Assembly (NCBI RefSeq): GCF_000165425.1
Contig: NW_001799322.1
Coordinates: 411,909-475,908 of the forward strand
Length of the DNA stretch: 64,000 nt
DNA from: Paramecium tetraurelia
Lineage: Eukaryota; Ciliophora; Oligohymenophorea; Peniculida; Parameciidae
Reading direction: 5' to 3'
A model generated the notes under the pieces. It saw nothing but the letters and a program-made list of their open reading frames with translations, made no database searches and was not told the origin of the DNA. Shown here piece by piece: positions 1 to 64,000 of the stretch. Every line of letters starts with the position of its first letter. The first letter of the stretch is position 1. Made by a program: the position numbers and the translations under genes.

Positions 1-2
1 TA

Positions 3-418
3 GCATTGCATCCAACTCTCTATGCTAACATGCTAGCTGAAAAAATTAAGAAATTTGATACCAAAGTCTGGTTAATCAACACCGGATGGTCAGGTGGAAA
101 ATATGGAGTAGGATAGAGGATGTCATTGAAATACACAAGAGCTATTATAGACCTTATCCATAGTGGAGAATTGAAGGATGCTGAATATGAAAACTTCCCT
201 ATTTTCAATTTTAAGATACCAAAGGCTGCCAAGAATATTCCATCAGAAATTCTTAACCCAAGAAATACATGGCCGTATCATATTTAATATATATATTTAG
301 AAACCCAGATGAATTTGATAAACAGTTATTAGAATTAGCTTAAAAGTTTTAGACTAATTTCAAAAAGTATGAAGACAAAGCAACATTAGAAATTATTAAT
401 GCAGGTCCAAAACTATGA
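3..418 (+). CDS. Phosphoenolpyruvate carboxykinase (ATP), C-terminal part
   Basis: Partial gene running in from the left edge; the frame is open from base 3 to a TGA at 416-418. One 26-nt GT...AG intron at 275-300 splits the Pro codon of ...NTWPNPDEF. The stretch [12 protein letters not shown], then [17 protein letters not shown] and the ending with NPRNTW, is the typical C-terminal portion of ATP-dependent PEPCK, which converts oxaloacetate plus ATP to PEP in gluconeogenesis. The P-loop and metal-binding residues lie upstream and outside the window. Gln codons here are CAG, TAA and TAG, which fixes the genetic code. Family assignment is strong; which paralogue is unknown. Confidence 0.93.
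275..300 (+). other. 26-nt spliceosomal intron (example of the class)
   Basis: GTATCA...TTTAG, wholly AT-rich. Removing it restores the PEPCK frame through to the TGA. It exemplifies the tiny introns (18-31 nt, GTA...TAG) found in most genes of this window, a hallmark of Paramecium. Introns of other genes are given in their own entries. Confidence 0.9.
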
Positions 419-846
419 TTTATTATTGTATATTGGATTTGTAATTTTCAGCCATAATAATTATTTAATATTTTATCTTTGTATTTGTCTGGACTTGAAA
501 ATGAGAGAATTCTTATAATCTTTTCTTATCAATTCAATAGTATTTAGAGAGATATCAAAGACACTCAATTCCATTATCATAAATTTAAAAATAGTACAAA
601 AAATCAAAATTAACAAATTTATTCTATTTTACTCTCATCAATTATTTTGATCTGTGCAATCTTTATCATATACTTTCTTTAATAGTACTCAAATTATCAC
701 CATAAGTTTAATTAAGTAAACTCAAGAATCACATAAAATAGATTCATAATTATGAAAGAATATTTTTGATACTTTACTTTTATAAAGAAATAATCATCAA
801 AGGAATTGGAAATTATAATAAATAGATAGATGTACATAAATATTTA
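419..846. other. Intergenic, convergent 3' ends
   Basis: Between the stop codons of PEPCK (plus) and the sorting receptor (minus). AT-rich. Plus-strand frames open in the ciliate code exist but show no recognisable domain and no convincing intron pattern; I see no gene. Confidence 0.5.
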
Positions 847-2194
847 TCAATTTTCATAATATTAAATGTATTGATTAAGTGCTTATTCAATTTAACTTTT
901 CATTTGTTTTTTCATTTGATTTTTCAACATTTATCTAAAAATAAAAAACATAAACAATAAAAATATAATTATCATACATACAACCAGGATTATTAACCAT
1001 TTATATGATGTTTCATCATCTATTAATAATTATTAAGAATTGCAAATAGTAATATTAGTTGTATCTTTGAATGAAGAACAAAGTGCATTCTTAATAATCT
1101 CGACATCCATATTTCCTCTAAATATTTTCCCATTTATAGTCAGCCCAGGAAAATATACAATTCCAGATTTCATTTAAAGTATGAACTATCTTTCCAATAA
1201 TTCAATCTGCCCATTCGTTTAAGAGAGACATGTGCTAATATTGGCTTAAATGTCTTCAGAGATATAAAATTCGAAGCAATTTTTATATTGACTAGGTTTA
1301 CTACATTAAGAATTGAAATAATTCTATTTGAATAATAAAATTGTTCATTACCATATATCTCCACCAATATTTATGATTTAATTGCCATAAGCACAGTTAT
1401 CGATACTATTCCATGACAACATCTGCTCCATTACCAAATTCATAATCACTTGAGTCTAATTGACAATACCTACCATTGCTTATACAATCAATTTATTATT
1501 TTGAGTAATTTGATTCTCTGCATTTTGCACATTACAATAAATGGTAGAAAATATCAAAATCAATAAAGTCTTTTAATTCATCATAATATTTCTTAAAGTT
1601 CTTAATTAATTTGAAGGTGTCTCTATTACTAATATCTAATCCAAATAAAACTTTAGGTTTTTAAGATTGAACGATTTAATCAAATTTAATATGCGCATTT
1701 AATGAACCTCCTGGTTGATCTTCTGCTAATTTATCATATAAAATCTTAGCCTCATTATGTCTTATCATAATCACAGGGATGTACACCTAGTACCCATTAC
1801 CATCATCAGCGATGACTAATTCAGATTTATCGTCTGCTTCTTCATCATAAATTATAAGTAATTTTGCCTATAGTTTTTATGCTAGTATTGCTTTTTATGT
1901 GATTGAACAACCTCCAATTCTGCTGATGATCCATTTATCAGGTTTAAAAGAAAAGTAAGGACTATATGAGTTAATGCTCTTCAGATCACAGAATTGTTCA
2001 ACCAAATGATCTGCTTTCTGGAAAGGAGGTTAAAACAATTATCCGTGCAATTTTTATCCATATGGAACAGTTCCAAAATTAGCAACTGAGTATTTAGTAG
2101 TATTTAATAATAAATCTCTATTTCCAAAAGTATAAACTAAGAGGGTGGAATAGGAATATCCAATAAATTATGTAATTATGAATAAAATTATCAT
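847..2194 (-). CDS. Vacuolar-sorting-receptor-like type I membrane protein (PA domain)
   Basis: About 439 aa after removing one 28-nt intron (1324-1351). It starts with a signal peptide (MIILFIITQFIGYSYS), followed by a protease-associated domain (GGCSITQKA..., LIIYDEE, YIPVIMI) and a cysteine-rich region: SNGRYCQLDSSDY, VVMEQYRQLC, YFNSQCSKPSQYKNC and YFPGLTINGKIFRGN. These match in order the luminal part of plant VSR/BP-80 receptors. One transmembrane helix (KWLIILVVCMIIIF...) sits near residues 390-410, with a basic tail of about 30 residues. Plant VSRs are about 620 aa with EGF repeats, which I do not see here, so this is a compact form. In alveolates such receptors would be expected to sort cargo to lysosomes or secretory organelles; that role is inference. 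Confidence 0.87.
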
Positions 2195-2784
2195 TTATAA
2201 TAAAATTTAGATAATTCAAATTTTATTTTATTGTCTTAGAATTATGGTGATTTATCAAAAATGGGAGCTGTTGTTAACCTAATAAGTTTTCAATTCACGA
2301 TGTAGAATAATTACATTAAAATTACATATTTATTAATTATTTTATATTATCTTATTCTACTTATTCTTCCAATTCCTCTTATGAATAATACTTTATATTT
2401 AAATTAATTTTTCATCAAATAAATCCATTTGACTCATCTAATACTTTAGAAGAGATGAAATTAATTATTTTATTGAAACATTGAATATTATTTCTTATAA
2501 GAATTTGGGTACCGTATTTTCATGATCCCCTAAATTTTATGACGTTAGGATGTGGGAAATCTTTCAAAATAATCGGTTCTTTGATCAATTCTTCAGATTG
2601 GTTTATTATTTCTTCTTAATTAACCAGAATGATGAAGGATATAAGGAATTATTTATATTGCAACTAATAGTCTTGTTTGTTAATTTAAGCTTGTTTATAT
2701 AGTTAGAAATGGAGAGTTAACTATGAAAATCAAAGAAATCAAATGAGAAATCAAGAGTATCATACATGAATATTAAATTTAATA
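2195..2784. other. Intergenic, divergent promoters
   Basis: 590 bp between the 5' ends of the sorting receptor (minus) and the kinase (plus), so it should hold both promoters. No convincing gene. A minus-strand stretch near 2523-2552 reads HPNVIKFRGS followed by TGA, which resembles a kinase subdomain but is too short to call. Confidence 0.5.
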
Positions 2785-4237
2785 ATGGGATGTGTGTGTG
2801 AAAAATCGAAACGAGTGCAACCTGAACCTGCATAAATAGAAGTTCATCCCTGTGAAACAGCTCAACCTTAATCTCAAAATGTCAAATAAACCTCTCTCAA
2901 GCAACTAAAAATACCTTAAGTAAGCTAATTTTTAGATGTTTGTAGAAGAAGAAGAAAGTAAGAGAAACTCAGAAACTGGTCAAGAGCACTAATGAAGAGG
3001 TAAATTAATATTAAATGGAAGGGAGTGAAAATGATTAACGATTACATTTTTGATGAATTCCTTGGAGAAGGAGCATTTGGTAAAGTCAAGTTGGCATTCA
3101 AAAGATCAAGTGGACAGAAATATGCTATTAAAATAATGAGGAAGAGTAAACTGAAACGATAGAGAGAGTATATTAAGGATGCAAAGGGAAGTAGGAGTGA
3201 CAATATAATTAGATATGGTGATTAAGGATGCACTCTAAGATGTAAGGAGAGAAATAGCCATCATGAAGAAACTCAGACATAAGAACTTAATTCAGTTGTT
3301 TGAAGTCATTGACAATCCAAACAATGATAAACTATTTATGGGTATTAACTTGTCTCATTATCAGTCTTGGAGTATGCTGAGGGTGGACAAGTGATTGAAT
3401 GGGATGACGATGAATGCAAGTTTTATTTGGTCAATGAGTCAGTTGTACTTGATGAACCATTACTCAATTAGATATTTCGTGATTGTATCAAGGGTCTCAA
3501 TTATTGTAACAGTTCTTCAATTATATTATATAGTGCATAAGAATGGTGTAGTTCATAGGGACTTAAAACCATAGAATGTTCTCTTGACTAATAATAAAAC
3601 TGCTAAAATTGCTGATTTTGGAGTTTCTACTATGGTTGGCAGTAAAAATGATGTATTGGACAATACTCAAGGAACCTACTATTTCATGCCTCCTGAAGCA
3701 TGCGATAAAGATAGAGTGAAAGATGGTTACTCTGGTAAATCAGCTGATATTTGGGCATTGGGAATTACTTTTTTTGCCTTTGCTTATTTAGATGTTCCAT
3801 TTACAGGTTCATCTATTCCTGATATCCTTAATAATATTGCACATAATGAGTATAAACATTAATAATACTATTAGAATTACATTTCCGTAAAGAGCTGATA
3901 TTAGTGATGGCTTAAAAGAATTTCTACAATTCATCTTATAAAAAGACCCTAAGAATAGACCAAAGATACCAGAGATAGCCAAACATCCATGGTTGAATGC
4001 TTAAAATATGAATTTATGGGATGAAATGTACTGATTCTTAAAATAAATAGAAATAAAGAAGAGTAAACAGATATGGAGATCGCGTAAACAGATATAGATA
4101 ATGCTTATTCATTGAGTTCGATAATGATGATAAAAAATTGGGCATTTAAATGGAGAACCACCTCCAATCTAAAAAAGATGTCGAATATCCAATAAACACA
4201 ACCATAACAAATCAATTCAGAATAGATAATTAAATGA
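2785..4237 (+). CDS. CaMKK-like Ser/Thr protein kinase, N-terminally acylated
   Basis: About 427 aa with seven introns: 2920-2945, 3000-3021, 3191-3212, 3342-3364, 3506-3533, 3850-3874 and 4028-4050. The N-terminus MGCVCEKSK fits myristoylation plus palmitoylation, so membrane attachment is likely. Kinase domain: glycine loop GEGAFGKV (78-85), AIK lysine ~100, catalytic HRDLKPQN (Asp ~219), DFG ~237-239. DNTQGTYYFMPPEAC and IEWDDDE resemble the activation segment and P/E-type insert of CaM-kinase kinases/plant GRIK. The seventh intron removes a TGA at 4032; the added tail (TDIDNAYSLSSIMMIKNWAF, then basic residues) looks like the CaMKK autoinhibitory/calmodulin-binding segment. Likely an upstream activator of AMPK/SnRK-type kinases (inference). 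Confidence 0.88.
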
Positions 4238-4267
4238 TAAAAATGAATAATAAATTATTTTACTCAA

Positions 4268-5385
4268 TCAATCAGTTAAAACCATAATATGACTAAAACC
4301 CAAAGCAATATCCTTAATCTTTATATTTTCCAATCCCAATTCTGGAACCAACCTAGTGTATGTTTCATAATATGGGACATCCATGTATCTCAAGTCTTCT
4401 CCCCCCCAAATAATACAGTCTCCTTTACTTGTTAAAACCGCAGATCTATCAAATTTAGCATATATCTTAACGATCTTCTCATCTGCATCAAGTGGTAAAT
4501 TGATTTCAGTTTAGCCACTAAATTCAAAATCAAATTTAGACTTCACTCCCATCTAATTGTGCAATAGACAACCAAAAAATATTAATCTATTATTGCTAGT
4601 TAATACTAGATTGTGAGCTTATCCTGAAACTATCTATTAAATTGATTCATCAGGTTGTAAATCCAGAAACACTTCTGTAGGTTCTTTTATTCTATCCATT
4701 TCATTATTCATTCCACATTATCCATACATATTTTATCCACAAGCATAAATTCTATTATCAGAAACCTACAAAAGAGTGTGATGAGCACCAGAACTAATCC
4801 TCTAGATCTTTTGATTCCCAATATCCATCAATTATCTATGCTATGTAAATTCAACTAAGAACAACTATTAACTTTTAATCAATACCATAAATCTATTCTT
4901 AGTCGTTCCTTCTTGTTTCAGTAAATTAATAATGATTTTTTTTGCCAGATCCATACACAACTCCTCCTTCAGTCAATAACAAACTGTGTTAATAACCACA
5001 TGCTACTTAAATCACCTTATCTTTAGTTGGCAATTACAATTATTTAAACTAAAATTAATACTTTAATTCACCATTCCCTAACTAGCCTTTGTAATTTTCT
5101 CCCATCCCATAACAAACTCCATCATTCATCTGTATTATAATAAAACTGCCTCCAACTGCAAATGATTTGATTGGAGCATCAATAATAGGTTTGTTTAATA
5201 GAACTGGTTGAACAATGCCACCTCTCATCGATAACATAGTACCAAGAGGAGAATATTTCTAATGTTGACTCTTATTATAATACTTGCCATAATTAGCATA
5301 GAGTGGGATTTCTCTTATAAAATGAGAGTGTTCTATTTTCAGTCATTGTGTCTAATTGCCAACCCCAAATGTAATAATTGTCCAT
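4268..5385 (-). CDS. RCC1-repeat beta-propeller protein
   Basis: About 353 aa with two introns, 5259-5283 (25 nt) and 4855-4885 (31 nt). It carries several RCC1 repeats with the alternating signature: IWGW near the start, CYGMGENYKGQLGNG, VACGYQHSLLLTEGGVVYGS, ISSGAHHTLLQ, IYACGQNMYGQCG, CIIWGGEDL, ALGFSHIMVLT at the end. RCC1 proteins act as Ran GEFs or as scaffolds and ubiquitin/chromatin adaptors; with about 5-7 blades and no other domain the exact role cannot be assigned. An apparent frame break at a run of eight A is fully explained by the 31-nt intron. Its 3' end faces the kinase 3' end at 30 bp. Confidence 0.86.
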
Positions 5386-5547
5386 CTTACAATAATGCAA
5401 ATGATTATGTCATGTTGGCTTCCAGTTATTTAACTCCCACATTTTACAAATCAGGAACAAGTGCAAACTGTTCTAGACTTTTGAAATTGCCTTATCCCAA
5501 TTAGCCCATAAAATTCAAGCCTTTTGCAAATACTTTCATTAATTAAA

Positions 5548-6439
5548 ATGTAAGATAAATAAAAACCAAAATTATTCCTCGAAAAATTATTCGATTTATT
5601 AGAGGTATATTCAATTGTAAATAGTCTGGTGAAGCATATAACATTATTCAATGGACTGTCGATAAAGATGCTATCAAAATTATTAATCGATCATAATTGA
5701 TTCGAGATATCCTACCCAACATTTTCAAATAGACATCTTATAAGAGCTTCACCAAACAGATGAATCTTTACAATTTTAAGAGTACAAAAGATGAAAATGG
5801 CTTTACTGTCTTTATTAATCCACATTTTACTCAGAGTTCGCTGAATCTTACATTAATCATGGCAGAGAAACGAACCATTAAAAAGTCTAAAAAGGAAGAC
5901 ACTAAGAAGAGAAGTGAACTGCAATAAGAACACGAATAACTCAAATAAAAATTGATGGCATTATTCAAATATTAAGTCACTCTTTAAAATGAAATTAAAA
6001 CATAATTAGAAATCCACAAACATCTTCAAATGAGAGTGGCCATTATTAAAAAATCTATTTATAGTCGTAAGGAGAATGGGTTAAAGAGGAGAAGGAAAGT
6101 TTACAACTTTTTGAATTCTTTTTTTACAAATCTCAAATCCTCAGTTATATGTATACATTTTACATTTACAGAAAATTAGGTCAAAAATTTCTCATTTTGA
6201 ATCATGATCTAATATGTTAATGTGATGACAATGATGAAGAGTAATGTCGAGACTTTTAGACTTCTAGATCATTATATCAAACACCTTACTTGACACCTCG
6301 AAATCTTACAATTTTCTAATAAAATTCTATAAGATAATTATAAGATTTATTCTACGATGAAGATAATAAGCCAAAATCTTTTTTATAACTAACACCTGAA
6401 TAATAAAAATAATTTATAGAAACTATTTGGGATGATTGA
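5548..6439 (+). CDS. Heat-shock-factor-type (HSF) transcription factor
   Basis: About 280 aa, introns 5605-5624 (20 nt) and 6036-6064 (29 nt). Residues ~8-100 form an HSF winged-helix DNA-binding domain: FLEKLFDLLE, then IIQWTVDKDAIKIINRSQ, ILPNIFKQTSYKSFTKQMN, LYNFKS, and NPHF at the wing end. The consensus Arg of SFVRQLN is Lys here (SFTKQMN). A Gln/Glu/Lys-rich stretch (SELQQEHEQLKQ) follows and resembles the HR-A trimerisation coiled coil. The short acidic C-terminus (DDNDEEQ, YDEDN) may be an activation region. It is divergent from the RCC1 gene with a roughly 160-bp spacer. Binding to heat-shock elements is inference. Confidence 0.86.
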
Positions 6440-6487
6440 TTAATATATATTATTAATATTATTTTGTAATGACAATTGAAATAGAAA

Positions 6488-7077
6488 ATGGAGTATTAAT
6501 ATCAGTATGTTAATAAAATCTATACCATTTATTATGATTACAACTTGTTCCTAAAATTTTTGTTTAAATTATATTTGGTTATTATAATTGATATATTTTT
6601 AGCACTTCAATTTATAAGGCATAATCTAATTAAAACTTGATCTTAATGAAAAAATCTATAAACTATTCAACTCCTAAGTGACTCAATAGGAAATTGTCGA
6701 AATTTTTGAAGTCAAAATGGTCTAATAATATACATTCAAACTTAGAAAAGAAATATCGAACTAAAAAATTGAATAGGTTTTAGAACTCAAACAGTTAGAT
6801 TTGATATAAATAATAGAAAAGGAAACTGGAAGTGAGTATTGTACTTCAAGATTTTATTAAAATGAAAAAGATTAATTAAGAGAATGTCTATTCAAATTTG
6901 AAAGTATAATATTCATATTCATATAAGTGATTGTAGTAAATTCTCGGGTAATTTATTAACTAAGTGTTTTTGTTTTAGAATAATAATCCTATGGTGAATG
7001 AATATAATGTATTTAAATGTTTAAAATAAAAAATTAAAACAAGTTCGAATTAGATTGATAAATAAAAAATAAAATGA
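6488..7077 (+). CDS. Hypothetical small protein, gene model uncertain
   Basis: Starts MEYQYQYVNKIY and contains a 25-nt intron near 6577-6601. The middle part is Gln/Leu/Ile-rich and probably helical (EIVEIFEVKMVQQYTFKLRK, KIEQVLELKQLDLIQII). Removing a 31-nt intron (GTAATT...TTTTAG, about 6948-6978) gives an end at 7077, which would overlap the next start by four bases; leaving it in stops at 7001. Both are possible; non-overlapping genes are the rule in Paramecium, so 7001, or a later start for the next gene, may be right. No family recognised. Confidence 0.4.
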
Positions 7078-9360
7078 AAAAGCAAGCTAAATCAAGGAGT
7101 CCTGATTAATATATTGAATAATTTATAAAGAATAATCAATAAAAAGTAGACGAAGATGAATTTTAAACATTAGATTTAACAAGAATGACCTCGCTCAATA
7201 AAATAAATACTGATGGCTAAAACTTTTACATAAATATATTGCATGGCAATTAAGAAATGACAATAAATCTTTCTTAATATTTACATGAATAAGTAAGCTT
7301 ATAAATATAATTTAGTATGGATTGATTCATTCCTTCAAAAATTATCCTCCAGAATAATATTACGGTAATTGTGAATACAAATTAAAAATTATAAAGGTTG
7401 ATTAGTGTAAAATGGAACACAGAACCACTTAAATGCAATTTAGGTATATTGATTATTAAATTTAATAAATAGATTAGATGAAGGAAAAGGTATTGCATAA
7501 TATAGAGTTGGTGTAGAAGATGATGGAACTCCAACTGGTATAAATTTCGAGGAAATGTTGGTATCAATATAATGGTTAATTAAATTTGCAAACAATAACA
7601 AAGCTGAAATCATATTATAGAAGATGCATTAAGGAAGAACCAACACATAAAAGATAGCAGAATTCATGGTGAGAAGAAGGCTACAAGACTCAATTAAGAC
7701 TGACATTAGAATAGTGATGTTGGGATAGGTGAACTCTGGAAAGTCCTCCTTGATTGGAATGATCACTACAGGCAAATCAAATATTGGAAGACAATAATTT
7801 GGTAAATTATTCAGATAAGTTGTCGGATTTGATAGCAAAGGCAAAGTAGTGAATAAACTCAATCTGTTAGGATAAGAAAAAGAAGATGAATATGTTTTTG
7901 AAAATGCTACTAAAATCATAACTTTTATTGATCTAAAGGAAAGTCATCATTATAATAATAATGAGGCAATGTAAAACATTTAATCTCAATTTCCTAATTA
8001 CTTTATGTTGGTTATAAATGCTATTTAGTAATTAGGAGCAGAATTTATTTAATAATTAAAATTAACATTATCTTAATAAATTCCAATTTTCATAGTAGTT
8101 ACGCATGCTGATAAGTTGAAAGATGATTATGAATTAGAGATATTATTGTTCAATATTAGATAAAAGGTGAAATAGCATATCATAAAAACAATTCCTATTA
8201 TTTTAGTCAGATCTACTGAAGATATTATGTTATTTAGTAAATAAATAATAGATTAGTATGAAAAGGAAACAGTCATTCCAGTTTTTATTCTATCCAATTT
8301 AGAATATAAAACCCATAACTTATTTCTATAATTTTTAAATCAATTACCATTAAGAAATGAATTTACTAATAATAATACTCAACCTGTGGAATTCGGTATT
8401 CATTAAACCTTTGAAATTGCTCTAACTAAATAAATCAATGATGAATAACCTACAATAGAATCTGAGAGCTTCACTGTTGAAGATGTAAATATTCTTAATT
8501 AAATTTAGTTAACTTTAAGATCCAACAAAGGATTAATTCAAGTTCAAGATAGGAAATTATTAATCTTAGGAGGAACTGTAACAAAAGGCATCATAAAGAA
8601 AGGGTAATCTTTATTGATGGGCCCAGATAAAATGGGAAACTTTTATCCTGTTTAAGTCTAAAATCTGTAATCTAATAGAGTTAAAGTGAAGTCAGCCTTA
8701 AGTGGTCAACTGTGTACAGTCTAATTTTCACTTGTCAATTCTTATGTAAAAAACATTGGAACTGTTGAAAATCCAATCCGAAGAGGAATGGTTTTGGTTG
8801 ATTCTAAACTAAAACCTAATAGCTATACGATTTTTATTGTTAATTTATAATTTTTTTCAGCAGGCTGGAAACAATTCCAATAATAATAATAATAATAAGA
8901 GTTGATATCTTTAAATCAAACTTAATACTTAAATGCTTCTAATGAAAAGATAAGTTTATCATAATCTCATGAATTATTAGTTCATACACCATATTCCAAG
9001 TAAGTAGATATTAAATTAGATAAATTTGCTTAATTTTGGAAAATCTACATGAAAATCCATTTATTTTGGTTAAATAACCAAATATATCAAGATAACCTTC
9101 AAGATCAGTTGAGGGTAAACTTGCTTCGTCATCCTCAAAGTATCTTTAAAAAAGCAAATCAAAAAGGGAGAAAATTTAATAAAGTATTGTCATTTATATA
9201 ATTTATAGAAACAAATATATTTGAAATTAAATCTGGTGAAACATTATCCTTAAAATTGAGATTTAAATATCAAAGTGAATATTTGACATAAGGCATGAAA
9301 ATAGTTATTATGGAATAAAAGTTTTCTGCTTTTGGACATGTTGTTTCTATGGAGATATGA
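7074..9360 (+). CDS. GTPBP1/GTPBP2-family translational GTPase
   Basis: About 744 aa, introns 7293-7315 (23 nt) and 7444-7472 (29 nt). After the Asn/Gln-rich N-terminus the family's leader is clear (GNCEYKLKII, TQMQFR, GKGIAQYRVGVEDDGTPTG), then the P-loop GQVNSGKSSLIGMITTG near residue 201, VVGFDSKGKVVNKLN, the G3 region ITFIDLKESHHYN, THADK for G4, and beta-barrel segments KGQSLLMGPDKMGNF and GMKIVIMEQK. GTPBP1/2 are eEF1A-like GTPases linked to delivery of aminoacyl-tRNA, relief of stalled ribosomes and mRNA decay. G3 DxxGH is replaced by DLKES, unusual for an active GTPase. Confidence 0.9.
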
Positions 9361-9492
9361 GATTTATTATTTAAGCAATTCTTATTAATGGTTGAATAAG
9401 TCTATATAATTTAGTAAGTCACTGTAGTTTTGTAATTGTTTAATTTGAAATAAGTCTTTTGGATATTAATTAAATATATATATATTAATAAA

Positions 9493-9923
9493 ATGTCCAA
9501 TAATACTGTGTTGTAAAAGTTTTTATAGAACAATCCATTCATAGAAGGAATTGTATTAATGGATAAAGAAGGAATAGAGTAAGAAATTTAGAGAAACTTA
9601 GAATTATAGGAGCATTCTAAAATGAAAATAACAAGTTGAGAACAGGAGCATAATCATTGATGTATGTGGTGGCTATTCAATAATGCAATGAAAATTTAAG
9701 AAAACTTTCTGATTCTGAAACAAAACAAATTACATTAGTTTATGAGTATTGAATGGTTTGTAAACTTAGTGAATGGATTCTATATTTCGAAATTTGGAGC
9801 CATTCAATTTTGATATTTTATTGCAATGTCAAAGCAAATATTGTGTCATTAAAATAACTTGGACAGGAATTAAAGCGCATACTTTCGCCTTATAATGATT
9901 TATTAGAAAAATAGTAAAAATGA
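9493..9923 (+). CDS. Roadblock/LC7-like small protein
   Basis: About 127 aa, introns 9579-9601 (23 nt) and 9746-9769 (24 nt). The pattern FIEGIVLMDKEGIEIIGAF near the N-terminus, a helix, a beta-rich middle (LVYDEWILYFEIWSHSILIFYC) and a final helix with LGQELKRILSPYNDLL has the length and order of a roadblock/LC7 fold, as in dynein light chains and Ragulator subunits such as LAMTOR3. Sequence identity to any one subgroup is low by eye, so the subgroup is open. It lies 24 bp upstream of the next gene on the same strand. Confidence 0.55.
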
Positions 9924-9947
9924 ATTAAATATATTAAATCATATATA

Positions 9948-10769
9948 ATGTCATTGTCATTAAGAACATTTATTTTGATATGTTTGATATTTGTAGGATA
10001 TTGCAAAGAGTCAGGTGAAAAGCATCTTACAATTCTAACCCAGTCAATCGGATCTATGTTGGTGTCGGAAATTGGAGACAAAGTATATCAATATTTTGAG
10101 TTCAAAATAGACATTCTTCTTGGCAGCAATTTTGTCAATGAAGTTCAATAGAGTGGCAGTATTCGCTGGGGCTGGAGGAGCTTTGGTATTGATGACAGCA
10201 ATAAGTTGCGCTTTCGGTATTATAGTTCCAAGTCTTCTCCCTCGATTTTATACAGCAATTGTGGTGACAATTATATTTTACTTCTTTGGAGCGAAATTAC
10301 TTTATGAATGGTATCATATGGAGAACGAAGGGGATAAGGAAGAATTGAAATAAGTAGAAATGGAGCTCGAAGAATTAGACAAGAAACTGCTGAGCAGTCA
10401 CAAAATTATAGATCCTGAAAATCCATCAGAAGCACAAAAAACAAGTAATTATTAGAATTTAATTCAGATTTGGCTGCTGTTGTGCCATTATAATAAATAG
10501 TATGGTAAGCATTTATCATGACATTTTTGGGAGAATGGGGTGATAGAAGTTAGATAACTACCATCAGTTTGGCAGCTGTTTAGGATGCAGATATTGTTTT
10601 TCTAGGTTGCAGTTTAGGCCATCTAATTTGTACTACTATTGCTGTAATTGGAGGAAAACTATTAGCACATTCAATCTCCGAGAAGACTGTTAATTTGGCT
10701 GGAGGAATAGTTTTTATCGTATTTGGTTTGATGCATACTTACGCTTTAATTACGGGCGATTTAGATTGA
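9948..10769 (+). CDS. GDT1/TMEM165 (UPF0016) Ca2+/Mn2+ transporter
   Basis: About 256 aa, introns 10083-10110 (28 nt) and 10445-10467 (23 nt). An N-terminal hydrophobic signal (MSLSLRTFILICLIFVGYC) precedes two copies of the family motif E-x-G-D-(K/R)-(T/S): SEIGDKTFFLAAILSMK near residue 42 and GEWGDRSQITTISLAA in the second half. The order of about six to seven membrane helices with an acidic/basic cytosolic loop between the halves (EMELEELDKK) is standard for the family. These proteins exchange Ca2+/Mn2+ for H+ in the Golgi and support glycosylation. Confidence 0.93.
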
Positions 10770-10979
10770 TAAATATACAATATATAGATAACAATTTAAA
10801 TGATTCTTCTTCTTTCTAAAATTTTATTTATAATCCAAAGCAAAAGATATTATTCTCAAATAATAGGTGCAAATAGCTTAATTTAATTGTGGCTCTATGG
10901 GAACAGAGTGACAATTATAATAGTTTATAAAACTTGAATTGTTTATAAAAAAAAAAGAAATCTTATTTTTAAATAAATA
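10770..10979. other. Intergenic spacer before ribosomal P0
   Basis: About 210 bp between same-strand genes, AT-rich; presumably the P0 promoter. No element recognised. Confidence 0.5.
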
Positions 10980-12027
10980 ATGGGAAAGAAGGAAACAAAA
11001 GATAAAAAGCCTGCTTAATTCAAGTAAATCATTTGTTAATTCCTATTAGAAAGATCTATGAGTTGTTATCAAAATACTCCCAAGTGATTATAGTTGGATT
11101 AGCTAATGTTGGATCCAAATAAGTTTAAGACATTAGAAGAATTTTGGCAAAGAGAAATGCACTTCTAGTCATTGGAAAGAATGTATTAAGTCATTTCTAT
11201 ATTTAGACATTGTTTAAGAAAGTTTTGGCAACAAGAGTGTAAGATTTACCAGAAGGCCATGAATATTATGAAGATTTGAAGAAATTCGGAGCTGCAATTA
11301 AAGAATTAGATGTCCTAAAGAATTAAGTTGCTGGCAAAGTAGGATTCGTATTCACCGATACACCTGTATTCGATCTTAAATCTGTCATTGAAGAAAATAA
11401 GGTTGAAACACCAGCCAGAGTAGGAGCTGTTGCTCCAATTGATGTTGTTATTCCTCCTGGTCCCACTGGTATGGATCCAGCTTCAATTCAATTCTTCCAC
11501 GCATTACAAATACCAACCAAAATTGAAAAAGGATAAATCTAAATCACCAAAGACTTTGTGGTTTTGAAAACAGGATAAAAAGTAGGTTAATCATAAGCTG
11601 TTTTATTATAAAAATTGGGAAAGAAACCATTTTTATATGGTATGGAAGTATTGGCTTGTTATGATAATGGATCTATTTTGAATAAATAATAAGTATCCGT
11701 TAATTTGAATGATGTTCTTGCTAAATTCTAAAAGAATGTGACAAACATTTCTGCAATCTCATTGGCTAATGGTATTTTGATATATTCATATTTTTAGGTT
11801 GGGTGAATGAGTCTTCAGCTCCACATTTGTTGGCTAATGCTTTCAAGGATTTGGCTGCTATTGGATTGCAATCAGGATTTATTTTTGATCAAATTAAACA
11901 ATCCAATGCTCCAGCTACAACCAAGGCTCCAGTTGCTGCAAAGGTTGAGGATAAACCAGCTTAATAAGCTCCAGCAAAGGCGGAAGAACCTGAAGAAGAT
12001 GTTGATATGGGTGGCTTATTCGATTGA
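10980..12027 (+). CDS. 60S acidic ribosomal protein P0 (uL10)
   Basis: About 331 aa, introns 11024-11049 and 11772-11797 (both 26 nt). The RNA-binding N-terminus (IYELLSKYSQVIIVGLANVGS, DIRRILAKRNALLVIGKNV) and FTDTPVFDLKSVIE are followed by VIPPGPTGMDPASI. The C-terminus ends with Ala-rich hinge APAKAEEPEEDVDMGGLFD, the variant of the conserved P-stalk tail (usually ...DMGFGLFD) that binds elongation factors. This is the base of the ribosomal P-stalk, where P1/P2 dimers attach. Confidence 0.96.
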
Positions 12028-12060
12028 TAAAGTATAGTATAAATAATAATATAAAATAAA

Positions 12061-13233
12061 ATGAGTTTATTAGAGAAATTTCTTTTAATTCCAAATGATC
12101 TATCAAGTCCTCGATTATTTGCTGTGAGTTAAAAATGGTATCTTTTATATAAATGCAATTTATAGGTTTGAGTAATTTCAGGATGAATTATATTGCTCAA
12201 TTTCGAATTTCACTTAGATAGATAACTATTCTCTCTGGTAACTCAATCATTAAGCGTTATAGTATTTGTTAGGAAGAATCACAACAATTATAAGGCTTGA
12301 TTGCAAATTTCTAAACTGAGTTCAACATCAATCCTCAAATAATTAAATAAAATTCGTAAGAGTAAGTTCTCAAGGCAGATAAACATTACCAGGTCCAATT
12401 CGTGTGCTCAGAAATATGGAATTTCCTGATGCAACACATCTAAGGAGGTTTTTATTATCATTATTCTTCTATAGGACCTTGTTTGCCAATTTACACAATA
12501 GAAATACATAATATCAAAAAAAGTACTATTTATGACTTTACATTTCTGTCACAACACGATATCGAATAATTACCAAATCATCTCGTAATACCAGTAGACA
12601 TGACTTAAATGGAGTTCTTGATTTAAAATGAAGATGATTCTTTTACATACCTAACCAAAGTTGTTCCTTTGGCTTTTACAGTCGATTAAGTTATAAATAA
12701 GATACTGTCATCACAATTCAATATATCAAATTATTTGTGCTTTAATTAAACAAGTAAAAAGATTATATTAAATAAAAATTCAACTTTAATCTATGAATTA
12801 GAGTTCAAATCTCTCTGGTTTTTTAAACCCAACAAGAGAGACATTGGATTTTAAGAAAATTTTGATGAAATTACAATGTAGCAGGATTTCCAAAATCTCA
12901 TTACTGGTTCAACAGAATCGACTTTTGAATCAAGGGAAATCCAATCAATATTAGACAGCAGTTCAAAATCACACGAATTCGAAGATGATATCAACAATTT
13001 GAGTATTGCACTTTTATAATTATATAGTGTTGAGAGATATTAATGAATTCAAAAACGAAATCGAAACCATTCTCTAATATCATAAAAAATAACCTCTTAC
13101 ATTACTAAAAGAAGAACAAGCCATTGAAAATATAAATCAAATAATCTTATAGATTGAATAGGAAAACTGTTTCAAAAAAGAGCAACAAGAAGAAGGAACT
13201 AATGATGAACTTATCGATTATTAGGATATTTGA
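12061..13233 (+). CDS. DUSP-domain protein without USP catalytic domain
   Basis: About 364 aa, introns 12138-12165 (28 nt), 12238-12262 and 13003-13027 (25 nt). The N-terminal third matches a DUSP domain: FAVSQKWFEQFQDELY, TQIDNYSL, then KHYQVQFVCSEIWNFLMQHI, GGFYYHYSS and LPIYTIEIHNIK. DUSP domains usually sit in ubiquitin-specific proteases, but the Cys and His boxes of a USP are absent. The remainder is Ser/Gln/Glu-rich with a helical C-terminus (EFKNEIETILQYH, NINQIILQIEQEN). Probably a non-catalytic interaction protein of the ubiquitin system; lies 12 bp from the converging SUMO-ligase gene. Confidence 0.72.
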
Positions 13234-13245
13234 TTTCATTATAAG

Positions 13246-14841
13246 TCAGTCAGTTTTAATTTGTTTCTTTATTCTATCATTCATTTAATATTGATTCTTA
13301 AGACGTTGATTGCACAATTCCCTTAGGACCAAATCTGATATCTCTCCATTCTCATTGAATTCCACCTCTTTATTCGATAAACTATTCTCAGAAATCAATT
13401 CCAAAATCACTTGTTAATAGTCATCAATTAAAAATTTGAAACATTTCAATTTGCAAATAGGGCATTTCCAAATCTTTTTGTCCCTTTGATCATCGATAGC
13501 AGTTATAAAATTCTCCAAATCAAAGCACTGAAGATGATTACAAAATCTACCTCTGGCTGGAATATTAATTAATTGTAAAGTTATAGGACATAATAGACTG
13601 ATTTTTATTGATTTTATTTTGACATCCTTGTTAGTAGAGCATTCTTATTTGAATAATTTGAATGAATCTTCAATACTTAAATAGTTTTTATGATATTGCT
13701 TTATATCCAATAAGAATTCTTTGGCATTCAATTGATTAATCGAGAATATACCTATAAAATAAATACACTAATGTTAAATTCTAAATTATTTTTTCAATTC
13801 CTCATTAGATTTGTATTCGATTAAAGTAATACGATTCTATTCATTATGTTTGATATGATTCGTAATATTAATGGAATCATCTTTTCGTTTCTTAACACTA
13901 TAATTGATGCTTAAGGGTTTGAACTCAGCCAATTTGACTCCATTCATCTACAATTCCCCATAATCAGGCCAAGTAATTTCATTTAATCCATCCTTCCCAT
14001 CTATTCTTAAACATCTAATCTCTATTTGAGATCCCTTGTGTTTTACAGGACAATTGAATAAGAAATGCTTCTCATTTTTGAATTGAAGAAACTATTGAAA
14101 TGTAGATTGAACTATCTAATCGATCACTTTGTTTTGAGGGTTTAGCATTACAAGAGTACAATATGGACAAATAAAATCTTGAATGTCATGATTGATTTGC
14201 AAACAAAAACCATGAAAATTCTATGAACAAATTTTGCATTGTAGAACTTTGGAGGTATTTAATTTAGCCTTGATTTGAACATACAAACCAGGTTAAGAGT
14301 GACAATAACATTTCAGAAAGTTAACATCTTATTGTGTTTCATTTTATTTATCATTATTCGATTGAGAATTTCTCAATTAATTTAATAATTGTTGTTCTTT
14401 ATCCTTAATGAGTTTTAACCTATCACGAATGCCTTCATAATAGATATGAATTTGTTTATTAATAAATTTTGTTAGTTCTTCTAAAATTGAGTAAGATTTG
14501 ATGATCTTGTCTTCATAATAAAACATAGTGATCGTAATCAATTGTCCTAAATATATAGGTCTTGTTGGATTAATATTAGTAGATTATAAACTGCATTTCT
14601 TCATTCTGAGCAGATGACTGAGTAAACATTCAGTTAATTTTGGGATGAATTGTTTATCCTATTTATATTTAATACCACCAAGACACTTAATGATATCCTG
14701 CTTTTTTTACGTCGAAATTTAGTCAACTTTCAACTCAAGACAACCTTGTCTAATGAATTCAGGAACTTTTAGTTCAATGTCTTATTTGATTGTTAAGAGT
14801 TCCTTAGTTATTTCATCTTGAAGTTAATTATTTTAGTTCAT
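13246..14841 (-). CDS. SIZ/PIAS-type SUMO E3 ligase (PHD, PINIT, SP-RING)
   Basis: 531 aa, one uninterrupted frame. The N-terminal part has helical segments; a PHD finger follows with the Cys/His order CYCHSQ...LQCKICSQNFHGFC...FICPYC. Next is a PINIT-like region (FLFNCPVKHKGSQIEIRCLR, WPDYGELQMNGVK, KPLSINYSVKKRKDDSINIT), then the SP-RING: ISLLCPITLQLINIPARGRF, CNHLQCFDLENFI, WKCPICK. PHD + PINIT + SP-RING is the plant SIZ1 / PIAS architecture. It transfers SUMO from Ubc9 to nuclear substrates. Start chosen as MNQNNQLQDEITKE, 45 bp from the divergent Pelota start. Confidence 0.9.
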
Positions 14842-14885
14842 ATTTTAAATTATTCTACAGAATTTAATAAAGAAATTAATTTTTA

Positions 14886-15735
14886 ATGAAAATTTTAAGC
14901 AAGAATATAATAAAAGGAGTTGGATTCATAATTAGTACCTAAAGAAGATAATGATTTTTGGCATTTGTATAATTTATTTTCTGTTGGAGATATCACAAAG
15001 ACAAGCACAGATAGGAAGATAATAAAAAAAAGGGATTTTAATGCGATTGATTAATTTAAATTGGTACTAAAGTATCTGAGAAAAGAAGAATATTTGTATT
15101 TTTAAAGGTTTATGAAATTAATTATTGGGCAGATCAATATCTATTATTATCAATAAAGGGTAGGAATTGCTAAGAATCTCATTGGTTATCTTTGGGTTAG
15201 TTTCACACCTACGAAGTTGAATTGTATTAATAAATAGATATATAATTCGAAAACTGGGATAGATTTCATTATGCAATATTGGATTAGATAAAACAATGAT
15301 AAACTTCATCAGAAGTGGCAGTATCAATAATGAAGGAAGAAGTTGGTCACATATGATTAATAGGATCAGCTATTACTAGATTGAAGTAAAAGAAGAAGAG
15401 AAGCGCTAATGAGTAAAGAGAAAAGAAAATGGAAGAGTTTTTAAAACATGTTTTGCAGCCTTGGAATAAGATTCGTTATTTGAATAAGTAAAACATTTGA
15501 TAGTGGCATCTCCAGGGTAGTAGTACTGATTATAGTGTAAATTTTTAAAGGATAATTTATATTTATTTCTGAAAAATACAGTTTTAGAAGGAGGAGAAGT
15601 ATAAGGAAAATAGAAAATGTTAGATAAGATCTTTCTGGTAAAATCAAGTTTGGCTATTGGAATGGTTTAATGGAAACTTCATAGGATCAATAAGTATAGC
15701 AAAGATTAGAAAATACAAATAAAATATTTGAATGT
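14886..15735 (+). pseudogene. Pelota/Dom34-like gene, disrupted and truncated
   Basis: Homology to the ribosome-rescue factor Pelota is clear in pieces: MKILSKNIIK, then in a frame shifted by one base LVPKEDNDFWHLYNLFSVGD, KGRNCQESHWLSLGQFHTYE, FENWDRFHYAILDQIKQ, SSEVAVSIMKEEVGHI, and LFEQVKHLIVASPG. Some joins are natural introns (15113-15137 region, and one of about 23 nt near 15413-15435), but two lesions remain: a one-base shift at an A run near 14915, and an in-frame TGA at about 15352 where relatives have Cys. After the VASPG block only about 50 residues are weakly similar and the eRF1-like C-terminal domain is missing. Could be a pseudogene or a badly assembled gene. Confidence 0.65.
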
Positions 15736-15769
15736 TAATATACAATTATATAGATAAAAATATAACATC

Positions 15770-17967
15770 TCATCTTCTGCTATAAGGATACTTCTTTCTG
15801 GCTTTATACAAACCAAGCTTCTTTCTTTCCACTTATCTACTATCAGTTCTGGTTAACAGTAACTTTCTGAATATTTTCTTGATACTTGGACACATTTTAA
15901 CAATGGCTCTACTCAAAGCTGAGCAGATACATTGAGATTATGCTGACTAACTACCTCCTCTGATTACACTAATGTTTACAATAAGATTATTACACATTCA
16001 CATCCACTAAACATGAAAGATGAGCCAATTCTAATACTCTCAAGGCTGTTCTTCTGTATATTGGATGAGTAAAGTAATTGATTAAGTTCTTACCATTTAC
16101 AGTCACTTCTCCTACTCCTTTCTTGAGTTACACATAACAAATTGATGACTTTCTTCTTCCTCTTCCCACATAATAAAGTAGAGAAGATTCACTATAATCT
16201 TTTTCTATTAATTAATCAATTTAGATTGCACTCTTCTCCTTGAAATCCTCAATCTTAACTTCTTCTTCAACTACATCCTCAAAATCTGGATCTACATCAT
16301 CAGCCATCATAGCTGTGCTTGGTACTTCATAAGTATATGGATTTATGTTGTCACTAAAAGCTTACAATCCATCATTAATTTATTCTCTATTTAATTTGAA
16401 TATATTTGTTAAATAATGGTGGAAGAATTCCAAATTGCTTGGCTGTTGGAATTCTTTGTATAATTCAACTGAAAATTGATACTCATCTTTTTTCACTTCA
16501 TCTACCTTCTCCTCAAAGAATTCCTTAACACTAACATATAATAATTCAATACTGTCTATTATAGGGTTGTTTCTTGATGTCCACAAAGGTATCTTGCTAT
16601 TTGTTGAGCTTGACTTTAGGGAAGATAGTCTAAAATGAAGACCCAAAATCTTTCCAAAACAGACTTTGTCCTTTATTCTTCTCGACATCTTAAAACACAG
16701 ATTCGTACCCCTTAATCTTATTTTTTGGATCATTATACAAATCCTTTATGAATTTAGGTGCACCTAATAACAAAAAGTCAATATTGTCAACAATATCCTA
16801 TAATTTGACAGGATCTACGATTCTTTAATTAATTTTCTTGGCTTTCATTTGAAGTTACAAAGATTAAGTATCTAGATTCTTGAGGTATTTATGTATTTAT
16901 TTGAATTCCCAATTTTATTGATCTTTAGCATTTATTTACTTTTTTGATTCTTTAGGATCTTATTATTTATTGGCTAATCTTTTCAAATATGCTCGTTTAA
17001 CAAAATTTAAATTAACCTTATCTATAATTGACTATTCAGTTTATAAAGCCTCTTGACCATCAGAGGGTCTGATATATCTCATTTTTAATAATCGCTCATC
17101 ATCTGATATTTCTTCAACAGTGCATCCAGATTCATAGAAATCAAGATCTTTTAGATATGCTTTTCCAAACGTGAGTTATTGATTTTTATCATTATATTTA
17201 GGGTCATAAATTTAAAAATCTTCTAAATCCTTTTACAAATTTTCTCTTGCCATCTCTTCAGCTACTGCTTTCACAGAATTAGTATCTACGTATTTATTTA
17301 GAATTGCTTCATCGTTAATTTTCTTATCAAAATCTTAAGCATCATCACCTAAAATTTTCTTTCTTTCCTCCTCTGGCAATTTTTTTATTCCTTCTAAAAA
17401 TCTATCGAAAACAACTTTTCTTGCTTTAGCAATATATTCTGGTGCTTCACTTTTAACCAACAAATCTTGAGAAGTTCTTAGAAGTTCAGTTTCTGACATT
17501 ACTCTCTAAATACTTAAATTATACATATACCATTTAAGATAACAATCCTTATACTTTGCGATTGTATTCTGCCTCATATTGTTGTCCTCTCTTCAGCTTG
17601 ATATCATAAACAAAATCATCGAAAAATAATCCTAAAGGACAATTGGTCTCTTCATCAATGTAGACATGTTTCAATACATTTTATATTAAATCTTAGCCAT
17701 TTTTTTAATACGATTCCTATTTATCTTCCTCTTTAGGCTGCATTTCTCTCACACGTCTAAGTTTAACTAATTTAGATACTGTGTCACTCTGCTTTTAATT
17801 TTTGCCAATTTCTTCTTATAGACTGCATGCAATTGCTTTTGAGAATCATCATAGGAAGTAATCTTAGGTCTATAAGCCAAGTCCTCCTTTTCTGGATACA
17901 AGGGAGGTACAACGAAGAAATTTCGTTGTGCTACGCAGAACCTCAGTCTGCTCACCAATCTGAGCAT
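15770..17967 (-). CDS. Mitochondrial ribosomal protein uS9 with very long N-terminal extension
   Basis: About 700 aa. It starts with an arginine-rich mitochondrial presequence (MLRLVSRLRFCVAQRNFFVV). Introns at 17757-17779 (23 nt), 17506-17530 (25 nt), 15969-15993 (25 nt), and one more between about 16590 and 16680 whose exact borders I could not fix (22- or 31-nt options both keep frame). Only the last ~150 residues are uS9: YVGRGRRKSSICYVQLKKG, GEVTVNGKNLINYF, VVIRGGSQSAQSQCI, LTRTDSRQVERKKLGLYKAR, ending KYPYSRR. The 550-residue extension is charged, with no known domain. Such oversize proteins are typical of ciliate mitoribosomes. Confidence 0.82.
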
Positions 17968-18048
17968 AATTATTTAAATAAATTATTTATACCTAATTTA
18001 TATATAAATATTTAAATTATTGCATTTATTCATTAATTAAAATTAAAG

Positions 18049-21000
18049 ATGCGAATACCCTAAGCTTACTATGAAAGCATGATGAAAAGATACAAGAAGT
18101 CTAAGCATGTCGATTAAACTGATTATTCTTGGATTGAAACTACCAAGAAACCTCTTGTAGAAAGAATTTAAGATTTTGCATAATGCAAACAATTATAAGA
18201 TCCCAAGTATACTCGAATCATTTGTGAAACAATTGATGCAATATTTGAAGCAGCAGTTGCCTTATTTCAAGAGCAAGACTAAACTCTCTGCGTTCAATTA
18301 CTGGGTGAATCCGATTCTATTTAAATTTGGGATTTGTGTATTTAGTGTTGTGATTATATAATCAAATCAGCAAATCCAAAAATAAGTATTTCTATTTCAA
18401 TAATCCAAAGTCGATATGTTTTTTAGTTATGATCATATTTTGATACTTCTATTTCACAATCCAGATTATGAAATGTCAAACTATATATAAATTGGTGTAA
18501 TGCATGCAATATTTGATTGAATAAATGAATTCATCCAAAGCCTGCAAATTTAAAAGTAATATATCAGACAATAAATATTAGTTGAACAATTCGAAAGAGT
18601 CTTTTTAAGATTTATGTACATTAACACATTTTTATAAAAGAATATTTACAATTTGTCAGATTAGGAATGTTAGGAATTATTTTAATATTAGACTGACAAT
18701 TACAATCTCAAAATCACCATCCCAAATGAAGATATGAATATTTATCAAAGATACTTGGAGATGAGCAATTTCAGAAAAATACTCAAATCTCCACCTGTAA
18801 TCTTAGACATTCCTTTTGATTATACAAAAAATCCCTTGGATTAAAGTTTACAGATTGCAGCTGAAATCAAAGTCTAAAAAGATAGCATACTATTTGATTA
18901 GATCTTTATTCGATTACTTTGCTAATATTCCAATAATGATGAACAAATACTATAGAAATTGTTCATCAACAATTACATTTTTCATTTTAAATGCACTTTC
19001 TAGGATTTATAACTATTTAACAACAAATATATGGCAGACATTACGAATAGGTTGATAGATCAAAAGGACTTCTTATTTTTATTAATAAGGATGATCGCAA
19101 GCAATAAAGAGTATCCTCTAGAGGAATCTTTAGAGGATACTCTAGTGGATAGTCTCCAATTTATTAAATCAAAGCAAATACAACTCTATGAACACAATAC
19201 CTTCTTGGATAAATTATGGCTATTTGAATTATAGGGAATTTAAGACACTTTAGTCTGGTGGAAGAAGGAACTCAATATTAGTGAAGGCAACTTCTATGAT
19301 AATAGAATGAAGTTAAATGTTAAGTTGGAACAATTATTCTTCTAATCATTATCAGATTCACAATTTACATAGATGTTTAAGAAATAACCCAATTATACCT
19401 AATGGAATTTCATAATCATTCAAATTATCAGAAAGTCCTTTGAATAGGTTGAAGAAACAAAATTGCCATACTATATCTTAAATCCCATCCTAAGTTATTG
19501 TATCAATTTGATCACTGAATTGCCAGGCAATAATCAAAACCAATAATTAGATTATCAATTAGAAAGTCAGATAATTTAAGGCTTAGTAGAGATTCTTAAG
19601 AAATGTAATAAGAAACCATAAATTGAATTATAAATCAGAGCATTTCAATTATTAAATTAATTAGTTACATACTATAAACAAGAATTTGATTAAGTTTAGA
19701 TTCAAAATGCTTAATCTGAATTCCTGATGCCAGTTCCAGAGAGATATCACAAATTACTTGCAGAAATTTGGTCAAACAGAATTTTGGAAGATACTTTAAA
19801 AGGTGCCAAACCCAATGAAATATTATTTACCCATCTAATAACCTTATTAGCAATAACAATGGGAGAGAATCCAGCCAGAGTAAGATAATTTTACGAAAAT
19901 AATAGTTTATAAGATCTGACCAATAAAATTATTGAATTACTAAGGACTTGCTCAAGAGCATCTCCTTTAATTGTAACGATAATAAACTTATTGATTGCAA
20001 TCAGTACAAATGAATAAGCAATATCGTCAGCCTTACAATCTAATAATAATGGTGATTCATAATAATAGGAGAATTTGATCAAGAGGATCTTTATTAAGTG
20101 TTATTTGCCCTCAGCAGAATTATTACACGATCCAACAGTGAGTGATGATTTTGCAAAGAAGATTATTATGCTGTATAGCCAAAGTATGTTGGCAAAAAAG
20201 TTGATAGAAAAAGTGATTGAAAATACATTTGTTTAGATATCATAATTAGTGGATTTGAGTAAAGATAAGATAGAGGAAATAGTTAGTAATTAGGAAAAGT
20301 TACAATCCTTTTATAGTTATTCCAAAAGTTTACAAGCTTTATTGCAGTTATTTATGCAATTACAACCAGAGAAAAAATCATCATATCGATCATTCCAAGG
20401 ATACGAAGAATTGTAATTAGAAGAAGCTTAGAGATAAAAAGATTTATTGTTCAATTCACTTTTGAAGAATTAAAAATTCGTTGAAGCATTAGAGAAAATA
20501 ATAATGAGTCCAATACTGATAGGTAGTAAAAACAAAGATACATATGTTGAACATTATGTTGGCATCCTATGTAAGAAAAACAAGTTAAATCCCTATAATT
20601 CTTTGTGGAAGGAATTGGATTTGATCTCATAAAACTATATGGTCATAGGTGATCAGAAGATTATCGATATCGGAAAATTAGTTGATTATGAAGCTTTATC
20701 CATTCATATGAGCGACAAATATTTTTTTAGAAAAATCATCAAACACATCTCCCCTTAAACTTATAGGGGATTCTACATACTTAGTCGTTTCCATTTGATT
20801 CATTATTTGATCAAGATGTGTGTCAGTTAGGGTGTGGGATAAAATTAAGATTCTCATCTGATGATTTCCTAATTGTTAGAAATCTATTTTCTATCCTCAT
20901 AACATGCAGGTTTTCATGAATCCATTATGATGTTTATGTCTGCTAAATAATAGATACAGAAATAACAGACTACTTATGATGAGGACAATTAAATAAGGAG

Positions 21001-24000
21001 AAGGATTAGCAAGGATAATTTGATTCCATTATAATCATCTTGTTTGGATTTGATAGGTAAATTGCAATAACAAGTTGAGTAAAAGGACTATGTAATTAAA
21101 AAATATGGGGAAATTACTTAGTTGTTCTTCCAGAATTTCTAAGAAAAATGCTAATAAATTAGATAAGCTCAAGGAGTTTAAATTATATCGATTGTAACCT
21201 ATATGCAGGATATGTTAAAATCATTCAAATTTTTATAGAATTTATTTTTGAGTTTAGAATAACAATATCAGCCATTACAATTTGCAGTAATCTGTTTCCA
21301 AAATAGTAATTTCTTTTTGTAATTAATTGAGATTCTATAATATTTGGATAGTATCTAAAGACAACAATAATTCAATGCAACAAAAGAATAAGAGATTACT
21401 AGAAAGATATTGCCAGGATTTATAGAAGCAATACATCAACATATAGATAGCATAATAAAATTACTAATTTTTAAGAAGATTGCTATTGATAAAATATAGT
21501 TGTCTGGGTAATTAATTTAAGATCCATAACAACTGGATATAGTGTGCGATGAAATCTTTGTATCCTAAGCATCAATACTCAATTAAATGATCGATTTACT
21601 GCTCTACAATAATTGTGAAGGTAATTTAAAGACTCTTTTGGAACAATTAATATAGAAGTTTTATTCAATCAAGGATTTATAAGTTTAAGAGATGAGAAAG
21701 GTTGCTGGAACAGAAACAAAAGAATAATAAGTAGTTGGAAATAAGGATATCTCCTAAATCTTATCCGGAAATGAAGTACGTTAAGAATAAAAGAAGTCTA
21801 TGTTTGACAGACCTGAGATCAAAGCAATGATTGATGATATTTGTGATATGGGATTCAAATAACAATTGATCAAGAAAGCCATCTAAAGAATTGAAATTCC
21901 AGAACCTACAATGATTATTGATATGCTAATAAACGAAAGGATTTCTGATGATGAAGAAGAGTAAGAAGATCTTTTTGATCAAGCATAAAAAATAGCTGAG
22001 CAAAATCAAATAATTTAGGATCAAATTGCTTAATAAAAGTTAAAAATGGAGAATGAATTAGAAAAAGAGTAAAAGTAAAATGAAATCCAAGTCTTAGATT
22101 AAGAGTAATTTATTAAAATATTACAACAAAATTTTCTCTAAGCTAATCAATAATTAAATATTTTGGAAAGATTTTTGGCATTAATTAATGATTTCTAAGT
22201 TAAATTAGATTCTAACCTCAATAAACTATTAGATTAATAATTGAATAATTAAAAGGCAAATACTAATTTATTAGAATATCTATTCACAATAGCTAAGAAA
22301 TAATAACATATAAACAAGATTTTAGATTATATTTTTATGATCTTGAATCCCTTAAAAAAAGAAAAATCCTCTTAGGATTTGAATACAACTATGCTTCAGT
22401 ATCAAAAAGCCTTACAATGGCTTAACTTATTATAATAGATTGCTCCCCAGGAACATGAAAAATTATATCAGAATTTGGCTTTAATAGATCAAGAACCATA
22501 ATAAAAACATGTGCTATCATTTCAGTCTATGATTACATTTGGTTTTGCATTGTCTGACGATATATTTGAACAGTTTAAAAAGAGTGGTGATATAGAATTG
22601 TAATAATTAAAGTAACTAAATATTTCTGATATGTCTTATTAGGACATATTTAGTCAAGTATAAAACTTCACTGCTAATCTTAACAATTTATATGAAAACA
22701 AATAAACTACATTAAAATTATTCTGTAAAGAAATTTTAGAGGCACAAAAATATCTTACTAAGTTTTTCTTGAATTTATAAAACAAACATGATCAATTAAT
22801 AGAAAGATATTGGAGCTAAATACTTATCTATCTTGAATTTTTGATTTAAGTAGGTACAATGAATTTTGATTTGTAAGAGTCAACTCAGCAAACCTATAAT
22901 TTACTTGAAGAATTGGATACATAAATTAATAATAATTAAGTATTGAAAGAACAAAGAGATTAATCTCAAAATATGATTTACATGAGATAGGTAATTTAGA
23001 GAAGATTTATGTCTGATAAACAGTTGATTGCATAATTATTATAATGCTTGAATAATTTTGGATTGCATAATCAAAACAAATTGTTCAATATGTTAACAAA
23101 AAAATCATCAAGTGACAAGTTATCATTATTGGAGATTCTATTACAATTAAAAATGCATCCTTGTCATTTCGAATATGAAGAATCCTAGCCAGTCTTCATT
23201 GAAAACCTAATATACCTTGTTGCCATTGATACGAAAACAACGAATGACTTAATTTTCTAAATTTTGAAATAGGTAATGCTGAATGAACATATCGATTGGC
23301 ATGCTTAATAATTAAAAAATACAGAGGATCTCGCCCAAATTTTATTCCCATAGAAATTTATTGAATGCCCATTGTAATACTTATTGCAATTTCATCCCGT
23401 CCTAATTAACAATCCTATTATCTATAATTTGATAATTGAACAATAAGGTTTATCTATTACAGACAAATATTCTGAACTAAATAGAATTCACACTCCAAAA
23501 TAACTTTAACCTTAACCAACAGGAAAACTGACAAAAGAATAGGAGAGATTGTTGAAAGAGAAGGAAAAAGAATAGCAAGCTCAACCTTAGACAGAAATAG
23601 TCATCAGATACGAGATAGATTAATTGATAGAACCTTAATTAAACGAAAACTTCATTTATTTAGTTAAATTTATTGCCTAAGCAACCATTGATAGGTTTTT
23701 TGAGGAGAATTAAAGATTGATAGAATAGATATTTAAAGTGCAATTCAACCAATACAAAGATGATCCTAGGATGTACGTCTATGGTTGGGATCAACTATTG
23801 AGAATAATAGAAATGCTCATCATTAAAGTTCCTTAATTAATATTATATCTAAGATAATTGTAAGTAGATTTGCCACCACAATTAAGCAAAGGCGAGAAAA
23901 AGACTACTTTCATAGAATTTGTAGTTAAGTATTTGACTTGGGTTGGTGGAGATAAATTAGCTAACTTTATGCACAATTACTTGAGTGATATAAATTTGTT

Positions 24001-27000
24001 GTCTATTGGATATGGAGTCACTATAGGCTAAGAAGTTTTGCAATTATTATTGAACGAATTATAAATTGACATTCATCAGGATTAGATGGTCTAGAAATAT
24101 TATCATATCATGTAAATATTGATACTGTTTACTTAAACTTTAACTATGCAAAATTGCAGCATGATCTTAACCGATCAAAGATCATAATTGAATATAATCC
24201 CTTAATTGATTGACACATTGAATTAAATTAAAAATTGTGATAACAGGCAATTTGTGAAGACATATCAACAAACCATAGCCAAAGTTATTGAACCTTTCTT
24301 GCAATCTTAAATATATTATGATCACATTAAAAATGGAAAGTATGGAGAAGTATTCAGACTACAACAAAGTATTACTGATGATCCTTTTAAATATCACTAT
24401 TTGCATTGTCTAAGAAATCAATTGATTTGTTACTCTCTCTACCCAGGTTTCAAGAGTGTAGCAGGATCAGCTTAACATTTTATTTCTCACTAATAAGTTC
24501 AATAGACTTTAAAGGATGAACACTAATAAGAATTGGTTTGGCCACTTTATCAATCTAGAAAAAATTACAATAATTAAAGGTAGAATAATTAGAAGCAATA
24601 AGAAGAGGATGTGAGCGATTCTGATTCAGATCAAGATATTCTTTAAGTAGATAACAGTCAAATAAAATACAAAGTAAATTATACAAATATTAATTCTTGG
24701 GGTTCTGATTATTATTATTATGACAATAATGACTTCATGTCAAAATACAGCATGAACAGAGATGATGATAGGATGTTACGAGATAATTAATAGAATATAT
24801 TCCCATAGAAAGATCTCAATATCATATTTTGCAAAGTTGATCCCCAGTCCATTTGTTTCAATTTACCTACATTAACAATTACAAAATAGAATATTTAATA
24901 TTATTCCAATGATTATAAATAGTGGATAACTTCTATTGTAGGATTATATTACAGTTCAAATGAGTACTTTGAAAATAAAAAATCTTTAATTTCAAAATCA
25001 TTTGAAAATTCACTTAAAATTGCTGTTGAATTCATTCATCAAATAAATAGATTATTATTATCATCAAATTACTACCGAAATAAATAGAACGATTACATGC
25101 AATAATATTTATCATATTATTTGAATGGAACTCTAAATAGCCTCTAAGTTTAGGTAAGCAATTCTTGTTTCTATTCAAAATTTGGTTAACCTCCAAATTA
25201 GTTATAACAAGACTATTAAGCAAATTCATTATCAATCAATGTCAATGAGTCATAGCAATAATAACATAGAATTTTATGTTAAATATCATGTAACGTTCTC
25301 TAAAGCAGAGTAGTTTTGAATGGGATGCCAAATGATTTGCAGGATTAAAATTTACTTAGAGCAAAGTTGTAAAGTTTATTGCATCCTGAAGAACACCTTA
25401 TAATTCAACCAGTAATCTTGTAAATTCCAAAAAAATCATTCACATAGCCTGATACATAACAATTATAAATCTATGATAATGTGGTTCTTGAAATGTTCAT
25501 TAATCTCATTTTGGATACTAATAATTTTCCATAGTTTCCATTTAATTTGTTTAGATAGGTCAGTAAATGTTCTCGTCTTGGTTTCAAATTATTGATTTAA
25601 TTGTTACTCTTGTACTAAGAACAAAAAAATAGCTTAGATTTAACTTTAAAAATCTTATACCTTGTAAGTCAGAAAATTCCATCAACCAATCTTAGAGATT
25701 TGTTATCTGAATAGTTATAGTTGAGCCCAATTTTAAATAAAAGAGAAAAGGCAAATCTGGCTAAAGTCTAAGAAATTAAGGAACAATTTGTTATTGAAGA
25801 AGAAGAAAACTTTGAGGAACAACCTTAAGATGAGGATCCTGAAAATCCTCTTGTCTTTTTAATTAATTAGATCAATAGGTATTGCGAGAAAAACATCTCT
25901 TTCATAAAACTCTTTCATAATCCAGAATCCTATATACCATTAGAAAAAAGTATTATTAATATATATATTAGATATACTCTTGACTCCATTATTGGCTAAC
26001 TAAACTGGAATGCATTTATCTTACCTGATTTAAATTATCAAAGGCTCATTGATAGTTGCAAATGAAGAATCGAAGGATAAGAATAGAAAGAGTGATGATG
26101 ATTATTTATAAAAAATATAGAGAAGATAAGCTACAATCTTTACAAATTGCCAAGAAGAATCTAATGGTAAATTGTTTGACCTTGTTGCTTAACTCAATAA
26201 GCATGAAGAAGATATACATTTATAGGAATTGATTTTTAAGACATTTGCAGAAAGATATTCAGAAAATTCATAAGATCAATAATAGGAACCATAATCTTAT
26301 TATAGTAGACAGCCATTTTCTTTAAGACAAAATGAACTATTGTTCTAATAGCAATAATAATAACAATATGAATAAAAATAATAAGTATTATTATTATAAT
26401 TATAATAACAATAACAATAACAATAACAATAACAATAACAATAACAATAACAATAACAATAACAATAACAATAACAATAACAATAACAATAACAATAACA
26501 ATAACAATAACAATAACAATAACAATAACAATAACAATAACAATAACAATAACAATAACAATAACAATAACAATAACAATAACAATAACAATAACAATAA
26601 CAATAACAATAACAATAACAATAACAATAACAATAACAATAATAAGAATAAGAATAAGAATAGCAATAATAAGAATAACAATAAAATTAAAGTCTATAAA
26701 ATAATTCCATATTTTAAATCCCTTTGTTACCATAAACTTTACATGGTTTACCTCAAACACTCCCCACTAATGCTCCTCCTCAAATATCATCTATATCTAT
26801 TCTTTAGTAATAACATCAATAATTATAATAATACTAATAATAATTTTAAAGCAATTTGTAAAATATTAGAAAGTTGCCAACTTCTTAAGCTTAATTTTAG
26901 CAACTTAGATAGTTCTATGATAGGTTCCTTAAAGCTAATGATGATTAATAAGACCTTTAATAGACTTAATAATAAAATCTTAAGCAGTTTTATGATAATA

Positions 27001-30000
27001 TTTTACTATAGAAATAAAAATAACAAGGCTAATAATAGGATTAGAATCAATAATAATCAAATAATCTAGAATAAAAGATATAGTAATTATAAGATTAAAG
27101 CCAAATTATCTCTGAAGAATAAAACTGAATCAGATTCTAAGATACAATAACGAGAGAGAAAACTAAGTGCCAAGATATCCCATGTTGAAATAGATATTAT
27201 TACAGCATTGTGCAGAATTCTTAATAACCCTCTCCTTCGTGATTGTAACTCTCCAGAAATCATTAATATACTCAATTCATATTCAAATGATCGTTTAAAA
27301 ATAGAACATGCTATTAATGAATTAACTAAATATATCATCTAACAATCTAAGATATTCAATTATGAATTGGATAGGAAAAGAAAATAACTTAGAGAAATCA
27401 CAAGTTAACGAGAAAAGGTTCCAGTGCATGATCCTGAAAGATAATAGTAATTGTCTGAATAAGAAAATGAAATCATCAAAGAACTCAATTAGAAAACACC
27501 TGATCCTAGTGTAATTCAAAGATGTTTTATAGCTATTACAGGGTTTTTGAATTTTAATGTGAGTGCTTCCGAGTAATAAAAATAATCCACAATCAAACCA
27601 AACTCAACATAAACTAGATAATAAATTCAATTGGATAAAAAGAAATTTAAATTGCATTAATAAGGAAAGCATACAGATGATACACAAGAGGTTGATGCAT
27701 TAACAAAAAAAGACATCAGAAAATAATTTATTAATGTGTTGTAAACAAGATAAACTCACCATTTGTGGCTTAATGTTGTGGAAACATTGTTATTAATTTT
27801 TAATTGTAAAGGTCATAGATCACTAGAGTTATTATAAAAAAAACTATACCCGTTATTGGAATGTTTCCTCAGACTTTATTAAAATGTACATGAAGATACA
27901 AATAATTAAGATTCTCATGTATAAGGTGCTGCAGATGCTAACTTTTTTGAGCGTAATACAAGTGGATCAGCTACTAATTCATTATCATTTGGTTTATTAT
28001 AAACATAGAATATTCATTTAAAAAGGTCATTTTCTGCAGTGAGAAACGAAAATGAAATGTAAATGAAAATTGATGAGCTATTCACATATCTTTGTATTAA
28101 TGGAAAAAGTCTCATTAATCATCTAATTTCATAAAGGCTTCATTAAGTTACGATTGATCATAAATTAAATTAGAATCCAAATTTAATTAAGTTATTTAAA
28201 GACTCTGATCCTTTAGCTTTTGTTTTCTTTAAAATGAGTCAAATAGTATCCTTCGAAAATAAAAAGCATTTGTTTGAATTGGATTTAGATGCTCTTAAAA
28301 TAGGTGAAAAACCTAACACGCGATCGAGAGGCAGATAAAATGATACTATTGAGATTAATGTAGTTAGAGAGACAAGACTATAGCAATCTTTGGAAAAAGT
28401 TATTAATATTGATAAGAGCAAGTTTAGAAAATGTGATATCAAAATTAGATATTAAGGAGAAAGAGGTTAAGATGAGGGAGGTATTAGAAAGGAGTGGATG
28501 ACTAATCTTGTTAAAGATATCTTATAAACAGATAAATTTGAATTAACAACAAAAAGATTCTACAAAATTAATCCAAATAAAAAAGCTTAAGAAGATTTGA
28601 ATCATTACAAACTATTAGGTAAAATAATTGGCAAAAGTATTTATGATGGATTACTTTTGCCAGTGTATTTCATCTCTCCAATTTTCAAGCAAAATACTTT
28701 AGAAAAAAACCTAGCATTGATGAATCTTGAACATTATAATGAAGGTTATTTATGATACCTTTTATTAAATTTTTAAATGATGAAACTTAGGTTTAATATA
28801 AAGATTTATTTGAAATTTTGGATACCTGAAGAATATGCAAATCTGATCGAATTAAAATAAAAAGCTAATTTTTGCTGACCTTCTTTAGGATTATATAGAA
28901 AAGAATCCTATTGATTTAAAATAAGAAAAATAAACTGAATAATAGTAAGTTTAAAATTATAAATAAGAACTCAAATAAAGTTAGCAATAAGATTAACCGA
29001 AATCATAGTAATAGGACCAGCAATAATAATAATAAGAATTGTAATAGTAATAGGAATAAAAATAATTATAATAAGAATAATAAGAATAATAATAATAAGT
29101 ATAATAAATATAATAATAAGAATAATAATAATAATAGAAATAAAAAGAATAATAATAATAGGAATAAAAAGAATAATCGGAAGAATAATAAGAATAGGAG
29201 ATATAAAAGTAAGTATAAGAATAATCTGAGTTATAATATCAAAAATATCAATAAATAGTTGAAGAATTATAGAAAGAATAATTATACATATAATAATAAT
29301 AATAGCAAATATTGGATTAATATATTGTAAAAGAAGCAGAAAATTTATAATAAATGAAAGAGAACCCATTATAATAAAAATATTAGGACTTTCAAGAAAA
29401 TGAATCCTTATTAGAAATAAATTTAGAATAATTTGAATAATAATAATTATTATTATATCTCTAATAACAGTAAGAATAAACAATTGCACTTTCAAAAATC
29501 ATTGAGGTATCATAAGAATCTCAATAAAAATTTGATTAGTAAGAGAAATAAGTGAAAGATTAATTTTTAGGATCTGAAATGAAACCTCCAATAATTCAAG
29601 TTGAACAACAACAAAATGGAAAAAAAGAAATACAAATTAAGAAGCTTCCTGAAGATATAACAGCAGAAGATATGGAAAATAGGGAGAGGAAACGACTTAT
29701 TAGAAAGAATAAAAAAAAATAACTAAACGATGAAGTGTTAAAACATATTAAATTATAAGATGTCTTTGAAAAATAAACTACAAATGTATCAATAAAACAC
29801 AAAAGATTAATTTGTGAATATATTAGCAAAAAAATTATGCTAGAAGAGATTAATACATAGTTGTAGGCATTAAGAGAAGGATTTTTTGATATTTTACCAA
29901 AAGAGTTTTTCTCTTATATGGATTGGAGAGATCTTTAAAAACTAATTATAGGAGTTCCTTCAGTTGATGGTATTGAATTTTGTTATTTAATTTTAGTTGA

Positions 30001-30366
30001 TGATTTACAAGAAAATACAGAATATATAAGTGATGAAAAGACTAATTAAACAGTTTTATGGTTTTGGGAGGTTTTGACAACCTTAAGCGACTCTGAAAAG
30101 GCTGATTTCTTAATGTTTGCAACAGGAAGTCCTTTAGTTCCATTTGGAGGATTTAAGAATTTAAGAGGTCCAAATGGTCCAAGAAAATTTTCGATTTCAA
30201 AAGACTTCAATAAAGAACATTTTATTAAGGCTCATGCATGGTATAAATTTTAATTATAGCTAGCTTTAATCGAATTGATTTACCAGAATACTCCTCTAAA
30301 GAAATACTAAGAGAGAAATTGCTAAAATCTTTGAAGGAATCCGGTTCAGGATTTGATTTAAGTTGA
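18049..30366 (+). CDS. Giant HUWE1/TOM1-like HECT ubiquitin ligase
   Basis: About 12.3 kb, roughly 4,000 residues. The N-terminus (MRIPQAYYESMMKRYKKSK) leads into long helical-repeat sequence typical of the DUF908/DUF913 armadillo region. A UBA-like domain lies near 21790-21960 (PEIKAMIDDICDMGFKQQLI). Acidic linkers, an 81-Gln tract (26403-26645) and Gln-rich segments follow. The HECT domain runs from about 28200 (FKMSQIVSFENKKHLF, ERGQDEGGIRKEWM, LLGKIIGKSIYDGLLLPVYF) to the end (FLMFATGSPLVPFGGFKNLR, HACFNRIDLPEYSS, FDLS). The catalytic Cys codon is split by a 23-nt intron (30241-30263). Several internal introns are unresolved, and frames break near 18520, 27100 and 28750-28880, so the model is a locus outline, not an exact CDS. 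Confidence 0.85.
19108..19143. repeat. Perfect 13-bp inverted repeat, 10-nt loop
   Basis: Arms AGAGTATCCTCTA (19108-19120) and TAGAGGATACTCT (19131-19143). It lies within the HECT coding region, encoding acidic EYPLEESLEDTL. May be chance from acidic codon use or a hairpin-forming site. Confidence 0.8.
26403..26645 (+). repeat. (CAATAA)n microsatellite encoding 81 consecutive Gln
   Basis: Perfect 6-bp repeat of about 40 units. In the frame of the HECT gene every codon is CAA or TAA, both Gln in this code, giving 81 uninterrupted glutamines, flanked by mixed Gln/Glu codons. Read in the standard code the same DNA gives poly-Asn or poly-Leu, or poly-Ile/Val on the other strand; those are artefacts. 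Confidence 0.92.
28920..29480 (+). repeat. Imperfect TAA/GAA-rich low-complexity segment (Gln/Glu-rich insert in HECT)
   Basis: Dense runs of TAATAATAG, GAATAA and AAATAA units. In the frame that leads into the HECT C-lobe it reads Gln/Glu/Lys-rich (QQQELQQQQEQKQLQQEQQ and similar) for roughly 180 residues. It lies between the HECT N-lobe block (LLLPVYFISPIFKQ) and the segment KRLICEYISKKIMLEE. Confidence 0.75.
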
Positions 30367-30980
30367 TATATTAATAATATGATTTCTTAATTTTCATAAG
30401 GTTATAATTAAATATTAATACTTGTAAATATGATTTTACCATCATATATATGATAGTAAAATTATTCTTTTGTATACACTATTACATATTTGTATATTGA
30501 AACAAAGGGGATTTACTATTAATTTTAGAATTAATTTTCAGTTTAAATTCAAATTATGATCCTTTTTTCATTTAATACAATTTGTAAATGATATTATATT
30601 GCAATTAGTTATTAAGGAATTGATGAGAATTTCAAATTTTAAATAACTTGATAATTAGTCTTCTAAACTGTTCGAAAAGAGATCTTTAGTTTCTGATATT
30701 TATAATTCGTTCTTTCATCTCAGTTCAATCTATTTCTCTTAGATGTCATATTTGAAATAATTTAAATAAAATTTTTATAATTGTCATTACAAATGATTTT
30801 AAGTAAGAAATAAATCATTATAGGTATCATCCATTACCGCTAATCTGTTTAATAATGCTATGATTGGTCTTATGTCTTTTACTCTTATGTTTCATTTACA
30901 TTTACACTATATCAGTCAAAGTCCCAATATTTCTTAAACTATGTAAATCTTTTGAAAGCGAAGGTTTAAACTTACCTTGA
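30367..30980. other. Region 3' of the HECT gene, unresolved
   Basis: About 600 bp. The minus strand shows short coding-like stretches (for example SLSKDLHSLRNIGTLTDIVQ near 30900), which may be the last exons of the next minus-strand gene after a 27-nt intron starting near 30975. I cannot settle it. Confidence 0.35.
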
Positions 30981-32970
30981 TCATCCTTTATTTTCTTAAT
31001 TTGTTAAAGTGATCTGTTGCTCTTAGAATTTAATTGCCACTTTACAAATGTCCTTATAAAATTAATCTTTGTATCTCTTTAAGTTTATAACCCAGATGTT
31101 GGAGTCTATGCTTTAGAATATTTTTTATCTGTTAATGATGGATGAATCTTACTAATAAATATCAACTTCATACAGATATAAAAGTTCCAGGCAAACTGAT
31201 TTTCTGAAGGGATTCATTTGATTGAATATTCTCAGTCTATATATTTTGTTTCAAACCTTTATTTCTAATAACAAATTAGATATTATTACAATGATTATAA
31301 TTTTCTTAACAACTATTCTTTAGTTAATTGCTTTAAATTAAAGGTATGCTAAAAATCATTTTCAATTTCTATGTGTTTATCTAAAGATCTTTAAAACTTT
31401 GAAAACGAATGGTCTAAAATAGATGACATTTTGCTATCAAATTAGGATTCTTAGTAATCCATTCTAAGTTTTTTCTTTTTTTATTGGTTTTATCTAATTT
31501 GCCTCAATAAAAATGAAGAACACTAATATATAACATAAAAGTTGTAACATTTTAAATTTTCTTATACTCTTCATTTTCAGTATTAACATTTTATATGGTA
31601 TCAAAAAATTGTTGATCTGATCTATGAATTTTGTATTGTTGGCATAAATTAATCGCCAATCTTTTATCACATTTAAATTATCTGAGTTTTATAAATTAAT
31701 CACAATCAGTCCACTCGATAGGTTTTCTAGAAAGATTAGGAAAGTCATTTATATTAATTTTCTTATGTTCTTTGTTAGATTTAAATAGATTATGTTCATA
31801 AGTTTTCAATTCTTTTATAATGCTTTTTTGAGGTTTCATCAAATTTAAAATGATATTTATATAAATTTAATAATAATTAAATAGTTTAATTAAGATTGAA
31901 TTCTCATTAACAGGTATTTAAGTACAACTTTGGCTTTCTTGGATGAAAATAGATTATATAATATAAAATTAAAATAAGTAAAAATTAAAATAATACATAC
32001 ATTATAAAGTTGAACTCATCTTAAATCGATTTGGCTCTTTTATTGATTTGCATGATTCATTTTTACTGTTGCTTTTTATTAAGATTGCTTAATCATTAAA
32101 AGATTACATTACTTATTTGTCCCATATTTCTTAGGAGCTCTTGATAAATACTTTATGGATGTTTTTTGGTTATATTGGATTATCAGGTGGAGATAATTAA
32201 TATTACATGGCACTCTAAATAAATCTTTTCTTTCCATTCTTTAGCTCTGATTGGGCTTTGCAAATTTAATATGATGATAAAAGATTTTTTTATATTTTTG
32301 TCTGACTCTTGAATAATCTATCGGTTTGACTCTAATATGACTCTGAATATGGTTATCAATTTTTACAATTATTAAGATGACCTTGAAGATCAAGATAGCT
32401 TTTTAGTTTTTAAGTTGACTCATGTGATTTGTATTTACCAAATCCATAATTATCTTCCTTATAATCTTTTACTTGCATCTAAAATAGTAACCAAATAAAT
32501 ATTACTGCACTGATAGGTAGGTTAATTCGATGAGAAAAGTCTTGCTGTCTCTATTCACAAGTTCTATTTATTTTGAATATAACTTACTTTAAAATTCTCT
32601 TAGATTCTTTTTAAGAACTTTCTGTATTGGGATTATATCTAATATTTGATGAGCATTTTCTTTCTGGGGATTAAAATTAATCTAAGCTTGGAATCAACGT
32701 TCTTTTTGTATTTAAATCTTCAAGTGATTTTCTCTCTGTGGCATAATTTTTTGGTTTTGTTATGTCATTCTTGATTGGAGTGGTATTTTCTTTAAAGATT
32801 TCTGAACTCTAATGCAGTTTCTTATAGGCCTCATTATTAGGATTTCTTTTTCCACTTAAAATTGTTGGATGTTATTTTTTGCTTGATGAATTCAAAGCCT
32901 CATTATTTTTAGTAGGCTCTTTCTTGTTAGTTAATCTTAAAAACAGTTGGTATTTGTCGTATTATTCCAT
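30981..32970 (-). CDS. Hypothetical Lys/Ser/Gln-rich protein
   Basis: Starts MEQYDKYQLFLRLTNKKEP. Coding sense is good over most of the length: Ser/Lys/Asn-rich N-terminus (EIFKENTTPIKNDITKPKNY, IPSLDQFQSPERKCSS), then GFGKYKSHEST, LKNGKKRFIQS, SKNESCKSIKEPNRFKMSS, and a more hydrophilic end (RKPIEWTDCDQFIKLRQFKC, INLCQQYKIHRSDQQFFDTI). Clear introns: GTAAAAATTG...TTCAG (24 nt, ~32408-32431), a 27-nt one near 32500 and a 22-nt one near 31160. The 3' part holds frame changes I could not resolve, so the end is tentative. No domain recognised. Confidence 0.5.
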
Positions 32971-33364
32971 TATATTGGCTAACAGATAATATTTATTTAT
33001 ATAATTTATTTCAAATTTAAGCTTATAGAATTTATTTACGGTTTTTAAACTATTTTAGTTGCAGCTTTCTTTAAATTTAAATAACAATAAAGAAATGGAC
33101 TTGTCCATAGAAAGTGAAATATAATAAACTTCTATTTAATTAAAATTACTAATTACACAATTAAAATCATAGAAATAATATTTATGAAGATAGTTTTTAT
33201 GTAAAAAAATGTCTTTTATATAAATATAAGGTAAATTTAAAATCTAATCCTAAATTCAGAATTTTTTTGATTAAACTAGAATTTGCTTTAAATATGAAGG
33301 TTCTAATTAAGATTAATCTGAATAAATTAGAAATTTCAATTTATTTTGATAAAATGTTTTCCCT

Positions 33365-35182
33365 TCAGTATCTATAAGCTCTGCTTGATTAATTTATACA
33401 AAATTATTTGGCCCCCATCTAATCTAAAAGATAACAAGTGACATATTCAGGTATATGATTAAAATTATTGACATCAGTTTTTTATTCCATTGAAAAGGAT
33501 TAAAGCCGTTGTAAATTAATGTGATGCAAAGAATAAAAAGTGAACATAAATGAAATCGATTTTAAATCAATTAATTATTTTGATTGTGTTTAAAAATCTT
33601 CAACCTTCTTTTTTATTTCCACTTATTATTATTAGGTTTATCGTTTTGTTGATGTTTATAATTCTTCAGTAATATTTAAACTAATTACTTAATTCTTCAT
33701 TGAATGCATCAAAATTTACTAAAATAAATTGATTGAAATTTATGTTAAGAATTTAATGTTGATATTAAGAGAAAGTTAAATTTCCATTTGATGTTACAAC
33801 ATGAATTTAACAGAATAATATTCTGCAATAGTGGATAGATATTATTAGATTGTATCAAGATATAAGTTTAGGTTAGAAATATATTAAATCTAAGTTAGTT
33901 GCTGTATTTTCTCTTATTGAAAATATATTATATAGTTCCTTACCTAATTCATAATTTATAGATTGAGACATTAGAGTTTCAGAAACATTTAATCCTAAAT
34001 ATTTTTTGAGAAATGCTGTTTTATTTTTTTAATTTCTAAATTGATATTGGCTTAACTATTAAGAATTTCTTACGAATAACCCACAATTTATTATTGGTAT
34101 TCAATAATATCCTTCTCATATGATTCTATTAAATTATGCACTTGTTCAGTTTTGATAATAACAATTAAAATTGGTTTTCCAAAATTAAATAATTTGACAA
34201 TAAGCTTCATCGATTTATATTTTTCATTAATCTTGTCTTATTAAATAATCTCAATCTCATCGTCTTGATTTTCATTATTCATAAAGCCTTCTGGGCTCCT
34301 TATTTTTTTGAAAAAAAATTCTTCAAGTTTTTGTAATTTAGACAAAGCTTTTTCATTTAGCTTTTGGCTCTCATTCATATTATTCAAGACATATGATGTT
34401 CTTAGAAATTATCGAATTTATTCTGAATCTTTAATATTTTTGAGACTTTCAAAGGCTTTATTCTTGAATTCAAGATTAAACTGTCTTGTTCTGTCATCCA
34501 AACTTATAGCAAACATAGAATCAGTTACAAATTCATCAATTATTTCTCTAATTTATAAATTAGCTTTACTTTTATTTGTTGGCAATTAAGTTAAGCGAAA
34601 AAGCAAGTCTTGAAGTATATTCAAACATATATGTTAACACACTAATAAATGACATGCAAGCACCAGAATGTAAAATGAATTATATGTTATTTGTAGTGTA
34701 GACCTCGAATAGAAAAATTATAATTAAAGGAGTCACTATTGTGTATATTATTTTTAGTTTATTATCACTAAACTACAATATTCCAAATAGGAGTGCAGAT
34801 GTATTAAACCCAAAAAAGAAATTCGGACTTATAATTAATATATTTTTTACATATTATTTCCACTCATTGCTATCATAACATTTGTTGACACACTCCAAAT
34901 ATACATACACGAAAACACAAATTTTAAACGAGGTTTTAACTTTGGACTTAATAAATACAACCCGAAACAGCAAAATACTACTGCAGCCATCATTATTATT
35001 AAAACAGATGGTTATTACTGAACTACAAAAATGATAAGTGCAATAAGTGCAGCAAAAGTCATCAATAGGTTTAATATCTTAAATCCAACTAATCTAATTT
35101 CGTTAGAGTGTTCTTCATATTAGATCTCAAAATCATATTCATAAAAGCTGAGTTTCCATTTATCGAAAGGTAAACTTATCAT
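33365..35182 (-). CDS. Multi-pass membrane protein with coiled coil, possibly sensor-kinase-like
   Basis: Starts MISLPFDKWKLSFYEYDFEI. The first part has at least three to five hydrophobic helices (LMTFAALIALIIFVV, VLIIMMAAVVFCCFGLYLL, FVFSCMYIWSVSTNVMIAM). After it come PAS-like or coiled segments (IIDEFVTDSMFAISLDDRTR, NMNESQKLNEKALSKLQ, QVHNLIESYEKDIIEY). The C-terminal part (ILNSQANINLEIKKIKQHFS, STIAEYYSVKFMLQH) faintly recalls the helical and ATPase portions of ciliate histidine kinases, but no H-box or G-box is intact. A one-base frame break lies at a homopolymer (34305-34318). Family uncertain; may be a decaying sensor kinase. Confidence 0.45.
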
Positions 35183-35929
35183 ATGTATTAAATAATAATC
35201 AGTAATTAAATTAACTTATTTGTATATTAATTATAATCAAGGAACGTATTTGATAATCAAAAGCTAATTTCTCAACACATATCGTTTGATATCGCTTTAA
35301 TATAATTTGTTTATACTAACTTTTTAAAAGTTGGTGTAATTGCAATTTAATAGCCTTTGAAACTAATAATAATTCATCACAAATAGAATGAATCTAATTA
35401 GAATATTAATAAATGAACCTGAAAAAAATGAATAATAAAACTCTAAGAAAAATTAACTGATTGAACATAATTTATTAAAGAAGTGTATTAATTAAAAATT
35501 TTATAATATATTTTATAAAACTACGACTTACTATTTACTATTTATTCCTAATATATTATTATTTACAAATTTTTCTAGTTTGTAAATCTAAAATGTAAAA
35601 ATCCAACAAAGGTTATAAATCATTATCTAAGATGAATTAAAAAATGAGGTCAAAAAGTTATGATGAAATCAAAATGCAAAATTTTGATTTCATAATAATA
35701 CATAGATAACCTTCAATTTGAATACTCGCTATAATATTAGTCATAAAGAACTTTAAGGGATAATTTAAAAATTACTTTTTACTATTCAAAGTGGTAAATA
35801 CTTATAGTTAATGAGAGAATGATTGAAGAAATGATCTTATTGAATGGTAACCGAACTAGAGTTGCATTTATATGAATTGCTATTTCATATTGATTAAATA
35901 TATCATAATATAAATAATACAATTAAGAA
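35183..35929. other. Divergent intergenic region
   Basis: About 750 bp between the 5' ends of the membrane-protein gene and the kinesin. Very AT-rich, no recognisable gene or motif. Confidence 0.5.
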
Positions 35930-38906
35930 ATGACAACTACTCCGAGTGTTAGAAGTCGAAAGTGGTTTGAAGACGTAAAAGGAGAGTTATTGATGCCAAT
36001 AGTCAGAATTAAGCCAGCCACCAATTTTTAGAGAGAAGATTTAAGAATTAACAATCAAAATATTATATTAACAGATCCAAACAATAGAATTTTAGAAGAA
36101 TTTGAAGTTCCAGAAGCATACGGTCAAGAAGTGGGCCTTGAATAAATATATAATGAAAGAGTGGCTCCTTTGATTTAATAATTTATATAGGGTTTCAATG
36201 TGAATGTTTTTGCATATGGTTCTACAGGTGCAGGAAAATCATAAACAATAGAGGGAAATAAGAAAGAAAAAGGTATAGTTACACTTTGGGCGAGTACTTT
36301 ATTTGCATATTTGTAAGATAAGGTAGTATAAACATACAAAGAAGATAGTATAATTGCTGATTATAAGTATGAAGTGAGGATGTAATATTTGGAAATTTTA
36401 GATGAAAATATAATGGACTTATGTGCTGATAGAAAATTTGGAGAAAGGTTATTTGTTGAAGATCATCCTTGGGATGGTCCAGTTGTTTAAGGAGCATCTT
36501 GGCATGAAATTACAAAAGACACTGATTTAAATGATCGTTTATATAAAGGATTAAAAAGTAGAGATAATACTAGTAATGAATTTGGTAAAGTAAGTGCAAA
36601 GGCTACATCATTATTTATAATTGATCTTAAATAATGGTTCTCAAATAAAGACACTTAAGAAATGATGTTGCTTAAAAGTTAGGCAACATTTGCTGATTTG
36701 CCAGGAAGTGAAATATTGGTAGATGATGCAGAAACTATAAGAGTAAAACAAGGATCAACACTAAATAAAGTAATCATTGCATTTACCTAATTAATAAAAG
36801 ATTTAGCCAATAGGTAAGAGGATTATGTAATGTATGATACATCTACTGTAACTAAATTAGGTAAAGAAATATATGGAAGTAATTCATATAATATTGGAAT
36901 ATTTTGTTGTTAGCATGGTGATCCAAAAGGGTCTTCCTTAACATTATAAGTCTTTAAATAAGCCCGTAAAATAATGACTTACCCTGTTATAAATAACCAT
37001 AGAGTCATAGCACTATTAAGATAGTTTAGATTAGAGGCTGCCTCTAGTAATTAAGTAGGGAAAAAGAAAGATACTCCAGTTGCCTCAGGAGATTCAGTTG
37101 GAGTTTAAGAGTTGCTTGATTTAAAAAGCAAAGTCAATGATTATGCTAAATAGATAGCTGATATGGATGATGAGATTACAGATTTGAAATCAAAATTATC
37201 AGCTTTAAGAGCAAGGTTCTAAGAATTAGTTAAATAAAAGGTAGAGCTACAAGATGAATTGATCAAGGCTGAAGAGGATAAAATAGAATCTGCAAAGGCC
37301 TTATTGGATATGGAATTGTAGAACACGAAATTACAAGAGTTGATTATTTAGATTTAATCAGAAAATAATACCAAAAAATTGAATGATGAAAATATCTCAG
37401 ATGATGTTAGACTACAAAAAGCATAGTAGATTATTCAAGAATTACAAGATAGATTAAGAGAAACAATAGATGAAAAGAGGGAATTTGAAATGGAATTTAT
37501 GGCATTAAAAAAGAATTACATGGATAAACTGAAAGAATTGGAAAATATAAGGCTATAATAAGAAAATTACAGTCTTGAACTTATTAATTTGGGTAATGAG
37601 AATAAAGCACTTTAAGAGGAAATATCTAAATTGTATTAGTCAGATGGTTAAACAAATGAGCAAACTAAAATGATGTAAGAAAAACTAAAAACAATGACTG
37701 ATGATCTGAGAGACAAAAGAGAAGCACTTGAATTTGCTAAAGCTGAAATTGAAAGGTTGAAGGTTGAATTAATGAAGTATGGATTGTTAGGAGCCAAAGA
37801 TAAATTAGAACTTGATAAAAAGCGATTAGAACTTGATAAATCATCTACCTAAATTTAAGTAACTCAATCTCCCAATAATGATGATGCTTTTAAGAATGAA
37901 AGGATGCTATGGGAAAGCTAAAAAATGGAACTTACTCATAAAGTTAAATCCCTTTAGAGGAAAGTTAATGATGACAATGAAAGAATCAAAGATCTTGAAA
38001 AATAATTAAATGATTTAAATGGAGAAAATGTTAAAATGTAATTACAATTAGATGAAATGAGAGCCATTTATAGAAACAAATTGATTTAAATTCATAAATT
38101 AGATCCAAGAGATGAATTATTCTAAACTTATGCAGGCAAAGAAAGAGAATATTCATAATCCATTGAAATTCTGAGTAAAAAGAATAAATAACTACAAATC
38201 GAAATGCGTTCAATAAAAAGCTATTCTAGATAAATACGCTATTTGGCTGAGGATTGGGCACCAATTGGCTAACCTTTACCTGATATTTTACATAAAGGAT
38301 ATATGATACTTGATGAAAATGAACTCGTATTTATATTCTAACATATCATAGCATACTCAAGCATAAAAGGATCAAGAACAAGAGATCCAAAGACTCAGAA
38401 ACAAAAATCATATTTTAGAAGCAGAATTAATGAATCTGAAAGAAGCTAAGAAAATTGAAGATCCAAACAATGCCACCAAGAGACTCATCTCTGAAATCTA
38501 GTTATTAAAATAGAGTTAAGTCTCTGATAATAATAACATTAATGATTCTTCTCTAAGGAGAGAGAGAAATGACTTACAAGAAGAAAATAGAAGATTGGTA
38601 TAGTTATTGAAGGATTCCAATAAATGGGATCTTCATAAAATGTAATAAGATAATGAAAGACTATTGAAGATTGTTAAAGAATATGAGATGATTGGACCTC
38701 AATCTGGATAAAGTAAGAACGTTCAATAAAAAATCCAATTTTATGAATAACTTACTAAGCAATTGGAAAGGGAAAGAACTGAATTAGTTGTCAAAGCAAC
38801 AGTAGCAGAAGAATAATTAGTATAATTATAAGCAAGTATGACCAGAGTAGCAGTTGATTATTAAAAGCAAATAAATGAACTAAAGAAAAAACTAAAAGTA
38901 TTATGA
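35930..38906 (+). CDS. Divergent kinesin-like motor protein with long coiled coil
   Basis: 983 aa, one 25-nt intron at 38327-38351. The N-terminal motor domain has LMPIVRIKPATNF, then VNVFAYGSTGAGKSQTIEG (P-loop GSTGAGKS at about 97-104), the switch-I-like SNEFGKVSAKATSLF and switch-II-like ADLPGSE in place of DLAGSE near residue 256, and STLNKVIIAFTQLIKDLANR. The usual GQTGSGKT is GSTGAGKS, so ATP binding is likely kept. From about residue 400 on nearly everything is heptad-rich coiled coil (DDEITDLKSKLSALRARFQE and onward). The N-terminal motor suggests plus-end movement on axonemal or cortical microtubules (inference). Confidence 0.85.
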
Positions 38907-38957
38907 TATAATGATATACATTTTATATTTAAGCAAATTAATAAATAAGATATAAAA

Positions 38958-40599
38958 TCAAATATCAAACTCATCAAGAAACTTAGCCTATCTAATTTTA
39001 GCTATATGATAATTCCAACTTTATAAAAATTTATAATCATAGATATTATCTAAATGTATAAATCTATCAAGTAATGAAACACTTATAATCTCGTGATTTG
39101 GATGTTAAATCATGAACCTTTCTTGACGAAAAGATTAAGGACCCTCACTCTCCTAATAATCATCCTATTAATTCTATATAAGAATTTCTTTATTAAAAGA
39201 ATGCTAAAATTGCACTTATTATTAGTAAACCTATTCTTTCTTTTTTAAATCTCTGACTTCAGATTCCAATTCATTTTCACTTAATTCCTCTTCTTGAATT
39301 ACCATCTCATTATCATCTTCTGAATGGTGATCTTCATCAGATTATTTAGATTCATTTGCCTTTAGAACAGTCCTTCTTCTACTAGCTACCTTCCCATGTT
39401 AATTTGTTTATTTAGATCCATTCTCTTAGAAATCCTAATTTTCTCTAAATTCTAAATCATCCAATTAATTTTCATTATTATTAAGATTATTTGAAATTTA
39501 AGATACCTTTCTTCTTCTTTTATTAGGTGAGATTATTTGATTACCTTAATCATCAAATTTTATAGATTCCTGATCTTAACTCTCCTTCGTTTAATCTGAG
39601 TCCATAGTCCCTTGTTATTTTATTTTACTTCTTGACTTAGTATTGTTCATTCTTTTCTTGGAAGGTTATCTAACATTTTTAAGCGGTTTTCCATCTTGGT
39701 TGTTATTGTTTTCATCAAAAGAAATTGAATCTTCTTGATCGAGATTGTCATCTTCAGTTTATTCATCAAAATCATTGATTTCTACTCTACCTTATATTTA
39801 AGAATTATCAATTCTTTGTGTCGCAGATTCTTTAGTTTCTTCTTGGATCGAATCGAATATATTTTAATGTAAAGATTAGCTTGATTTTTAACATAATCCG
39901 TAAGGCTTTTAAAGTGGACTTAATAATTTTTTAATAATCTACATGTGGTTCAATAAATTTTTGATCTTATCGGACTGCAGAAGTTACAGGATGAATCACC
40001 ACCGCTGTATACCCNNNNNNNNNNNNNNNNNNNNNNNNNNNNNNNNNNNNNNNNNNNNNNNNNNNNNNNNNNNNNNNNNNNNNNNNNNNNNNNNNNNNNN
40101 NNNNNNNNNNNNNNNNNNNNNNNNNNNNNNNNNNNNNNNNNNNNNNNNNNNNNNNNNNNNNNNNTTCGTTGAAATCTCAAAATAATACATCGTATTCATC
40201 CTGCAATTTGACAAGGTTCACATTTAGGCGAGCTTAATATTTTCCTTATTGATAAAAAGATTAAGAAGATATGAGCACTTAAACTTTAGTCATAAGTTAT
40301 TTAATTCTGTCTTCTAAAAGTTTATCTACTTACTCTTAATTATCTTGGAGATTATTAAGTTTGATGGAAGCAGAAGGCTCTTTAAAAAAGAAATATCGTG
40401 GATCTCTAGAATTAATTTCACTCCTATCCCAATTATGTTAAACAAGTTTTTTGAGCTTACTCCTATATCTTCTAACAGTTTAGACAACTGATATGCTATT
40501 ATTAGTATCTTAACAAGTGATAAATTCGCTATTTTGGAAATGTTTAGCTTAATTACTTGGTTTAATTTTCTCTTAGCTATTATAGACTGACACCGACAT
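38958..40599 (-). CDS. Acidic nuclear-type hypothetical protein, interrupted by assembly gap
   Basis: Starts MSVSVYNSQEKIKPSNQ; the N-terminal ~105 residues are basic and helical (VRRYRSKLKKLVQHNW, KQLMTKVQVLISSQSF). An N run at 40015-40164 removes the middle. After the gap the protein is rich in Asp/Glu and basic clusters: QEETKESATQRIDNSQIQG, NDFDEQTEDDNLDQED, KKRMNNTKSRSKIK, SPNKRRRKVSQ, ASRRRTVLKANES, SEDDNEMVIQEEE. KKRM/KRRRK clusters look like nuclear localisation signals. The end is ...KFLDEFDI, 51 bp from the kinesin stop. Possible chromatin or RNA protein; no domain recognised. Confidence 0.6.
40015..40164. other. Assembly gap (N run)
   Basis: 150 N. Flanks carry an inverted match CAGGATGAAT (39987-39996) / ATTCATCCTG (40194-40203), which suggests the edges may be misjoined. 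Confidence 0.95.
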
Positions 40600-40879
40600 A
40601 ATCTTATTCCTATGTCTAATTGGTGAAGGATCATAATGATCAAAAACATTCTACTGTATTGTTTCTTTGCTTTTAGTTTTAATTCAAATGGATTCTTAGC
40701 TCAGATTAAATTTATATTCTCTTGGCTATAATTTTAATGCAGGCAATCTAAAAGAGTTATCTTAAGCTTTCATATAAATAGTTTTAATATTTATTATTTT
40801 AATATTTCATTAAAATTTAATATGAGAAATGAATCACAAAAAATTATCATATATTTATACTATAAAAATTATTTTAAAT

Positions 40880-41981
40880 TCATTTATTTTGCACCTTCGG
40901 ATGCTTTTCTGCTTATTACAATAAGTCCTCAACATCTTTCTAAGAATTACAATAAATATATACAGTTTATTAATCCAAATATAACAAGCATTCGCTTAAA
41001 TTATTGACAATCTGATCCCATTCAGATTCCTCTTTTTCAAGTCCTAGTATTTTTTCCTATATCTTGACTACGTAATTGATTTTACGTTCCAAAACATCCA
41101 AGTCCTTACCAAATTATTTTATGGAATCAATGAGTGATTCTTCATCTATATCTATAAATTCATTAATAACAAATAATACCAAAAGAAGTATCCTATTAAG
41201 TGAGTTAATCAACTAGAGCAACTAATTAAGCAAGTGTTTCATCTTACTTTTTGCTGATATTCAGAAAAACTTTATTCCACTCATTATAATAATTTTCAAC
41301 TTTTTACGTGTGATTTCTTCTATCTCCCTTCACTAGAGTTCTCTATACTTGTTATTATGGATTTGGATTTCCAATAGTAAGTTGTTATTGCTATTATTGT
41401 TAAATGTTTTTTAATGAGTTTTTTTCTATAAGTTGTAAATTTTTTTAATTTTTATCAATCTTTTCTTTGTTTGCTATTGCTTTGGTCAAATTTTCTATGT
41501 GTAATTTGGTTTGTTAATTGATTTAATTTAATGTGTAGTTTTTAGGCTAAGCTGGTTATTATTAAGTAGTGGGTTATGCTATTGTTGTTTATTGACCTTA
41601 GGCTAATGGTTATTATTATTAAGGTTAACCAAACATATTGGTTTGCTAGGTCTGTCCTAATTATGTTGCTTATTATTATGGCTGTCCTAATAATGAATTT
41701 GGTTGTTGCTATCCTGCTAAGGGTGGTTATTGCTGTTGTCCTAATACATTAGTTTATTATTATTAAGGCTATCCAAATATAGCAGTGGACTAAGTGGTAT
41801 TACCAAAAATACTCGACTATTAAGGTTATCCCAGAATTCCTTATGGTTGTTATTACCCTAACGGATTTTGAGGCTGACCAAATAAGTTGTTTGAAGGTAC
41901 AGGATTGTTAAAAATTGAAGGAGCTGAATTCCCTTATTATTATCCTTGCGCATTATTTGCGCCATTCATGTTTGGAAACAT
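40880..41981 (-). CDS. FG-repeat nucleoporin with C-terminal coiled coil (Nup62/Nup58-like)
   Basis: 357 aa, one 28-nt intron (41152-41179). The N-terminal ~150 residues are Gln/Asn/Pro-rich with repeated FG and LG motifs: NNLFGQPQNPLGQQQ, GILGQPQ, SIFGNTTQS, AIFGQPQQQ, VLGQQQQPPLAG, SLLGQPQQQ, NMFGQPQQQ. The rest is coiled coil (LTKAIANKEKIDKNQK, VENYYNEWNKVFLNISKKQ, LDVLERKINYVVKIQEKILG). An FG domain before a helical C-terminus is the plan of channel nucleoporins (Nup62, Nup58, Nup54) that form the permeability barrier. Start MFPNMNGANN is the first ATG of the frame. The subunit identity is not certain. Confidence 0.82.
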
Positions 41982-42304
41982 TATTAATTTAAATTTTAGT
42001 AAAAAATAAAGAAAAACTTATTTAATTAAAAATGTATAAGTCAGAAATTCTTATCTAACACTGCTAATTTAAATAAATATTGTTATTATTAGTTTAATTG
42101 TTCATAATAGAGACTATAATCATCTAAATTTTAGACGATTATAATAATCCAAACTTAAACTTCTGAATTCGTGGCTACATTTAAAATACAATTTACGAAG
42201 TATTGTACTTTTTACTTAATTTTTAAACAAACTAATCATTTGATATTCTAATCTATCTTTAATATTAAAATGTTAAAATAATATACAAGAAAATTACAAT
42301 GCAA

Positions 42305-43351
42305 TCAATTCTCTTACAGTTCTGATTTTGCTTTAACCAAATCCAAGTAAAGTAATTAAATTCCTTCCTCATTGAACTCAGATTAAAAGAATACTTCCAA
42401 AATGTTTTGAAATTTCACAAATATTTTCTTATTCTCTTACACATTAACAATTTATTCTATAACTTCCAATATCTAATCTGAATTCAATTTCTTATTTTAC
42501 TCATTTCCCTTTATCTTCTTAAATTCCAAATTTATTAATTCTAGAAAGCTTATAATTTCATCGATTTGATCGTAATTCATATCTTATAGAATTATCATTT
42601 TTTATTTCTTATTTTATTTCTCATAGTTCTCCTCTATCATTTACTTATTTAATTTTTTATCTTAATGTAGAAGTTACTACTTTAACAATAAGTTCTAAAC
42701 TAACAACGTAGATATTTATTCTTAAGTATAAGCAAATTTCTTTAATTTGATTAAGATAGAATCAATTGCTGTATTTTTGCTTATTGTTATATTTATTACT
42801 TAATAATCGATTGGACCCTTAATTAAAACCCAATTTTCATCAACTTTGACATCTAAGGAATTTGTTAATCCTCCCTAAAACGCAATTGTAATTTTTGAAT
42901 TCATCTTTAAACTCTTAACATATAGTGAGCTCAAAAAAACTCCCTAACTAAATGAAACTGTGCCATTTTTATCAGCTGTTTCAATATATACATTTTTAGA
43001 GGATGTCTTTGCATATTAAACTGCTTATTTAGGAATATAGAGGTCTTTGAAATAAATGAATAGAGATCCATTACTATCTTTAAATGTATCGTTTTCATTA
43101 TGTAAACTATAGATCTCCCTCTCTTGTAATTCAACATAGTATTTATGTTAAATCAATTTTTTTTCATTTTCCAAGATTAATTAATCGAAATCCATCAATA
43201 CGGACAAAAATTCTTCATTAATATCATAAAGTCCAATTTCTTTTGTTATCTAATTAATCACTCCTTAATAATATTGGTGATATTCTGAATCTGATTCTAT
43301 TAAGCCTAGGAATAAATCAGCCTTCCTATTATTCAATATTTACTTCTTCAT
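42305..43351 (-). CDS. Hypothetical protein with coiled-coil C-terminus
   Basis: 348 aa in one open frame from MKKQILNNRKADLFLG. The first half includes YYVELQEREIYSLHNENDTF, SLFIYFKDLYIPKQAVQYA, VYIETADKNGTVSFSQGVF, LSSLYVKSLKMNSKITIAF and WVLIKGPIDYQVINITIS, predicted beta-rich; the second half is helical and charged (LLLKQQLLHQDKKLNKQMIE, DQIDEIISFLELINLEFKKI). The frame continues coding-like upstream (VNQFLKVSKWSKKAQ, IANPFLVYHVKSS) beyond an in-frame TGA at about 43364-43366, so the real start may be further up. No family recognised. Confidence 0.55.
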
Positions 43352-43912
43352 CAATGTATTCCTTCATTTATAATTCTTATAAAGAATTCTACTATTACTA
43401 GATTTTACATGGTAAACCAAAAATGGATTTGCAATTTTTATACAAAATGCTTTTATCATAAGTGTATTTTAGGCTTTTTTCGACCATTTTGAGACCTTCA
43501 AGAATTGATTGACAATAGATAGTTGTGATGAAAAATATTAGCATATAATTATTTATAATATTAATTATAAAATTCTGATTCTCGATATTGATTAATTTTC
43601 ATACTCCTGTATGAGGGGAGATTTTGAAATAAATTATTATAGTTAAAGTACTTAATGGAATTAATTAATTAACTTAAAATTCTATAAATAATGTAATGAT
43701 TAAGATTTTAATAGTGAATATTTTTAAAGGATTCTAAATTTTGAATGTTCGATACATTAATAATATATTAAATATTTATATAAACATAAATGATATTGGA
43801 ATTGAATTCATTTTTTGACTATCCCGAAAATTAAGGAAAATCCACCAAAATATGGTAACCTGTTGATTTAGAAATATATAATGTAATATAAATTTAGTAA
43901 ACGTTATTAAGA

Positions 43913-45577
43913 ATGACATCATCGTTTTTTAAGAAGACTGCCGCAAAATCAGTAAAAAATAGAAACAACTAAAATTGATTACAATCTAATTAGGAAACGA
44001 ACATTTATATTATATTAAAGACTAAACCATATCTTAGCTTAATATAATAGTGGCTATAATGACAATTTATAAGCATGATGAATTTGGTAATATCATAAGA
44101 ATTTCTCGAAATGGCAAATTTGTTGATTTATAATTTGATGAATATGTTGTATTTAAGAATATGATGGCATCAAGATGTTTATAAACAACTTTTCATGATG
44201 AATTTGGAGTTACAAAGATGATAGGAAAAGGAAGTTTTGCGAAGGTATATTTTGCAACAAAGAAATCTACAGGAGGCAATTATGCAGTTAAAGCATTCAA
44301 CAAAGAATTTATGCAAGAGTAATTTAAAGGAAGAGAATCATTAGAAAATGAAATCAAAGTGATGAGAAGATTAAATTAAGAAAATCTAGTTAGATTACAT
44401 GAAACCTATGAAACCCAAAATTCAATCTATTTTATATTGGATATATTAAAAGGAGGTGAATTATTAGCGAGAGTCAAATAATAACCATTGAGCGCTCCAA
44501 GTTTGTAAAAGTTAATGTACAATTTGATGAAAGCGCTTTGTCATTTGCATTCAAAAAAATGCATGCATAGAGACTTAAAACCAGAAAATTTATTATTAAA
44601 AGAGAAAGATAATGACACAGATATTGTTATAGCTGATTTTGGATTAGCTTGTTTCCTAAATGAGGACATCTTATTTAAAAGATGTGGAACTCCAGGATTT
44701 GTTGCTCCAGAAATATTATTATATAAAGAAGGAGATCCATTTTATGATGAAAAATGTGATGTATTTAGTGCTGGTGTTATCTTTTATGTTTTATTAACAG
44801 GAAGATAACCATTTTAAGGAACTGATTATAAAGGAATTCTTAGAGCAAATAAAAATTGCGAAATTAATTACGAATTAAAATAGATTCTAGCTGTATAATA
44901 TATTAAGATAACTAATATAGGCACCAATATAATTAGTAGATTTATTGAAGAAAATGTTGTGCCCTGATCCAAAAATTAGAGTTTCCTCTGAAGAATGCCT
45001 TAAACATCCTTATTTTAAGGAAATTTTCAAGGAATAAGATCTAATAGATGTTTAAGAAAGTCTCAGGGATTATGATAAAGATTTTGTTTATTTATTAGGC
45101 AAATAATAAGGGTAATGGATTGATTAACAGATAGTCCACCAAGTTAAGTTGGTTCGATGCAATTATAATAAAGATAACCTGCTTTGAATGGTAGAATTGA
45201 CACTATGGGTTCTTTTTCTAATGTATCTAATAATGGATCAGTTACAAGATTAGATTAGAAACCATAATTACAACATAGTAAATTTAGTTAATTCGGACAA
45301 GCAAATAAATAATAACCTTAATCAGATGCAAGTATGTTAAATCGAATATATAGACTCACCTGCAATGAGGAAGAATTTGTAATCAGATTTGCGTAAAACA
45401 GCCCTAAAGAATTCATTTTAATAATAAATCAATTAATTAAGTAAAGATGATGACTGTGTAAATGATGAAGCTGCTCACTTAGAAGATGCTATATCAAAAT
45501 TAAATTCTTAGACACCAAAAATGGGAGGATTAAAAAAAGCAAATTCATTTAAAATACCAAAATCATCAATGGAATGA
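43913..45577 (+). CDS. CDPK/CAMK-group protein kinase with N-terminal PH-like region
   Basis: About 530 aa, introns 44893-44920 (28 nt), 45112-45134 (23 nt), 45332-45353 (22 nt). N-terminus MTSSFFKKTAAKSVKNRNN, then LITIQLGNEHLYYIKDQ after a probable one-base loss in an A run near 43976. Kinase: GKGSFAKV, YAVKAF, MHRDLKPEN, IADFGLACF, CGTPGFVAPEIL, CDVFSAGVIFYVLLTG. The APE segment and CAMK-type helix are intact, so it should be active. No EF-hands follow; the tail is Gln/Ser-rich (ALNGRIDTMGSFSNVSNN, MRKNLQSDLRKTALKNSF). Ciliates have many such kinases with an N-terminal beta-rich region; calcium control is not shown here. Confidence 0.83.
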
Positions 45578-45589
45578 GATATACTATAA

Positions 45590-46305
45590 TCATTAATCCT
45601 GTTTGCCTGAAAATATTCTATTTATCATCTTCAATTATTGTTTAGTTTATAAAAATGATACAGGTTAACCAATAGTGGGTAACTTTGTTTAAGTTCCTCT
45701 TAGTTATTGTTTATTAATTGTTTGTTTCAATTACAACTACTACATACATTATTACTTTGGGCATTCGATATCTTTGACAAAGTTGCTCATTGTTTCTCTT
45801 TTACTTTACCCACTATGAATTCTAAATACTTATCTGAATCCTTGGCTAGAGTTTCTTTATTAGAAGATATCAGGTAGCTTCTTTGATTATTTGAAGGGAG
45901 GACTTTAATGTTCGTCATTCAACTGTAAGAATTCATTCATGAACTTAAATTAATCCCCAAAACTAAATTATTAGGGGTAACTAGAGCGTTGATTTACATT
46001 AGAACTAAATATTCGATAATTGTTAGATTTTCTATCCTCTGAATTTGTATGCAATTCTGATCTTTTTCTCATTCCACATATTTATGGAGGAGTATGTTAC
46101 GCTTCAACTCCAGAATTATCAGAACTTCTCTTGGATGTAGTTCTTAAATTTGATTAATTCATTAATACATCTGGGTTGAGGGATTTGAAACATTTCTCTG
46201 AACAGGATGCTTCAACAATCGTCTTGTATGAACAAATTTCTGTTTCATGCCTTAATTATCAACAGGGAAGAAAAAGTTTGCTGTCTTTTCTAACTCATCA
46301 TTCAT
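45590..46305 (-). CDS. Hypothetical Ser/Gln-rich protein, probable frame break
   Basis: Begins MNDELEKTANFFFPVDNQ; a one- or two-base shift near 46250 is then needed to enter the better frame TEICSYKTIVEASCSEKCFK, LNPDVLMNQSNLRTTSKRSS, GVEAQHTPPQICGMRKRSE, FSSNVNQRSSYPQQFSFGD, SKKLPDIFQQRNSSQGFRQ and ETMSNFVKDIECPKQQCMQQ. The spaced cysteines near the N-terminus (CSYK, CSEKCF) may bind metal. No family recognised; converges with the upstream kinase (12 bp between stops). Confidence 0.5.
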
Positions 46306-46468
46306 CTTTATCTATAAAAACTTTCTTAATGCTTAATATATTTTAATTATTATTAAATATGATATTCTTATTCTTTCCATTTTTATCTGCACAATTACTT
46401 TATCCCTACCCTTAAATTCAATCTACTGACACACTAGAACTCATCCAAACTATCACCTAGTAACAACA

Positions 46469-47308
46469 ATGCACACATTTATATCAACATTCAAATCATC
46501 AAAATATCCATACAGAGTATATCCATTCTAATAATTATCAAGATTATTAATTTAAGCTATCCTCAACTAATGGATTAAATGTGCCAAAATTGCTATTCAA
46601 TATTATAATCACTAACAATTTGATTTATACCCAACATTCTAAAATATTAAACTAAACCACATTAATAAACTCAATTAAACATTATTTGAATAATTGACGA
46701 AGCTTTTACCACCACATTCTCCTTTTTTAAATGTATTAGAGCCATCTTATTTGTGGGCATAAAATATGACACATGTGTTTTTAAAAATCAAATTCACTAC
46801 CAAAATTGATGTTCCTGGAGCATAAACCATCAATAATTTTCAAATTAATATAACTGAACCCTCCTTATACATAGAAGCATACTCATTTGAATTACTCAAT
46901 CGATATGTTTTAAGAATTCAAACTTATAAATTTATGAATCCAAATTATTTTCATTATAAATTTGTTGAATTAGGTCAAGTGATTATTGAAATCCTAAAGA
47001 GTCCTTCTCCTTATTTTTGGAAAAATATCCATTCAAATATCATGTACAATCCCCCAAATCAATATATTTGGTGGGATATGTATTATTAATATCGAGGGTA
47101 ATTAGAAGTGGCATTTGGATTATTAGAAGATACTGAAAATAAAAGAGAAGAATTGGAAAGACAAAAGCTATCAGAAGACCTAAAGATGAGAGAAAGCAAA
47201 AAATAATATAAAAAAATAAAAGAGGACAATTAAGAGTTATATAAATAATTACATTGTAGGTATTGCGCTCCTTTAAATGGCGATGAATGGTCAAGTTGGA
47301 ATATTTGA
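46469..47308 (+). CDS. CS (p23/NudC-like) domain protein
   Basis: 279 aa in one frame from MHTFISTFKSSKYPYRVYPF to ...DEWSSWNI. A helical N-terminus (LSRLLIQAILNQWIKCAKIA) is followed by a beta-rich CS-like domain: SYLWAQNMTHVFLKIKF, GAQTINNFQINITEPSLYIE, YVLRIQTYKFMNPNYFHY, QVIIEILKSPSPYFWKNI. The W...V.I.I start and the closing K...P..W.. are typical. Then a charged coiled segment (KREELERQKLSEDLKMRESK) and a short CRYCAPL end. Upstream (46361) a hydrophobic start MIFLFFPFLSAQLLYPYP in another frame suggests a possible signal peptide if a base is missing. CS proteins are co-chaperones or trafficking factors. Confidence 0.65.
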
Positions 47309-47379
47309 TCAAATATTATTATATAAATAATATTCATTATTTTGGTATTTAATCAAAACTAATTATAGATGTTAACCAA

Positions 47380-47580
47380 TATCAATTATGATTAAAGTAA
47401 CATTTGGATGCTCTTTTTACCATTTGCTCTAAAAATGGAGTTAGTCTTTTGCATGGTCCACACCATCTAAATTATTATCATTAAAATTAAGTTGCGTAAA
47501 AATCAACAATGCCTGGCTTGCTACACTTAATTTACAATTTGATTAACTTATTTACTCTTTAAAATACATAGGTTCCAAAA
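47380..47580 (-). pseudogene. Thioredoxin-like fragment
   Basis: Minus-strand pieces read KPGIVDFYAT and, after a 23-nt stretch, RWCGPCKRLTPFLEQMVKRA. This is the thioredoxin active-site region (DFYATWCGPCK). The stretch between them ends in TTTAG like an intron but lacks a GT donor after GCAACT, and the reading ends in TGA soon after. The downstream beta strands and cis-Pro are not found. Either a decayed copy or a gene damaged by sequence errors. Confidence 0.6.
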
Positions 47581-50105
47581 TATTACCATGGAATTTAAAT
47601 ATTATTTATTAAATGCAAAAACTAATCCAACTATGGCTTTAATAACATTCTATTCCCAATTTGTGAAATTTTAAAGACCACCAAAGCTTTTAATTAACTT
47701 GTTTAATTTCAAAAAAAATCAAATTTACTACCACTAATGATTATAAATAAAGTAATATTTTATCTTTCCTACTTTTGAATTATTATGCTTAAACAGATAT
47801 AATTAAATAAATTTATTTTCGAATTTCAAACAATTATGAAAATATAATTATTCATTTTAATTTTGTTTTTGATTAATTACCTTCTATATGTTTTTATAAT
47901 CAAAACTAAACATTCACAAGAAATAGAACTTAGGTATAAATCTATTTGATTAAATTTATAATTAACATTTTCATCTCTCTAATATTATAAAATTTGCCTA
48001 TATTTTTGAGATTTTTATTATTTTGTTATATGAGCTAACTTCAGGCCATAATTTTCTTAATTTATATTATGTTAAATCTCAATTTCAATAATTACTTTCT
48101 TTCGGCGCTGGTTGATATTTTTTGATCATATAAAGCTAGATCATGACAATAATTTTCATTAATTCAGTAAAGCTAAATTTCATGATGTGCTTAAATACTA
48201 CATACCTTTCAAAAATAGTTGATTTTTCTCAAATGCTTTATGAATTTTCATCAAAATCAAAACATAGGATAATACAATTAATATATATAATACATAAAAG
48301 AATAGAAATAAATGATAATTATATTTATGCTCAAGTAAGAATAAATTTTTAGAAATTGTAAAATAAAGACAAAAAATATAATTAATGTCAGAGATATTCA
48401 TAATGAAAGTATAGACACTATTTCAGGAAGATTCTCAAAAACATAAGATTGCACATTTATTTTCTTAATGTAAGAAATCTTTAATTAATAAGTTGTTGGA
48501 AGCAAGTGCAATTTAGTGACATTTTATTATCGTGTAAAATCAGGTAATTCTTTTTTTCCAACTAAAATCCATTTTAAGAAGTTATGATAGGTAAAATGTA
48601 AAATTAAACAATTGAATAAAGAAACATTAAATAAAATCATATTCTAAGCTAAAGAATTGGAAATAGCATAAAGTTGTGTTTGTGATTTTTAATATTTATG
48701 ATAAATTTATCTATTATTTACAATTATCAATAAATTTCATATCAAGATTAAATTAAAAGGGTTTATTTGTTTTGGATTTTATAAATTAATATATCTAATC
48801 AAATTTCAAATTTTATTTTTCCAGCTTTTATCAAATCGCTAAAATAGTAGATTGAAAAGTCTAAATGAGAACAATAACTCTATTCTCAAAGACTTGTTCG
48901 AAAATTACTCATAGTATTTTAATGCTATAATTAAATTTTTTGCTAATTCACAATTTTTCTAAATTATTTTTACAATTTTAAATATATATTCATAATTGAT
49001 GTTCCTCACTCAAAGGATAATTCAAGTTTTTTGGCATTTTTAACAAGTTTTTGTATTTTCAGAAGTTTTTCTATTTTCTTCAATTATTATGTATCATTAA
49101 ATCTACCTAATCATTTGTTCTTCTTAAATATCTCAATCATTTATTAAGTAAATAGATGTATCTAATTTTTGGATTGCCCCAGGTTAGAGACAATATCATC
49201 TTGAAATTAAATACAATCCTCTTAAAACCTAAAATTGAGAAATAGTTAATGATTTGGTTCGAAAGATTTTCATATATTAATTGCACAAGCCTTACTTGAT
49301 AGATTGTGATTTGAGAACCTAAGGATATATTATTTATTAAGATCGTTTTGCTAGGAATATTTTCTTAGTCATTAATGCGATGATTCATGCTAATAGTTCT
49401 ATAACAAATTTTACTTAGCTTAGAGAATATTGGCCTTAATGAAAGTTTTAATAGAAACTGATTTCTATTTAGAGGAAGCATTGAACTTTATTTTTAAGCA
49501 GAGTATCTGATTTAATAACACTAAGTAAATCTATAATTAAAGAATGATTTCGGTAATCCGACACAACAACAAACAACCATTTTTTAATAATTGGTGAAAA
49601 ATTGTCATGAATTTATATATTAAATATTGGTCAAAAATCATAACTTTTTCAAATGTATAAATTACAATTAATGTTTTGTTGTAATTTACAATAAAATCTC
49701 ATTATTGAATTTTGCATTAAATAAAATTAATAATTCAAGATGACATGTTTATTGGCAAATTGGGATAGTTATGACAAACAAAAAATGTAATTCAGATTTT
49801 TATCTACTGTTTGTATTTAGATAATAAAATTAGAATTAAAATCGATTAATTAATGTAATAGTTCAGATGTTGTGTATCGATCTTATTTAGAATTTCAAGG
49901 CAATTTATTTGATGAATAATTTTTAAGTGGCCCTGACTTAATAAATAAAGATTTTCTTTATCATATTATCATCACATTTTTTTTGTATTTTGTATAATTG
50001 GAAAGAGGCTCTCATCCAGATTAAAATCATGATATGTTAATTATAATTCCTTAATATCTTCTAAAAATATATTCTCAAATTTCTAGAAATTCTAGATTTT
50101 TCATT
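47581..50105. other. Gene-poor, degenerate region
   Basis: Very AT-rich. Isolated plus-strand stretches look coding (for example YYLLRSFCQEYFLSHQCDDS and ILALMKVLIETDFYLEEALN at about 49300-49500), but they do not join into a convincing gene. No known domain. Confidence 0.4.
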
Positions 50106-50544
50106 CAGTAACCCATAAATAGAATTTTTACTTTCTCACCAAGATATTTCTATTCTTATTTATGCGAGAAAGCATTAATAATTTAATTTAATTTAAAATT
50201 GAGTATAGATTTAACTTTCCATTTATCTAGTTAATTTTTCTCCTTATCCTTATATTCACATGCTGCAAATAATGTCTCTGATAAATTCAAACTTATTGAA
50301 CATTCTTGATTAGTATGAACATTTAAAGAATAAAGATAATGAAACTTATTCTTAGAAAAATCCACCTTCCAAATCATAATTGATTCATTCTTAATTCCAG
50401 CAATTAATTAATCTTCATTTTTAATATAATATAAACATTCTAAAAAATACTTTTGACCTTTAAATTGCTACACTGAATTTTCAAAATTGGGAATGTTATC
50501 TTTTAACCCTGATATCAAATTTCCGTATTTTTACGTTTGTGACA
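50106..50544 (-). CDS. WD40-repeat fragment abutting the gap
   Basis: Open minus-strand frame entering from the N run: NSVQQFKGQKYFLECLYYIK, AGIKNESIMIWKVDFSKNKF, LNVHTNQECSISLNLSETLF, then TGA at about 50106. ...IWKVD...H...C...SLN...LF resembles the WD40 repeats of the genes at 53-55 kb and 60-62 kb (the latter has KIIVWKVDFSQNELTYLYQL), so this is probably another paralogue, partly hidden by the gap. Confidence 0.5.
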
Positions 50545-50564
50545 TTAGTACGTCGTACATCACT

Positions 50565-51154
50565 NNNNNNNNNNNNNNNNNNNNNNNNNNNNNNNNNNNN
50601 NNNNNNNNNNNNNNNNNNNNNNNNNNNNNNNNNNNNNNNNNNNNNNNNNNNNNNNNNNNNNNNNNNNNNNNNNNNNNNNNNNNNNNNNNNNNNNNNNNNN
50701 NNNNNNNNNNNNNNNNNNNNNNNNNNNNNNNNNNNNNNNNNNNNNNNNNNNNNNNNNNNNNNNNNNNNNNNNNNNNNNNNNNNNNNNNNNNNNNNNNNNN
50801 NNNNNNNNNNNNNNNNNNNNNNNNNNNNNNNNNNNNNNNNNNNNNNNNNNNNNNNNNNNNNNNNNNNNNNNNNNNNNNNNNNNNNNNNNNNNNNNNNNNN
50901 NNNNNNNNNNNNNNNNNNNNNNNNNNNNNNNNNNNNNNNNNNNNNNNNNNNNNNNNNNNNNNNNNNNNNNNNNNNNNNNNNNNNNNNNNNNNNNNNNNNN
51001 NNNNNNNNNNNNNNNNNNNNNNNNNNNNNNNNNNNNNNNNNNNNNNNNNNNNNNNNNNNNNNNNNNNNNNNNNNNNNNNNNNNNNNNNNNNNNNNNNNNN
51101 NNNNNNNNNNNNNNNNNNNNNNNNNNNNNNNNNNNNNNNNNNNNNNNNNNNNNN
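50565..51154. other. Assembly gap (N run)
   Basis: 590 N. Reading frames drawn across it are meaningless. Confidence 0.97.
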
Positions 51155-51469
51155 AATGATTTATTTAATAAGGGTTTACCATATTTATTTTTTTAATATT
51201 TTCCTCAAGTTTTATTGAAATTTTTAAATGGTTAATATTCCAATTGCTTTGAAAAGTAAGCATCTTAAAGAAAATTTTCTATCATCATCCCCAGCATCAA
51301 ATATTTAACTTACATTGTAGTATCACAATTTAAATTTATTTTGAATACAAATAGAAATTTTCTGTGAAAAATGTTATGGCTAATAACACATAGATAAAAT
51401 TTACAATTATTAAAGTGTTATTTCCACCTTTTTAGAAATAATGAAATAATGAGAAAAAAAGATATTCTC

Positions 51470-53163
51470 TTTTTCTCTAAAGTTTAGTTAATTGTGAATG
51501 GATTAAAATATTTGATCAAATATAATCATCATCAAGATAGGGAAATTGTAAGTAATTGAATTGATTGGGAATATCATAATTTTTTGAACTTATCCAATCA
51601 AATTGCAATTATTTTAATTAAAGAGACTAAGATAATTTAAAGAAAAAAATAATTTAAGTTGTTGATAAAATCATCAAATGTAATAAAAGTTGAAAGGAGA
51701 ACAAAATTTTTGGAAAAATATAATATTGAAAGAACAAAATTTGAATTATCTTTAAGGAACATTTTATTTAAATTATTTTGAAGAAAAAGTCCCAAACTAA
51801 TCAAATTAACAGCGTACAGATACGTGTGAATCACTAAAAAATGAAACTTAGTAAAAAAATGATGAGAGTTCAGAAAAATTTGAAGAAAAATTTTAGGATG
51901 ATTTTTTAGACGAATCCTCTATTGATTCAAGCTTAGAACCTATTTAATATTGCTTTATGGTATCATACCTAATAAGTCCAAATGAATAGTATTTAGTAGT
52001 GAATACAAAATAAGTTAATTGTTGGTAAGTTTCAGATAAAATAATCATTTTAGACCTTAAAAATAAAATGGTTTTTTCATTTTAGTTTAAGACCGATCAT
52101 ACTGGAGCACCTCCTACATACTTTTTATCTGATTATTTAATAAGTGTTGATGCAAAATATGGCGAAACTGTGTATTTTATATTTTTGGATTTATTAAATA
52201 ATTGGGGATAGAAGTTTATTATAACCTATAATTATCCAATTATTTAATTGAATTATGATAGCTACTTGAATTGCATATTAATATTGACCAAAAAAAATAA
52301 AATTGTAAAATAATAGTTGAATTTAATAAACCTTAACTAGGAGTTATAAACAGTGCTGAATTTTAAAAATGGATGGCCAGAAAACATGCTGGACAGTTAT
52401 CCTTTATAAAGTTTACATATTCTTAATGATTCCTTTGCTATAATCAGTAATAGCATCAATTAATTGTTTTTAATAAAGATTAGTAACCAAATATAAGTAG
52501 TTAAATACTATTATTGGAAATCTGTAAAATCTGAAGTGATTAAATTACCTTTAAATAATAGTATGGCTGTAATGAGCAACTAATTAAAGGATATCTCACC
52601 AATATTAGTTGATTATTGTAGGGGAAGATTAATTAGAAAGGCACCTAAAGGAGGGGCTAATAGTCATCTATATTCATATAAAGGATCTTGTTTCATATCC
52701 AGTATTTATTAATCATATTTCAGGCATTTAAGAGGAAGACAGTTAGGGGGTAATTTAGTCGTAAGGAATGATATTTGATATTTTAAGAGGAAATCTAAAA
52801 TATAGAAATTTGATGGATAAGGTTTCGCTTGAATAAACTAACATTAAATTTACTCATAATATAATTGCATAATATTGCAATGATACAATTAACTACAAGT
52901 TGATATTTTGAATTCATTATTATGAATGTCATAGTTTTATTATTTAATAAACTAATTGTCTGTTTATAAAATTATAATCGCATAATTATAAAGCATATGA
53001 TTGTTTTGATAAGTCTGTTAAGAAACAGTTGAATATCATTCTATACTTACTGATACACGCCGATACTTAAGAAGATATAAATCAAATTTATGAAAAAGAT
53101 GAGTATAAGGATAAAAATTTCTTATCTAAATTAGGATTAAAGAAATAATATAATCATAGATGA
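51470..53163 (+). CDS. Hypothetical protein, beta-propeller-like, model approximate
   Basis: A long open frame covers about 51770-52790: PNQSNQQRTDTCESLKNET, DDFLDESSIDSSLEPIQY, FMVSYLISPNEQYLVVNTK, SDYLISVDAKYGETVYFIF, LHILNDSFAIISNSINQLFL, GGANSHLYSYKGSCFISS. A further coding stretch (QLNIILYLLIHADTQEDINQ, EKDEYKDKNFLSKLGLK) ends at about 53163 after a frame change near 52790. Short beta-strand repeats with S/N-D pairs suggest a propeller, but no WD or Kelch motif is explicit. The 5' end is uncertain. Confidence 0.45.
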
Positions 53164-53231
53164 TAATTACATTATGAAGTGAAAGGTATCAAAATAATTT
53201 AAATATTCTAATCAGAAAATATTGATATTAT

Positions 53232-55322
53232 TCATTATTGATATTTTCTTACTCTGATGCTTCTACTTTCGTTGTCCCATGTAACTAGATATTTACCATC
53301 TCTAGTCATAGAACCATATAGATAGACATCTGAACTTTAAATTGATTACACAACAGAAAATTCATTATTTTTCTAGTTGATTTAAATAATGTTAATTGTG
53401 TTTCCATTTTTGTGGAGTAGAATAGACTTTTCTTCAATTAGTTACTACGAAAAGAAATCCAACCTATTATCTTTTGAGTTTACTTTAAGTTCTTAGATTA
53501 TTTAGAAGTTTTATTATTCTTATTCTCTCTTATATATCTAAAGAATTTCTTAATCAAAAGGTTAGAAAGTGAATAAATCATCCTTAATAAATTTTAAACT
53601 ATATCCACATTTATTTGTCGGTATAATCTAAATTATACACCACTATTTCCTATTTTGATGATATTAAGTCAAAAAGATCTCAGTTCCAGTTGAACAAGAA
53701 ATAAGTTACGTTGAAGAAGGGTTTAAACTTAAGCTACGAACTTCGGCAGAATGACCATTAAGTATTTATTTGCAATGCCATTGACTATCTTTCTTAGACC
53801 AGAATCTTATGGAACGATCATCGCAACCAGAGATAATCAAGTCTTCTCTATTATTCATGATTACTCCAGCCCTTACATAATCAGTATGTCCTTCCAACAC
53901 TTATGAGCAATACCAAAGGTTGTTACTATCACAAGACCATATCATGATCTTACAGTCATTGCAACCTGATATAAATTAATTGGTCCTATTCATAAAGTAT
54001 AAACATCTCACATAATCTTTATGGTCGTTTAATATTTATCTTAGTGTTAATTGGCCTTGTTTAAATTCAAATACCTTAATAAAACAATTGCATCCAACAA
54101 CCAAAATACTGGAGTCACTATTGAAAGCAAATGATAAACATTTTTCTTCTTTCACATTATATTACTCCAGTAACTAATAATTCAAAGGAACTGCTTAATT
54201 TCCAGATTCAACGATCTCACTATTTTGATTGTAATTGATTTATGGCTTATTCCAATATTTCAGGAATGATTCAAATTGGATAATCATCATATTGGTAAAA
54301 CATTTTGATTAATTCAACATATTTGTTATCTAGATGTCCTTATATATCGACTCTTATTCAATTTATTCAATCTAATTTTTCTACCTGCAGATGTAAGCTA
54401 CATCCCCTAACTAACCTGTTGAGAATTCAGACCAATCATATTGCATTAATTAAAACTATTGGTGAAATTAATCATTTTCTAAAGTATTACTGAATTAATA
54501 TAATATATTATTTTTATTTTTAATATTCAGTAATTTATTTAGTTCAATAGTGGATTGATTATTCAATTATTAATTGATTTAATCAATTAACTTTTGGAAG
54601 TGTAATTGTAATGAGCTAATTGTTTAGGAAATGATGTTTGATTTTGATACCAATTTGTTCTGGACCAAATTAAAAGACTTTGCAGTTTCTAGAATATATT
54701 CATTCCACCTATTTTTCAAACTTTATAAGGTAATGTATTATCCATATTTATTATCTTATCTACAGTATTCACAAGCTATCTTATTTGAAACTTCCTCATT
54801 TAATTATACATATCTTATCCTTTCATTATGTTGGTTACAAGTCCAGTTTCCATCTTTTTAATTTTATTGAGGTTAAAATATTCTATTAAAAATTCTGATT
54901 GAATCGTCGAACTTAATTTATTGAATTTTCTGAATAAAGTTAATTAAATTGTCAGAATCTACAAAATTCCTTAATTTAATCTTCAAAAATTCCTTAATCC
55001 TTTCTCCATCCACTAATGATTCAGATATTAATAAATTTAATTGATTAGGGTTGTTATAGACTTGGGAAGGCAGTTAATAAAGTAATGATCCAATTTAATT
55101 TGATTTTAGTTACAACTCTTAGACTTAATCATCTAAACTTTTCATATAATCTATCGATGATTGAATAAAAGAGGACATCTATTTTTGAATATCGCTTTTA
55201 AGAGCAATTAATATCTTCATTGCAAGTTGAGTATCCTTTTAATAGAGAGGCAACCATTTTTACTTAAGGTTCTACTCAATGTTACATGTATCTTGCTCTT
55301 CTGTATTATAATCTGAAAACAT
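53232..55322 (-). CDS. WD40-repeat protein with internal zinc-binding motif and coiled coils
   Basis: 696 aa in one continuous frame from MFSDYNTEEQDTCNIEQN to ...SIRVRKYQQ. The N-terminal ~140 residues are helical; then WTCNQHNERIRYVQLNEEV...KIACEYC (Cys-x2-His ... Cys-x2-Cys, B-box-like), coiled coil (KNRWNEYILETAKSFNLVQN), and seven-blade WD40 sequence: ILNDHKDYVRCLYF, FISGCNDCKIMIWSC, VLEGHTDYVRAGVIM, LIISGCDDRSIRFWSKKD, ILNGHSAEVRSLSLNP. The first part might be a separate gene fused by chance, but the frame is unbroken. A close relative lies at 60092-61756. Confidence 0.8.
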
Positions 55323-58121
55323 AATATGAATTATTAATTATTAAAATCAAATCCATAATCTTCTTCATTAATATGAACTTAAGATACCAAACTTATAAAA
55401 TATGATACCTTTCATAAATTCAATGTCTATGGATTTCCACTTCTTTCTAAATTATCAAAATAAAATCACTCTCAAATGATTATGATTTATTTGATACGTA
55501 ATTTTATCTTCTACAATCTCTTAACTCTATAATTTTGGTTTTTAAATTGTTCTCTTACAATTGGCAAGAATCAACATCTATAATTAACAAAAAATGTTTA
55601 AAAATTTATCTATTTATGAACCTTTTGAAATTTTATACTAGAACAATGAACATAAATGGTGTTCTTCATCATAAACGAGTAATCTATCATAAGTTTCTGA
55701 TGATTATTATTTTAGCGTCAGTCATTTAATATAAAAATTGCATTTATTCATTAATATAATTTTGATAAAGACAGTTTCGTAAGTTTCTCTAATGATCTTG
55801 TTTATCAAAAAACCAAATGGTGGCTCAAGATTTAAGGAATAAAAGGTTGCCTCATCTATAATCATATCATCAATAAGAAAGAATTGAGTAAATATAACAT
55901 ATGAAAAAATTATTAATTACAGCCTTTAGATTGTATATATTTATGCAATTAATCAAACTGAGTAATCAAATAATTTATATAAAATAGAATAGAACTTAGA
56001 TTAAATAACATCATGTTTTTTTGATATGATTAAAAGTATATAATTTGGAAATGCTTTTATTGTTTGTGTATTATTTATAATCTAATGACTATGTTTATTA
56101 TTATATTATTAAATCATAAACTGCTTACTTTTAAAAGGATGAAACTAAACATTTATTAAATTTCCTTTCTATTGCAATAAATAATAAATATTGTTTTTTA
56201 TATATCCTAGACATTCCATAATATTATGTTTTGTATTATAAAATTAGTCTAAAATAGTAATATTTTAACTATATTATTTAATTAGTATTAATATCAGTAT
56301 TGATTAAACTGGATGCATAAAATAGTATCTAATTTTAATTAATTAATATTCTAATATCAAAACATTTCAACTGGAAGGATAAGTCCAAAAAAGAGGATAT
56401 TTGTGGCTGCAATTATGTTATCCACTTAAATCATAAACTAAAAATAATTGATTTTTAATACTCTTCCTTTAACAATCTATCCAATAACTATCATTATTGT
56501 AGATCCATATAGGACTGAGATGATGGAATTTATAAATAACCAAATGTTGAATATTAGCGGAATTAATCCAAATATACAGCAAACAGCAATAGGAACTACA
56601 TCATCATAATATATTTACTAAATATTCTTATTGTTTCTTATTCAATAGCAAAATATAAGATCAAGATGAGGTTAATCACACAATTGAAGATAAATTAGTT
56701 TTCTGCAAGTACAAATACTAAGTCAGCAGCTAAAATTTATATTCTCTAATACCACTAAAAGATATCCCATCCTCATCGTTTATTGAATCATTATTAAATA
56801 ATCTACAAAATGTCAAGTATGTTTAAGTTGATAGGTAGACTTAGAATATTAGGATGAATAGGTTTTCTGGAAACTTGGAAAATAATTTCTATAATAATGT
56901 ACTCGTCTGAATTGCCAAAGAGTTCCAATTTTAGCTAGTCCACACATTAACAGAAGAGATATTGGAAATAAATAAGGCGCAATTTGGTCTATAAATTCTC
57001 TCATTCCATAAAGCAAAGCATAGATTAAGAAAAATTAAAAAAGAGACCAAAAGAAAAAGAGGACGAGAACTTTTATCACGAACATTTTTTGGATACTAAA
57101 GCATTTTTGATGTATCAGATTATCTTATGGACATTCCTATTCTTGCATTTTAGTATAATCACTGTTATTTGGAATTGCAATTCCCTATTATATCTTTAAT
57201 ACATTTTCTACTCAATTACAAAAAATATTACCCTTCTAGTTCTAATTTTAAGAGAATTATTGGTATTTTGAGAATTCAAAGGTTTCTTATTCTGTTTTTT
57301 AAACTAATAGGTTTTATTCTTTTGATTTTGGATTATTACTCATAATTTAAACTAAATTAATCCTTAATACTTTTCTTCGTTTTAATAATAATAAAATCAA
57401 ACAATATATAACATATTCCACTTAGACTCAATAATTCTATTAATTAAAGTAATTCGCTTGGATATAATTTAATCTTAATATATAAATCTCAAATTTTAAA
57501 ATAATTGTTCTTAAGTTTTAGCTGAGTTATTGATAATAATATTTATTTAACAAGAATCAAAAATGATGATTCGATTACCTTAGCCTTAAATATACAATTA
57601 CTTATCAATTTTCAAAATTAATAACATTTATAAATTTTTGAGATAATTGTATTTATTGTTTAAAATATTTATATTATATGTTTAACCCGACTTTTGACTT
57701 AATAAAAAGATTAATTAATAAATTTAATAAATAATAAAAACAGCATTACTAAAAGTTTCGAACTTATGAAAATGATAATAATTATTAAATTAGTATTTTT
57801 TTAGTAATTTAACTGATTTATATACCAAATATTAATAATTATTATTCCATCAGGTCGCTTGCCTCTAATCAAACTAAAAATGGATATCTGACAATGAAAT
57901 TGAAATCAAACAACAGCTCATATTTGGTTATTAAAATATATAAGCATTTCAGAGAGAGCCAAATAGAAAAATATACAAAGTCAGTTTTAAAATTCTTTAT
58001 TTCTGTTGTTTAATGCAACTAATTTATTAAACTTCTATACATGATCCTGTGTATTGAAAAAAATTGAGACGGCAACCGACAAAAATATAAAATATTTCTA
58101 ATATTTCAATTATTTTATAAG
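55323..58121. other. Unresolved region, possible membrane-protein remnants
   Basis: Plus-strand coding-like pieces occur: MVAQDLRNKRLPHLQSYHQQ at 55817 followed by a hydrophobic stretch, and around 56900-57350 either a basic Lys/Arg-rich segment (KAKHRLRKIKKETKRKRGR) or a hydrophobic one, depending on frame. They cannot be joined without several frame changes. I cannot call a gene; a decayed channel or transporter is possible. Confidence 0.35.
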
Positions 58122-58797
58122 TCAATTCAATTATCCAACCAATGAGATAAGTTTCACTTCTGATTATTTAATTTCATGAATTTCTTTGATTACTTCAAAG
58201 TTGTTAAATATTTTACTAAAGGTGCTATAAGTTCCCTGATGCCAAGATTCTGTTAGAAGCTATTTAAATCCTTGCCTTCTACATTCTTCAATAGACAGAT
58301 AGGCACACACAACAGCTAAGGATTACCTTAAATAATTTGAATGAGTTCCCAAATGGTTTAGATAAGCTACCTCCTTATAATCTCTCTCTTTTGATGCTAC
58401 ATACTTACCTAATAAAATATCAATAATCCCAATAATTTCTGTAGCCACAGGAGTTGGCTACACACCTTCATCCTACATATCTGTTTTTAAATCACAAGTT
58501 AAACATGCAGAAACTAGATTGTCTCCTTCAAAAGCCCCATATGACAGATTTTCTTGTATAATTCGATCACTAAAACATAATAAACTCATATACATACAAA
58601 ATGTCTATTGATTGTAAAACTTTAATGTCTTCTTCTGTCGCCTATAGTAATTATATAACTGGATTATGAGAAAGAAACGCGTTTATCATAAGTCTTTATG
58701 CATTATAAACGTCCTTTCTTTCAAGTTTACGGAAGGTGTATCTAGTTTCTTTTTCCTTGAGGAGAGTAGATAAGTCCTAAATATTAGTTCTTAACAT
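58122..58797 (-). CDS. GNAT-family N-acetyltransferase-like protein
   Basis: 215 aa, one 28-nt intron (58570-58597). Starts MLRTNIQDLSTLLKEKETRY; then FRKLERKDVYNAQRLMINAF, SHNPVIQLLQATEEDIKVLQ, SYGAFEGDNLVSACLTCDLK, the catalytic-core-like EIIGIIDILLG, EVAYLNHLGTHSNYLRQSLA, VVCAYLSIEECRRQGFKQLL. The order of beta strands and helices, and the Q/LRQ-x-L-A turn before the long helix, fit the GNAT acetyl-CoA fold; the usual R/Q-x-x-G-x-G/A is degenerate (LRQSLA). Substrate unknown; such genes are often expanded in ciliates. Confidence 0.68.
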
Positions 58798-60091
58798 TAG
58801 TATTAGATATAATTAGTATATTCAACAGAATTTTTAAAATATATATATTTGTGATGTTAAAAACGGGTTGAATTTCAAGTACTAATAAATAGTAAATGTA
58901 TAAATATTTCGTATGAAAAAATATCTTTGAGCCTATTTCCATTCTCTTTAATTTTGCTTTGAAATCAGATCTCAGAGTACGATGATGAAGTTGACACAAT
59001 AAAATTTATGAAATAGATAAATTCAGTATTGACAAAATTAACTTATTTTATCTTTTAATAATAACATTTCAATATGATTATGATTAACAAAGATTTGATT
59101 CATTTATCGAATTATATGTTATGAAATTTAACTTCATTTAAAAGGAAGATTGAACTTTAAGTTGCTTTAAACATCACTAGATTTGATAGGAAACATAAAT
59201 TAAAAAATCATCTTAGAATATGTTATCTTTAATTGTACAAATCTTTTATAAAGCTAAACTAATTAAGTTAGGATATAAAAAAAACTGTTATTATAAATTG
59301 ATTTCCAAAAAAAAACTCAAAAAAGAAGATCTAGGAATCAAGCAAATTAAAATCTTTATAGAATATTCATAGAAATTGTTATAATTATGATAAGTAGTAG
59401 TTTTAATCTCATTTATTGTAATCATATTTTATAAATATGATTATAAATTCATTTTTAACTCCGTAATTAATTTATTCAATTACATCACCTTTAAGGTTAA
59501 TAAAACGAAATTTTCATCCTATAAGCTCTAATGGATATTTTAAATGTATTTTTTTCTGATTGAAATTTCATAATTTCATCTAATTAAATTATACATTAGA
59601 ATAAAATAAATCTTTGAAATTCTAAAACATTAACAAATATATTCTTAAGCAACTGGGTTAAGAGTTGAGTTAAAGAATAATATTAGACTTATATAAAATT
59701 GTTAAACACTGATTTCAACTACAGGCAAATATATATTTTGATAAAGTTATTTAAGAAAAAAAATGAAGATACAACTTATTCTAAAAAGTGATATTTTTTT
59801 TAAGTAAAGATATGAATTGAGATTTTTTTCTAAAGAAAAATGATAATTAAGACCAAAATTATAAGGGAGGGAAGATTTATAATTTGCAAATTATTCTATG
59901 AATTATTTCCTTTATTAGATGAATTGAAGAAATTTCTTAAATATATTATAAGCATATTACAAATTTTTCAGCAATGAAATAATATAAACTCTAAGATGAA
60001 TGTTGGTCATTATAGGAAAAATAATAACTCTCAATATATATAATTAAAAATAATAATTTCCAAATTATTGTCAGGATAATTTATTTAACAA
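58798..60091. other. Gene-poor AT-rich stretch
   Basis: No convincing coding sequence on either strand; contains promoters of the flanking divergent genes if any. Confidence 0.5.
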
Positions 60092-61756
60092 ATGTTTAAA
60101 TCTTCAATGATAGAAAAAGAAAAGGATCTAAAATGTGCTAATAAACACAAAATGCCTATACTAATGGTTGTTCTGGATCCAAAATTAGAATTAAATTAGC
60201 GACTCTTATGCTCAGATTGTATAAAAAATTTTACAACTCAATTTTCGACTATGGGATATGAATTAGTGTCGAAACAGATTAAGTAAAATTAGAAGTAGAA
60301 AGTATAAACCATAGAGAAGACTATTTAATTAAATATAAAGTAAGTAGAGGAGTTATTAGGAAATATTAATAAATTAAAGTCAGCAATAGCGTTTTAATTA
60401 GATGAAATAATTGGATTCAGTGGAGGTTGGATTAAAAATTTATTATCTGTTGGACATGAATATTCTCAATATAGTTTTCACAAAGAATTAGAAAATTTAA
60501 TTTCAAAATAATTGGAGAATTCAATTGATAAATCTTTATTAGTAGATGAGATCAATAAAGTAAATAGTTTTTGGAATGTAAAAATAAATGAAAAATTGGA
60601 ATAATTTAGCTCTTTTAAAGTGTATTAAAAGTGCTAAGAAATATTGTAGAACTTAAGTTAAACCATTCAAGTTAAACAAGAAGAGGTTCAACAATAAAAA
60701 GTATCATAATAGAATAATTTATAATGTTAAGTTGACTAAATTCATGAGTTTAAATCAGCTACTAATTAATTGGCATCAGAACCTTAGATTAATCTATAGT
60801 TAATAGATGATACAATAAAATAAAAGAGTAAATGTTATGCAATTGCTTTCAACAAAACTGGAACTCAAATGGTATCGATGAGTCATTTTGATATTAAGGT
60901 GTGGAATATAATTGACGGCAAACTCAATTATTAATCAACTTTATAAGGACATTCTAATTACATCTATTGTCTAGTATATAGTAAAAAGTAAGAAAGTTTT
61001 ATTTCAAGTTCAAATGATAAAACAATTATTTGTTGGAAATAAATCAAAAAAAATGAATGGAAGGCATCATAACACTATAGAGAACATAAAGGATGGATCG
61101 GAACCATGATTCTTAATAGTTAAGAAAACTAACTATTTTCAGCAGGAGAAGATTAAAAAATCATTGTGTGGAAAGTAGATTTCAGTCAGAATGAATTAAC
61201 TTATCTGTATTAACTAGAAAAACATACTAAATGCGTTCGTTCCATAAGTTTGAATGAATGCAATACTATTTTGGTTTCAAGTGGAGACGATTAATAAATA
61301 ATAGTCTGGGAATTTGGCTAAGGAGATAAGTTTTATTTTAAGTAAGTGTTTACTTCAGTTTTGAATTGTTCTGGTTGTCATATCAAATTTATCAAAAATA
61401 ATAAATTCATTTGGATGCCTTATAGTAATGAATTGAACTGCATTTGCGTATTTGATTATGAAGATGGGATTTTTAATGAAGATGCTGATAATAGAATCCA
61501 ATTACTTAATTCTAATAAGAATATTGGATGCGCTTTATTCCCAATTGTCTATTTGAAGGACAAAAATATGATATTTATTAGGTCTAAAAATATCATATAT
61601 GTCATCAAGGAAATCAATGGAAAGCTTGTCATTCAAAACGAATTAGATTGCAGTACTAAGTGGAGCTTTGGAACGACCACAGATGATGGAAAATATTTAA
61701 TATTTTGGGATGAACATAAAGGAGGATATTCAACATATGAATTATAATATAAATGA
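60092..61756 (+). CDS. WD40-repeat protein with N-terminal zinc motif
   Basis: 554 aa, no introns. N-terminus MFKSSMIEKEKDLKCANKHK...LLCSDC gives a Cys-x3-His ... Cys-x2-Cys motif, then coiled coil (VEELLGNINKLKSAIAFQL, VYQKCQEILQNLSQTIQV). WD40 repeats follow: CYAIAFNKTGTQMVSMSHFD, IKVWNIIDGKLN, LQGHSNYIYCLVYSK, FISSSNDKTIICWKQIK, REHKGWIGTMILN, FSAGEDQKIIVWKVD, ILVSSGDDQQIIVWEFG, and a last blade DDGKYLIFWDEHKGGYSTYE. It shares architecture with the gene at 53.2-55.3 kb and its end resembles that gene's TRDGKYLVTWDN. Probably a scaffolding protein; molecular role unknown. Confidence 0.85.
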
Positions 61757-61840
61757 GACATATTGATATAATAAAAGCATCAACATCTTTTTTTTATTAA
61801 ACTTCAAAAAGTAATAATTTTGTTGACACCTCAACCAGAA

Positions 61841-62730
61841 TCATGACAAATTCATCCTCTTCATTTGAACTCCTTCCAACATATAAATATAGAAATTAGA
61901 ATAATGGTCTTGCTTTATCAAAAATTCAACAAATACGCAATTAGTTATTGGTAACAAATAATCAAATAAAATTTACTAATTTAGAAAAGGGTGTTTGAAA
62001 AACTATCCATAAGTTTATAACCATTACACATAGTCTGCGTGCCTAATTTTCTTGAGAAGATCACACTTTACTTCTGGATCAATGAATACTTTAATTTTTA
62101 TCTAATCTTCTAACTTAATGGCTAATCCCAAATACATAACTAAACTAATTGTTAACTCTAAGAATCTCTCATGTAGAACCAAACACCAAAAAATTGATGA
62201 TATTCAATCAAATTTGATCAAACACCTCCGGAGTATCAATTCGTACACTTCAACAGTGTTTATAGTATCTATGAATGAAGAAGCAAATAAATTGGTTTCA
62301 TTTGGAGAGATTGCTTAATTTTAATTATGAAAGGTTAAAATCAATCTTTATGGCATAGAAAACAGAATATGTCTGTTGGATAATCTCCCCAATAAATACT
62401 CCTAATAAAAACGGATATACTTTGAACCTCATTAAATTTACATTCGTTTCAATATCTTGGGATAGCTAATTGATTAAAGCAATTGATTTTAGTTTAATAA
62501 GGTTCATCGATGTTTGCGACTGTGGCAGATGATGATAAATATCTTATAACATTGGTTAACTATGATTCAATCGAAATAAAAACTCAATAGTAATTATGCT
62601 TTATGTTGGAAATATGTTATCATTTATGTCTGAAATCGAATGTGTAAATTCTACTTCCTTAAATTTCTGTATTAGAAGTGAAATACTTAGATTTGTTTTA
62701 ATTTTTATCTTTAAACAATTTCAAATTAAA
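61841..62730 (+). pseudogene. Decayed WD40-family paralogue (candidate)
   Basis: Begins MTNSSSSFELLPTYKYRN and stops at TGA after about 50 codons. In other frames it continues: FTSGSMNTLIFIQSSNLMAN, YITKLIVNSKNLSCRTKHQK, FIVSMNEEANKLVSFGEIA, then SMFATVADDDKYLITLVNYD. The last piece recalls the final WD40 blade of the neighbouring gene (DDGKYLIFW). At least three frame changes are needed, so this looks like a relic. Confidence 0.42.
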
Positions 62731-64000
62731 CTCTTAGTTTAATTTCTTAGTGATTAGAATAGCAAATTATTTTTTATAGTATGCATATGTACTTGTTCAA
62801 CTATTAAGAAATCAATACCAACCTAACTGAGGTCAATTTACCCAGCCTTTCAATATACATGGGTTGTTACAAATCATTAATATTGATTACTATCACATTA
62901 ATTCATTTTAATATTTATATTTATAGAACCTTTTCTCGCAACATTTAAATCATCAAAAAATAGATATATTAGGAAAGAAGAATGAAAATATCTTGATAAT
63001 TTATGATTAGATGATCAGTTCCGTTGTCTTTTTTCCATAATCAGCATAATGTTAATAAAGAAATTTGTACGCCTACCGCTGCCAACACCTTTCATTACAT
63101 GGTGATAAGTAAAAAATGGTCAATCTTGTTTTGTATCATAATTATTCGTTGGTTTTTATTTTAATTTTATATCCGACTGCAAATAATTTAACTTATGTTT
63201 ACATAGGTTAGAACAGTATATTACCTTTAAAACATCTGTCGAAGAGATTTCTAGCAGGAAAGCTACCCAATCAAGTTCTTAATATATTTTAATCATGGCT
63301 ATTCTTAATGATTGTCATTTATTTGAGGTTCAATAGAATAGTCTAATCAGAATTTATCATAAAAACCATTTTCATTATAATTATATAATTAGCTATTTAT
63401 AAATAATGAAATGAGTTCATATGTATATTGTTGATGAATAATGAAATTTAAAATTAAGCTTGAAATATATAACTTATAAAATAAAGTGATTAATATGTAG
63501 ATTTTAGTTATAATTCTATTTCTATTCAATTTTTTGTAACAAATGCATCATTAGCTGTATCTACTAGATTTTACCGAACCCCAATCTTGAGTCCTCGACG
63601 AAACACCTAAAATATCTGCCACTATATTTTAATTTTATTTGAACTATTATTCATCCTTCCTTTATTAGGTAATTCTAAAAATTAGAATGATATTCAATAC
63701 TAGGTTCAAATTTACCAAACTTCTATATTCAAGCGAAAAGGTTTTTCCCATGTTTGTAGTGTTAAATCAGCATTAGTACAATTAAGGTATTTAACCTTTG
63801 CATAACCAATTTTGCTTTTGCATATATTCCTATTATTTATTCGTCTACAATAATTTAGTTTAGTAGACAATTATTGTTTCTATAATCCATGCTTCATTAT
63901 TACTATTCTCATAAACATATTTATGTTTTTGTATTCTCCTTAATTATTCATTAAATAATTCCGTTATCAGGTATACTAACTGACAAATATACTAAATAAA
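62731..64000. other. Gene-poor right end
   Basis: AT-rich DNA with short ORFs only. No telomeric repeats at 64000, so the scaffold goes on. Confidence 0.5.

Follow-up and report, generated by a model that had tools for sequence, protein, structure and literature searches.

A CAATAA array read as polyglutamine in a giant HECT ligase gene of Paramecium tetraurelia: a probable coding microsatellite in a Gln-rich linker

The window analysed here, a stretch of 64,000 nucleotides of the Paramecium tetraurelia genome with a GC content of 25.7%, carries within a strongly constrained gene a run of 81 glutamines that contains no CAG and is built from a unit that can be coding in this frame only through a reassigned stop codon. 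This locus raises the question of how such a run comes into being, that is, whether its codons were chosen one by one or multiplied as a repeat of the DNA, and how far the surrounding protein accommodates it.

Codons of the tract and the repeat beneath them

Two features define the tract:

26403..26645, + strand, 81-residue polyglutamine run (42 TAA and 39 CAA codons), from codon count and translation
26404..26637, + strand, perfect (AATAAC)x39 hexanucleotide array, from TRF and direct reading

The first-pass annotation had described 81 glutamines spelled by about 40 CAATAA units. The codon count returns exactly 81 consecutive Gln codons, all of them TAA or CAA and G being absent throughout, and the number of perfect units is 39; as had also been claimed, the gain or loss of six bases leaves the frame intact. 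The same core is readable as (TAACAA)x39 at 26406-26639, and the wider array around it (26347-26684) has the highest TRF score, 488, among the 11 rows obtained for the window. At its 3' edge the array degrades into TAA, GAA and TAG codons, a decay that resembles the edges of microsatellites.

If Gln codons were independent of one another, 78 strictly alternating TAA/CAA codons would have a log10 P of about -34, under either the published P. tetraurelia codon usage or the own usage of the HECT gene. The repeating unit is thus the DNA hexamer and not a codon choice made 81 times. Taken together, a perfect tandem unit in DNA and a polyglutamine whose reassigned stop codons (TAA/TAG) lie in the reading frame of a gene under constraint make it highly probable that the tract is a coding microsatellite.

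Reading frame, gene model and constraint

The assignment of the tract to a protein depends on the following features:

18049..30366, + strand, gene of the giant HECT ligase, with a read-through product of about 4,060 residues and the stop TGA at 30364-30366 (three-copy comparison); the start is the first Met common to the three copies and is a guess
25950..25971, + strand, 22-nt GTA...TAG intron (gene model; counterparts in both duplicates)

Two long open frames span the array, one reading it as poly-Gln (25725-27128) and the other as poly-Asn (26233-28755). A search with a 600-residue query finds three copies of the gene in the genome, namely the window copy (contig C170) and two duplicates on contigs C31 and C171, which show 84% and 68% amino-acid identity, respectively, over the N-terminal frame of about 2,500 residues. 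Both duplicates conserve the Gln frame before the tract and again after it, and the intron at 25950-25971, which shifts the upstream frame into the Gln frame, has counterparts of 22 nt in C31 and 25 nt in C171. Codon usage, very short introns and gene duplicates of this sort accord with the Paramecium aurelia group. On these grounds, sequence comparison confirms the Gln frame as the predicted coding frame of the window copy, and the earlier reading of TAA as Gln holds. In the read-through protein the 81 glutamines occupy approximately residues 2761-2841, and the HECT-like part begins at about residue 3,400.

The tract had also been placed in frame with an evident HECT ligase gene. The coding frame and the giant HECT gene hold; the direct continuity does not, since in the window copy as assembled a TGA at 27126-27128 ends the Gln frame before the HECT domain, whose pieces sit in the other two frames. 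Splicing does not restore a single open frame through the HECT domain of the assembled window copy. In this regard, comparison with both duplicates reveals, near 27.1 kb, a net shift of one base and, further on, the following cluster:

28696..28852, + strand, cluster of frame slips made up of six small insertions, 7 bases in total, that neither duplicate has (duplicate comparison)

The window model, unlike that of either duplicate, further requires a step of one base at 18,476, close to the N-terminus. C31 has a surplus base at the end of the exon that precedes a 25-nt intron (L012, about position 3816), and the gene model of C171 requires no frame step at all, its HECT domain included. An intron of 25 nt at 26987-27011, considered as a bridge over the slip near 27.1 kb, was rejected: the stretch codes for LKQFYDNI, which is kept in C31. 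In the gene models of both duplicates, the linker and the N-terminal half of the HECT domain form a single open exon.

These slips could be taken as signs of a dead gene, which the pattern of substitution makes unlikely. Between the window copy and C31, dN/dS is 0.067 over 2,402 codons upstream of the intron at 25950, 0.226 in the less constrained segment of 121 codons that separates intron from array, 0.069 over 515 codons 3' of the array and 0.097 for the second HECT part (104 codons); the comparison covers the gene without the C31 C-lobe, the C-terminal end of C31 being mis-modelled owing to its extra base, and the rejected intron at 26987-27011 does not enter its segments. Lineage-specific amino-acid changes are likewise split about evenly between the two copies: window-only and C31-only changes number 101 and 103 among 2,390 aligned positions upstream of the array, 9 and 9 among 110 positions from intron to array, 21 and 15 among 515 positions after the array, and 3 and 6 among 104 positions in the second HECT part. 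Past the array constraint is as strong as upstream (0.069 vs 0.067), which favours faulty sequence over a dead gene, and, judged against the duplicates, the insertions at 28,696-28,852 are probably such errors. The slips lower trust in the exact length of the array, not in its being coding.

The C-terminal part of the gene is described by four further features:

28546..30363, + strand, HECT domain in three matched pieces (28546-28857, 29783-30208 and 30265-30363; Pfam and related matches)
28910..29650, + strand, 247-residue Gln-rich insert (40% Gln) within the N-lobe of the HECT domain (three-copy comparison)
29970..29996, + strand, 27-nt intron, hidden because it preserves the frame (a 26-nt intron stands at the same place in C171)
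30241..30263, + strand, 23-nt intron splitting the presumed catalytic Cys codon (gene models)

Pfam PF00632 matches two of the window pieces, with 86 and 30.3 bits against a cut-off of 23.9. Once the short intron is spliced, the conserved segment HA-CFNRIDLP, whose Cys we take to be the catalytic Cys of HECT ligases, is present in the window copy and in C171. Each of the three copies has the N-lobe insert, which is 40-53% Gln and comprises 247 (window copy), 306 (C31) and 78 residues (C171); in the window copy it includes an imperfect AAT-type array at 29001-29225. Between the flanking matched HECT blocks, C171 has 157 residues vs 23 in NEDD4.

When a profile of the two duplicates is compared with PDB, the best matches are to the HECT chains of NEDD4 (7.6e-23), followed by HUWE1 (3.3e-20) and TOM1 (4.6e-14), and the TOM1 and some HUWE1 matches begin further N-terminal than those to NEDD4. 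Ligases of the HUWE1/TOM1/UPL1 type are characterized by the N-terminal domains DUF908/DUF913 and UBA. Our guess, from size and layout, is that this ligase is HUWE1/TOM1-like: it shares with those proteins a giant size (about 4,060 residues here, 4,374 in the HUWE1 chain 9plq_A) and a C-terminal HECT domain. It differs from them in that its best matches are NEDD4 HECT chains, in the Gln-rich insert within the HECT domain, and in that its N-terminal 2,455 residues have no Pfam match and no significant PDB match; the corresponding set from the three copies gave a single Pfam match, at E = 4 in one member, and searches of the N-terminal part against PDB, with the single sequence and with a profile, gave none at E up to 1.

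Pfam matches also identify neighbours of the ligase gene, at window positions 5166-16844, 35894-38458, 53232-55346 and 59978-61756. Among the 10 open frames queried are an HSF-type factor, ribosomal L10/P0, a MIZ/SP-RING protein and ribosomal S9, and further a kinesin with DUF4472 and two WD40 proteins.

Origin of the tract

The tract belongs to a longer Gln-rich segment that allows the three copies to be compared:

26316..27122, + strand, Gln-rich linker between the N-terminal and HECT parts (Gln frame, 267 codons); its end is approximate, given the frame slips near 27.1 kb

In the window copy the linker measures about 280 residues, with a Gln share of 56% over the 267 Gln-frame codons; in C31 it has 209 residues and 47% Gln, and in C171 128 residues and 41%. 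A model that treats 26987-27011 as an intron gives a window linker of 273 residues with 50% Gln. The longest Gln runs within it are 81 residues in the window copy, 32 in C31, where (TAA)26 stands at the tract site within the run, and 26 in C171, in which the tract site has no run and a TAA-rich one lies about 80 residues further on. A Gln-rich linker is thus common to the three copies, and the unit, site and length of the run are not. Synonymous divergence between the window copy and C31 is 0.65-1.2, depending on the segment. Since the array is perfect in spite of this divergence, it should not predate the split of the two copies and would be younger than their duplication.

The distribution of such units was surveyed with exact patterns of seven unit types in the 69 Mb genome. 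A six-unit CAATAA pattern occurs at four sites, with arrays of 39 (window), 19, 16 and 10 units; the reversed-pattern control is void for this unit, as it matched the same arrays. All four read as Gln in an open frame, and for the three arrays outside the window this frame is longer than the other two on the same strand (781, 276 and 499 codons, the frames of 781 and 499 codons being cut by the ends of the stretch examined). For exact (CAA)12, (CAG)12, (TAG)12, (TAATAG)6 and (CAATAG)6 the genome has no match, and exact (TAA)20 has 282 match positions; seven complete TAA arrays among the matches listed have 25-49 units, and a search of the genome for exact (TAA)50 found none. At 234 bp, the window array is the longest found genome-wide among the seven unit types. 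In each of the seven long TAA arrays that were read (that of C31 and six others) the Gln frame is open for at least 219 codons, but it exceeds the other five frames in just three of them; a general rule that long TAA arrays code for Gln is thus borne out only in part.

Two further observations concern individual loci. On contig C190 (L044) the 19-unit CAATAA array is followed without a break by a TAA array, both being read in one Gln frame. Loci L046 (C34) and L048 (C55) have TAA arrays of 41 and 33 units beside a similar flanking protein, EENL..QRQF.EQE...NTIIA, and are possibly another duplicate pair with parallel Gln runs.

These findings allow us to propose that replication slippage of the six-base CAATAA unit enlarged a spacer that was already Gln-rich, situated between the N-terminal part of about 2,700 residues and the C-terminal HECT domain and probably disordered. 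Because TAA is read as Gln, the AT-rich units TAA and CAATAA give pure polyglutamine in the Gln frame; as slippage units they would yield uninterrupted runs in this one frame, and these would be tolerated in the spacer. A different unit or site in each duplicate, together with a composition that is kept, would be explained if units containing TAA slip and the reading frame acts as a filter on the outcome. Slippage as the mutational step, the disorder of the linker and a near-neutral tolerance of length are what we infer from this pattern. In sum, we regard expansion by slippage of a TAA-containing unit, in a tolerant Gln-rich linker of a giant ligase, as very likely.

Among the alternatives, one supposes that the array is real and that its 39 units are overstated by the assembly, or vary among macronuclear copies. 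The length rests on one assembly with other local faults in the same gene, and the CAATAA array next in size has half as many units; the seven extra bases at six sites and the shift near 27.1 kb suggest low local quality, and the step required near the N-terminus and the extra base in C31 point the same way. The slips past the array are, however, events of one or two bases at a distance of 0.5-2.2 kb and not errors of the array itself, three further long CAATAA arrays exist in the genome, and a single Sanger or long read can cover 234 bp. Inflation of the length is, on balance, improbable.

Of similarly low probability is the notion that the run gives the ligase an element for coiled-coil or condensate formation and is kept long by selection. 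The Leu/Glu-rich Gln stretches of the flanks and a linker that remains at least 41% Gln in all three copies are in line with it, but selection on length sits poorly with a run whose site, unit and length vary from copy to copy (81, 32 and 26 residues, the last elsewhere).

The other readings are much weaker. The tract could lie in an unusually long intron from the GTA at 26385 to the TAG at 26663, as such borders are present and the 279 nt are a multiple of three, so that splicing would keep the frame. Such an intron would nonetheless be about ten times as long as the other modelled introns of the gene (22-27 nt), the last GT of C31 lies 47 bases before its TAA array, and an intron beginning there would take away residues conserved between the copies (QPFSFRQ-like). 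Size and the comparison with C31 rule it out for practical purposes.

Equally hard to sustain is the suggestion of the first-pass annotation that alternation of the codons keeps the DNA from being a pure CAA repeat and leaves the protein homopolymeric. The absence of exact (CAA)12 agrees with it, yet AT bias and codon usage could account equally well for this absence, and the alternation is itself a perfect hexanucleotide array, as repetitive as a trimer array would be. With (TAA)20 so frequent in the genome and (TAA)26 at the tract site of C31, repeats are evidently not avoided; units containing TAA are the ones that have grown. Finally, the poly-Asn (AAT-AAC) frame, in spite of its 840 open codons and the first HECT piece that it holds, has next to no chance of being the coding one and was rejected, since before about 27.1 kb it bears no likeness to the duplicates, both of which conserve the Gln frame.

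Comparison with known polyglutamine and repeat systems

Human polyglutamine disease tracts are encoded by CAG. The window tract resembles them as a long pure Gln run in a large protein, and differs from them in its CAATAA unit and in the absence of CAG from the run.

The trio of ligase genes suggests that TAA-type units may take over the role of CAG. By extension, and with a confidence that falls somewhat short of even, we would propose that reading TAA as Gln displaces expansion rather than preventing it: TAA and CAATAA would replace CAG as the source of the longest runs in the genome, and duplicated genes would regrow such runs independently and repeatedly in the same linker. If this is true, the three ligase copies are a natural experiment on AT-rich units as a source of polyglutamine, at a locus with two internal controls for asking whether TAA-type slippage drives the Gln-rich proteomes of ciliates and whether long polyglutamine is harmless.

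Perfect repeats in the coding DNA of AT-rich genomes, as found here, are on record for ciliates (PMC7285179, 2020) and for Dictyostelium, which combines a low base-substitution rate with frequent slippage that includes coding DNA (PMC7466956, 2020), as far as the portions of these articles considered here go. Table 3 of the ciliate simple-repeat survey counts glutamine as CAA/CAG only; Gln runs spelled with TAA, such as the present one, differ in having no row there. The locus exposes this as a blind spot of that part of the survey, in which TAA/TAG are not entered as glutamine (PMC7285179). Neither the gene nor its CAATAA polyglutamine tract is mentioned in the parts examined of PMC10942620, PMC7285179, PMC12147016, PMC7466956 and PMC10195154, and an earlier description in print is possible.

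That ciliates are rich in expanded Gln is already published, and what is added here is the trio of duplicates. According to the sections considered of PMC10942620 (eLife 2024), ciliates in which TAA/TAG encode Gln have massively more Gln-rich motifs, and polyglutamine expansion is usually linked to CAG repeats; the Gln codons of P. tetraurelia are given there as TAA 46.7%, CAA 27.9%, TAG 16.2% and CAG 6.3%, a usage that, in the authors' suggestion, may have coevolved to help avoid CAG slippage. The present locus resembles the ciliate proteins of those sections, among which Paramecium tetraurelia is listed, in its Gln runs and in TAA as the commonest Gln codon. The difference concerns slippage: in the same portion of PMC10942620 it is the slippage of CAG that codon usage may help to avoid, whereas here the units containing TAA themselves appear to have slipped.
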